The position numbers and the translations under genes are program-made. Of a DNA stretch of 46,467 bases, positions 1-46,467 are shown in pieces. The notes under the pieces were generated by a model. The model saw only the letters and a program-made list of their open reading frames with translations. It was not told where the DNA came from and ran no database searches. Positions within the stretch are counted from its first letter, which is position 1. Each line of letters begins with the position of its first letter. This stretch comes from Bacteroidetes bacterium GWF2_40_14 (lineage in GTDB: Bacteria > Bacteroidota > Bacteroidia > Bacteroidales > UBA932), in assembly GCA_001769195.1 (NCBI GenBank), contig MEOK01000042.1:1-46467 (forward strand), in the 5' to 3' direction.

Positions 1-240
1 AAAATTGAAAAAATTGTTTCTCCAAAAACTGTGAATACTGTGATTGCCTTTTAAAAGCCTCATTATTATCAATATATATAACAATGAGACAGACCTTCCG
101 TTCCTTTGGAATCCCTTGCCTGATGATAGTGCCTTTGTAATATTTAACCTCCTTAAAATTGTACTTACTGAGTTACATACCACTTCGGGATTTGAGTAAG
201 AATTTGAGATTTCGCTTAAAGAATTTATCTTTGGTATCAT
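1..240 (-). CDS. Probable transposase, N-terminal part (runs off left edge)
   Basis: An open minus-strand frame starts with ATG at 238-240 and runs 80 codons to the left edge without a stop. The translation begins MIPKINSLSEISNSYSNPEV and contains the segments QRNGRSVSLLYILIIMRLL and GNHSIHSFWRNNFF. From memory this resembles the N-terminal region of IS4-type DDE transposases common in Bacteroidota, where a helical, hydrophobic stretch precedes the catalytic domain. The DDE residues would lie outside the window and cannot be checked. The next 130 bases upstream hold no gene and end in a strong hairpin (371-408), which could shield the element from read-through. A second minus-strand frame and a short plus-strand frame are also open here, so the frame choice rests on the Met start and the family resemblance. 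Confidence 0.5.
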   Translation of the reverse strand, partial: MIPKINSLSEISNSYSNPEVVCNSVSTILRRLNITKALSSGKGFQRNGRSVSLLYILIIMRLLKGNHSIHSFWRNNFFNF

Positions 241-370
241 TGCAAGAAGGTATAAGTATTTGTAATCGTTTGGTTTAGCAACTTAAAGTTACAAAATACT
301 ATATTCTCTTGCAATTTTTTGTGTGTATATTTATCTGATAATTAGACAATAACAAAAACTGTCCATTAAT

Positions 371-415
371 AAAATTCCAGAGAAACACATCAATTTCTCT
401 GGAATTTTTATCTAT
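371..415. terminator. Strong hairpin terminator, possibly bidirectional
   Basis: A perfect 15-bp stem (371-385 with 394-408) encloses an 8-base loop (cacatcaa). The outer stem is A/T rich, giving a T-tract on either strand. It lies just upstream of the putative transposase start on the minus strand. It could stop transcription entering the element from the right, or plus-strand transcription leaving it. Confidence 0.65.
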
Positions 416-536
416 TTTCAATGTGGGAAACTTCAAGGAAGTTTCCGGTTTTGAAGAGGCTTCAAGGAGCTCAAGAAGGTATGTGTCGGCAACATTTGCC
501 TCCACATGGTTTTTATATTCAGCTGCAAATTAGGTA

Positions 537-569
537 TTTACTAACAGCTCTGGCAGAGCTGTTAGTAAA
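537..569. repeat. Repeat copy 1, hairpin 1
   Basis: A perfect 15-bp inverted repeat with loop GGC; the arm is TTTACTAACAGCTCT. In copy 2 (21558-21590) the arm is TTTACTAACAGCTTT with the matching change in the other arm, one compensated base pair. Confidence 0.9.
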
Positions 570-615
570 TGATAGATTAGCAGACGAATACGCATACATC
601 TCATTTTCAGTGAAC

Positions 616-656
616 TGCTAACACCTCTGGCAGAGACTCTGCCAGAGGTGTTAGCA
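616..656. repeat. Repeat copy 1, hairpin 2
   Basis: Two 20-base arms (616-635 and 637-656) are perfect reverse complements around a single A, so the real loop must open the innermost pairs. The arms contain CTCTGGCAGAG, the core also seen in hairpin 1. In copy 2 (21639-21675) five arm positions differ, and every change is matched in the opposite arm. Confidence 0.9.
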
Positions 657-766
657 TATGTGTGATTTGCAGATACTTGCGAAATAGCCTGAGAATCAAT
701 CAAATACCTAACTATCAGATTATATGACAATTGTCAAGCACTTTAGCAGGGTTTAGTATTATTATA

Positions 767-791
767 CAACACAAACATTATGTTTGTATTG
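767..791. other. Small hairpin downstream of the Ca-ATPase gene
   Basis: ACAAACA and TGTTTGT (771-777, 781-787) pair around TTA, and a few outer pairs extend the stem past one mismatch. It lies 17 bases past the minus-strand stop at 808. No T-run follows on the minus strand, so it is not a canonical intrinsic terminator. It could be an RNA 3'-end stabiliser or chance. Confidence 0.3.
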
Positions 792-807
792 CATAATAAC
801 AAGAAAT

Positions 808-3651
808 TTAGGCGGAACGTGAAACTCTGCCGGAGATTGCTCTGGTAATCTCCCCTATCCACAGCACCACAGATGTTCCTGCGATTATCAGCAGCCAGTC
901 GCGGAGGGTTATTGGTTCTGTACGGAAGACTTCGCCGCCGAACTGTACAATAAGGAACTGACCCACTACAATCAGCAGGGAAACGACTACAAAGCCGGGC
1001 GACTTTGAGAGTCCTCTGAATGCGGAGCCACCCATGCCGTAGGTCTTTGCGTTGAACATGTTCCAGAACTGGAGCATTACAAAAATGGTGAAGAAGAGTG
1101 AGAGGTTGTATCTCGATATATCTCCGTTTGCGTCTGTGAAGTAATCGAGCAGACCAAACAGTGCGCCTACAAACATAATTCCGGTAAGTAGTATGTTCCG
1201 TCTCATAGATGGGGTGATAATGAAGTCCGAAGAGCTTCTTGGCTTGTTCTGCATCACCTTGTTGTTTGGAGGAAGTGAGGCCAGCGCCCCTGCGGCAAAT
1301 GTGTCCATTATAAGGTTGACCCAGAGCATTTGTGTAACTGTAAGCGGCAGTTCGTGACCGAATATGGAACCGATAAAGACCACAACAAGTGCGGTCACGT
1401 TTATTGTAAGCTGGAACAGAATGAACCTTTGGATATTCTGATAGAGCGACCTTCCCCACATTACTGCGGTGGCAATACTGTTGAACGAGTCGTCCAGAAG
1501 GGTTATGTCGCTGGCCTCCTTGGCAACAGAGGTGCCTGAGCCCATAGAAAGCCCCACATGGGCGTGGTTGAGGGCAGGGGCGTCATTTGTACCGTCACCG
1601 GTAACCGCAACCACGGCTCCGGTCTTCTGTAACAGCTGTACAAGGCGCTGCTTGTCCGACGGTCTTGCCCGGCACATGATCTTTAGAACCAGAACCCTCT
1701 TGAGAGCCTCCTCGTCGGAAAGATTCTCAAAATCCACTCCGGTGATAATTGCATCGTCGCCATCAGCATCGCTTAATATCCCTATTTTCCGGCCAATCTC
1801 CTTAGCCGTTCCCGGAGTGTCACCAGTTACAATTTTCACCTGTATGCCTGCATTAAGGCACCTTGCAACAGCATCCGGCACATCTTCCCTCACAGGATCA
1901 GAAATTGCAACCACACCAAGATATGTGAGTCCCTCCTTAGCCATATCCTCAACTGAGTGGCCAAGCAGATCATCCGATATAACTTTGTAAGCAAAACCCA
2001 GTGTCCTCATTGCCTGATTCTGGTACTTCAGAAGCAACTCATGGATCCCCTCCGGAGCCTCCTTGCATTTGGCAATAACAATCTCCGGAGCACCCTTCAC
2101 ATATAGAATTTTCCTGTTCAGTCCTGAAGAATCGACAAGGGTTGCCATGAATTTTCTCTCAGTAGAGAATGTAAGCTGATCAATGATAGTCATCTCTTCC
2201 CTTATCTGCAGGTAGTTTACCCCCTTATCATGCAACCAGAGAAGCAGCGCCGCCTCTGTCGGGTTTCCGAGTGTCTTTATCTTGCCCTCAGCAGAAAAAT
2301 CGAGAAACGCAGTTGAGTTTATTGAAATGCTCTCCTTTACAAGAGTGCCCTGCTCATTATCGATGCCCTCGAAATTTGTTGCGGAAACCCGCATCTGGTT
2401 CTGTGTGAGCGTACCTGTCTTGTCTGTGCAGATAACGGTTGTTGCCCCCATGGTCTCGGTGGCATGCATCTTTCTCACAAGGTTGTTTGTCTGCAGCATC
2501 CTGCGCATGCTCATAGCCAGGCTAAGTGTCACAGACATAGGGAGCCCCTCCGGAACTGCCACAACTATAAGAGTTACCGCAACCATGAAATACTGAAGAA
2601 TCCTTCCGGCCAGGTCTATAGATATCCACGAAGCGGAATCAAGAGGGTCAACCCCGAAAAGATATGTTGACAATGATATGATGACAGTGGTAAGGATTCC
2701 AAACAGAACCCACTTTGCCCAACTACCTTCACTTACAGTTTTTGGAAGAACAACTCTTCTTCCCATAATTTCAAGCCCATCATATAGAATTGGTATCCAG
2801 ACTTTTACCACAGCAACAACTGCTCCAAGGATAACTGCTCCAAGCAGGCCAAGCTGCCCTAGTGAAAAGCTTGCATCTCCAAATAATATGTTCTTGACAA
2901 ACAGAGTTGAGAAAGTGAGGACTGCAAGCAGGAACCCGACAAATCCGACAAACTTTGCCAGTCCGGCAAGCTGCCTGTTCAGAGGTGTCTCCTCCTGTTT
3001 TGCCTCAGTAGATTTGGTGGCCACCTTGCCGAACTCGGTTGAGTCGCCTACCGCAAAAATCCTGTATATGCAGTGTCCCTCTACAATTGTTGTCCCTCTG
3101 AGTATATGATTTGTGGGGTATGTGCTCTCATGGTCGAAAAACTCAGGGTTCGTGCTCTTTTCAATCACGGGTTCGCCTGTGAGCGTAGATTCATTCACCG
3201 ACAACGATATTGCCTCCAGAAGTTCGCCGTCTGCCGGCACCTCCTCACCTGTGTCCAGAAGTACAATATCGCCTTTTACTATCTCTCTCTTTGGAATTTC
3301 GCTTATGTTTCCGTCTCTGATGACCTTAACGGATGTCTCGTCATTAACCTGATTTAGAATGTCGAATTTCTTGTTTGCATCCATTTCAAACCAGAATGCG
3401 ACACCAGTTGCAAGAAAAATTGCGCAGAAAATGCCTATTGTCTCTATAAATTCGTTGTGAATAAAAGAGATTCCCAGCGAGAGGAAGGCTGCAATTAAAA
3501 GAACCCTTATAATAGGGTCCTCGAATTTTTCTATAAACAGTTTCCAGAGCGGTTCTTTTTTGGGCGGAGTTAGAATGTTTGCTCCGTTCTCTGCTCTGCT
3601 CTCTGAAACCTCTTTTGCCGAAAGGCCCTGATAATGTGTTCTCTTTTCCAA
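808..3651 (-). CDS. Calcium-translocating P-type ATPase (PMCA-like)
   Basis: A 947-residue P2-type cation pump that exports Ca2+ across the inner membrane using ATP. The phosphorylation motif DKTGT has its Asp at about 410. Actuator LTGEP is near 160, PEGL of the Ca2+ site in the fourth core helix near 367, and the hinge motif GDGTNDAP follows. The later helix QMLWVNLIMDTFAAGALA carries the second set of Ca2+ ligands typical of Ca2+-ATPases. An extra hydrophobic stretch lies between helices 3 and 4 (about 265-330); as I recall this is common in Bacteroidota homologues. The start is a TTG at 3651: the frame is closed by TAA 18 bases upstream and no ATG lies between, while the N-terminus already matches the cation-ATPase N-domain. 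It begins 24 bases after the rlmN stop and is probably co-transcribed with it. Confidence 0.93.
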   Translation of the reverse strand: MEKRTHYQGLSAKEVSESRAENGANILTPPKKEPLWKLFIEKFEDPIIRVLLIAAFLSLGISFIHNEFIETIGIFCAIFLATGVAFWFEMDANKKFDILNQVNDETSVKVIRDGNISEIPKREIVKGDIVLLDTGEEVPADGELLEAISLSVNESTLTGEPVIEKSTNPEFFDHESTYPTNHILRGTTIVEGHCIYRIFAVGDSTEFGKVATKSTEAKQEETPLNRQLAGLAKFVGFVGFLLAVLTFSTLFVKNILFGDASFSLGQLGLLGAVILGAVVAVVKVWIPILYDGLEIMGRRVVLPKTVSEGSWAKWVLFGILTTVIISLSTYLFGVDPLDSASWISIDLAGRILQYFMVAVTLIVVAVPEGLPMSVTLSLAMSMRRMLQTNNLVRKMHATETMGATTVICTDKTGTLTQNQMRVSATNFEGIDNEQGTLVKESISINSTAFLDFSAEGKIKTLGNPTEAALLLWLHDKGVNYLQIREEMTIIDQLTFSTERKFMATLVDSSGLNRKILYVKGAPEIVIAKCKEAPEGIHELLLKYQNQAMRTLGFAYKVISDDLLGHSVEDMAKEGLTYLGVVAISDPVREDVPDAVARCLNAGIQVKIVTGDTPGTAKEIGRKIGILSDADGDDAIITGVDFENLSDEEALKRVLVLKIMCRARPSDKQRLVQLLQKTGAVVAVTGDGTNDAPALNHAHVGLSMGSGTSVAKEASDITLLDDSFNSIATAVMWGRSLYQNIQRFILFQLTINVTALVVVFIGSIFGHELPLTVTQMLWVNLIMDTFAAGALASLPPNNKVMQNKPRSSSDFIITPSMRRNILLTGIMFVGALFGLLDYFTDANGDISRYNLSLFFTIFVMLQFWNMFNAKTYGMGGSAFRGLSKSPGFVVVSLLIVVGQFLIVQFGGEVFRTEPITLRDWLLIIAGTSVVLWIGEITRAISGRVSRSA

Positions 3652-3675
3652 GTTATGTAGTTTGAGATTTTACTT

Positions 3676-4689
3676 TTATTTGTTTTTGCCGCTGAGCATA
3701 CCACATGCGGCAAGTATGTCCTCCCCGCGGGACGACCTTAGTGTTGTAAGGATTCCTGCTTTGTTTAGCCTGGCCTGGAACAGTTCAATTATTGCCTCTT
3801 GCGACGGGCTCAGTGGAAAGTCCGGTATCTTGTGAAACCTTATGAGATTTACCCTGCACTCCAGATTCTTCAGCATTCGTATGAGACCGTCGGCGTGTCT
3901 CTTGTCGTCGTTCCAGCCATTGAACATTATGTACTCGAAGCTGACCCTTCTCTGCCCGGTAAAGTCGTAATCTCTTATAAGTTCTACCGTATCTGATATT
4001 GGATAAGCCTTCTGCATAGGTATAAGCTCGTTACGCTCCTCGTCAAAAGGGTTGTGCAGCGATATTGCCAGATGGCACTTGCTGTTTTCCAGAAACTCCT
4101 TTAATTCAGGATAAATACCTATCGAAGAAACTGTTATCCTTCTAGGGCTCCATGCAAAACCCCAGTCCGATGTCAGTATATCTATACTTTTGGTGACCTC
4201 CCTCATATTGTCGAGCGGCTCTCCCATTCCCATGAAGACGAAATTTGTGAGGCTGTCGCTCTCTTCGATATTTATAAACTGCGATATTATCTCTCCGGCT
4301 GTGAGTTGTCCCTTGAAACCCATTCGTCCGGTCATGCAGAACTTGCATCCCATCTTGCAACCAGCCTGCGAAGAGATGCAGAGTGTTGCCCTATCTTCAT
4401 CCGGAATCATCACTGCCTCAATTGGTGTTCCGCAAATTGAAGGGAAGAGGTATTTTTTTGTTCCGTCAGAAGAAATTTGTGTATCAATAGCAGTAAATCC
4501 TCCAACCTCGTACTCTTCCGAAAGTCTCTCTCTGGTTTGTCTGGAAAGGTTGGTCATCAAGGCTATATCTGATGCCTTTTTTTTGTATAACCAGTCTGCA
4601 AGTTGCTTTGCTGTAAAGCTCGGAAGAAACAGACTCTCTGTGATTTCCTTAAGTTCGGCAAGACTATTGCCAAGTAACCATTTTTTCAT
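3676..4689 (-). CDS. rlmN: 23S rRNA (adenine-C2)-methyltransferase RlmN
   Basis: A 337-residue radical-SAM enzyme that methylates C2 of A2503 in 23S rRNA and, in studied homologues, A37 of some tRNAs. The radical-SAM cluster motif is CKMGCKFC (C111, C115, C118). The SAM-binding segment FMGMGEPLDN and the C-terminal catalytic cysteine (AACGM) are present. Length is normal for the family. I chose the ATG at 4689 (MKKWLLGN) over an upstream in-frame ATG at 4719, because the family starts near there and a promoter-like box sits at 4694-4701. Divergent from recA with only 65 bases between them. Confidence 0.95.
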   Translation of the reverse strand: MKKWLLGNSLAELKEITESLFLPSFTAKQLADWLYKKKASDIALMTNLSRQTRERLSEEYEVGGFTAIDTQISSDGTKKYLFPSICGTPIEAVMIPDEDRATLCISSQAGCKMGCKFCMTGRMGFKGQLTAGEIISQFINIEESDSLTNFVFMGMGEPLDNMREVTKSIDILTSDWGFAWSPRRITVSSIGIYPELKEFLENSKCHLAISLHNPFDEERNELIPMQKAYPISDTVELIRDYDFTGQRRVSFEYIMFNGWNDDKRHADGLIRMLKNLECRVNLIRFHKIPDFPLSPSQEAIIELFQARLNKAGILTTLRSSRGEDILAACGMLSGKNK

Positions 4690-4693
4690 TCGG

Positions 4694-4701
4694 CAAATGT
4701 A
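4694..4701 (-). promoter_or_regulatory. Putative -7 box for rlmN (TACATTTG)
   Basis: On the minus strand this reads TACATTTG, an exact match to the Bacteroidota TAnnTTTG element. Only four bases separate it from the rlmN ATG, so transcription from it would start at or next to the start codon. No clear -33 TTTG was found. Confidence 0.45.
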
Positions 4702-4723
4702 CGGAAAATTAAAAATCATTTGT

Positions 4724-4731
4724 TATTTTTG
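4724..4731 (+). promoter_or_regulatory. Putative -7 box for recA (TATTTTTG)
   Basis: An exact TAnnTTTG match 24 bases upstream of the recA ATG, giving a leader of about 20 bases. No -33 TTTG is obvious at the expected spacing. Confidence 0.5.
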
Positions 4732-4754
4732 CATGAATTTAAAACACAAACATT

Positions 4755-5789
4755 ATGGCAAAGGAGAGTGCAGAAGTAAAAAAGGGTTCTGAAACAAGTC
4801 CCGAGAAGTTGAAGGCTTTACAGGCCACTTTAGACAAAATTGAGAAGGATTACGGGAAAGGAACTGTAATGAGGATGGGTGAACAGCCAAAATGGGAGGT
4901 ATCAACCATTGGGTCGGGCTCTATTGGCCTCGACCATGCTTTGGGAATAGGCGGATATCCCAGAGGGAGAGTTATTGAGATATACGGACCGGAATCGAGC
5001 GGTAAAACCACACTGGCCATTCATGCTGTTGCAGAGGCCCAGAAGCTTGGCGGTCTTGCTGCAATAATTGATGCCGAACACGCATTTGACAGGACTTATG
5101 CCAAGAAACTTGGCGTTAATGTAGATACACTGCTTATTTCACAGCCGGATAACGGCGAGCAGGCACTGGAAATTACAGATCATCTTATCCGCTCGGGTGC
5201 AATTGACATTATTGTCATTGACTCGGTTGCTGCCCTTACTCCTAAGGCTGAAATTGAGGGAGAGATGGGTGATTCCAAGATGGGTCTTCAGGCTCGTCTT
5301 ATGAGCCAGGCTCTAAGAAAACTAACTGCAAACATAAGCAAGACAAACACCTGCTGTATATTTATAAACCAGCTGCGTGACAAAATCGGAGTCATGTTTG
5401 GCAATCCGGAAACAACCACCGGCGGTAACGCTCTTAAGTTCTATGCATCTGTAAGGGTAGACGTGCGCAAGATAACCCAGTTGAAAGATGGCGAAGATGC
5501 CACAGGAAACAGGGTACGTGCAAAGGTTGTCAAGAACAAGATGGCTCCCCCTTTCAGAAAAGCAGAGTTTGACATTGTGTTTGGCGAGGGTATCTCAAAA
5601 ATGGGAGAGATTGTAGATCTTGGCGTGGAGTTTGAAATTATCAAGAAAAGCGGCTCATGGTTCAGCTATGGCGACTCCAAGCTTGGTCAGGGCAGAGATG
5701 CTGTAAAACAGATTATTATGGACAATCCTGCCTTAATGGAAGAGATAGAGTTAAAAATCAGGGAAAAACTGAAAGAAAGCAGAGATTAA
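4755..5789 (+). CDS. recA: Recombinase RecA
   Basis: A 344-residue RecA, the ATP-dependent strand-exchange protein of homologous recombination and co-protease for SOS-type repressors. Walker A is GPESSGKT and Walker [11 protein letters not shown]. The L2 region ([21 protein letters not shown]) and the C-terminal domain are complete. Normal length. The ATG at 4755 begins [11 protein letters not shown], typical of the family. The stop overlaps the trpS start by one base (TAATG), so the two are translationally coupled or at least co-transcribed. No LexA-type palindrome was recognised in the short promoter region. Confidence 0.98.
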
Positions 5790-6778
5790 TGGAAACAGTA
5801 TTAAGCGGCATCCGTTCTACGGGGCACCTACACCTTGGAAACTATTTCGGTGCCCTCAGAAACTACATAAAGATGCAGGATGAGTACAACTGCTTCTTCT
5901 TTATTGCAGATTTGCACTCATTAACAACACATCCTCACCCTGCTGATTTTCATGCAGGGGTAAAGACCATACTTTGCGAGTACCTGGCCTCAGGGCTGGA
6001 TCCCCAAAAGTCTGCAATCTTTGTACAGAGCGATGTTCCTGAGGTTTCTGAGCTTTATGTGCTTCTCAACATGATTGCATACAAGGGAGAACTAGAGAGG
6101 ACGGCATCGTTCAAGGAGAAGGTTCGAAAGCAGGAGGACAACGTTAATGCAGGGCTCCTCACCTACCCTGTACTCATGGCGGCAGACATTCTTATCCACA
6201 GGGCCCACAAGGTTCCGGTTGGCAAGGATCAGGAGCAGCATCTTGAGATGGCCAGGGTTCTTGCAAGAAGGTTCAACAACATGTATGGTACCGATGTTTT
6301 TCCGGAACCGCAGGCATTCAACTTCGGAAGCGACCTGGTAAAGGTTCCCGGGCTGGATGGAAGCGGCAAGATGGGCAAGAGCGAAGGGAACGGAGTATAT
6401 CTTATTGATGATGAAAAGACTATCCATAAGAAGGTAATGAAGGCCGTCACAGATTCGGGCCCTACTGAACCAAACAGCAAGATGCCGGATTCCATTGAGA
6501 ATATCTTCACTCTTTTAAAGATAGTCTCTACGCCGGATACCGTTGCTCACTTTACAGAAGCATACAACAACTGTTCTATCAGGTACGGTGACCTCAAGAA
6601 GCAGCTTGCAGCAGATATCTGTAAACATACTCTTCCAATACGGGAACGGATAGAAGAGATTTACAACGACGAAGCTTACCTCCACAATGTAGCCAAAAGA
6701 GGTAGAGAACTTGCCCGCGAGAGTGCCAGCGCGACACTCAGAGAGGTGAGGGCCGTTGTAGGGTTCAAGAGCTTCTGA
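5789..6778 (+). CDS. trpS: Tryptophan--tRNA ligase
   Basis: A 329-residue class I aminoacyl-tRNA synthetase that charges tRNA-Trp. The HIGH-like motif is in STGHLHLGNYFGAL near the N-terminus, and the KMSKS-like loop is GKMGKSEGN. The start at 5789 ([12 protein letters not shown]) overlaps the recA stop by one base; a longer upstream frame inside recA is not family-like. It is followed after 7 bases by dnaG, so recA-trpS-dnaG reads as one operon mixing DNA repair, translation and replication genes. Confidence 0.96.
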   Translation: METVLSGIRSTGHLHLGNYFGALRNYIKMQDEYNCFFFIADLHSLTTHPHPADFHAGVKTILCEYLASGLDPQKSAIFVQSDVPEVSELYVLLNMIAYKGELERTASFKEKVRKQEDNVNAGLLTYPVLMAADILIHRAHKVPVGKDQEQHLEMARVLARRFNNMYGTDVFPEPQAFNFGSDLVKVPGLDGSGKMGKSEGNGVYLIDDEKTIHKKVMKAVTDSGPTEPNSKMPDSIENIFTLLKIVSTPDTVAHFTEAYNNCSIRYGDLKKQLAADICKHTLPIRERIEEIYNDEAYLHNVAKRGRELARESASATLREVRAVVGFKSF

Positions 6779-6785
6779 AAAATGA

Positions 6786-8747
6786 ATGATTAGTAAGACC
6801 ACAATAGACAAAATTCTTGATGCAGCTCAGATTGTTGATGTTATCAGCGATTTTGTGACTCTTAAGAGAAGGGGGGCAAACTTTACAGCTTGCTGCCCTT
6901 TTCATAATGAGAAGACGCCATCGTTCTCTGTATCACCTTCAAGAGGCATTTACAAGTGTTTCGGTTGCGGAAAGGCAGGCAATGTCGTAAACTTCGTAAT
7001 GGAGCATGAACAGCTCTCCTATGTAGATTCGCTTAAGTACCTGGGAAAGAAATACGGAATAGAGGTTGCCGACAGGGAGGAGAGTGCACAGGATGTAGAG
7101 AACAGGCTCAGAGGCGAAAGTCTGCTGATTGTATCTCAGTATGCACAGGACTTCTACACAAACGCCTTGTGGAATTCCCAGAAGGGTCAGGCAATTGGTC
7201 TGAGCTACTTTAAAGAGAGGGGCTTCACCGACGAAACAATCAAGAAGTTCATGCTCGGATGGTCCCCCGACAGTCGTGACGGTGGCATGTGTGCCGCAGC
7301 ATTGAGGGCGGGATACAAAAAGGAGTTTCTGGTTGCCACAGGTTTGGGAATCGAGAGAGAGTCCACAGCAGATATTGCCGACAGGTTTTACGAGAGGGTC
7401 ATGTTTCCCATTCACTCCATTTCCGGCAGGGTTATCGGTTTTGGCGGGAGGACACTAAGGGCAGACAAGAGCGTTGCCAAATACATTAACTCTCCTGAAA
7501 GCGAGATATACTATAAGAGCAAGTCGCTCTACGGGATTTTCTTTGCAAAATCTGCAATATCAAAATATCAGAAGTGCTATCTGGTTGAGGGTTACACAGA
7601 CGTAATCTCTATGCATCAGGCCGGGGTCGAGAATGTAGTCGCTTCAAGCGGGACGTCTCTCACAACCGACCAGATAAGGATGATAAAACGCTTTGCTCCG
7701 CAGGTTACTGTATTGTATGACGGCGATGCTGCAGGTATAAAGGCCTCTATAAGGGGTATCGACATGCTGCTCGAAGAGGGTTTGCAGGTTAAGGTGGTTC
7801 TCTTCCCAGATGGCGAGGACCCCGATTCTTACGCAAGAAAGCACTCTCCCGACCAGCTGAAGGAGTTCCTCACCAATGCCGAACAGGATTTTATCGCCTT
7901 CAAGACCCAGCTTCTTGCTGCAGAGACAAAAAGGGACCCAATAAAAAGGGCCCAGCTTATTTCTGAGGTGGTGGCGAGCATTGCCGTTATTCCGGATGCT
8001 ATAAGCAGGACCGTCTATATCGAAGATTGCAGCCAAAGACTGAGGATTGACGAGAGTATTCTGGCCGACGAAGTTAAGAAGATGAGAAAGAAGAGGCAAT
8101 ATGGTGCCTACTCTGCAGATACATCTTTTGATACTGAACCCGGAGTTCCCAGGTATTTTCCTCCGCTTGAGACCGGTGAGAGGGTTCCTGAATTCGTTAC
8201 CAACACATATTGCGAAACTGCCGAGAAGGAGCTTCTATACTATCTTATAAAGTTTGGGGAACATGCTCTTTACGGTAAGGATGAGGGCGAGGATACCACT
8301 ATAAAGGTTTCTCAGTTTATTCTCACAGAACTTCAGAACGATGATCTTGAACTCCAGAATCTGGTGTATAAGAGCATCTTCGACGAATATTTCCAGATCC
8401 GCGAAATTGGTCAGGCCGCCATCCAGAAACATTTCCTCAACCACAGGAACCAGGAGTATGTAAACGTGGTGCTGAGCCTGCTTCATCAGGAACACAGTCT
8501 CACTATAAAACAGTTTATAAAGGCTGTAATTCCGGAAGAGAATGTTCTCTCTACGGTTGTTCCCAAATCGATTCTTGTCTACAAGGCAAAAATCACTGCT
8601 ATAGCATATAAGAATCTTTGCGAAAAGCTCACCAAGGTCCAGGGTGTCAACGACAAAGAACAACAGGACAATATTTTAAAACAGCTGCAGATATTAATGC
8701 ATATACGCAACTCGTTTGCTAAAGAGCTTCACAGGTTGACGATCTGA
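6786..8747 (+). CDS. dnaG: DNA primase DnaG
   Basis: A 653-residue primase that lays down RNA primers at the replication fork. The N-terminal CHC2 zinc site is C37-x2-H40-x17-C58-x2-C61. The catalytic core follows, with TOPRIM residues in [15 protein letters not shown] and [11 protein letters not shown]. The C-terminal part, which would bind the DnaB helicase, is helical and diverged as usual. It starts 7 bases after trpS; a nearer ATG at 6782 hits a stop after two codons. The metG promoter overlaps its last codons. Confidence 0.96.
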
Positions 8748-8764
8748 CATTTTTCTTATCTTTG
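8736..8764 (+). promoter_or_regulatory. Putative metG promoter (TTGAC ... TATCTTTG)
   Basis: TATCTTTG at 8757-8764 matches TAnnTTTG exactly, and a TTG-type -33 element (gttgac) lies about 19 bases upstream inside the dnaG 3' end. It implies the start of metG is the ATG at 8786, since an in-frame TTG at 8762 would lie inside the -7 box. Confidence 0.6.
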
Positions 8765-8785
8765 CGGTCTAAAAATTTCGAAAAA

Positions 8786-10864
8786 ATGGAAAAGAACTAC
8801 AAAAGGCATCTCGTTACTGCAGCTCTTCCTTATGCAAACGGAGCTGTGCATATCGGTCACCTGGCTGGGGTTTACATACCTGCCGATATCTATGTGAGGT
8901 ACCTCCGAATGCGCGGGCAGGATGTCAAGTTTATCTGTGGTTCTGACGAACATGGCGTTCCAATTACAATAAAGGCAAAACAGCAAGGTCTCACTCCGCA
9001 GGAGGTTGTGGACAAATATCATATGATTATCAAGGACTCTTTCGAAAGACTGGGTATAAGCTTTGATATCTACTCAAGGACAAGTTCCAAAATTCACCAT
9101 AAGACAGCATCGGAGTTCTTCAGAAAACTTTATTTGGATGGCAAATTCATTGAGAAGGAGAGCGAACAGTATTACGACGAGGAGGCAAAGCAGTTTCTTG
9201 CCGACCGTTACATTGTTGGTACCTGCCCTAAGTGCGGTGCCGAGAATGCCTACGGCGACCAGTGCGAAAAGTGCGGAAGCACCCTCAGCCCTACCGAACT
9301 TATAAACCCACGCTCTGCCCTTAGCGGAAACACTCCAATAATGAAGAAGACATCTCACTGGTACCTGCCTCTTGATCAGTATGAGGAGTGGCTCAGGGAG
9401 TGGATCCTTGAGGGTCACAAGGAGTGGAAAAGCAATGTCTACGGACAGTGTAAGTCGTGGTTGGATGGTGGTCTGCAGCCCAGAGCCGTTAGCCGTGACC
9501 TTGACTGGGGTGTTCCAGTGCCGATTGAAGGTGCTGAGGGCAAGGTTCTCTATGTTTGGTTCGATGCTCCTATAGGATACATTTCCAATACAATAGAGCT
9601 TCTTCCTAATGACTGGGAGAAGTGGTGGAAGAGTGACGACACCAAGATGGTTCACTTCATTGGAAAAGATAACATCGTTTTCCACTGTATTGTTTTTCCT
9701 GCAATGCTTAAGGCTTATGGCGACGGATATATTCTTCCTGAGAATGTTCCTGCAAATGAGTTCCTTAACCTGGAGGGTAACAAGATTTCCACCTCCCGTA
9801 ACTGGGCCGTATGGCTGCACGAATATCTTGAGGAGTTTCCGGGTCAGGAGGATGTACTTCGTTATGTTCTCTGCGCCAATGCTCCTGAAACCAAGGACAA
9901 CGACTTTACATGGAAGGACTTTCAGACAAGAAACAACAGCGAACTGGTTGCAATATTCGGCAACTTCGTGAACAGGGCAGTTGTTCTTACACATAAATAC
10001 TTTGCAGGAGAGGTTCCTGCCGACATCAAGAGCGAACCTATAGACAGGGAGGTGCTTGACCAGATACCGGTAATAAAGGCCGCCATTGAGGAGAGTCTTG
10101 AGACTTTCCGTTTCCGTGAGGCACTTAAAGAGGCAATGAACCTTGCTCGTCTCGGCAACAAGTACCTTACCGAGACTGAACCCTGGAAAATCGCCAAAAC
10201 CGATATGGAGCGTGTTGCCAGCATAATGAATGTATCGCTTCAGATATGTGCCAACCTGGCCATTGCTTTTGAGCCGTTCCTGCCTCACACTACTCATAAG
10301 CTGGCCTATATGCTTAACATGAAGAACCGTAACTGGGAAGACTTTGGCTGCGACATTATTTTACAACCCGGTCATATAATAAATGAAGCCAGACTCTTGT
10401 TCGACAAAATCGAAGACTCTGCTGTGGAGGCTCAGGTTGCAAAGCTTGAAGCAACCCGCTCGCAGAACGAAACTGCCTTGGCCCCTGCTTCTGAAATTGA
10501 AGCCACAGACTCTCAACCTTCAATTGTACCTCAAAAAGATGAGTGCACATACGATGAGTTCATGAAGATGGATATCCGCACTGCAACTGTGCTTGAGGCC
10601 GAGAGGGTTCCTAAGACCGACAAACTTCTGAAGTTGACTATTGATACCGGAATTGATATCAGGACAATTGTTTCGGGTATTGCAGAATACTACTCTCCGG
10701 AGGTGATGGTAGGCAAAAAGATATGTATTCTTGCCAATCTGGCCCCGAGAAAGATTAAGGGAATAGAATCGAAAGGTATGATTCTTATGGCAAAGGAGGA
10801 GTCTGGAAATATGCGGATAGTCACACCGGGTGAGTCAATTGCAAACGGGGCTACAATCAGTTAA
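8786..10864 (+). CDS. metG: Methionine--tRNA ligase with C-terminal tRNA-binding domain
   Basis: A 692-residue class I synthetase for initiator and elongator tRNA-Met. The HIGH motif is in [10 protein letters not shown]. The zinc-binding insertion has two CxxC pairs (CPKC, CEKC), and the KMSKS-equivalent loop is KISTSRNW. An Ala/Glu/Pro-rich linker (about 545-580) leads to a C-terminal OB-fold tRNA-binding (Trbp111-like) domain from [14 protein letters not shown] to the end. The start at 8786 gives [19 protein letters not shown] and is supported by the promoter box upstream. It converges with the gene at 10890, with only 25 bases between and no clear terminator. Confidence 0.96.
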
Positions 10865-10889
10865 AGCTTTGCCAGAGTTCGCTTGCTGT

Positions 10890-11594
10890 CTAGAGTTGTT
10901 TGAGCAGCTCTCTGTCGTCACTGCTGTAAAGGAGCCACTCCCAGAACGGTTGGAGTTGGTCTTTGAATACCACCATAAGGACAATAATAGCCACAATTGC
11001 CGACAGTACAGAAAATGTCAGGATTGTCCTTTTTGCCGACTTGCTTAGTGGTTCTTTTATCTTTTTGGCTTTTATTCTTGGCATCTTAATCTTCGATTCC
11101 TTGTCGGGCTGAGGCTGGTACAATTTGTTGGTCTCCTTGTAGCTTAGCAGCTCTATTCGCCCAGGTTTGTTTAAAAGCTTCACATTTATCGGTTCCAGTC
11201 CGTACGCTTCCGGGTATATGAAGAGATCTTTGTCGGCAACAAAGAAATAGTCCCGTTGGTCAGTTGCCCGCATTGTGCCAAAATCCGGAATCTTTATGCT
11301 CTTTTTAATGTTGAGTTCATTGACGAACTCTTTCATGAATGCCTGAATCTTCTCCTTTGCTGTTCTGAAATCTGTGTTGATTTCTATCGCATAGGAATTT
11401 TCCAACAGTTCGTCGTTCCAGACTTCGCTTGTTCTGAAGAGTACTCTTCTGAAAGGGGGGTGAATCACCAGTGCTCTGTCTGAAAAGACCGATGGAGCCA
11501 GTTCTGCAATAAAACTGCCCATTCCCGGCAGGGAAACTCTGTCGTGGGTGAGTAAAAGCTCTCTTAAAAGTTTGGAAAGAGTGATTAAATCCAT
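10890..11594 (-). CDS. HU-CCDC81-like DNA-binding-fold protein with one membrane helix
   Basis: A 234-residue protein. Residues 1-80 (LSKLLRELLLTHDRVSLPGMGSF, then VIHPPFRRVLF) and 85-150 (KKSIKIPDFGTMRAT) each resemble the HU/IHF-like half-domains annotated HU-CCDC81 in Bacteroidota. A basic linker (IKAKKIKEPLSKSAKR) precedes one hydrophobic helix at about 190-210 and a short tail. Family members often end in a periplasmic SPOR domain that binds denuded peptidoglycan; none is visible here. Role unknown; a link between envelope and chromosome or division is suggested only by the usual architecture. Confidence 0.7.
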   Translation of the reverse strand: MDLITLSKLLRELLLTHDRVSLPGMGSFIAELAPSVFSDRALVIHPPFRRVLFRTSEVWNDELLENSYAIEINTDFRTAKEKIQAFMKEFVNELNIKKSIKIPDFGTMRATDQRDYFFVADKDLFIYPEAYGLEPINVKLLNKPGRIELLSYKETNKLYQPQPDKESKIKMPRIKAKKIKEPLSKSAKRTILTFSVLSAIVAIIVLMVVFKDQLQPFWEWLLYSSDDRELLKQL

Positions 11595-11616
11595 AATTTA
11601 TCGCTGGGTTGTAGCG

Positions 11617-11624
11617 CAAAGTTA
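11617..11624 (-). promoter_or_regulatory. Putative -7 box for the HU-like gene (TAACTTTG)
   Basis: On the minus strand this matches TAnnTTTG, 22 bases upstream of the ATG at 11594. A CAAA at 11636 is too close to serve as a normally spaced -33 element, so support is weak. Confidence 0.35.
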
Positions 11625-11642
11625 AAAAATCTATTCAAAAGA

Positions 11643-11674
11643 TTTGCAGTTTTATAATTTTCCGCTTACATTTG
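11643..11674 (+). promoter_or_regulatory. Promoter of tRNA-Asn (TTTG-N20-TACATTTG)
   Basis: TTTG at 11643-11646 and TACATTTG at 11667-11674 are separated by 20 bases, an exact match to the Bacteroidota primary-sigma consensus. The tRNA begins 21 bases downstream. This is the best-formed promoter I found in the window. Confidence 0.75.
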
Positions 11675-11695
11675 CACTCCCAAGACGGGAAAAAT

Positions 11696-11769
11696 TCCTT
11701 GTTAGCTCAGTTGGTTAGAGCACCTGACTGTTAATCAGGGGGTCCTAGGTTCAAGTCCTAGACAAGGAG
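11696..11769 (+). tRNA. tRNA-Asn (anticodon GTT)
   Basis: A 74-base cloverleaf. The acceptor stem TCCTTGT pairs with ACAAGGA (11762-11768) and is followed by discriminator G. The D arm contains TAGCTCAGTTGGTTAGAGC. The anticodon stem cctga/tcagg holds loop CTGTTAA, so the anticodon is GTT. The T arm has GGTTCAAGTCC. The 3' CCA is not encoded. Confidence 0.97.
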
Positions 11770-11781
11770 CAAAAAAACTGT

Positions 11782-11814
11782 AAACCGTATCTATTTTTTA
11801 GTTGCGGTTTTTTT
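11782..11814 (+). terminator. Weak intrinsic terminator after tRNA-Asn
   Basis: AAACCG (11782-11787) pairs with CGGTTT (11805-11810) across a 17-base loop, followed by a T-run. The stem is short, so this is tentative. Confidence 0.4.
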
Positions 11815-12011
11815 GTTCACATCCTACACATCTTACACATCCAAAAATTTGCAGCGCAAAAAACTCCCTTGAAGTTTCCACATTAGCAGGTACGCCATAG
11901 TTTTATTTTTACATCTATCGCATTATTAAGTTGTTACCACAAACTGCGGCTGTGTCTCCAACAAAATCAGTAATTCTTTGTTAAATACATATCATTTCAA
12001 AAAACCTTACA

Positions 12012-12830
12012 ATGTCTATTCTAAACGAAAACTACACACTATACAATGGCGTCAGCATTCCAAAAATTGGTTTTGGCACGTGGCAAATCCCTAATGAACA
12101 AGCTTTCACGTCAGTTACAGATGCATTAAGAGCCGGTTACCGGCACATCGATACTGCTCTGGCCTACGACAACGAAGAGGGCGTCGGAAGAGCTATAAGA
12201 GAATCCGGTCTCAGGAGAGAGGAGGTTTTTATTACAAGCAAGCTGCCTGCAGAAATCAAAGGATATGACAAAGCATTGGAAGCATTTGAGAGAACATTTA
12301 GGAATCTCGGCACACTTCCTGACTTGTATCTGATTCATGCTCCCTGGCCATGGGCCGACAAGGGAGGTGATTATAACGCTCAGAATGTGCAATCATGGAA
12401 GGCATTTGAGAAGTTGTACAACAATGGAAGGATAAGGGCAATAGGAGTATCAAACTTTAGCCCTGCCAACATACAGGCTCTGCTGGACAATTGTGAGATT
12501 GTACCCATGGCAAACCAGATTGCTTTCCATGTCGGTCGCACCCAGGAGGAGTATGTAGCTTTTTGCAACAAGCATAATATTCTTGTGGAGGCATATTCTC
12601 CGTTGGCAACCGGGCGGGCACTTGGCGACAAACAACTTAACAAAATTGCACAATCATATGGCGTTTCAGTTGCTCAGCTTCTTATTCGTTTCGCATTGCA
12701 AAGAGGAACACTTCCACTACCAAAAACGACTACGTTTGAGCGGATGGTTGAGAACACTCAAATAGAAAAATTCAGTATCTCCACCAGTGATATGGAAATA
12801 CTGAATTCAATAAAATCGGAATACAGGTAA
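12012..12830 (+). CDS. Aldo/keto reductase
   Basis: A 272-residue NAD(P)H-dependent oxidoreductase of the AKR superfamily, (beta/alpha)8 barrel, cytosolic. The catalytic tetrad is visible: D47 and Y52 (RHIDTALAYDNE), K77 (FITSKL) and H109 (YLIHAPWP). The family signature IRAIGVSNFSP and the C-terminal cofactor segment ending in LPLPKTT are present. Length and closest resemblance fit 2,5-diketo-gluconate reductase-like (AKR5-type) enzymes, but the substrate cannot be told. It stands alone, converging on the thioredoxin-like gene at 12855. Confidence 0.9.
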   Translation: MSILNENYTLYNGVSIPKIGFGTWQIPNEQAFTSVTDALRAGYRHIDTALAYDNEEGVGRAIRESGLRREEVFITSKLPAEIKGYDKALEAFERTFRNLGTLPDLYLIHAPWPWADKGGDYNAQNVQSWKAFEKLYNNGRIRAIGVSNFSPANIQALLDNCEIVPMANQIAFHVGRTQEEYVAFCNKHNILVEAYSPLATGRALGDKQLNKIAQSYGVSVAQLLIRFALQRGTLPLPKTTTFERMVENTQIEKFSISTSDMEILNSIKSEYR

Positions 12831-12854
12831 TTAATTTTTCTTTGTTTGTAACTC

Positions 12855-13361
12855 TTATTTGTACTTCTCAATAAGGTCTCCGACAACCTTCTCTGTAAGC
12901 TCATAGTTTTCCAATGAAGGAAAACCCTCCCAACGGACAATACCCTTAGGGTCAATCAGTATACAATGAGGTATTCCTTTCACCTCAAGAATTCCGGATG
13001 TCGTTCCTTTCGTGTCGATTGCACTTGAGTATTCAATCAATGGCTCTTTAAATGCAAGCACCTTCTCAGCCAGCTCCTTGGAAATCCCGATAACTACAAG
13101 CTTTCCTGCAAATTTTTTCTGAAAACTGTTCAGTTCCGGAATGGCCTTTCTGCAAGGTCCGCACCAAGTTGCCCAAAAGTCGATCAATACAAACTTTCCT
13201 GTAGTTTCCGGCTTTGCCGATAACCACTGTTCAACCACTAATTCAGGAGCTTTTTCATTTAAAAAGGATTTTGCCCATAGTTTTTTCTCTCCGTTGGATT
13301 CCTGTGCATATATGCCTGAAATTGAAAAACAGAGCACTAATAACAGTAATAATTTTTTCAT
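12855..13361 (-). CDS. TlpA-like periplasmic thioredoxin-fold protein
   Basis: A 168-residue exported thioredoxin-fold protein. A signal peptide ends near IYAQ (residue 20). The redox motif WCGPC has cysteines at 67 and 70 (DFWATWCGPCRKAIPEL), and the cis-proline region is KGIPHCILID. The TlpA/ResA-like insertion is present. Probably reduces disulfides in the periplasm. It has its own promoter-like box and lies 72 bases downstream of another thioredoxin-like gene in the same orientation. Both are divergent from the ECF/SusCD locus. Confidence 0.85.
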   Translation of the reverse strand: MKKLLLLLVLCFSISGIYAQESNGEKKLWAKSFLNEKAPELVVEQWLSAKPETTGKFVLIDFWATWCGPCRKAIPELNSFQKKFAGKLVVIGISKELAEKVLAFKEPLIEYSSAIDTKGTTSGILEVKGIPHCILIDPKGIVRWEGFPSLENYELTEKVVGDLIEKYK

Positions 13362-13404
13362 GTAAATCGATTTTTATTTGATTTAATACTATTTTATGAT
13401 GCCC

Positions 13405-13412
13405 CAAATGTA
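13405..13412 (-). promoter_or_regulatory. Putative -7 box for the TlpA-like gene (TACATTTG)
   Basis: Minus-strand TACATTTG, matching TAnnTTTG, 43 bases upstream of the ATG at 13361. Confidence 0.45.
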
Positions 13413-13433
13413 GCAAAATATCGGCTCACATAC

Positions 13434-14519
13434 TTAATTTGAAAGCCTTTTAATATTTGCAGATATCTGCTCTGACTGCTTTTTTAAGTACTCCTGTTTA
13501 GCTTTGAAATATTCAAGAACCTTATCCTTAGGTAATCCATTAACTGAAGTAAGGAGTCTCTCAATAGTGTTTCTATTATTCTCACCCATTCTCATAATAT
13601 CGTCAACCTTAAGAATACCTGCAACACCATCCATGTCGTTTTCTCCATAAAATCTGGCTGCATTTACAAAATATGATGCAGTCTCATCATTTCCAGAGAG
13701 TAGATTGAGATAATTAACTTGGTCCATAATCGCATTGTGGTCGGCTTCTTTAATTTTGCCTGAAGTATAGTTCCCTATTAAATTTTTAATGGCACTACAG
13801 ATAGCAATGTCAACCCTCTCCTTATAAGCTATCTTGTCTGCAAGTGGTTTCTCAGCTAGCACCATTTTAAAAACATTTGAATTTGCATTTTGTAGTGAAT
13901 GAGAGAGATAAGGCCACATTTTATCGGAATACTTCTCCCTTGGGGGCATTATTGAAAAAATCTCTTCTATAAAAATATCAGCTTCTTTATTAAGGGATGA
14001 TGCTTTAAGAGCCTCAAGATAAGTAATCGCATTCTCCATATTTTTGTATGATTCAAATTTTGCCTTTAAAGCTTTTGGATTATTTGCCGGATCCATCGCT
14101 TTTTTTGTCTTCTCAATAAACGTATCAGCATCTCCCATGCCCACTATTCTGTTTATCTCGTTTCCATCAGCATCCAGAATTAAAAAAGTAGGATAGGCAC
14201 TTATTTCATACTTTTTGGCAAGTTCTATTCCCTCGCCCTTTTCCATGTCCATTTTTATATTAACAAAATTGGTATTGTAAAACTTACCTACTAGTTCTTG
14301 AGGGAAAATCTTTTCCGACATATACTTGCACGGACCGCACCATGTTGTATAGCAGTCCATGAAGATTATTTTCGGCCCTTTTTTGTTGTTTTTTGCCTTT
14401 GCCAGCGCCTGAGCAAATGCTCCCTCCTCAAAGAGAACACCGGGGTTTTGCGCCTTATTCTGTGCAATGAAAGTCACAGACATCATAAGGCATAGAATTA
14501 CGGTTCCAAATCTTTTCAT
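13434..14519 (-). CDS. Exported thioredoxin-domain protein with helical C-terminal region
   Basis: 361 residues. A signal peptide (about 1-23, ending near KAQN) is followed by a thioredoxin domain (about 28-140) with redox motif CGPC at 61-64 (CYTTWCGPCKYMSE) and cis-proline in SAYPTFLILDADG. The remaining 220 residues are mostly helical and hydrophilic with no motif I recognise; such tails occur in Bacteroidota thioredoxin-family proteins. Probably periplasmic. It is transcribed away from the sigma gene at 14705, sharing a 185-base intergenic region in which I saw no clear promoter box. Confidence 0.8.
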   Translation of the reverse strand: MKRFGTVILCLMMSVTFIAQNKAQNPGVLFEEGAFAQALAKAKNNKKGPKIIFMDCYTTWCGPCKYMSEKIFPQELVGKFYNTNFVNIKMDMEKGEGIELAKKYEISAYPTFLILDADGNEINRIVGMGDADTFIEKTKKAMDPANNPKALKAKFESYKNMENAITYLEALKASSLNKEADIFIEEIFSIMPPREKYSDKMWPYLSHSLQNANSNVFKMVLAEKPLADKIAYKERVDIAICSAIKNLIGNYTSGKIKEADHNAIMDQVNYLNLLSGNDETASYFVNAARFYGENDMDGVAGILKVDDIMRMGENNRNTIERLLTSVNGLPKDKVLEYFKAKQEYLKKQSEQISANIKRLSN

Positions 14520-14704
14520 TATGAATATTATTTTTGATTAATAAACAATATACAACTTACAGAGCTTTTCCCACATTTTGTGCATTCGGTATGAAGTTCA
14601 AAATACACAAATAAAATTGATTTTTGAATGTGGTTTATCCGTACTTCGTTGTATATTTACAGATGAGATTATCCGAAATTTAGTCTTAAACTCTTGACTT
14701 AAAT

Positions 14705-15268
14705 ATGAGATCTGATGAAGATATATTTTTCAATCAGCTTTATCTAAAGTACTACCCTAAGATACAGCATGTTGCTTATTCTTATCTCTTCGATATGGAA
14801 TCTGCCAAAGGTGTAGCTCAGGAGGTGTTCCTCAAACTTTGGGATAAACGAGAGATTATTGATCCTGAAAAAGGGGTATACGGCTATCTTTTAATTACAA
14901 CTAAAAATCTATGTATTAATATATTAAAAAGAAGAGTAACTGAAAAAAAATTCATGGATTTCAGTAATTACAAATTACAGGCAGAGATAAATATGCTCTC
15001 TTTATCTAACAATACCTCAGGAAAATTGATAGAGAAGGAGATTTCAACTCTTCTGGATAATGCTATTAAAGTGATGCCAGACAAAGTTCGCTCAACTTTT
15101 ATATTGAGCAGATCGGGCAAGTTGAAACAAAAAGAGATAGCAGATTTACAAGGCGTCTCACTCCGAACAGTTGAAACCAGATTAAAAACTGCCATGGAAA
15201 TTTTAAAAAAGGCATTCAAGGATTATTTTATATGGTTTATAAGTTTCTTTGCGGAATTATTTGGTTAA
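14705..15268 (+). CDS. ECF-type RNA polymerase sigma factor (SusCD locus)
   Basis: 187 residues. Region 2 spans about 8-80 (LYLKYYPKIQHVAYSYLFD, EVFLKLWDKRE) and region 4 about 115-175 (MPDKVRSTFILSRSGKLKQK, then the helix-turn-helix IADLQGVSLRTVETRLKTA). It should direct transcription of the SusC/SusD genes downstream when released by the FecR-type anti-sigma factor encoded next. The last 15 residues (DYFIWFISFFAELFG) are strongly hydrophobic and aromatic, unusual for a soluble sigma factor and perhaps a membrane or FecR contact. Confidence 0.93.
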   Translation: MRSDEDIFFNQLYLKYYPKIQHVAYSYLFDMESAKGVAQEVFLKLWDKREIIDPEKGVYGYLLITTKNLCINILKRRVTEKKFMDFSNYKLQAEINMLSLSNNTSGKLIEKEISTLLDNAIKVMPDKVRSTFILSRSGKLKQKEIADLQGVSLRTVETRLKTAMEILKKAFKDYFIWFISFFAELFG

Positions 15269-15303
15269 ATTGTATTTATTGTAAATAACTTACTTACCCT
15301 GAA

Positions 15304-16326
15304 ATGAAAATGGATGAAGAAATAATAATAAGAGTCATCAGAGGTGAAGCCACTCAGAAAGAGAACATGAGAATGCTTGATTGGATTAGAGAGTCGGATG
15401 ATAATCTAAAGGAATTCTCTGAACTAAAGATGATATGGACCTTATCGTCTACTCCTGATGAGATGGCACGGGAGGAAGATCTGATAAACTTCAAAAAGGT
15501 TATTTCGGCAAGATCTGCATTCTCAGTAAAAGATCGTAAATTCTGGTATGGATTTGCCACTGCAGTCTCTGCCGCAATTGTAATTTTATTTGTTGGATTC
15601 TTCTCTGGAATACTTGGTTTTAAAGATAGTATTTCTACCGACAAAAAAGAGTTAGCAAATCTTACCGCCGTTAACCAAAGGTATATGTATACCGACAAAG
15701 GAGTTAAAGGCAAGGTAGTTTTACCTGACGGATCAGTTGTATTGCTTAATTCCGGTTCAACTATAAAATATCCTGACAAATTCACTGGCTCAGCAAGAGA
15801 GGTTGAATTGTCGGGAGAGGGTTATTTCGATGTTGTAAAAGATTCTCTTAATCCTATGATTGTCACCACTATCAAAGGCATAAAAGTAAAGGTTCTGGGA
15901 ACAAAATTTCTCTTAAAATCATATGACAACGACAGTGAAACAAAGGCCATTCTTTATAGCGGCAAAATCAATCTAACGGCAGAAGCGGGGAAAAACAGAG
16001 AAGAGCAATCAATTATTATGAGCCCTAACGACTGTGTTGTCGTTCCTGCAGAGGGAGAACTTCTTGTTACAAAAACCAGGAAAGAGGGGAATGACGATGC
16101 GTGGATGAGAGGAGAACTTATTTTTACCAACACGCCTATGCCTGAGGTTTTGAAAATTCTGGAAAGGTGGTATGGAAAGACATTTGTGGTCAACAACAAG
16201 TCACTGAATGGCTTTGATCTGAACGCCTCGTTCAAGAATGAATCGTTAATACAGATTCTGGGAATTATTGAATTTTGTACTAGTGTGAAATACAGAATTG
16301 ATGAGGACAAAGTAATTTTCTATTAA
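15304..16326 (+). CDS. FecR-type anti-sigma factor
   Basis: 340 residues. A cytoplasmic N-terminal helical sigma-binding region is followed by one membrane helix at about 82-105 (FATAVSAAIVILFVGFFSGIL). The periplasmic FecR domain (GVKGKVVLPDGSVVLLNSGST, then LSGEGYFDV and VLGTKFLLKSY) leads to a C-terminal DUF4974 domain (LEIRWYGK-like, here LERWYGKTFVVNNK). It would pass a signal from the STN domain of the SusC-type transporter downstream to the ECF sigma factor upstream. It starts 35 bases after the sigma gene; ATG codons at 15304 and 15310 are both possible. Confidence 0.92.
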   Translation: MKMDEEIIIRVIRGEATQKENMRMLDWIRESDDNLKEFSELKMIWTLSSTPDEMAREEDLINFKKVISARSAFSVKDRKFWYGFATAVSAAIVILFVGFFSGILGFKDSISTDKKELANLTAVNQRYMYTDKGVKGKVVLPDGSVVLLNSGSTIKYPDKFTGSAREVELSGEGYFDVVKDSLNPMIVTTIKGIKVKVLGTKFLLKSYDNDSETKAILYSGKINLTAEAGKNREEQSIIMSPNDCVVVPAEGELLVTKTRKEGNDDAWMRGELIFTNTPMPEVLKILERWYGKTFVVNNKSLNGFDLNASFKNESLIQILGIIEFCTSVKYRIDEDKVIFY

Positions 16327-16383
16327 AAAATGTGGTTTTATACATACATGTTTGTATTTAATGAAACCACAATTAAAACTTAT

Positions 16384-19300
16384 ATGAACAACAGAATTTT
16401 GTCAAATTGGAGAATAGTGGTAACCATATTCTCTTTTTTGTTATTGATGGCTCCTTCCGGAGCATTCGCACAAAAAATCTCATTGAATTTCAAAGACGTA
16501 CCATTAAAGGTAGTCTTGAACAAGATCAGCGAGGTAACCAGCTACAGATTTGTATACACAAGTAAGCTGGATGTAGATAAAATAATTGTATCCGCCAACT
16601 TTAAAGAGGTTGATGTAAACAAGGTGATGTCTGAACTTTTTTCTTCAAACAACATCTCTTATTCTATCAAAGGGAAACAGGTTGCACTTGCCCCATTAAA
16701 GGTTGCAGGAGAGAATCAGGCTCCTTCATATGAAAAGCAGAAGCCCCGTGTAGATGAAAAAGAGAGTGTCACGGTTCAGGGAATTGTTACTGATGGAACC
16801 GGACTGGGACTGCCGGGAGCAAGTGTAAAATCGGTTACCAGTAACAAATTTGCAATTACAGACTTGGAAGGAAAGTACACAATCAATACTTATCCCGACG
16901 ACATCCTTGTTTTCTACTCTCTGGGAATGAAGGAACAGAAAGTATCTGTAAACAGAAGAAGCGTGTTAAACATATTGCTGGAAGCAGATGTGGTTAAACT
17001 TTCCGATGTTATTGTAACAGGATATCAGACATTGTCAAAAGAGCGCTCAACAGGGTCATATTCAACAATTACTTCGGAATCCTTAAGCAATAAGCTTCAA
17101 CCATCATTTCAAAGTATGCTGGAAGGAGAGAATGCAGGTGTTACAATATCAAAAAGCGGAAGTATTGTAATTAGAGGATTATCAACAATAATGGGAGTAA
17201 AAACCCCTTTAATTGTTGTGGATGGCTATCCTTTGATTGGAAACGGAATGGACATAGAATCGGTAAATCCAGATAATGTAGAGAATATAACTATTCTAAA
17301 AGATGCTGTTGCGGCATCGATATACGGCGCAAGAGCTTCTAACGGTGTAATTGTGATAACAACAAAAAAAGCCCAAACAGGCAAAGTCTCTGCCTCATAT
17401 AAAGGAACTTACGGAATTACACAAAAACTTAAATTTGCTTCTCTTAACTATGCTCCTGTTAGTGATTATATTGATGCAGAAATTGATCTTTTTAATCAAA
17501 ACCCCACATCATATTTAACTTCTTACAATTCATGGAATACTTTAACAGATGTACAATATCTTTTACTAGCAAAAAGCCAATCATGGATGAGTGCAACTGA
17601 AGCAGATTCTAAAATTGAATTGCTTAGAAAAAATGATGCTTTGAAGGAAATTGAAAAATATATGCTTAAATCTGAAAGATCCCAACAGCATAGTATCAGC
17701 ATTTCTGGTGGAACAGAGAAAAACCTTTTTAATGCTTCATTAAAACTTAATAATGAATCAGGTAATCTGGACAATAACACAAATTCAAGATTTATAGCAG
17801 ACATAAATAATATATGGAAACCCACTAAATGGTTCACTTTTAAATTTCTTTCTAATATTAACTACACTAAATCTGTTTCATCGGGCGAAAACTTTTATGG
17901 GTTCAGAATTAATCCATATACAGACCTTTATACAGACTCAGGCGAACCAATATTATATAATCCTGCAGGACAGCGACGGATTCCAGAATATGATAAATAC
18001 TCTCTAATGAAATCAATGTTGTATCATCCATCTGAAGAGCTATATTTACAATACACAAATAATCAAAATTTGCAAATAAGAGTTGGAGGCGATGTCACAT
18101 TAAAAATTTCTGATGAGATCTCAGTTTCTGGAGGGGGTTCATGGGTTAAGGGAATGGACAATACCAAAACAGTTAAGTTAGGTGAGTCATATTTGATGAG
18201 ATCTGCTTACAACGATGGAGCATCAAGAACCAGTAGCGTTAAAAGATACATTCCAGACGGGGGTAAACTCGATGGGTCTAGAGGAAGTCTTGAAACTTGG
18301 GTTATGAGAGGGCAGATAAATTTCCAGAAGTCATTAGATAATAATAAACACAGAATAACTGCTATGGTTGGCTCTGAGATTAGTAAAGACACATATGAAA
18401 CGATGACTTTACCAACATATCTGGGCTATAATCCTATCTCTGCAAGCGTTAACACCGGCTTTGATCCATATGAGTATAATAAAAATACAAATAATATTAA
18501 GGGCGATATGTTATTTCAAAAAGCTCCAGCTAATTTAGGCAGTATAACTTATGGCGGTTCTATAACTGTAAGAGACAGTCGATTTGCCGGATGGTATGCA
18601 AATGGATCTTATGAGCTAAATAATAAATATATCATAAGCGGGAGTGCCAGACTTGATCTTACAAATTTCTTCGGAACTGATCCAAAATACAGATATAAAC
18701 CAACCTGGTCAATTGGAGGTACGTATAAACTATCAGAGGAAGAGTTTTTCAAATCTTATAAACATATTGTAAACAGAATGAATTTAAGAGGATCATATGG
18801 AGTAAACGGTAATATATCTTTAAACCATTTCCCATATTTAGTATTAAGCGTAGGCTCTTATAATTTGAATACAAATGGAATATCATATGGAATATCAAGT
18901 TTCCCTAATAACCAACTAAGATGGGAGAAAACCCAGATTATCAATCTGGGAGCAGATTTCTCATTTCTGAATGATAAGATTAGAGTAACTGCTGAATATT
19001 ATTCAAAAAGAAGCTCAGACCTAATTGCGTCAGACCTGGTAGATTACACAACAGGAGCATATACATTATATCAAAATATTGGATCGGTATTAAACAGAGG
19101 ATATGAATTAACAGTTGCAGGAGATATCTCATCAACAGATAATTTCAAGTGGAATTCTGAATTTATTTTAAGTGCCAATAACAGCAAGCTTCTGACATAT
19201 AACGCAAATCTGACAAGCATTCTGAATTATACTACAACTTCTGGTTCTCTGGTTGCAAATTATCCGTTATATGGAATTTGGGCAATAAGGTATGCTGGTC

Positions 19301-19848
19301 TTGACAATACTGGAAAACCTCTTTATTATAATTCTGCCGGCGAAAAAATAAGTAGCGGAAACCTTAGTCCAGCAGATGCAAAGTATATTGGAAGTTCAAC
19401 TCCAACATGTGAGCTGGCACTGAAAAATAATTTATCCTATAAAAATTTCAGTTTGTCAATTATGTTCATTGCAAAGCTGGGTGGTTACTTCAGGTCGGAT
19501 TTGTTTAATGGAGCTACAATAAATAGCAGATACGTAGGTGAGAGATGGCAAAATCCCGGGGATGAAAACGTAACGATTTATCCAAAACTGATATCAGGAA
19601 ATGTGGAAAGTTCCTATCTTCCTAATTCAGATGTTTTTGTTGTAAGTTCAAATCTACTTAAACTAAGAGATATAACACTTTCCTACGATGCTCCGTCAGC
19701 TTTTTCGAAAGCATTAGGTCTTAAGGGTGTTAAATTATATACCCAAGGAAGAAACTTATTCTACTTTACAGCCAAAGGTGTTGATGTGGATCCGGAAGGA
19801 TTATATTCCCGTCCACAAGTTTATTTTGGTGTTTCTATTAATCTGTAA
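16384..19848 (+). CDS. SusC/RagA-family TonB-dependent transporter with STN domain
   Basis: 1154 residues. The signal peptide ends near AFAQ (29). An STN signalling domain covers about 31-105 (LNFKDVPLKVVLNKIS), then a carboxypeptidase-regulatory-like domain about 130-215 (VQGIVTDGTGLGLPGASV). The plug follows (ITILKDAVAASIYGARASNG, VIVITTKK) and then a long outer-membrane barrel. With the SusD partner it forms a TonB-powered importer; the STN domain links substrate binding to the FecR/ECF pair upstream. The start at 16384 (MNNRILSNW) is preferred over an earlier in-frame ATG at 16330 because it gives a normal signal peptide. No carbohydrate-active enzyme is nearby, so the substrate is not indicated. 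Confidence 0.95.
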   Translation: MNNRILSNWRIVVTIFSFLLLMAPSGAFAQKISLNFKDVPLKVVLNKISEVTSYRFVYTSKLDVDKIIVSANFKEVDVNKVMSELFSSNNISYSIKGKQVALAPLKVAGENQAPSYEKQKPRVDEKESVTVQGIVTDGTGLGLPGASVKSVTSNKFAITDLEGKYTINTYPDDILVFYSLGMKEQKVSVNRRSVLNILLEADVVKLSDVIVTGYQTLSKERSTGSYSTITSESLSNKLQPSFQSMLEGENAGVTISKSGSIVIRGLSTIMGVKTPLIVVDGYPLIGNGMDIESVNPDNVENITILKDAVAASIYGARASNGVIVITTKKAQTGKVSASYKGTYGITQKLKFASLNYAPVSDYIDAEIDLFNQNPTSYLTSYNSWNTLTDVQYLLLAKSQSWMSATEADSKIELLRKNDALKEIEKYMLKSERSQQHSISISGGTEKNLFNASLKLNNESGNLDNNTNSRFIADINNIWKPTKWFTFKFLSNINYTKSVSSGENFYGFRINPYTDLYTDSGEPILYNPAGQRRIPEYDKYSLMKSMLYHPSEELYLQYTNNQNLQIRVGGDVTLKISDEISVSGGGSWVKGMDNTKTVKLGESYLMRSAYNDGASRTSSVKRYIPDGGKLDGSRGSLETWVMRGQINFQKSLDNNKHRITAMVGSEISKDTYETMTLPTYLGYNPISASVNTGFDPYEYNKNTNNIKGDMLFQKAPANLGSITYGGSITVRDSRFAGWYANGSYELNNKYIISGSARLDLTNFFGTDPKYRYKPTWSIGGTYKLSEEEFFKSYKHIVNRMNLRGSYGVNGNISLNHFPYLVLSVGSYNLNTNGISYGISSFPNNQLRWEKTQIINLGADFSFLNDKIRVTAEYYSKRSSDLIASDLVDYTTGAYTLYQNIGSVLNRGYELTVAGDISSTDNFKWNSEFILSANNSKLLTYNANLTSILNYTTTSGSLVANYPLYGIWAIRYAGLDNTGKPLYYNSAGEKISSGNLSPADAKYIGSSTPTCELALKNNLSYKNFSLSIMFIAKLGGYFRSDLFNGATINSRYVGERWQNPGDENVTIYPKLISGNVESSYLPNSDVFVVSSNLLKLRDITLSYDAPSAFSKALGLKGVKLYTQGRNLFYFTAKGVDVDPEGLYSRPQVYFGVSINL

Positions 19849-19852
19849 TAAA

Positions 19853-21412
19853 ATGGCTATGAAAAGATTTAAAAATATTATTCTATTGATTATTTTGGTG
19901 CAATTATCGGGATGTTCAAAATTTCTTGATGTAAAACCAGCGGGAAAACTAATCCCGGAAAAAGGAGATGTTGCCTCTTACGAAAAATTACTCAACAACG
20001 ACTACACTCTTACAGGAGGGTTTAGAAGCGATGCTAATGGATTTTGCAGGCTAAACTATTTAACCGATGATATTGAGATCTCAAACAATCAGGCAGACTA
20101 TTTTTGGATAAGCTCTTCTCCTGCTATGGATTTATACTATGCCTACGTTTATAAAATTCCTTATTATAGTCCTACAGAGCCGGATCTGTACATCTGGTGG
20201 ATGGATTTTTACAGAGCAATTGAGTACTTCAATGTATGTATAGACGGTATAAATAGTGTCAGAACCGAAGAAGAGAAGCAATTAGCGAATGAAACAATTG
20301 CACAGGCAAAAGTTGCAAGAGCGTATCTTTTTTTTAATCTTGCCTTGATATATGGTCCAGTCTATAATCCAAACGGCACTAATGATTTCAGGACTATACC
20401 AATGAGGACACAGAGTGACGTTATGGCACCAATGGAGGACCTCTCAACTAATGGAGAGATTTTCTCTCAGGTTTTAAAGGATATTCACTCCTCATTAAAA
20501 GTAATTCCTGATGAGGTTGCAAGTCCTTCCCGATTTGGAAAAGGAGCAACTTTAGCTTTTCTGGCAAATTATCATCTCTTTACACAAAAATATGATAGCG
20601 TTGCTCTGTATGCGAACCAAGCTTTAACTCTTGCGGCTACTCAAAAGGGAGGAATAGATAACCTTTTTTATGACTACAATAAGTTTACATGGGCAGATGC
20701 AGGGGTTGTAACTGATCCTAATAAGAAAAATGCAAGTACTATAAATACATCACAAGGATCCGATGCTTTAACTGCTAATTATAACAGAGAGATGTTACTG
20801 TACAGAAAGTGTGCTAATCCTCCAGGATCTTCTTATGCATACCCATCCCAATCATTTCATAATCTATTTAACACAGGGCAGGATCTTAGACGTGATTTTT
20901 TCTTCTTTGAATACAATGGTTATAAAACCATCCAAGCCGGAGTTACATATGACGATGGAAGGAAGGTTCTAAATTATCAGAGCAAGATGGCCAGAACATC
21001 GGGTTTCAGCTATCCGGAGCTTCTTTTGATAAGAGCTGAGGGCCGTGCCAGAACAAACGATCTTGCCGGTGCCATTGCAGATTTGAACCTGCTAAGAAAA
21101 TTCCGAATGAAACCAGGCTTCACCCCATTCGCATCAACCAGTCAGGATGCTGTAATTGAAGAGGTTCTGAATGAACGTCGTCGTGAACTTCCTGTAGGTT
21201 CTCAGAAGAGGTTCCTGGATTTGAAACGCCTTGTTCTTGAAAAGGGAAAACCTTGGGCTAAAGAGTCAATCACTCATGTTGTCAAAGGGACAACGTATAC
21301 TGCAAATGTGAATTCCGACTATTTCCGAATGCCAATTCAGAACGATGTCATAATAAAAAATCCTCATTGGGGGCTTGAAGTTGAAACGAGACCATGGTCC
21401 AGTTCTAAATAA
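19853..21412 (+). CDS. SusD/RagB-family surface lipoprotein
   Basis: 519 residues. The N-terminus MAMKRFKNIILLIILVQLSG is followed by Cys, a lipobox (LSGC). SusD-family features follow: the early segment SKFLDVKPAGKLIPEKGD, TPR-like helices (AKVARAYLFFNLALIYGPVY) and a C-terminal segment (YPELLLIRAEGRARTN, LNERRRELPVGSQKRFLDLKR). It forms the lid over the SusC transporter and takes part in substrate capture. The start at 19853, 4 bases after the SusC stop, is chosen over a longer frame overlapping susC because it yields the lipoprotein signal; ATG at 19859 is also possible. Confidence 0.93.
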   Translation: MAMKRFKNIILLIILVQLSGCSKFLDVKPAGKLIPEKGDVASYEKLLNNDYTLTGGFRSDANGFCRLNYLTDDIEISNNQADYFWISSSPAMDLYYAYVYKIPYYSPTEPDLYIWWMDFYRAIEYFNVCIDGINSVRTEEEKQLANETIAQAKVARAYLFFNLALIYGPVYNPNGTNDFRTIPMRTQSDVMAPMEDLSTNGEIFSQVLKDIHSSLKVIPDEVASPSRFGKGATLAFLANYHLFTQKYDSVALYANQALTLAATQKGGIDNLFYDYNKFTWADAGVVTDPNKKNASTINTSQGSDALTANYNREMLLYRKCANPPGSSYAYPSQSFHNLFNTGQDLRRDFFFFEYNGYKTIQAGVTYDDGRKVLNYQSKMARTSGFSYPELLLIRAEGRARTNDLAGAIADLNLLRKFRMKPGFTPFASTSQDAVIEEVLNERRRELPVGSQKRFLDLKRLVLEKGKPWAKESITHVVKGTTYTANVNSDYFRMPIQNDVIIKNPHWGLEVETRPWSSSK

Positions 21413-21557
21413 GCAGGTGGCCTTATGAACCTAAAAAGAGAAAATTTACTAAACCCGTGTTGAAAATGGGTATTTAGGAGAATTCAAAGAGACCAAGAAG
21501 GTATGTGTCGGCAAGATTTGCCTACATGTGGTTTTATATTCAGCTGCAAATTAGGTG

Positions 21558-21590
21558 TTTACTAACAGCTTTGGCAAAGCTGTTAGTAAA
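21558..21590. repeat. Repeat copy 2, hairpin 1
   Basis: A perfect 15-bp inverted repeat around loop GGC, arm TTTACTAACAGCTTT. It differs from copy 1 by one compensated pair (C-G to T-A). Confidence 0.9.
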
Positions 21591-21638
21591 TAACAGATTA
21601 ACAGACAAATATGTGTAATTCTCATTTCAAGCGAAGTA

Positions 21639-21675
21639 CTACTCACTCTGCCAGAGTCTCTGGCAGAGTGAGTAG
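21639..21675. repeat. Repeat copy 2, hairpin 2
   Basis: Two perfect 18-base arms (CTACTCACTCTGCCAGAG and its complement) flank a single T. Compared with copy 1, five positions in the left arm differ and all five are matched in the right arm. Confidence 0.9.
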
Positions 21676-21924
21676 CATATACATGATTTACAAATATTTA
21701 AAAAATAGTCTGATTATTAGACCATTACGTATATTGTTGAATATATGATAATTACCAATACAACTGCCGACGTCTATGCTGTTTTTCCAGTCGTTGACAG
21801 CGTATTTAGGTTGGCAATCCTGTTAACTTTGTAATTAGAGCTATCATGACCTGAAAACCATGAAAAATTCATCCTTACTTACTGTGCCACGACGAAAGCA
21901 TACATGAGAAACTTCAACAAGTGT

Positions 21925-22707
21925 CTAAAGAAGCAGTTTCTCCTTCAGCAGCTTGTATCCGGTTGTGCTTGCGCGTACACTGGTGCCATTTTTCAGGTAG
22001 ACATTGTAGCTCTCCTTACCGAAAAGTTCCACTCTGGTTATTTTTTCTGTATTCACTATGCATGAGCGGTGAATGCGGACAAATGACAAAGGGAGGTGCA
22101 TCTCGAAGTACTTCATTGTCTGCTCTTTTATATACTTTCCCTTGTCTGTAAACAGCATTACATAATCGCCATAAGCCTGAAGGTATAGCAGTTCTTCCAG
22201 ACGAACAATATGAATCTGTACTCCCTCCTTTACCGAAATTCTGTCAATAACCTCTCCCCTCTCCGGCTCCATACTCTCCTTTCTGCAATTTTCCTCAATC
22301 TGCTGCATTTGCAACCGATCCTTTACAGAATGGTACCATTGGTTAAGAACTATGAGGCACAGAAGGCCGTAAACAAAGCATAACGGGAATATTGCGACCG
22401 CCACCTCCGGTTCGTCTGTCTCCAGGATCATAATTGCTGCAAATGTACCTGCAATGCAGACAAGCTGCACTACCACCGCAATTAAGACCCTTAAAACAAA
22501 TGTGGGGATATAATCGATAATATACCAGTAAAGATATCCGGCGAGGGACAGCAGAAAGACATAGGCAGCTGAGGCAACCAGAGTGTTTAGAACATTAAGA
22601 TTTCCGTACAAAGTCAAAAGCAACCAGAGGACAGCTGCGGCAAGGATTGCCAGTGCTGTTCCGGTTGCCTTTTTAATAAACGACTCTGTGAATGGATGTG
22701 GACTCAT
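21925..22707 (-). CDS. Membrane-anchored LytTR-domain transcription regulator
   Basis: 260 residues. Four hydrophobic helices (about 15-34, 41-60, 70-94, 101-121) precede a LytTR DNA-binding domain at about 155-258 (VRLEELLYLQAYGDYVMLFT, FVRIHRSCIVNTEKITRVEL). There is no receiver domain, so it would sense through its membrane part or a partner rather than by phosphorylation. It starts 3 bases after the stop of the LiaF-like gene, so the two form an operon and probably one regulatory unit. Sure of the LytTR domain; signal and targets unknown. Confidence 0.88.
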   Translation of the reverse strand: MSPHPFTESFIKKATGTALAILAAAVLWLLLTLYGNLNVLNTLVASAAYVFLLSLAGYLYWYIIDYIPTFVLRVLIAVVVQLVCIAGTFAAIMILETDEPEVAVAIFPLCFVYGLLCLIVLNQWYHSVKDRLQMQQIEENCRKESMEPERGEVIDRISVKEGVQIHIVRLEELLYLQAYGDYVMLFTDKGKYIKEQTMKYFEMHLPLSFVRIHRSCIVNTEKITRVELFGKESYNVYLKNGTSVRASTTGYKLLKEKLLL

Positions 22708-22710
22708 TTT

Positions 22711-23451
22711 TTAACTCTTGATTTCCAGTCCCCCAAATGTTACACTTCCGCGTATTACAAGTCTGTGTTCAGTGTCAGAGTTTTCCCTCATCCTGTAACG
22801 CTTATCTTCGCTTCCGCCGGCCATATGCTGTACATTTACATCTACTGTCCAGTTTCCCGGAACATAGATCTCTACACCTCCGAAAGTACACTCAAGATCT
22901 ATAAATGTCCTCTCTGCCTCCAATACAGTGTGTCGCAAGTCCAGGATGGTTCCGCCAAAGGTGTTCTGAATTTTTGCTCCTTTGAACACAGGATCAAGTA
23001 CAATCTGTTTTACTGACCCGAATGTACATGTTGAGTTCACAAACCCCTTATCTGTAGTGTATGTGGTCTCCTGAGTGAACCTATCCCTTCTGTATGGGAA
23101 TTTGTCGGGGCGAAAAAGTTTGACAAGAAGCAGGACACCTACCAGAACAAAAACCAGAGGCCAGTAAGTACCCAGCCATTCAGGACCTACCCCTATAAGG
23201 CGTGGTATAAGGAAAAAAGAGCCTACTCCAATAAGTATGAGGCCACCGGATGACTGTCCTTTAGACAAAGAGACAAGCCCTATTACTATCAGCAGCATCT
23301 GCCATGAGATGAATATCCGCAGAAGATAAGGTTCTACGAAACCGAGATTCTTTCCCAGGAAAAGGAATCCTGCCATTATGAATATTGCAGCAACTACCAC
23401 TACATTAAGTCTGCCGTGAAGGGGGCTGCTCCCTTTGTTGATTACATGCAT
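22711..23451 (-). CDS. LiaF-like membrane protein (LiaF transmembrane and C-terminal domains)
   Basis: 246 residues. The N-terminal half has four membrane helices (about 16-112; GFLFLGKNLGFVEPYLLRIF and WPLVFVLVGVLLLVKLF). The C-terminal half is a repeating beta-strand domain (STCTFGSVKQIVLD, NTFGGTILDLRHTVL, LECTFGGVEIYVPGNWTVDV) typical of the LiaF/YvqF cell-wall-stress response C-terminal family. In Firmicutes LiaF inhibits the LiaS kinase; here the likely partner is the LytTR regulator encoded 3 bases downstream. The inference is an envelope-stress module. Confidence 0.82.
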   Translation of the reverse strand: MHVINKGSSPLHGRLNVVVVAAIFIMAGFLFLGKNLGFVEPYLLRIFISWQMLLIVIGLVSLSKGQSSGGLILIGVGSFFLIPRLIGVGPEWLGTYWPLVFVLVGVLLLVKLFRPDKFPYRRDRFTQETTYTTDKGFVNSTCTFGSVKQIVLDPVFKGAKIQNTFGGTILDLRHTVLEAERTFIDLECTFGGVEIYVPGNWTVDVNVQHMAGGSEDKRYRMRENSDTEHRLVIRGSVTFGGLEIKS

Positions 23452-23479
23452 AATAAATTTTTGTTTTTGTTATATGCCG

Positions 23480-23487
23480 CAAAAGTA
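23480..23487 (-). promoter_or_regulatory. Putative -7 box for the LiaF-like/LytTR operon (TACTTTTG)
   Basis: Minus-strand TACTTTTG matches TAnnTTTG, 28 bases upstream of the ATG at 23451. A TTG-type -33 element may lie near 23508. It indicates that this operon is separate from the ABC operon ending at 23579. Confidence 0.5.
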
Positions 23488-23578
23488 TTTTGTATTTAAG
23501 GGCAAGGCAACAGAAATCTGTCGTATTCCTGCCGGAAATCTGTAAGAAACCGCATTTCCCCGACGAATCCGGAAACTT

Positions 23579-24661
23579 CTACTCTCCCTTGACCGTCAGC
23601 ATTAGTATGTTTTTACCATTTTCGTATTTATATCCGACACTTTTGCACCTGCTCTTTATAAGCCTCAACCCTATGTCATCGTCTGCCACTCCCTCTTCCA
23701 GCGGATTGAGAGGAGTACCTTTACTAGCACACACAAACTCCAGAGTGCCGTCCTTTTCTGAATATGAGAGGCTTAAATCTATATCTGAAAAATCTGATTG
23801 CAGACATAACACCTCTTCTGTTATAAGTGCCAGATAATCACTCTCTTTCTTAGACAACATATGTTTTTCGCAAAATGTCTCAACCTCTCCCTGAAGTGCA
23901 TATAAATCGTAATCTTTGCTGGATATGTGGTGGGTAAGGCTGCGTATGCGGTGGATGAAGGTTTTGGTCCTCTCCTTTTGCGGGTTATCGAAAATCTGTT
24001 CAGGTGTGCCTTCTTCGTATATTACTCCCTGGTCCATATAGAATACACGACTCGATATATTACGGGCAAATTCCATTTCGTGGGTTACAATGACCATAGT
24101 CATACCCTCTCTTACAAGCCTGCGGATAACAGAGAGCACCTCACTTACCATTGTGGGGTCAAGTGCAGAAGTAGGTTCGTCAAAAAGCAGGATTTCCGGT
24201 TCCATTGCCATACAACGTGCAATGGCCACTCTCTGTTTCTGCCCTCCGGATAGTTCGTCGGGGAAACTATAGGCCTTTTCTGCAAGTCCTACAAGTTTTA
24301 ACAGCTCGAATGCCTTTTTATTTGTCTCATCACGACCTTTTTTCAATAACTTAACGGGGCCAATTGTAAGGTTTTCCAGAATTGTCAGATGCGAGTACAG
24401 GTTAAAGGATTGAAAAACCATTCCCATCTTCTGCCGTATCTTAGGTACATCCGATTTTTTATCCAGCAACGAGAGACCGTCTATTAATATCTCTCCCCCG
24501 GTTGGTGTTTCAAGAAGGTTAAGACAACGCAGGAACGTGCTTTTTCCTGTGCCCGACGGGCCGATTATAGAAATTACCTCACCTTTTTTTATGTCCGTAC
24601 TAATATCTTTAAGAACGACAAGGTCTCCAAAATGTTTAGAAAGGTTTCTTATGCTTATCAT
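23579..24661 (-). CDS. Amino-acid-type ABC ATPase fused to a degenerate RsbW/GHKL-like domain
   Basis: 360 residues; GlnQ-type ATPases are about 240. Residues 1-240 are complete: Walker A GPSGTGKS (34-41), Q-loop near 84, signature LSGGQ (137-141), Walker B LLFDEP (158-163), H194. Residues 248-360 are extra and follow the order of the RsbW-like kinase encoded in the same operon: helix, LITEEVL (compare LVMEEAL), beta strands, SKGTPLNP (compare DDGREYDP), then [20 protein letters not shown] (compare LGIFLIKKIMDSVRYKRTDN). The Mg-binding Asn of the N-box is Leu287 and the G1 Asp is Ser313, so it probably does not phosphorylate. It may bind the STAS protein and tie the importer to partner switching. 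The start overlaps the permease stop by four bases (ATGA). Confidence 0.85.
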
Positions 24662-27651
24662 TGGTTTACCTCCTCAGCTCTTTTAATTTTTTTTCTTTTG
24701 GGATCAACCGATATTTCGACATAATCCAATGCCCATGTAAGGAGCCAGGCAATCATCAGATATATGACTGCTGCCATAATAAGAGGGAAAAATGCGTCGA
24801 ATGTACGGCTGCGGATAATGTCACTTGCCTTTGTAAGATCCTGTACAGCAATGTATCCCACTATAGATGTCATCTTTACCAGCGATACAAATTCTCCTTT
24901 GTAAACCGGCAGTACATGCCTCAAAGCCTGAGGCATTATTATATAAACAAATGTCTGGACCTTAGTGAAACCTCCCGCAATTCCTGCCTCCTTTTGTCCA
25001 TTGTCTACACTATCTATTGATGTTCTGAACATTTCTGACACATAAGCCGCAAAGTTGAGTCCGAATGCGAAAATCGCTACCAATACAGGATTTATGTTTA
25101 CCGATGCAAAGACGATGTAGTATATTATCATTAATAATACAAGTACCGGAGTCCCTCGTAATATTGAAATATACAATTTTGCAAAAGCAGATAGAGCTTT
25201 TCTCTTTGACATACGCATAAAACAGACAAGCCCTCCAAGAATGGTGCCTACCAATGCAGCAAAGATTGAGATGAAGACTGTAATCTTCAACCCTTCAATT
25301 ATAAGCAGATATCTCTTCTCTCTAATAATATTATTGTAAAAGCTGTTTGATATTTTTTTCCAAAACGACAATTTGGTGACCGCTTTCTGCTCGCCTGCAT
25401 ATTTTGTCATACTCTTTTTGGGAACAACCACAGCTGTTTTAAATTCGGCATAACTGTCGGAAAAATCGATTTGCTCCGCCCTCTCCCAGCTTATTGAAAT
25501 TCCGTCTGTAATCATATCGGCCTTACCGGCTGCAAGTGCAGCTATAAGCGAAGGAAACTCCATCGTTATGATTTCCAGATTATAGTTCCTGCGCTCTGCA
25601 AACAATCTTATCATCTCAATGTCGAACCCCACAAAAGAACCATTCATGAATGCAACATAGGGAAGATCCTCCACCGACACAGCGACTACGAGTTTTTTAT
25701 CTGACGATGGATTGTTGAATGGAGGCATTACAGCTTTTTCCGGGTCGTCCTCGAACCATCTCTTATGCATGGCTCCATGGGTTCCATCTGCCCGTATTTC
25801 CTTAAGGAAGCCATTGAATTCGTCCCTGAGGGCATGGTTCTTTTTGTTAAAGCCGACACCTAACGGAGTGTCAAGTGCGTCGTCGCATAAAATTGCCAGT
25901 TCATTGTTTCTTTTCAGAAGTATCCTGGCAGTTATCAAATCAAGCATTGCTGCGTCAGTCTTGCCGGTTGATACCGACAATATGAGGTCCGCGGTACTTT
26001 CAAACCTGCTTACCGATGCCTTTGGATATTTTTTTGCAAGAAAGGCGTCATGAACGGTACCTGAAAAGATTCCGATTTTCTTATTTGCAAGATCATCCAT
26101 ACCAGTCAGTTTGTCTGCTGAATAACCGGCAATATTTTTTTTCTTCGCTATTACACTTACACCTGACTCATAGTAGGGATCCGAAAATTCGATCTGTTTT
26201 TTCCTCTCTTCGGAAATCATGAGAGAACAGGTTACCATATCTATCTTATTTGTGGATAGCGAGGCCAGCATACTTCCGAAAGGAAGGTCCACAGGTACAA
26301 ACTCCCTGGCAATATGTTCCGAGAATCGTTTAGTCAATTCTATATCAAAGCCGGAAAGATTTCCTTCTCTTGTAATTGTAAATGGAAGTCCCAGGTCGCT
26401 GACAATACCTACTTTAAGGATGCCGTTGGTTTTCACGCTTTTAATTTCCGGCATTTCAGGTATTTCAGATGTGCTCTTATCCATCCATCTTTCAAACATC
26501 TGGTCATAAATGCCATTAGCTTTAATCTCTTTCAAAAATGAATTGAATTTTTCACGAAGCTCATCATTGTCCTTGTTGAAACCTGCTCCTATGGGTACAG
26601 AAAACACATTTGCTGCTAATACATCCAGCTCTTTATTTGTACTTAAAATATCTTTTAACGCCGAATGGTCGAAAAATGCAGCATCGGCCTTGCCGGAATT
26701 AATTGCCAGAAGCAAGTCGGAAATACTCTGGTATTGCATTATTGATGCATCGGAATAATTGCGGGTAGCATAAGCATCGTGAACAGAACCCTGCAATACC
26801 CCTACGCACTTGTTCCTGATATCATCTATCGATGACAGGTTTAGTCCTTCTGCCTTTTCTTCCGAGACTCCGTCAGTTTTGACAATTGCAGCAAGACCGC
26901 TCAAATAGTAGCTTTTTGAAAACAGGACGCTTTTTGCCCTCTCCTCTGTTATGGAGAGACCGGCACCAATCATATCAACCTTTCCGGAAATTAGTGCAGG
27001 GAGCATTGCCCCGAATTCCATATTTGTTATTTCAAGGCGTTTGCCAAGTTTTTTGGCAACGTATGAGGCAAATTCAATATCGAATCCCACAATATTTCTG
27101 TTGCCGTCCACAAATGACATGGGCTCTGTAACAGAGGCAGTACCAAAGCGTAAAACTCCATTATCTCCTGCAAACTCTATCACTGGCATAGCTGCCGGTT
27201 CTCCCTTAGCCGGGAACCAGCGTTTACTCATATCATCATATGTGCCGTTTGCCTTTAGCTCTTCCAGCACTTCGTCTATCTTGTTTTTAAGCTCAACATC
27301 ATTAAGTTGTACCGCAAAACCATAATTGTCGCCGACAAGCATCTCCTCAAGTACTGCCAGTCCCTCATTCTTGCCTGCAATATTCAGCAGAACCGGTTTA
27401 TCATATACTGCAGCAACTGCCTTACCTCCCTTTACTGCAAGGGCACAATCAAGAACGCTGTTGTAATATTCCAGTTTTGCATCGGGAAATCTTTGTAATA
27501 CAAACTGGTCGGCAGCAGTTCCGGTGGGAACAGCAAATGTCTTTCCTCCTTCGAGCATAGAAAGGGCAGTGATTCTTACATCTTTATCGCTGCAACCCAA
27601 CAGTGTGACGATTACAGAAATAACGAGACAATGCAAATATTTCTTCTTCAT
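24658..27651 (-). CDS. Multi-SBP/permease fusion of an amino-acid-type ABC importer
   Basis: 997 residues. A lipoprotein signal has lipobox LLGC (Cys20). Then come a partial SBP_bac_3 module (29-150, lobe 2 plus closing helix), a whole module (160-392), a second whole module (408-635) and another partial module (653-745, lobe 1 only). A HisM/GlnP-type permease follows (about 783-985), with an EAA-like loop ([20 protein letters not shown]). The closing segments repeat clearly: [45 protein letters not shown]. The two partial modules are the complementary halves of one domain. It presumably imports amino acids or related solutes with the ATPase encoded next. Start and stop overlap neighbouring genes by four bases each. 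Confidence 0.9.
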
Positions 27652-27974
27652 TTTAATGCCAGGTCCTTATCAGGGTATATGGAAAAAATTGATGTGAACC
27701 CGGAAATATCAAAAATTTCCTGAATTCCCGGTTGAAGACTGCAAAGTCTTAACTCGCCTTTACTGGCCATCATCTTTTTCTGGACAATAAGAAATACCCT
27801 TAGTCCGGAGCTGCTTATATAGTTCAGTCCGGAGCAATCGAGGATTATCCTGTTTATTCCGCTTGCGACAACCTCCATTACAGCCTTTTCAAATTCGTTT
27901 GCATTTGTGGTGTCTACTCTGCCCTCCACACTGATAATTGAGTAATCGCTTGAAATTACAACGTTTACATTCAT
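27648..27974 (-). CDS. STAS-domain anti-anti-sigma-type protein
   Basis: 108 residues, a single STAS domain of the SpoIIAA/RsbV type. The motif LDCSGLNYISSSGLRV (45-60) places the phosphorylatable serine at about Ser55 by comparison with DSSGL in SpoIIAA. It would be phosphorylated by the RsbW-like kinase encoded upstream and dephosphorylated by the PP2C protein. It overlaps both neighbours by four bases, indicating coupled translation and matched amounts. No partner sigma factor lies nearby. Its target may be the RsbW-like kinase, the degenerate RsbW-like tail of the ABC ATPase, or a distant regulator. Confidence 0.92.
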   Translation of the reverse strand: MNVNVVISSDYSIISVEGRVDTTNANEFEKAVMEVVASGINRIILDCSGLNYISSSGLRVFLIVQKKMMASKGELRLCSLQPGIQEIFDISGFTSIFSIYPDKDLALK

Positions 27975-28384
27975 GATTCGATATTTTTAGTAAGAATTAA
28001 GTTATTTCTGTTATCTGTCCGTTTGTACCGGACACTATCCATTATCTTTTTTATCAGGAATATTCCCAATCCACCAATGGGTCTCTCCTCTGCAGGCAAA
28101 GATATGTCGGGATCCTTCTTCTGAGTGGGGTCGTACTCGCGTCCATCATCAGTAATAATAATTGTAAGCAGGGGTCCTGTTTTATTAATATTTATCTCTA
28201 TAGTGTGACTTCCATTATTGTCAAACCCGTATGATATGGTATTGGTTAAAGCCTCCTCCATAACCAGGTTCAGGGAGAAAACAAGCGGAACCGGTAAACC
28301 CCACTCTTCGCCAAGTTCTTCCATAAACCGAGCAACCTTTGTCAACTCCTCTATTTTATTATTGACAAGTAAAACTTTATCCAT
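27971..28384 (-). CDS. RsbW-like serine kinase (GHKL ATPase)
   Basis: 137 residues. The Bergerat-fold motifs are intact: N-box LVMEEALTNTISYGF with Asn48, G1 box TDDGREYDP (Asp79, Gly81) and G2 box GGLGIFLIKK (104-113). In partner switching such proteins phosphorylate a STAS protein and, when free, bind a target such as a sigma factor. I chose ATG at 28384 over a TTG at 28393. It overlaps the phosphatase gene by 8 bases and the STAS gene by 4. Confidence 0.92.
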   Translation of the reverse strand: MDKVLLVNNKIEELTKVARFMEELGEEWGLPVPLVFSLNLVMEEALTNTISYGFDNNGSHTIEININKTGPLLTIIITDDGREYDPTQKKDPDISLPAEERPIGGLGIFLIKKIMDSVRYKRTDNRNNLILTKNIES

Positions 28385-30305
28385 TGTAAACAATTGTCAT
28401 CATAGTGATATCATCCGATTGAGCAAAACCATTTACATGAGCAGATATACCCTCTTCCATTTTATGAATCAGTTCACGTGGTGGAGCTGTCACGTTCCTA
28501 CCTATTATATCCATTATAGTTCCATCTCCAAAAAGCTCACTTTCAGAGTTTTCAGCTTCGCTGACTCCATCTGTGTAAAGGAATATCTTGTCTCCCGGTT
28601 CAAGTTGGATAGAGGACTGACCATAATCAAAATCTTCAAAAAGCCCCACCGGAATGAATTTGGTCTTATCGAACATGACAGCCTCTTTGTTCTTTTTGAT
28701 AATCACAGGAGGATTATGGCCGGCGTTTGTATATTTAAGTTCTCCGTTTGAGAGGTCCAGAACGCCAAGGAAGAAGGTGACAAACATACTTGATTCATTA
28801 TTGAGCGATATAGATTTATTAAGTGTGCCAACAATGACAGATGGAGAGGACTCCTTGTCTGATATCGAGCGTACAAGTGTACGTGTAACAGCCATGAAAA
28901 GTGACGCCGGAACACCCTTGCCCGAAACATCGCCAATGGCAAAACAAAACTTATTTCCGTCAATTACAAAAAAGTCATACAGGTCGCCTCCGACCTCCTT
29001 TGCCGATTTCAATACAGCAAATACATCAATCTGCGGTAGATCAGGAAATGGTGGAAAAATATGGGGGATCATGGACATCTGAATCTCCTTGGCTATGCGT
29101 AACTCGCTCTCAATCTTTTCTTTTGCTGTCGTGGTATCTTTGAGGGTGACAATATAATCTCCCAGCTCCTTTTGCATGAAAGAGAATGAGTTATGTAACT
29201 CTTTCATTTCATCCTCTGTCTTTATTTCCGGCAGATGTACGTTGAAATTGCCGGCAGCTATCAATCTTGCTGACGCGGCAAAATGTTTAAGTGGCGATGT
29301 AAGTTTGTTGACAATCTTGTAGATGACAAATGAAAGCATGGAGAGACCCACCAGAATAAGAATAAGCAGAATGATATTGATCTTGTGCAAAGATGCAAAC
29401 ATCTCGTCATCGGGATAAATCACCCCTATCGACCAATGGCTCGATGGCAATGCCGCATAGTTTATCCATAATTTCCCGGCTTTCCATTTACTTCTGAATC
29501 CTGCCGACTCAAAATTGCTTTTCCCTTGAATCATGTTCCGTCCCGTCTCTCTCATTGCAGGTTGGTTATTCTCCTTGGCAATAGTGAAAATAGTCTGGTT
29601 CATCACGTAATCCTTGTTGGGGTGCGTTATGATAACACCGTTGCGCGACAAAAGAAAGGCATAACCGGTATTCAGTATTTTAACCTGTGACATTATTTCA
29701 GTGAGCCATTCGAGAGAAATATCCACTGTGACTATACCTGAAAATGTTCTTTTTCCGTCTTTGTAAGTATAAAAAGGGACAGAATATGTTGTCATAAGCA
29801 CATTGCCGCCTCCCTCGTCGAAATATGGTTCTGACCAGTATGGTGCATTAGTCATTTTTGGAATCTGGTACCAATCCATGTAGAAGTATTCATAGTTCTT
29901 GTCGCCCAGAACAACTGAATGAATTGTATCTCCCTGTCTACAGACATAGGGAGCAAAATACATACCCTGTTCCGGAAAATAATCAGGTTCATACGCTATA
30001 ATTGATCCGTATACATTCTTGTTGATGCTCAGCATAGATTTTAAGAACGGGATAAGTGAGTCCTTGCTCAGAAATGCCGATTCCAGCATTTTTGCAACAA
30101 TTTCGGGAATTTTTTCTGCCGGTGTCAAAACCTGTTCAATACGGTTGACAGTGTTGTTTGCCAGGAAAATGGCATTTTCTCTTGTTGTTTCCCTTATTGT
30201 ATTGCGGGTGAAATAGTAATAGACAGAAAATGTAACTAGAAAAAGAGCAATGCAGAATAATAATACATTACGGATTATATGGCGGGAGAGTGTCGTTTTT
30301 TTCAT
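28377..30305 (-). CDS. Cache-HAMP-PP2C (SpoIIE/RsbU-type) sensor phosphatase
   Basis: 642 residues. Membrane helices at about 12-33 and 308-330 bracket a periplasmic Cache-type sensor domain (about 40-300; SVPFYTYKDGKRTFSGIVTVDISLEW-like strands, GYAFLLSRNGVIITHP). A HAMP domain (about 332-385) and a coiled linker lead to a PP2C-type phosphatase (420-640). The metal-binding motifs are intact: GGDLYDFF, GDVSGKGVPAS, YTDGVSEAEN and QSDDITMM. It should dephosphorylate the STAS protein in response to a small ligand outside the inner membrane. Cache domains often bind amino acids or carboxylates. Starts 23 bases after the orphan binding-protein gene. Confidence 0.93.
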   Translation of the reverse strand: MKKTTLSRHIIRNVLLFCIALFLVTFSVYYYFTRNTIRETTRENAIFLANNTVNRIEQVLTPAEKIPEIVAKMLESAFLSKDSLIPFLKSMLSINKNVYGSIIAYEPDYFPEQGMYFAPYVCRQGDTIHSVVLGDKNYEYFYMDWYQIPKMTNAPYWSEPYFDEGGGNVLMTTYSVPFYTYKDGKRTFSGIVTVDISLEWLTEIMSQVKILNTGYAFLLSRNGVIITHPNKDYVMNQTIFTIAKENNQPAMRETGRNMIQGKSNFESAGFRSKWKAGKLWINYAALPSSHWSIGVIYPDDEMFASLHKINIILLILILVGLSMLSFVIYKIVNKLTSPLKHFAASARLIAAGNFNVHLPEIKTEDEMKELHNSFSFMQKELGDYIVTLKDTTTAKEKIESELRIAKEIQMSMIPHIFPPFPDLPQIDVFAVLKSAKEVGGDLYDFFVIDGNKFCFAIGDVSGKGVPASLFMAVTRTLVRSISDKESSPSVIVGTLNKSISLNNESSMFVTFFLGVLDLSNGELKYTNAGHNPPVIIKKNKEAVMFDKTKFIPVGLFEDFDYGQSSIQLEPGDKIFLYTDGVSEAENSESELFGDGTIMDIIGRNVTAPPRELIHKMEEGISAHVNGFAQSDDITMMTIVYNG

Positions 30306-30328
30306 AAAATCATATTGTTAAATGTATA

Positions 30329-31300
30329 TTACCTATCCAGAGGTTTATAAAACTCCGCAAAAGTGTACTTCCACTTACTCTTTGTGCTGTTATCCAGAAT
30401 TCCGGCTGCTTTAAGAAAATCAGATTCAAGGAGCTCGCCTCTTTTTGTTTTTTTATCTGATATCATTATCATTTCCAGTACTTTATCCAACATCCACTCC
30501 TGATGCACCCGGTTGGCTGGTATATGTGCCTGTTTCATTCTCTCAAGTACCATATCTATTGCAATTGTCTTGTTAGCAGCTGCATAATCCCACCCTTTAA
30601 GGGTTGCCTCAAGGAACTTAAGAAGCTCAGGCTTTCTCTTCTCATATGTAGATTTAAGACAGTACAACCCATCTTCTGGTATATCGTATCCATATTCGGC
30701 TACAGGAAAGACATTCAGCTCGTCTTCGTTTACTCCGCAATTTATTATGTTATTGTATTCATTGTACCACATAACCGTCATAGCATCTATTCCGTCCATC
30801 ATAAAGAGGTTTACCGTAGATAAGATGGGGACCCATTCCACATTTAAACTTTTCTCTTTCATAAGTGCCTTGGGGACCTCGTCAAATCCACTTTTCCAAA
30901 TGCCTATTTTCTTTCCGTCTAACTTGCCGAGCTTGTCAATTCCACTGAATTTTTTTGTAACAAAAAGAATTGCAGAGTGTTGCGAAATCTGGGCAATGTT
31001 TACAATATCCAGCCCCTGATTTTTTGCTGACATACCCGTAATGAGAAAGAGCGAGATTAAATCTGCCTTACCGGAAGAAAGAAGAGCTGTTGCCTGAATG
31101 TTTGCAGAGGGATGGACAATCTCCACCTCTATACCGGCTTCTTTATAAAATCCCTTCTCCTGGGCCACATAGTATCCGGCAAATTGCGCCTGTGGCAGCC
31201 ATTGGGGAGCGAAGGTTATTTTAGGAAGTTGTGCATGAACGTAAGTTGGGGAAAACAGGAGAAAAAGCAGAATGACCGCTTTAAATGTGAAAGTTTTCAT
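30329..31300 (-). CDS. NMT1/THI5-like periplasmic solute-binding protein (orphan)
   Basis: 323 residues. A signal peptide ends near VHAQ (24) and there is no lipobox. The mature protein has the NMT1/THI5/SsuA-like fold signature (ITFAPQWLPQAQFAGYYVAQ, then KGFYKEAGIEVEIV, LLSSGKADLISL, LDGKKIGIW). Such proteins usually deliver pyrimidine, thiamine-precursor, sulfonate or nitrate-like ligands to SsuC-type permeases. No such permease or ATPase is nearby. It is instead the first gene of the partner-switching operon, directly ahead of the Cache phosphatase, so it may be an accessory ligand sensor. Ligand unknown. Confidence 0.87.
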   Translation of the reverse strand: MKTFTFKAVILLFLLFSPTYVHAQLPKITFAPQWLPQAQFAGYYVAQEKGFYKEAGIEVEIVHPSANIQATALLSSGKADLISLFLITGMSAKNQGLDIVNIAQISQHSAILFVTKKFSGIDKLGKLDGKKIGIWKSGFDEVPKALMKEKSLNVEWVPILSTVNLFMMDGIDAMTVMWYNEYNNIINCGVNEDELNVFPVAEYGYDIPEDGLYCLKSTYEKRKPELLKFLEATLKGWDYAAANKTIAIDMVLERMKQAHIPANRVHQEWMLDKVLEMIMISDKKTKRGELLESDFLKAAGILDNSTKSKWKYTFAEFYKPLDR

Positions 31301-31340
31301 CGTTATAGGTTTAAATGTCTGTTTATGACTGTCCCGTTGT

Positions 31341-31348
31341 CAAAAATA
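31341..31348 (-). promoter_or_regulatory. Putative -7 box for the six-gene ABC/partner-switch operon (TATTTTTG)
   Basis: Minus-strand TATTTTTG matches TAnnTTTG, 40 bases upstream of the ATG at 31300. No clear -33 element was seen. The 100-base region is shared with the divergent gene at 31401. Confidence 0.45.
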
Positions 31349-31400
31349 CACAATTTTTATTAACTTTATTGCTCTATCTCTCTTTGAAATATAATTAACC

Positions 31401-32849
31401 ATGAAAAAATTCTCAAAAGGCTTTCTGTTTCTAATGTTATGCGCATGCATGATTGTACTTTCCACACAATGTGACAAAACTGCGAATGACAAGTACCCTT
31501 ATCAGTTGAAGTTTTTGACTGAAAATTACAAACCCTTGAATTATACTGAAATTCATACAGTTACCGGATTAGCTCCAGACCTGCTCAGGGAAATATGTAC
31601 CAGACTAAAGATACCTTTTAACGTAAATGTCCTGCCTTGGAACGAAGCTTATACACAAGCCGTAAACACAGACAATGCAGTTCTTTTTTCTACAATCCTG
31701 AACTCAGACAGAAAAGACATCTTTAAGTGGGCGGGTCCTTTTGCCTCAATCGATTGGTTTTTCTATGCCAGGCCGCAGGCTCAGATAAAGCTGAGCTCAC
31801 TGGATGACGCAAAGAGTGTGGGCAAGATAGGTGTCATTGAAGATTACTCAATAGAACAATATCTTACAAATGAGGGATTTACAAATCTGGTTTATTGCAT
31901 AGACAATATTGATGCATTTGACAAGCTTCTTAAAGGTGAGATAGATCTCTTCCCATCAGATAAAATTACTGCAGAGGCTGCATTGAAGCAGTTAAATAAA
32001 TCGTACTTCGGCGTTACTCAAAAACTTACAATCCGCACCGACCTTATCTACTTTGCATTTAACAAAAAGGTTCCGGACGCTATTGTGGCTGATTTCCAGA
32101 GAGAGATTGACCGTCTCAAGGAAGATGGTACTTTAAGGACGCTCTCACAAAAATACCTGAACTCCTCTGATTTTCCCGGTACCCTGCAAATCTATACAGA
32201 ACAATATCCCCCGCTCTCTTTCCGGAACAGTTCCGGCGAGATTACAGGTTTCGGATCGGATATAGTATATGAAATCATGAAGCGCAACAACCTTTTTATA
32301 GACATCAAACTATCTTCATGGAGCAATGGTTACGAACTTGCGCTGAATAATCCCAATGTCTGTCTGTTTACAATGGACCGAACAGAGATAAGGAGCAACC
32401 TCTTCCAATGGGTTGGGCCAATCGGAACAAATACTACCTATTTCTATACAAAGGCAGGTTCAGGAATTACTATCTCCTCTATTACTCAGGCAAAAGCTTT
32501 GACTAAAGTAGGAACAGTAAACTCTTGGTTTTCTGACCAATATCTAAGAAGCCTAGGCTTCACGAACCTGGTTTCATTCAGCGATCCTTCAGTGATGGCA
32601 GAGAAACTAATGCGAGGAGAGGTTGATGCATTTGTATGTTCAGGTGTCACATTTCCAGATATTCTGGGCGGTCTTGGATACCAGTATAATCAGGTTGTTC
32701 CTGCATTTTCATTAATGTCATCGGATTATTATATAGCTTTTTCAAAAAACACCCCTGTCGAAATAGTCAATAAATGGCAGACTACACTTGGTTTGCTTAA
32801 AAGTGACGGCACCTACGATGCCATTTACCAGAAATGGTTAATTTTTTAA
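31401..32849 (+). CDS. Tandem SBP_bac_3 lipoprotein
   Basis: 482 residues. A lipoprotein signal ends in LSTQC (Cys24). Two complete amino-acid-type binding modules follow (about 33-254 and 262-480). Each has the elements NYKPLNY/QYPPLSF, TGLAPDLLREI/TGFGSDIVYEI, then lobe 2 (VGKIGVIEDYSIEQYL/LTKVGTVNSWFSDQYL), and ends DGTLRTLSQKYL/DGTYDAIYQKWL. No permease is attached. It is followed after 51 bases by a LytS-type kinase and response regulator, so it may act as a periplasmic sensor for them or a capture protein for the divergent ABC importer. Related in fold, but not closely in sequence, to the modules of the SBP-permease fusion. Confidence 0.88.
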   Translation: MKKFSKGFLFLMLCACMIVLSTQCDKTANDKYPYQLKFLTENYKPLNYTEIHTVTGLAPDLLREICTRLKIPFNVNVLPWNEAYTQAVNTDNAVLFSTILNSDRKDIFKWAGPFASIDWFFYARPQAQIKLSSLDDAKSVGKIGVIEDYSIEQYLTNEGFTNLVYCIDNIDAFDKLLKGEIDLFPSDKITAEAALKQLNKSYFGVTQKLTIRTDLIYFAFNKKVPDAIVADFQREIDRLKEDGTLRTLSQKYLNSSDFPGTLQIYTEQYPPLSFRNSSGEITGFGSDIVYEIMKRNNLFIDIKLSSWSNGYELALNNPNVCLFTMDRTEIRSNLFQWVGPIGTNTTYFYTKAGSGITISSITQAKALTKVGTVNSWFSDQYLRSLGFTNLVSFSDPSVMAEKLMRGEVDAFVCSGVTFPDILGGLGYQYNQVVPAFSLMSSDYYIAFSKNTPVEIVNKWQTTLGLLKSDGTYDAIYQKWLIF

Positions 32850-32900
32850 TTTTTTCTAAAAATCTCATTTAGGAATATTTTTTGCTAAGTGAGATAGTTA

Positions 32901-33914
32901 ATGAATAGAGAGAAAAAACAATCTGCAAATTTTGAATATGTAATCCATATTCTCTTCTGGCTTGTATTCATAATAGCCCCACTCTTCCTTCGAGAGGGTC
33001 CTGTTCCTCCACGGTCGGGCAACATGGTATTTCCGGGTCCTCATCCGGCTATGCATAGTCCGCTACTGACACTCTTTCCTGTTCTCATAATTTACTTCTA
33101 CCTTAACTATCTGCTTTTTTCTAAGTGGTACGGACAGAGGCAGTACTTGAAATTTGTGATGTGGAACATAATTACGGTAGTGGCTTTTCTCGGTCTAAGG
33201 TCGGTTTTGGAATTATGGATATGGGAAGTCGGTATCAGAAATTTATTCTTCGATTTTTTGATTTTTCTGTTCATGTTCCTGTTAAGTACAAGTATTACAA
33301 TTTTCAAAATACAGAATATTACAGCCAAACATTTAAGGGAGAGCGAAATATCCTTTTTGAGAAACCAGATAAATCCACATTTTATTTTCAACGTCATGAA
33401 TATGATAGTTGCATTTTCCAGAAAGTATCCGGAGAGGGTGGAGACTGCAGTAAATACATTGTCCGACATTCTGAGGTACATGCTTTACGATACACAGGAC
33501 AAAAGCAAGGTGAGCCATGAAATTATGGTTATTGAACAATACCTCTCGCTGCAAAGGCTCCGATTCGAAAACGAGGTAGAGATAAAGACCTCCTTTACAC
33601 TGTCCGGCAAAGATATTATGGTAGAACCCATGCTGCTGATACCAATTATAGAAAATGCCTTCAAACATGGGACATCGATGGTTTCTTCACCGGTCATAGA
33701 TATATCTCTAACCACTCATAACGGCATTCTTACTACTATGGTGAGGAATAAGTACACTATGCAGAATACCACATCTCTCTCTACATACTCCGGACTGGGT
33801 CTTGCCAATATAAAAAGACGACTGGAGTTGCTGTATCCAGGCAAACATGAGTTTGAAGAAAAGAGAGTGGATAACGAATGGTTTGTTGTTATGTTAAAAA
33901 TTGATTGCAGATGA
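32901..33914 (+). CDS. LytS-type sensor histidine kinase
   Basis: 337 residues. Four membrane helices (about 13-30, 54-74, 84-100, 113-136) are followed by a His_kinase domain with the LytS-type H-box NQINPHFIFN (His160). A diverged HATPase domain has IPIIENAFKHG (N-box) and SGLGLANIKRRLELLY (G2-type box). It should phosphorylate the LytTR regulator encoded next, with a four-base ATGA overlap. The sensor part has no extra domain, so ligand input may come through a partner such as the tandem-SBP lipoprotein upstream. Confidence 0.93.
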   Translation: MNREKKQSANFEYVIHILFWLVFIIAPLFLREGPVPPRSGNMVFPGPHPAMHSPLLTLFPVLIIYFYLNYLLFSKWYGQRQYLKFVMWNIITVVAFLGLRSVLELWIWEVGIRNLFFDFLIFLFMFLLSTSITIFKIQNITAKHLRESEISFLRNQINPHFIFNVMNMIVAFSRKYPERVETAVNTLSDILRYMLYDTQDKSKVSHEIMVIEQYLSLQRLRFENEVEIKTSFTLSGKDIMVEPMLLIPIIENAFKHGTSMVSSPVIDISLTTHNGILTTMVRNKYTMQNTTSLSTYSGLGLANIKRRLELLYPGKHEFEEKRVDNEWFVVMLKIDCR

Positions 33915-34615
33915 TACAATGTGTTGCCCTTGACGATGAAAAATATGCACTGGAACTCCTTTGCGACAATATAAGACAGTTCCCGGAACTAGAACTTGTG
34001 AATTACGGACGTAACCCCGGCGAGATGCTCGATTATATGGAGCATCATTCTGTTGATCTGCTCTTTACCGATATTCAGATGCCAATGCTCAATGGTTTGC
34101 AGCTTATTGAGAAAATGGGCGAACCTCCAATGGTTATTGTTGTCTCTGCCCATCCGGATTATGCCGTAGAAGGTTTTGCCCACAATGTGCTGGATTATGT
34201 TCTTAAACCCATTAAAGTCAAGCGGTTCAGACAGGCTGTGGATAAAGCGCGGTTATTTTATTCAATGTCAAGGTCCGATAACCATCTTCCGGACTCACCA
34301 CATATAGTGCTCAAATGTGAATACAGAAATATAAAGCTTAAAGAATCCGACATAATTTACATAGAGGGACTTAAAGATTATGTGAAGGTTTTTACATCAT
34401 TTCAGTCAAAACCCATTGTCACAAAGCATACAATCAAGTCCATCGGCGAGATTCTCAGTTTGCCCGAGATTGTACGAATAAACAAGTCAAACATTGTGAA
34501 TATGAATTACATGAAGGAGTTTCAGAAAGGATGTATCTATCTCCATGGAAACACCTGTCTTCCCTTAAGCAATAGTTTCAAAGAGAACTACACCAGGTTC
34601 CTTGACTTTGTCTAG
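33911..34615 (+). CDS. LytTR-family response regulator
   Basis: 234 residues. The receiver domain (1-118) has acidic pair Asp8-Asp9, phospho-acceptor Asp54 (LLFTDIQMPMLNG) and the Lys of LKPIK. A LytTR DNA-binding domain covers about 135-234 (SDIIYIEGLKDYVKVF, VRINKSNIVNMNYM). The start is the ATG at 33911, overlapping the kinase stop by four bases, rather than a TTG six bases earlier. It converges on the DUF4249 gene; the two stops share the palindrome CTAG at 34612-34615. Likely targets are the operons flanking this pair, by analogy with other Lyt systems. Confidence 0.93.
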   Translation: MIQCVALDDEKYALELLCDNIRQFPELELVNYGRNPGEMLDYMEHHSVDLLFTDIQMPMLNGLQLIEKMGEPPMVIVVSAHPDYAVEGFAHNVLDYVLKPIKVKRFRQAVDKARLFYSMSRSDNHLPDSPHIVLKCEYRNIKLKESDIIYIEGLKDYVKVFTSFQSKPIVTKHTIKSIGEILSLPEIVRINKSNIVNMNYMKEFQKGCIYLHGNTCLPLSNSFKENYTRFLDFV

Positions 34616-35436
34616 GGTTTTAATACCCTGACAAACAGAGTGTCTGAGTTAATCGCAGTAAAAATACCAAATCCATTGGTTACATTTGCATGAATCTCTG
34701 TGAGCGATTGCGAACTGTTGCTGTTGTTGCTGTAAAGCAATGCATATTCGGGCTGTATCTTATTTACCATAACCCTGTGCCGTCCATAGTACTGAAATGT
34801 CATGGAGTTGATTTTACAACTGTCGGCCTGTGTGGGCTCAGAACGAAAGCTCATAGATGGTCTGTCATCCTCTTCCTCTTCGTCATATATAGCAACCGGT
34901 GACGTCTCCATATTCTGAACAACAATAAGATAATAGCTCTTTTCACTATTTTCCCAGGTAATCAGGATATTCGTTGGTCTGCCCGGCATACCTCCCGGTT
35001 CTCCTCCAATCTCTCCCGGCTGACTTACAGTTACCGATGTCGGAGTTGCTTTTACCTTTTGTGGTTTCTCCGGAACCGTTGTGGCAGCATCTACAATATC
35101 TCCGTTGTATGGAAAGGTGACGCTATAGGTATCTCCTGTTTTAACGTTGAGAGATTCGTTTTTATACCTGCCCTCTCCTATAGATGTCAGAACGAATATA
35201 TTTCCTGTGCTCTTTTCTGTAATCTGAAGGGAGAGTTTATCTATATCCATATCAGAAAAGCTTGCACTGCCAGAAAATGGTATAAGTTTGGAAACTTTTA
35301 CAACTGGTGTCTGGTTCGCAAACAGATAGGCTTCCACAACAGCTTTGTCCTGAAAATCGGCAACCTCTGTCTTCTGGCAAGAATCCAGTATTACAGCAGA
35401 TATAATGATTATCACAAGTTTATGAAATCTTCGCAT
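34612..35436 (-). CDS. DUF4249-family lipoprotein
   Basis: 274 residues. A lipoprotein signal has lipobox ILDSC (Cys20). Beta-rich segments follow (VVEAYLFANQTPVVKVSKLI, GDTYSVTFPYNGDIVDAATT, TVPEKP), matching the DUF4249 family. A Gly/Pro-rich loop lies at about 137-152. DUF4249 genes typically sit next to TonB-dependent receptors; here the receptor lies 6 bases upstream. It is probably a surface partner of that receptor. Molecular function unknown. Confidence 0.85.
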   Translation of the reverse strand: MRRFHKLVIIIISAVILDSCQKTEVADFQDKAVVEAYLFANQTPVVKVSKLIPFSGSASFSDMDIDKLSLQITEKSTGNIFVLTSIGEGRYKNESLNVKTGDTYSVTFPYNGDIVDAATTVPEKPQKVKATPTSVTVSQPGEIGGEPGGMPGRPTNILITWENSEKSYYLIVVQNMETSPVAIYDEEEEDDRPSMSFRSEPTQADSCKINSMTFQYYGRHRVMVNKIQPEYALLYSNNSNSSQSLTEIHANVTNGFGIFTAINSDTLFVRVLKP

Positions 35437-35442
35437 GATGTA

Positions 35443-38175
35443 TTAAAATTTAATGGTTAGGGATAGATTTGGTGTAATGCCAAGATAGCTTAAACCACTC
35501 TCGAGTATCGTATGGTCCACAATCTGGAATTGCTTTGAACTTATGTTGTTCCGGTTGTAAAGGTTGAATATAGAAAAGCTGACAGAGTTCTGCTGCCCCG
35601 ATCCTCCGAACATGTTGAAACGGAACGATGCCGATATGTCGAACCTGTGGTAGGCAGGGAGTCGGAACGTGTTTTTGTCGCTAACAGAGAAATAGTCGGC
35701 AGTCGTTCCGTCAAGCAACTCCATTGAGTATGCCCCCAGAGGGGCGGTATATGGTCTGCCGGACGCATATATCCATGAGGCAGAAAAGTCGAAGTTCCCT
35801 ATTTTATATATTCCGACAGCTTTAAATTCATGAGTCACATCCTGGTTTGCATAGAAATATTTGCCGGACTGTGCCAGGAACCTGTTTTTGGCTTCTGCTA
35901 TTGTGTAGCTTGCCCAACCGTTAAAGTTGCCGGCCTTTTTCTGGGCCAGAAACTCTACACCTGTAGCATAGCCATTTCCTGTAAAAAACTGTTCTGACAC
36001 TTTTGTCTCAGAATCGGGTCTTGAGTTAAATCTTGTTGTATACTCTGTCACATTGTGGTTGAGCTTATAATAGGCCTCAACGCTAAACAGATAATCCGGA
36101 AGGTCATAATTTAAACCAAGGTTGAAGTGTGTAGATGAGCTTACCGGAATATCTTTTCCATCTGATAGTATCCAGAAATCCTTGTTGCCCGACATTACAT
36201 CCTCTCTTACTACCCTGTTTGCAAACTGTGAATAATACCCTGTCGCCAGATTCATGCTTATTTTTTGCGAAATCTTGTAACTGGCAGATAATCTGGGTTC
36301 CATATATAGCTTGCCCGTCTCACTATAATAATTGACCCTGAATCCGGGTGTAAAAGTGATTTTGTTGTCTGCAAAGGAAATTTTGTCTTGCAGATATATA
36401 CCGGCAAGAAGGGAGCGAGTCGATTTGTCCAGAAGTTTAGTGGTATCATTCTGTGAATAGCTGTAGGCAATATCGTAATATGTTCCAAACAGACCTGCCT
36501 CAACTATGTTTTGGTCGTTAAAGCTGTACTTCCAGTCACTCTTTACGCTGTAGTCGATAAGGTTGTTGTCTTCAAGGATTCCGTTTTTGATGTTCCCTTT
36601 CCCGTTTTCTCCCGAGAAGGTGATTGATCTCCTCTGGTCACGGGTACTGTAGAAGTTTGAGTAGCCCAGCAGCAGGTTGGAGGTGAGCTTTTCGTTCCAC
36701 TTTCTTGCCCATCGTCCGCTTCCTCCAATATTTCCATACTCTGTATAGTCGGAGTTGTCCATTTTAATTGTCATACCCGACGCCTCTCCTCCCGGAAAGC
36801 CTCCTTTAGGCATACCAAATCTGGGGCTGTTGTCCAAATAGTCGGTCCCGTTGAGGAAACTCATCGATATTATATCCTTGTCCGTGGGTTTTATTGTCAC
36901 CTTACCGTTTATGTCGTAAAAATATGAGTTTGCCTGGGCCGTGCGTCCTCCAAACTTAGGCAGGGAACTCACTGTGGTTGAACTATTCTGATCGGATATC
37001 TTCTTATAGAGATACCCCTGATAGGAGCGTCGGTATGCAAATAGCGATGTGATTTTGTCTCCTATTGGTATCTCTACACAACCATTGAAGCTTAAAAGGC
37101 TCACCTCTGCTCCCACACTTAATTTCTTTGTGTTTCCGTCTTTTCCGGTAATCTCGGTCACACTAGAAAGCCTGCCGCCGAATTTCGATTCAAAGCCTCC
37201 CTTGTACAACTGGACATCCTTTATTGCATTTGAATTGAAAGCACTGTAGAATCCGTAAAGGTGGTCCACATGATATACTGTAAACCCATCGTAAACTATA
37301 AGGTTCTGGTCCGGTGTGCCTCCCCTGACGTACATGCCCGAAGAGCCTTCATTTGAAGCGCTTACTCCGGGCATGAGCTGGAAACCCCTCATAATGTCCT
37401 TCTCTCCAACGTTAGGCAGAACCTTTAATGCAACCGGTGCCATCTTTATTTTATGTTCGGATGTGGACTGCTGAAGTGCCTTGTCGTTCTTCCGTCCATA
37501 AATAAACACCTCTGCAATCTCCTGCTTCTGAGGTTCAATCTCTATTGTAAGAGGGTTATTTTTTTTGTCAGGCACCAGTTCTATCTCTCTTGTCTCATAC
37601 CCGAGATACGAGACAACTATTACCGATGTATCACATGGAACGTTTTCCAGAGCAAAGTGTCCGTTGGCATCTGTAGATACTCCCTGTGTCGTTCCCTGAA
37701 TGTAAACAGAAGCAAATGGAATCCTCTCTCCGTTTGTCTTGTCGAAAATCTCTCCCGAGAGGAGAAAATTTCTTTTCACCGGTTCCATCCTGCTCCTGCT
37801 TTCTATATGTTTTGTCTCGACATTCTGAGTGGATAGGTGTCTATTCTGCTGCAAATGAACGAGATGAGCCGAATCTTTAGCTATATAGATATAGCCATCT
37901 TTCCCTACAAGGGTCACCATGTCCCAGGCACTTCTCATTACTTTGAGCGTTCCACCCACTGTCTTCTCTTCATATCGGTTGAATGCAGTCTTGTATCTGC
38001 CAATGTGTGTTGAATCATATACAAAACGTATCTTAAGGTCTTTACTTATCCCTGTAAGAATATCATAAAGATTGCCCCTGTAATCTCTGGTCAACCGCAG
38101 GTTTTCCACCGACTGGGCATTAGTCAGTAATGGCGTGGAGAAGCCGATAAGAATCAATAATAAAAATCTGCGCAT
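35443..38175 (-). CDS. TonB-dependent receptor with STN-like and carboxypeptidase-regulatory domains
   Basis: 910 residues. The signal peptide ends near TNAQ (21). An STN-like segment (about 23-105; YRGNLYDILTGISKDLKIRF) is followed by a carboxypeptidase-regulatory-like domain (about 135-220; GEIFDKTNGERIPFASVYI). The plug has VLPNVGEKDIMRGFQLMPGV and SGMYVRGGTPDQNLIVYDG, and the barrel ends LSLTIKF with a terminal Phe. It is smaller than SusC types and has no SusD; the partner is the DUF4249 lipoprotein. Such pairs may import metal chelates or peptides, but the substrate is not shown. It has its own promoter-like box within the 102 bases after the STN-domain gene. Confidence 0.92.
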   Translation of the reverse strand: MRRFLLLILIGFSTPLLTNAQSVENLRLTRDYRGNLYDILTGISKDLKIRFVYDSTHIGRYKTAFNRYEEKTVGGTLKVMRSAWDMVTLVGKDGYIYIAKDSAHLVHLQQNRHLSTQNVETKHIESRSRMEPVKRNFLLSGEIFDKTNGERIPFASVYIQGTTQGVSTDANGHFALENVPCDTSVIVVSYLGYETREIELVPDKKNNPLTIEIEPQKQEIAEVFIYGRKNDKALQQSTSEHKIKMAPVALKVLPNVGEKDIMRGFQLMPGVSASNEGSSGMYVRGGTPDQNLIVYDGFTVYHVDHLYGFYSAFNSNAIKDVQLYKGGFESKFGGRLSSVTEITGKDGNTKKLSVGAEVSLLSFNGCVEIPIGDKITSLFAYRRSYQGYLYKKISDQNSSTTVSSLPKFGGRTAQANSYFYDINGKVTIKPTDKDIISMSFLNGTDYLDNSPRFGMPKGGFPGGEASGMTIKMDNSDYTEYGNIGGSGRWARKWNEKLTSNLLLGYSNFYSTRDQRRSITFSGENGKGNIKNGILEDNNLIDYSVKSDWKYSFNDQNIVEAGLFGTYYDIAYSYSQNDTTKLLDKSTRSLLAGIYLQDKISFADNKITFTPGFRVNYYSETGKLYMEPRLSASYKISQKISMNLATGYYSQFANRVVREDVMSGNKDFWILSDGKDIPVSSSTHFNLGLNYDLPDYLFSVEAYYKLNHNVTEYTTRFNSRPDSETKVSEQFFTGNGYATGVEFLAQKKAGNFNGWASYTIAEAKNRFLAQSGKYFYANQDVTHEFKAVGIYKIGNFDFSASWIYASGRPYTAPLGAYSMELLDGTTADYFSVSDKNTFRLPAYHRFDISASFRFNMFGGSGQQNSVSFSIFNLYNRNNISSKQFQIVDHTILESGLSYLGITPNLSLTIKF

Positions 38176-38198
38176 ACAATTGTGAGTTTAGTGCCTCA

Positions 38199-38206
38199 CA
38201 AATGTA
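38199..38206 (-). promoter_or_regulatory. Putative -7 box for the TonB receptor gene (TACATTTG)
   Basis: Minus-strand TACATTTG matches TAnnTTTG, 23 bases upstream of the start at 38175. A minus-strand ATTG (38227-38230) lies at about -33 spacing. It suggests transcription partly independent of the sigma/FecR genes. A small inverted repeat (GTGAG/CTCAC, 38182-38199) overlaps the leader. Confidence 0.5.
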
Positions 38207-38277
38207 TCCACCAGTAATTCTAAGTGCAATTAATGTAGACCAAACAGGAAAATGTGTAGACAAAAGAGTCTGAAGGG

Positions 38278-39819
38278 TTACTTGCGTCCCTGGTTGAAGT
38301 TGTACTGCATAATTACCTCTTTGAGCTTCTCTTCAGGAAGTATGACATTGAAGTTACCCCAGAAGTCTTTGTCATATATGAATGTCGTCTCAGAAAAGAT
38401 ATCCCGTGTTGAGATTCTCTCTTCGTTTGTGAAACGCCTTACATCCTGCGTTTCTGTATTACAGTTAACCATCTCGAACCATACATGTAATTCCGAGCTG
38501 AACAACCTGCCCCTCTTTCTCACCTTGAAGTTAAGGTCGCCCCTTACGTGATTGATGTAGTAAATACCATTCCATGGTTTGTAAGTAACCTCATAAACAA
38601 CCTTTTCTGCGGCTACTTCAAAGTTTTTGCTTTTCCTTACAATAAGATCGTCAGATGTTTTCCAGACATGAGCCGGGTTAATCTCAAAACGAATCTTCAA
38701 AAGCGAGAAGTTTTCTGCATCAATGAAGAGTTCCCCGCAATACAAAGGATCTGTAATAAGCTCATTTTGTGTAAATGAAATGACATATACCCTTCTGTCT
38801 TCAATTGTTGTAATGTCTGAATGTGTATACACATATTGTGGGTGATTTTCCTGCAAAAGGAATTCCGGTGGGTTCTTGACCAGGTCAAGTAACAGGCATG
38901 AACTGATGCTGGACTTGATTTTGGCAACCAGAGTGTCCTTATCGTCCGGATTGACTATCCGACGCATTTTGAGCATCTTCACCTGTTCGCTGCCGGCACT
39001 GCTCACATATCCGGTTTTGTATATTTTGAATACGGCTTCGCTTAATGTCATGCTACTTTTATATTCTACCCCTTCACGGAAAAATGCTGTGAGGTAAACA
39101 GGTTCATGCGAGTAATTCTGGTTTCTTCTAAGCATCATCTCCCTTATTGTCCTAAGAGGATCAACTACTCGTACTACAATCTCCTGTAATGGTATCACCT
39201 TCTGGTCCATATAAAAGTTTATATGCCCCTCTGCAAGAAGTACTGCCCCTATCTCTCTGGTAATGTATCCTATGTGAGAGAATCTTATGTTGGAGGTCAA
39301 TAATGAATCCGGCAGAATGAGTTTAAATGCTCCATTCTGGTTTGTTACCGTTCCATACGGGTGATTACTCACGCTGATAGTACCATAAATAATTGGTTCT
39401 CCGGACATACGGTCTATGAGGGTTCCCTCCAGTGAGAAGAATTTCTGCTCTTCAGTTTTTTTTGCTTCCGGTTGGACCGACGCTTCCTCGACAGGCACAT
39501 ACAGCAAAATATGATTGCCCATTATTCTTATTTTCAGCTGGTCATTGCCGGTTATTTTATGCACCGCTGCCTGCAGGCTATACTCTCCGGCAGGAATTCT
39601 GGCACTCTTGTCGTTTTCAATAAGCTGACTGTCATAAATGAAAAGGTACCCCGATTGCCCCGATACGCGGTTAAGCAGTTCGTAAATGCTTCCTTTGCTT
39701 TTTGGCATTTTAATTTTAATATCCTGTCCATTCTGATTCTCTGCCGGCAGATTAACCGATACAGACATCATAATGAACAGAATAAGACAATTAAAAAGGT
39801 ATCCTGTTCTGTTTATCAT
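38278..39819 (-). CDS. STN plus carboxypeptidase-regulatory-domain envelope protein (no barrel)
   Basis: 513 residues. A signal peptide (about 1-27) is followed by an STN-like domain at about 33-112 (SIYELLNRVSGQSGYLFIYD). A carboxypeptidase-regulatory-like domain (about 127-215; LEGTLIDRMSGEPIIYGTIS) leads to a 300-residue C-terminal region. That region is shared with the protein at 41256-42515: compare LVKNPPEFLLQ/IVKNPDLILSM, LYCGELFIDAENFSL/LYYGKLYIDKQNLAV, and FIYDKDFWGNFNVI/NFFDKDFWEDYNII. No plug or barrel is present. It lies 2 bases after the FecR-like gene. The STN domain suggests that it signals to FecR in place of, or together with, the receptor. Confidence 0.75.
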   Translation of the reverse strand: MINRTGYLFNCLILFIMMSVSVNLPAENQNGQDIKIKMPKSKGSIYELLNRVSGQSGYLFIYDSQLIENDKSARIPAGEYSLQAAVHKITGNDQLKIRIMGNHILLYVPVEEASVQPEAKKTEEQKFFSLEGTLIDRMSGEPIIYGTISVSNHPYGTVTNQNGAFKLILPDSLLTSNIRFSHIGYITREIGAVLLAEGHINFYMDQKVIPLQEIVVRVVDPLRTIREMMLRRNQNYSHEPVYLTAFFREGVEYKSSMTLSEAVFKIYKTGYVSSAGSEQVKMLKMRRIVNPDDKDTLVAKIKSSISSCLLLDLVKNPPEFLLQENHPQYVYTHSDITTIEDRRVYVISFTQNELITDPLYCGELFIDAENFSLLKIRFEINPAHVWKTSDDLIVRKSKNFEVAAEKVVYEVTYKPWNGIYYINHVRGDLNFKVRKRGRLFSSELHVWFEMVNCNTETQDVRRFTNEERISTRDIFSETTFIYDKDFWGNFNVILPEEKLKEVIMQYNFNQGRK

Positions 39820-39821
39820 AA

Positions 39822-40658
39822 TTATTCATGAATACGTATAGTGTCCTGATCCTGAGAAAATTTCAGATTAAGAGCGATACATATCAGCTGAGCCATAGAG
39901 TCTGCAGAGTTATTGGAAAATGTCGCTGTTAGTAATCGCTCCTCCAACTCAGAAGAGATTTCCATCTGCACACCTGTGATATTTCGGTTGATCACACGTA
40001 TTACATCTGACAGCCTCTCATCTTTGAAGTGCATGCGTTCAGAATAGTGTGAAAACTGCTCCAGATCCTGTGTGTCAATTTTATGAAGGCGATCCGACCG
40101 GATAACCACGGTCTCTCCTGCTTCTATTTTAGTGCTTTGTCCGTCACTCTTCAATGTCACCTTTACCACCCCTGAATTTACCGATAGTGAAGGGTATGCA
40201 CCCCCGTTGCTTTTTACATTGAACGATGTTCCAAGCACCTCAATTTTCATAAGACCGGTCTCAATTATGAATGGAGCATCAGGGTTTTTACTTACCTCAA
40301 AAAAAGCATCTCCTTTAAGAGAAACCAATCTCTTGTTCTTTTTGAAATGTTTAGGATATGACAAGGTGGAATTCCCGGCCAGATAGACTACAGAGCCATC
40401 TTCAAGGGTACTTACGTAAGTGGAGTTCTCATCATTGTTATACATTGAGAGCATCTCCGGGCGCGATGTGTTTACGCCATTTATGATGAACAGGGTTGCT
40501 GTTACGAGGATTGCCAGACTTGCCGCCCATTTTAAAGCAGCATTCCGGAATATGGGTTGCGTTGCCACCACTGTCTCCTTAAGCAGCCCATCCTGTTCCA
40601 GTTTTGAATGAAGCCGGTTCCAGGCCTGATCTGTCTTGTTGTTATCTTTTAATGTCAT
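39822..40658 (-). CDS. FecR-type anti-sigma factor (second ECF locus)
   Basis: 278 residues. A short cytoplasmic part with AWNRLHSKLEQDG and one membrane helix (about 44-60; WAASLAILVTATLFIING) precede the FecR domain (STLEDGSVVYLAGNSTLSYP, LKGDAFFEVSKN, VLGTSFNVKS). A C-terminal DUF4974-type domain covers about 208-275. The start overlaps the sigma stop by four bases (ATGA). It should hold the ECF sigma factor and respond to an STN domain, of which two are encoded downstream. Confidence 0.92.
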   Translation of the reverse strand: MTLKDNNKTDQAWNRLHSKLEQDGLLKETVVATQPIFRNAALKWAASLAILVTATLFIINGVNTSRPEMLSMYNNDENSTYVSTLEDGSVVYLAGNSTLSYPKHFKKNKRLVSLKGDAFFEVSKNPDAPFIIETGLMKIEVLGTSFNVKSNGGAYPSLSVNSGVVKVTLKSDGQSTKIEAGETVVIRSDRLHKIDTQDLEQFSHYSERMHFKDERLSDVIRVINRNITGVQMEISSELEERLLTATFSNNSADSMAQLICIALNLKFSQDQDTIRIHE

Positions 40659-41206
40659 AATACACTTGTATGATATTCAATTTCTTTTCTTAAAGTTTTG
40701 AGAGCCTTGCTAATTTCTGCCTCTACTGTTTTAACGGAGAGTGAGAGAATCTCTGCTATCTCCATATACTTCTTGTTATCGAAACGATGCATTCTGAAAA
40801 TCTGCTGACGACGTTCGGGCATCCGTTCCATTGTCTTGTTTATTACACTCTCCAGCTCCCTGTACTCCATACTCTCCTGTGGATCCATTCCGTCAACCTC
40901 TACATCCGGTGATTGCAGACTTTCCCTGTAGTTATTATCAAGTCTCTTTCTTTCGCAATACTGAAGGGAACGGTTCCTTACTGCAGAATAGAGATAAGCT
41001 TTAAGGGATCGTAGTATTTGCAGGTTTGCGCGGTCCCTCCACAAAACATAAAACAGATCCTGTAAAATCTCCTCCGACACATCCATCCTTCCTGTTATGC
41101 TAACCGAGAAAAAGACAAGGGGGGAGTAGTACTTCCGAAAAATCTCTTCGAATGTCTTTATATCCCCCTCTCTTACCTTTTTTATCAGCAACAGATCGTT
41201 TAGCAT
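40655..41206 (-). CDS. ECF-type RNA polymerase sigma factor (second locus)
   Basis: 183 residues. Region 2 (about 10-80; FEEIFRKYYSPLVFFSVSIT, EILQDLFYVLWRDR) and region 4 (about 125-178; MPERRQQIFRMHRFDNKKYM then IAEILSLSVKTVEAEISKAL) are complete. This is the FecI-like Bacteroidota type with a downstream FecR-type anti-sigma factor. It likely drives the genes from 39819 down to 34612. Confidence 0.94.
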   Translation of the reverse strand: MLNDLLLIKKVREGDIKTFEEIFRKYYSPLVFFSVSITGRMDVSEEILQDLFYVLWRDRANLQILRSLKAYLYSAVRNRSLQYCERKRLDNNYRESLQSPDVEVDGMDPQESMEYRELESVINKTMERMPERRQQIFRMHRFDNKKYMEIAEILSLSVKTVEAEISKALKTLRKEIEYHTSVL

Positions 41207-41232
41207 ATTGTTGTCTTAATGAATACTTATTC

Positions 41233-41240
41233 CAAATATA
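41233..41240 (-). promoter_or_regulatory. Putative -7 box for the second sigma/FecR operon (TATATTTG)
   Basis: Minus-strand TATATTTG matches TAnnTTTG, 27 bases upstream of the sigma ATG at 41206. It lies in the 49-base gap after the upstream gene. No good -33 element was seen. Confidence 0.4.
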
Positions 41241-41255
41241 CAAAAAGTGTCTGAT

Positions 41256-42515
41256 TTATCTCTTTTCTTCTTTTTTAAGTCTTCCGATTGCCGATTCCAG
41301 TGACTCGTCAGGTTCAATTATATTGTAGTCTTCCCAGAAATCCTTGTCAAAGAAATTGATTACATTGTCGGAAAGTGACTGGTTGTTGCTGAATGCAAAT
41401 CTGTGCGGGATTTTGTTTACTACGTCTGTTTTTCCTCCTGTAATTACAGTTTCTGATACTATTGTATAGTTTGTAGAGAACAGGCGCCTCTTCCAGTCGC
41501 ATTTAAATCGAACTTCGCTTCTTATGTAATTCAGGTGGGTTAATCCGTCTCTTTGCTTGTAGGTAACCAGGAATGAAATCTCCTCCGGTTTGAATCGCAT
41601 GCTGAATGGTTTTCTCTTGAGGATTGCCTGTATTGCCTTGTTGCGGTCGTCCATGCTAAGACTGAATTCTGTACGTGAAACAGCCAGATTTTGTTTGTCT
41701 ATGTATAGCTTTCCATAATAAAGTGCATAAGGAAGTACTACTTGTGGCTTGAAACTTACTACATAGTTGGGACGCTCGTCAATCACAACAGATTGCTCCA
41801 TATAAAACTTGTAGTTTGAGAGGGTTTCCATGCTCAGGATAAGGTCGGGATTCTTTACAATATCTACGAATATAGACAGGTTAGGGCCACCCAGAAGCTT
41901 AACCATAAGTGTATCGTCCAGTTTTGGACTAACCAGTTTGCGCCCTTTTTCTATCTGGAGCATATCCTTTTCCACACCCTCTGTATAAGGGCTTTTGTAA
42001 ATATCTACCACAGCTTCAGATACGGTTATATAACTCCTTCTCTTTCTTACTGTCTCACGATAGAAACCGGAAAGCAAATCTGTTGTTGAACTGTAATTTG
42101 TTTTAATCTTACTGATTGCCTCCTCTACCAAAGCACGTGGGTCCAGCGAATAGACAGTTATCTCATCAAGAAGGTTTGCCTTTGGTGAAAGATAGATTGT
42201 TATTTCCTTAATATTTTCTCCTTTGACAGGAAGTACAAATGTAGAATATCCGAGGTGTGATACCTCAACTGATTTCGCATTCAGAGAGTCCTTTATTTTT
42301 ACAGAAAATTCACCATTGATATTGGCGATTGTGCCAATATTTGTCCCCTGAACCGAAATATTTGCATAAGCCAGACTCTTCTGGGTTATCTTGTCTTTTA
42401 CAACTCCTCTTACAGCAAAGTAGTCCTTATTGCTTTGCGCCCAAAGTTGAGATCCACCGGAAATTAAAAGGAGAATCAAAAGTAACTTGGTGGTTTGTTT
42501 GACTATTGTTTTCAT
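41256..42515 (-). CDS. Carboxypeptidase-regulatory-domain envelope protein
   Basis: 419 residues. A signal peptide ends near LWAQ (26). A carboxypeptidase-regulatory-like beta-sandwich covers about 33-120 (VRGVVKDKITQKSLAYANIS, GTIANINGEFSVKI). A C-terminal region shared with the protein at 38278-39819 follows; see that entry for the matching motifs. Unlike that protein it has no STN domain. It lies just upstream of the sigma gene in the same orientation and could be the first gene of the locus. The function of the shared region is unknown to me. Confidence 0.75.
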   Translation of the reverse strand: MKTIVKQTTKLLLILLLISGGSQLWAQSNKDYFAVRGVVKDKITQKSLAYANISVQGTNIGTIANINGEFSVKIKDSLNAKSVEVSHLGYSTFVLPVKGENIKEITIYLSPKANLLDEITVYSLDPRALVEEAISKIKTNYSSTTDLLSGFYRETVRKRRSYITVSEAVVDIYKSPYTEGVEKDMLQIEKGRKLVSPKLDDTLMVKLLGGPNLSIFVDIVKNPDLILSMETLSNYKFYMEQSVVIDERPNYVVSFKPQVVLPYALYYGKLYIDKQNLAVSRTEFSLSMDDRNKAIQAILKRKPFSMRFKPEEISFLVTYKQRDGLTHLNYIRSEVRFKCDWKRRLFSTNYTIVSETVITGGKTDVVNKIPHRFAFSNNQSLSDNVINFFDKDFWEDYNIIEPDESLESAIGRLKKEEKR

Positions 42516-42781
42516 ATCTGTGTAATTTAAAAATTAGTAATATTTGCTTGTACCATTAAGATCGTTCAGAGATGAAATACCCTATGAAAAAGAGTAATTT
42601 TTTATTCTTGTTTTTATTCGTATATTTACACTGTAAAATTTTCACATACAGGCTATATATGGATGTATCAATTTAATAAGACCAGAGGGTTAAGATAAGA
42701 GCTTGACTTCTTGGCCTTTTTTTATGGCCTGCCCACAACAGTTAATAAGGTAGTTTAATTTCACAATTTAAATATTTTTGG

Positions 42782-43273
42782 ATGAAACCTATTACTGAAC
42801 TAATCAAGGATCTTGCCGACCTACATGGCCGGGACAGACATAGTCTGCTGCCGATTCTTCAAGGAGTCGTTGAGCAGGAAAAATATCTGTCTGAGTACTC
42901 AATGATTGAGATTGCCCGTGAACTTGACCTGCCGGCGACTGAAGTTTTCGGCACGGCCACCTTTTACTCTTTCCTGGAATACAAGAAAATGGGCAGATAC
43001 ATTATACGTATCTGCAAGACCATTACTTGCTCCATGAAAGGTGAAAAACAGATTCTGCTGGCAATCGAAGATATGTTGAAAATTAAAGTGGGAGAGACAA
43101 CTCCCGACGGAAGTTTCTCTCTTCTACAGACTAATTGTCTTGGATTTTGCCACAAAGCTCCGGCTATGCTTATCAACAATGATGTTTACACAGAACTTAC
43201 ACCCGAGAAAGTTCGTGAAATTCTTAGTGAGTATTTGAACAGAAAAAATGAAGGAGGGCAAGATGTCAACTAA
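42782..43273 (+). CDS. NuoE/HydC-like [2Fe-2S] subunit of NAD-linked [FeFe]-hydrogenase
   Basis: 163 residues. The thioredoxin-like ferredoxin domain has its four cluster cysteines as C-x4-C (CKTITC) and C-x3-C (CLGFC). An N-terminal helical part (IEIARELDLPATEVFGTATF) is typical of the 24-kDa complex I subunit. Together with the next two genes it forms a hydrogenase that couples H2 evolution to NADH oxidation. The start at 42782 fits the family N-terminus. The 266 bases upstream are AT-rich and hold no gene I trust. Confidence 0.92.
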   Translation: MKPITELIKDLADLHGRDRHSLLPILQGVVEQEKYLSEYSMIEIARELDLPATEVFGTATFYSFLEYKKMGRYIIRICKTITCSMKGEKQILLAIEDMLKIKVGETTPDGSFSLLQTNCLGFCHKAPAMLINNDVYTELTPEKVREILSEYLNRKNEGGQDVN

Positions 43274-44447
43274 CTATCAACTTAAAAGAGCCGATTTCAT
43301 TTTCAAGGATGAAAACGACTGGGAAGAGGTTCTGAAAAATAATATAAACAGACCGCCTAATGAACTTATCAACGAACTTATAAGTTCAGAACTTAAAGGC
43401 AGAGGTGGAGCCGGTTTCCCGACCGGGCTCAAATGGAAGATTTCTGCCGAGGAGGTTAACGATGTAAAATATGTAATCTGCAATGCAGATGAGGGAGAAC
43501 CCGGAACATTCAAGGACAGGGAGATCTTGTCCAAGGTTCCTTTCAAGGTATTGACCGCAATAGCTATCTGCGGGCACGTCATAGGTGCAAAAATAGGGTT
43601 CATCTATCTGAGGGGTGAGTATTTTTTCCTACAGACAGAATTGAACAAGGCTATTAATGAGTTTGAATACTATTGCCGTGAAATCAACTTCGATTTCTCT
43701 ATTAAGATATTCATGGGCAGCGGTGCTTATATCTGCGGTGAGGAGACCGCTCTGTTCGAATCTATGGAGGGCAAAAGGGGTGAGCCAAGAAACAAACCGC
43801 CGTTCCCTTCTTCTTTTGGCTATATGGGCAAACCTACTGTAATAAACAATGTTGAGACACTTGCTCACACATACACCATTTTCAAATATGGGTCAAAAAG
43901 ATTCTATGATCTTGGCGTTCAATATTCTCGTGGCTCCAAATTGTTTTCGGTTTCCGGGGACACTCCAAAACCCGGTATTTATGAACTTGAACTGGGGATG
44001 AGCCTTGCCGATTTTGTTGATGAATTCGGTGATGACGACACTAAAGCCGTTCAGGTTGGGGGAGCTTCGGGCTTTCTTGTTCCTCGTAAGAGATTCAATG
44101 AGACAAATATCGGTTTTCAAGGTAAACTGGTAGGAATATCACTGCCTACAGGTGGGTCAATGATGCTATTCAACAGCTCACGCTCTATGTTCAATGTACT
44201 GGACAACTATTTGAATTTCTTTGCGGAGGAATCCTGCGGACAGTGTACCCCTTGCCGGGTTGGTTGCCAGCAGTTGTTGCGTGGCATAAAAGCTGTAAAA
44301 CGCGGAGAAAAAAATGCACAGTATCTGGATAAAATGCTAAAACTGGCAGAAACTATGCAGTTTACGGCCAAATGCGGGTTGGGACAGTCTGTCGCCAACT
44401 CATTCTCGTCGATTGTTGAGAATTTCAGGGAAGAGATGATTTACTAA
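43263..44447 (+). CDS. NuoF/HydB-like flavoprotein subunit of NAD-linked [FeFe]-hydrogenase
   Basis: 394 residues from the ATG at 43263, which has an AGGAGG 6 bases upstream; an ATG at 43248 is also in frame. Motifs: NAD/FMN site GRGGAGFPTG, ADEGEPGTFKDRE, GSGAYICGEETAL, and the [4Fe-4S] site SCGQCTPCRVGC with a fourth Cys in TAKCGLGQ. It is shorter than HydB of the trimeric bifurcating enzymes, which have an extra N-terminal [2Fe-2S] domain and C-terminal ferredoxin domain; both are missing here. The gene overlaps the one upstream by 11 bases. It oxidises NADH (or reduces NAD+) and passes electrons to the catalytic subunit. Confidence 0.93.
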   Translation: MSTNYQLKRADFIFKDENDWEEVLKNNINRPPNELINELISSELKGRGGAGFPTGLKWKISAEEVNDVKYVICNADEGEPGTFKDREILSKVPFKVLTAIAICGHVIGAKIGFIYLRGEYFFLQTELNKAINEFEYYCREINFDFSIKIFMGSGAYICGEETALFESMEGKRGEPRNKPPFPSSFGYMGKPTVINNVETLAHTYTIFKYGSKRFYDLGVQYSRGSKLFSVSGDTPKPGIYELELGMSLADFVDEFGDDDTKAVQVGGASGFLVPRKRFNETNIGFQGKLVGISLPTGGSMMLFNSSRSMFNVLDNYLNFFAEESCGQCTPCRVGCQQLLRGIKAVKRGEKNAQYLDKMLKLAETMQFTAKCGLGQSVANSFSSIVENFREEMIY

Positions 44448-44466
44448 TTCTGCTAAATTAATTGTT

Positions 44467-46257
44467 ATGGGAAAGAAGATTAAAATTACAATCAACGGAG
44501 AAACAGTAGAGATTGTCAAAGGAACTTCAATACTGGAAGCTGCAAATCAGGCAGGAGTTATCATTCCTACTCTGTGTTATCATAAAGACTTGTGTGTTGC
44601 AGGGAACTGCCGGGTTTGTGTTGTTGAGCTTGCAGGGCAGAAACGACTTGCCCCAGCCTGTGCCACCCCTTGTGACGAGGGTATGGATATTCTCACCAAT
44701 ACACTTAAGGTGAGAAATTCCAGAAAACACATTATTGAGCTGCTGCTTTCTGAGCATAATGCAGATTGCACCAACTGTTACAAAAACGGCGGGGGTGAAT
44801 TGCAGAAACTTGCTTCGGAATATAAAATCATGAATCAAGACTTTATACATCTTGTTCCATTCAGGAATTACACTATCGATATGTTTTCTCCGTCAATAAT
44901 TAAAGACGACAGCAAGTGTATCAGGTGTCAAAGATGCGTGAGAACCTGTGCAGAACTGCAGGGTGTAAATGCATTGACAATGTCTTACAAGGGTGAACAT
45001 GCCAAGATTACCACATTCTTCGAAAAAGCCATGAATGATGTTGTCTGCACAAATTGCGGTCAATGTATAAATCACTGTCCTACCGGTGCCCTTGTAGAGA
45101 AAAATTATATTGAGGAGGTATGGAACGCAATTTCTGACAAGTCTAAATATGTTGTGGTTCAGACAGCTCCTGCCGTTCGTGTGGGTCTGGGAGAGGAGCT
45201 TGGCTTCGAACCCGGCACAAGGGTAACGGGCAAAATGGTTGCTGCGTTGAAAAGACTGGGATTTGATGCCGTCATGGATACCGATTTCACTGCCGACCTT
45301 ACAATCATGGAGGAGGGCACCGAATTGCTTACTCGCCTTAAAGGTGCTCTAGTAGACAAGAATCCCGATATCAAGCTGCCTATGGCAACTTCCTGCTCTC
45401 CCGGATGGATAAAGTTTGTAGAACATATGTATCCTTCTCTTCTTGATCATCTGTCAAGCTGCAAGTCTCCTCAGCAGATGTTTGGGGCGCTCGTGAAGAC
45501 ATACTACGCCAAGGCACGGAACATAGACCCTGAAAAAATCGTCTCTGTTTCCATTATGCCTTGTACAGCAAAGAAATTTGAGGCGGCTCGTCCTGAGATG
45601 CATGACAGTGGCTATCGCGATGTAGACTATGTTCTTACGACGAGAGAACTTGCAATCATGATAAAACAGGCAGGTATCGATTTTATAAAGCTCAAGGATG
45701 CTCATTACGATCGCCTTATGGGAGAGTCAACCGGTGCAGGTGTTATTTTCGGGGCCACTGGCGGAGTGATGGAAGCTGCGCTTAGAACTGCTTACGAGCT
45801 GGTAACCGGACGTGAGGTGCCATTTGAGAATCTTAAGATTCTTCCGGTCAGGGGAATGGAGGGAGTAAAAGAGGCTTCCATCAAGATTGAAAACCCTCTT
45901 GAAAAATGGTCGTTCCTGGATGGTGTCGTGCTTAATTGCGCTATTGCCCACGGCCTGGTCAATGCAAAAAAAGTAATGGACTCTATTGTGAACGGAACGT
46001 CACACTACCATTTCATTGAGTTTATGGCTTGCCCGGGAGGATGTCTGGGAGGAGGTGGCCAACCGATTCCGACCAATCCGGAAATCCGCGCTAAGCGTAC
46101 TGCCGCAATTTATGCAGAAGATGAAGGTATGCCTATGAGGAAATCGCACCTGAATCCTGAAATCACCAAGATTTACAAAGATTTTCTGATTGCCCCACTC
46201 GGTGAAAAGTCGCATAAACTGCTGCACACAAAATACACACCTCGCAAGAGATTCTAA
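44467..46257 (+). CDS. hydA: [FeFe]-hydrogenase catalytic subunit (HydA-like)
   Basis: 596 residues. The N-terminal [2Fe-2S] domain has C37, C48, C51 and C65. The His-Cys3 site is H97, C101, C104 with Gly at the expected third Cys (110). Two [4Fe-4S] sites follow (CIRCQRC near 151, CTNCGQC near 194). The H-cluster motifs are L1 TSCSPGW (308-314), L2 MPCTAKKFEA and L3 EFMACPGGCLGGGGQP. The C-terminal small-subunit-like tail ends in SHKLLHTKYTPRKRF. It reduces protons to H2 in the cytoplasm during fermentation. The maturases hydE, hydF and hydG are not in the window. It starts 19 bases after the NuoF-like gene. Confidence 0.95.
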   Translation: MGKKIKITINGETVEIVKGTSILEAANQAGVIIPTLCYHKDLCVAGNCRVCVVELAGQKRLAPACATPCDEGMDILTNTLKVRNSRKHIIELLLSEHNADCTNCYKNGGGELQKLASEYKIMNQDFIHLVPFRNYTIDMFSPSIIKDDSKCIRCQRCVRTCAELQGVNALTMSYKGEHAKITTFFEKAMNDVVCTNCGQCINHCPTGALVEKNYIEEVWNAISDKSKYVVVQTAPAVRVGLGEELGFEPGTRVTGKMVAALKRLGFDAVMDTDFTADLTIMEEGTELLTRLKGALVDKNPDIKLPMATSCSPGWIKFVEHMYPSLLDHLSSCKSPQQMFGALVKTYYAKARNIDPEKIVSVSIMPCTAKKFEAARPEMHDSGYRDVDYVLTTRELAIMIKQAGIDFIKLKDAHYDRLMGESTGAGVIFGATGGVMEAALRTAYELVTGREVPFENLKILPVRGMEGVKEASIKIENPLEKWSFLDGVVLNCAIAHGLVNAKKVMDSIVNGTSHYHFIEFMACPGGCLGGGGQPIPTNPEIRAKRTAAIYAEDEGMPMRKSHLNPEITKIYKDFLIAPLGEKSHKLLHTKYTPRKRF

Positions 46258-46386
46258 CGGATCAAATGGAAAAGTAAGTAGAGGTATCTCTTTGTATTGT
46301 ATTAGCGCAATAGCCTGCAAGGGCATTGCAAAAGATGCATTTGGGTCCCCACTTCGTGAGTGTAGAGGTAAAAAAACTTTTAGATT

Positions 46387-46432
46387 TACACCGTTATTTT
46401 CAATATGAGAATTGCGGTGTATTTTTGTTTTT
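46387..46432 (+). terminator. Intrinsic terminator downstream of the hydrogenase operon
   Basis: A 15-bp stem with two wobbles and one mismatch (46387-46401 with 46407-46421) around loop AATAT is followed by a T-rich run. It lies 130 bases past the hydA stop. The bases between (46258-46386) hold no gene I can support, and the last 35 bases of the window show nothing recognisable. Confidence 0.75.
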
Positions 46433-46467
46433 ATAACAAGTTAACCGGAAAGAGAAAGTGAACTACG

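Follow-up and report, generated by a model that had tools for sequence, protein, structure and literature searches.

The Bacillus systems RsbU-RsbV-RsbW and SpoIIE-SpoIIAA-SpoIIAB combine a PP2C phosphatase, a STAS protein with a serine motif and a HATPase_c_2 kinase in one operon, and modules of the RsbU/V/W type usually end in gene control, with a sigma factor as the kinase target. SiaABCD of Pseudomonas aeruginosa has a diguanylate cyclase rather than a transporter as its output. A STAS protein that contacts an ABC ATPase is known from the phospholipid transporter MlaF-MlaB of E. coli, where MlaB binds the helical subdomain of MlaF and the C-terminal extension of the neighbouring MlaF; the section describing this reports no experimental evidence for phosphorylation of Thr52 (PMC7367683). 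Domains behind the ATPase, such as MetNI C2 and that of ModC, are a known means of transport control and sense substrate directly (PMC10710835). The terms STAS, RsbW, MlaB and partner switch are all absent from the main text of this review.

Here, we describe an operon from Bacteroidetes bacterium GWF2_40_14, located at positions 23579-31300 on the minus strand of a 46,467-nt stretch of contig MEOK01000042.1, hereafter the window. It shares the three components with the Bacillus systems, but instead of a sigma factor it encodes an ABC importer with an apparently dead RsbW domain on its ATPase. We propose that, as in MlaF-MlaB, the STAS protein contacts the ATPase of an ABC transporter; however, the ATPase belongs to a different family, and MlaF ends in a short extension rather than an RsbW domain. 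Like MetNI and ModC, the ATPase carries an additional domain at its end, for which, unlike in those transporters, we do not propose direct substrate sensing. The original prediction knew of no system with this layout, and we likewise found no description of it in our searches of the open-licence literature.

Composition of the operon

ORF calls gave six minus-strand genes, the last of which encodes two domains:

30329..31300, minus strand: NMT1-type periplasmic binding protein (Pfam NMT1 2.6e-41; signal peptide-like start)
28377..30305, minus strand: dCache-HAMP-PP2C phosphatase of the SpoIIE/RsbU type (Pfam SpoIIE 2.4e-50, MCP-like_PDC_1 3.5e-32, HAMP 8e-6)
27971..28384, minus strand: RsbW-like serine kinase (Pfam HATPase_c_2 6.9e-25)
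27648..27974, minus strand: STAS protein of the RsbV/SpoIIAA type (Pfam STAS 8.5e-22, TIGR00377 5.4e-24)
24658..27651, minus strand: multi-SBP_bac_3/permease fusion of 997 aa (Pfam SBP_bac_3 in four stretches, BPD_transp_1 1.6e-18)
23579..24661, minus strand: ABC ATPase with C-terminal tail, comprising
23948..24661, minus strand: GlnQ/ArtP-type ATPase core, residues 1-238 (Pfam ABC_tran 2.5e-36; NCBIfam GlnQ 1.8e-93, below the curated cut-off of the family)
23582..23959, minus strand: RsbW/SpoIIAB-like domain, apparently kinase-dead, residues 235-360 (hhalign, AF2 fold)

From the first gene onward, the spacing is 23, -8, -4, -4 and -4 bases, the -8 overlap resulting from an ATG start of the kinase at 28384, while the listed frame begins at a TTG at 28393. 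The original prediction had named this arrangement and these gene identities, which the ORF calls and Pfam, respectively, confirm. Within the window, a Bacteroides-type promoter pattern has two matches against a mean of 1.67 expected, neither of them at the operon; neither the sigma-70-like sites (22 against 21.4 expected) nor the terminator-like sites (10 against 7.2) are clearly in excess.

The first four genes form a recurring signalling unit headed by the NMT1 gene. Its earlier designation as an orphan fits, as it has no permease or ATPase of the same type for a neighbour; among relatives, where it stands at the start of the signalling unit, an NMT1 gene is found close to the kinase in 17 of 40 neighbourhoods. 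We propose that its product is the ligand-binding partner of the Cache sensor in the phosphatase, whose sensor region matches MCP-like_PDC_1/dCache_1 in Pfam and which is of the membrane-anchored type, with hydrophobic segments at around residues 6-33 and 311-329. Motif comparison of the RsbW-like kinase shows the N-box asparagine, the DxG motif and intact G boxes. The STAS protein contains the motif YISSSGL, in which Ser55 (codon 27810-27812) is the candidate phospho-acceptor; by analogy with RsbV/SpoIIAA, we take the serine to be the modified residue. An SS[SAV]GL motif is present in 27 of the 31 short STAS proteins from tail or importer loci. With a sensor-bearing PP2C/SpoIIE phosphatase, an intact HATPase_c_2 kinase and a STAS protein with a serine motif, the module is of the RsbU/V/W type in all components but the sigma factor.

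The importer is of the polar amino-acid type (GlnPQ/ArtQN), combining a PAAT-type ATPase, a permease and SBP_bac_3 domains. The fusion protein has a lipobox-like N terminus, and its permease portion, at around 24691-25305, finds polar amino-acid permeases as its NCBIfam matches. The ATPase model aligns best with ArtP (2olj, 236 columns), MlaF (6xgy) following only at rank 31, which argues against an MlaFB-type transporter. Could the STAS protein nevertheless control the importer in the manner of MlaB, via the ATPase core or the permease, with the tail merely positioning the dimer or competing for the kinase? The contacts of MlaB with the helical subdomain and the neighbouring C-terminal extension, described in PMC7367683, offer a precedent, but we found no STAS partner for ATPases of the ArtP/GlnQ kind in our searches of the open-licence literature, and the tail itself folds like a STAS partner in the model. 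We regard docking on the core or permease as quite improbable.

What, then, of the missing sigma factor? As originally predicted, none lies within or adjoining the operon. ECF sigma genes occur twice in the window (14705-15268 and 40655-41206), at distances of 8.3 and 9.4 kb and in both cases next to a FecR gene. The genome itself holds one region-3-bearing sigma factor and 48 region-2 matches. When 29 sigma proteins of this genome and the two of the window were used as queries against 154 loci and the window, ECF-like genes were detected in 10 of the 154 loci, with only one (L080) less than 2 kb from the module and one further locus (L158) carrying such a gene 1.1 kb past the ATPase. Homologous operons thus do not always carry a sigma factor, and on the basis of these searches of the genome, the 154 loci and the window, we rejected a sigma factor as a hidden general output.

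The C-terminal tail of the ATPase

The RsbW-like tail of the ATPase, already noticed in the original prediction, is corroborated by several lines of evidence. A Pfam search with the tail from the window gave no match, and 15 of 49 aligned tails matched HATPase_c_2; hhalign places the tail with RsbWs at 97.6%. The AF2 model of the tail (pLDDT 92.4) finds UsfX, SpoIIAB, RsbW and SiaB as its fold matches in the PDB. By sequence, the tail profile matched no solved structure up to E 1; its placement among them comes from fold comparison alone. A structure search with the full-length ATPase was filled by ABC ATPases and uninformative on the tail. The predicted fold, hhalign and the Pfam matches of relatives together identify the tail as a genuine RsbW/SpoIIAB-type domain. 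The N-box asparagine is found in none of 98 tail sequences and the G1 aspartate in 3 of 98, and, judging from these alignments, the tail lacks the ATP-binding residues in the aligned relatives and appears to be a dead copy of the kinase.

A sharing of fold with STAS-partner kinases does not prove a common partner. The tail might be an old structural or dimerisation domain of this importer family with no need for the STAS protein, the module being co-transcribed as part of the same nutrient response and having another protein as its real output. Among 60 genomes selected because they have the tail, there are 65 close GlnQ-type ATPases (E <1e-90); the reading frame is of sufficient length to include a tail in 63 and truncated or broken in the remaining two, as expected for a structural element; the tail's resemblance to STAS-partner kinases in particular speaks against this explanation, which we consider unlikely. 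Its further support and difficulties lie in the distribution of the tail.

Distribution of the module and the tailed importer

Our set of tail loci other than the window comprised 117 rows, reduced to 111 after joining duplicates with identical tails (L015/L135, L016/L142, L017/L154, L118/L238, L143/L239) and after treating L193 as the continuation of the gene that starts in L192, the two being complementary halves from one genome. Long STAS proteins (SulP-like or ~400 aa) and those of L124 and L130, which lack the serine motif, were not scored as links. The gene-neighbourhood search suggested with the original prediction bore fruit: module parts recur next to tailed importers, with the genes arranged in several orders and including loci linked by a single part (kinase in L057, STAS in L162, phosphatase in L173), though in 83 of the 111 loci the available sequence shows no module part up to 9 kb from the ATPase; for 24 of these 83, that sequence covers less than 4 kb to one or both sides. 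Conversely, the signalling unit mostly occurs without this importer, whose permease is close by in 3 of 40 RsbW neighbourhoods of relatives. The RsbW tree forces only 2 of the 6 changes in linked state; the mix in this tree of L116, L121 and L155, found via the tail, with L076-L078, found via the kinase, is not a rate, because different queries found them. The ATPase tree includes one non-ATPase row (L195) and comes with a warning that long branches meet. A linkage remade in many gene orders is difficult to reconcile with a purely structural tail, while the frequent lack of the importer near the signalling unit favours it.

At the genome level, the kinase is present in all 17 tail genomes examined in the order of the window, which again speaks against a purely structural role. 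The cut-off for presence (E 1e-18) was picked after the data had been seen; the count is the same at cut-offs from 1e-10 to 1e-20 and falls to 13 of 17 at 1e-25. It omits the genome of the window itself and G216, which has a free-standing 156-aa RsbW-like protein. Tail absence was scored by one BLAST query in G001-G148 and by profile in G149-G308, of an order sample that runs to G392; for the within-family count, the family of the unlisted G034 and G041 was inferred from numbering. Part of the co-occurrence may stem from lifestyle or genome size. In Chlorobium-like genomes (family f136, presumably Chlorobiaceae), tails persist in the absence of a STAS match at E 1e-5 (G561, 99% complete; G597, 95%; G720, 85%) or of an RsbW match at the same threshold (G666, 91%; G685, 100%). 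The tail therefore cannot act solely via the STAS/RsbW pair, and its retention at full length where no STAS protein is matched is a point for the structural explanation.

The central idea of the original prediction, that the STAS protein acts on the importer through the tail, consequently stands in part: the RsbW-type tail, its dead site, the repeated linkage and the co-occurrence argue for it, whereas the tails without a STAS or RsbW match and the unlinked loci argue against it.

A proposed switch between a live and a dead kinase

The dead copy of the signalling kinase on the importer ATPase suggests that uptake may be under direct control of the signal. We propose a partner-switching unit with the ABC importer as its output and the STAS protein alternating between the live kinase and the tail, a reading for which we see an even chance. 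A periplasmic ligand, sensed by the NMT1 protein together with the Cache domain, would determine how active the PP2C phosphatase is, and this phosphatase and the RsbW kinase would fix the phosphorylation of STAS Ser55. The catalytically dead tail would be able to dock the STAS protein but not to phosphorylate it, and as dephosphorylated STAS shifts between live kinase and tail, ATP use by the importer would change; docking could be either activating or inhibiting. Documented here are the genes and their domains, the fold predicted for the tail together with its dead site, the repeated linkage and the co-occurrence across genomes; on this basis we infer STAS-tail binding, its control by phosphorylation and transport as the output.

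The signal could also run in reverse, with the tail sequestering STAS or kinase according to the transport state, so that the importer is the sensor and an unlinked target the output. The tail could indeed serve as a decoy, and the first four genes must have other outputs, because they are widespread without the importer. However, the module already owns a periplasmic sensor in the NMT1 protein and the dCache domain, and the window shows no recognised second target beside it, which makes a reversed signal quite improbable.

Under the reading with transport as the direct output, the signalling unit may also serve a second importer type, through a STAS domain fused to an uncharacterised domain. 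This importer, found beside the module, was first read as Mla-type, a reading discarded when Pfam showed ABC_sub_bind/BPD_transp_2 instead. Somewhat more tentatively than for the operon itself, with a chance just short of even, we suggest that a widespread importer class is switched post-translationally by a STAS protein whose serine phosphorylation sets the switch and which docks to a kinase-dead RsbW domain on the ATPase, with transport as the direct output and the second importer type possibly served too.

The control of bacterial transporters after their synthesis is little understood. If our proposal is true, it would add a reversible phospho-switch that acts on an ABC importer, RsbW/STAS modules with no sigma factor nearby would gain a testable output, and a dead kinase domain would prove reusable as a docking site.

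The operon and its surroundings

An ORF check bore out the coordinates and overlaps that the original prediction had given for six minus-strand genes at 23579-31300 of the window, which is contig C42 of a 3.36-Mb genome assembled into 42 contigs.

Products of the operon, in operon order (Pfam/NCBIfam)
Gene 1, minus strand: NMT1-type binding protein
Gene 2, minus strand: dCache-HAMP-SpoIIE phosphatase
Gene 3, minus strand: HATPase_c_2 kinase
Gene 4, minus strand: STAS protein
Gene 5, minus strand: SBP_bac_3/permease fusion, 997 aa
Gene 6, minus strand: GlnQ-type ATPase

Motif alignment shows the N-box and G boxes of the kinase to be intact, and the STAS protein carries a YISSSGL motif; its phospho-acceptor is presumably Ser55, an assignment carried over from RsbV and SpoIIAA. 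The ATPase ends in a predicted kinase-dead RsbW/SpoIIAB-like domain (the tail). An F-C-x-K-H stretch is common to the aligned tails, as are an invariant D close to their start and an invariant E within a YSEK-like motif; none of the three was seen in seven aligned RsbWs.

The proposed absence of a sigma factor linked to the module (PP2C, RsbW and STAS) also holds: an ECF-like gene lies within 2 kb of the module at one of 154 other loci (L080), and at a further locus (L158) 1.1 kb behind the ATPase. The genome has a single region-3 sigma, and both ECF genes of the window have FecR neighbours. In the stretch 14705-21412 the first ECF/FecR pair precedes genes for a TonB receptor and SusD; the second pair, in 38278-41206, is on the opposite strand next to CarbopepD_reg proteins.

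Divergent from the operon, 31401-34615 encodes, in order, a permease-less 482-aa protein that has two SBP_bac_3 domains, a sensor of His_kinase type and a LytTR response regulator. In genome G074 a close relative (5e-230) of the 482-aa protein lies near the second tailed importer (L024:3860-5377). Directly downstream on the operon's strand (21925-23451) are a LiaF-like membrane protein and a LytTR-domain protein for which Pfam gave no receiver-domain hit. Genes for 2Fe-2S thioredoxin-like, Nuo51-like and [FeFe]-hydrogenase proteins are consecutive at 42782-46257.

Distribution of the tailed importer and the signalling unit

Among 149 genomes of the order, 10 (counting the window's own) carry the tail. 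A further 160 added 8 more, G216 being left out because its match is free-standing and RsbW-like. Across the phylum sample the tail query matched 53 of 395 genomes (1e-5): 43 of them (own genome included) carry tailed ATPases, and in 10 the match is an RsbW-like protein, free-standing or of another kind. Two short patterns run against named genomes yielded 52 loci, including Bacteroidales, Syntrophomonas, Pelotomaculum and Formimonas, with several MAG names at odds with their placement in the ATPase tree. In 60 genomes picked for the tail, close GlnQ-type ATPases (E below 1e-90) number 65, the next matches following at 8e-51; frames reach at least 360 residues in 63 of them, while of the other two one runs off its contig (G773) and one is broken (G100). 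Among the weaker matches, a partial close relative on contig C216 of G638, which allows no call on the tail, lies beside STAS and RsbW matches. In G218 (L241:8695-11649), permease and tailed ATPase read as a single 984-aa open frame.

The kinase query matches 222 of 393 same-order genomes (E 1e-3), and the 40 neighbourhoods compared come almost entirely from its highest-ranked matches. Among these the order NMT1, Cache-PP2C, RsbW, STAS recurs, unfused at seven loci (L076, L078, L079, L080, L081, L091, L061), with phosphatase and kinase fused at four (L056, L065, L074 and, without a STAS call, L059), and with Cache and PP2C split at four (L090, L092, L095, L067). The permease of the tailed importer is near the kinase in 3 of the 40 (L057, L065, L067), an NMT1 gene close to it in 17; because it recurs with the kinase unit, the NMT1 gene is probably part of the sensor and not of a separate importer.

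A second importer type often adjoins the signalling unit (L079:3883-8818, also L061, L067, L084, L090, L091, L095), as judged by Pfam on L079 and on single genes of L076, L078 and L095, and elsewhere by profile hits and lengths. It comprises an ABC_sub_bind binding protein, a BPD_transp_2 permease, an ATPase and a protein of about 416 aa, whose STAS domain is N-terminal and whose C-terminal part has no Pfam match at 0.001. The only other SpoIIE-type match in the window's genome is a 402-aa protein after an Fe-S cluster protein (contig C21, L025:5737-8494).

Linkage and co-occurrence of module and tail

When a tailed ATPase is scored as linked if RsbW, a short STAS protein or PP2C lies no more than 9 kb away, 28 of 111 distinct loci are linked: 18/45 in the phylum set, 3/19 in the order sets and 7/47 in the named set, from which five loci fetched twice were removed. 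By simple arithmetic, chance would link about 1 in 100, given some two module loci per 3-Mb genome. Gene orders at linked loci vary, and three (L057, L162, L173) have a single module part only.

Gene orders at linked loci
Window: NMT1, PP2C, RsbW, STAS, permease, ATPase
Family f136 (L097, L100, L104; also L101-L103, with NMT1 cut off or outside the available sequence): NMT1, PP2C, SBP/permease, ATPase, STAS, RsbW
Family f136 (L181, L189): as above with the permease last
Family f135 (L105, L192): STAS, PP2C, permease, ATPase
Window's genus (L057): RsbW, permease, ATPase
L237 (6801-11490): permease, tailed ATPase, Cache-PP2C-RsbW fusion, separated by 46 and 21 bases
Formimonas warabiya, complete genome (L158): STAS, RsbW, permease, ATPase
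L116, L121, L155: divergent or flanking arrangements

On a 100-row ATPase tree the linked state needs 16 changes, 8 of them forced by well-supported branches; on the kinase tree it needs 6, 2 of them forced.

At the genome level, the kinase (E below 1e-18) is present in 9/9 tail carriers against 33/148 genomes overall (G001-G148), and in a disjoint second set (G149-G308) in 8/8 against 36/160. Together this gives 17/17 against 69/308 (hypergeometric p ~2e-12, kinship ignored), at a threshold picked post hoc: the count stays at 17/17 from 1e-10 to 1e-20 and is 13/17 at 1e-25. Within the 11 families holding both kinds, kinase presence to absence is 12 to 0 in tail carriers and 3 to 20 in non-carriers. 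Lifestyle and genome size may contribute as well. Module and importer lie within 9 kb in only 3 of the 17 carriers (G196, G224, G245), so the co-occurrence is mostly in trans.

A proposed importer output and its precedents

Beyond the domain identities, we infer a mechanism in which the phosphorylation state of STAS would depend on the live kinase and the phosphatase. Unphosphorylated STAS would be retained, but not consumed, by the dead-kinase tail, and its presence there would alter how the importer uses ATP.

Several results speak against a tail that works only through STAS and RsbW. Only a minority of the tail genomes in family f136 (Chlorobium-like), 13 of 38, have a linked locus. Three tail-bearing genomes (G561, G597, G720) have no STAS match and two (G666, G685) no RsbW match, each at 1e-5, and their tail scores fall within the range of others with the same gene form. 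Such retention of the tail indicates that it has some use without the STAS/RsbW pair, or another partner. The reverse case is G750, with f136-type kinase and STAS and no tail match.

The proposed STAS-gated importer has precedents. For a STAS protein that binds an ABC ATPase there is MlaB with MlaF, a contact weakened by a phosphomimetic at MlaB Thr52 (PMC7367683); for an output other than a sigma factor there is SiaC, which acts on SiaD (PMC8457831). Searches of open-licence literature turned up no account of the layout of PP2C, RsbW and STAS with a tailed importer. STAS, partner switch and RsbW are all absent from the main text of a 2023 transporter-control review (PMC10710835), and 'ABC transporter' from a review of STAS-only proteins. 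We rate the importer-linked layout as a new form within known partner switching.
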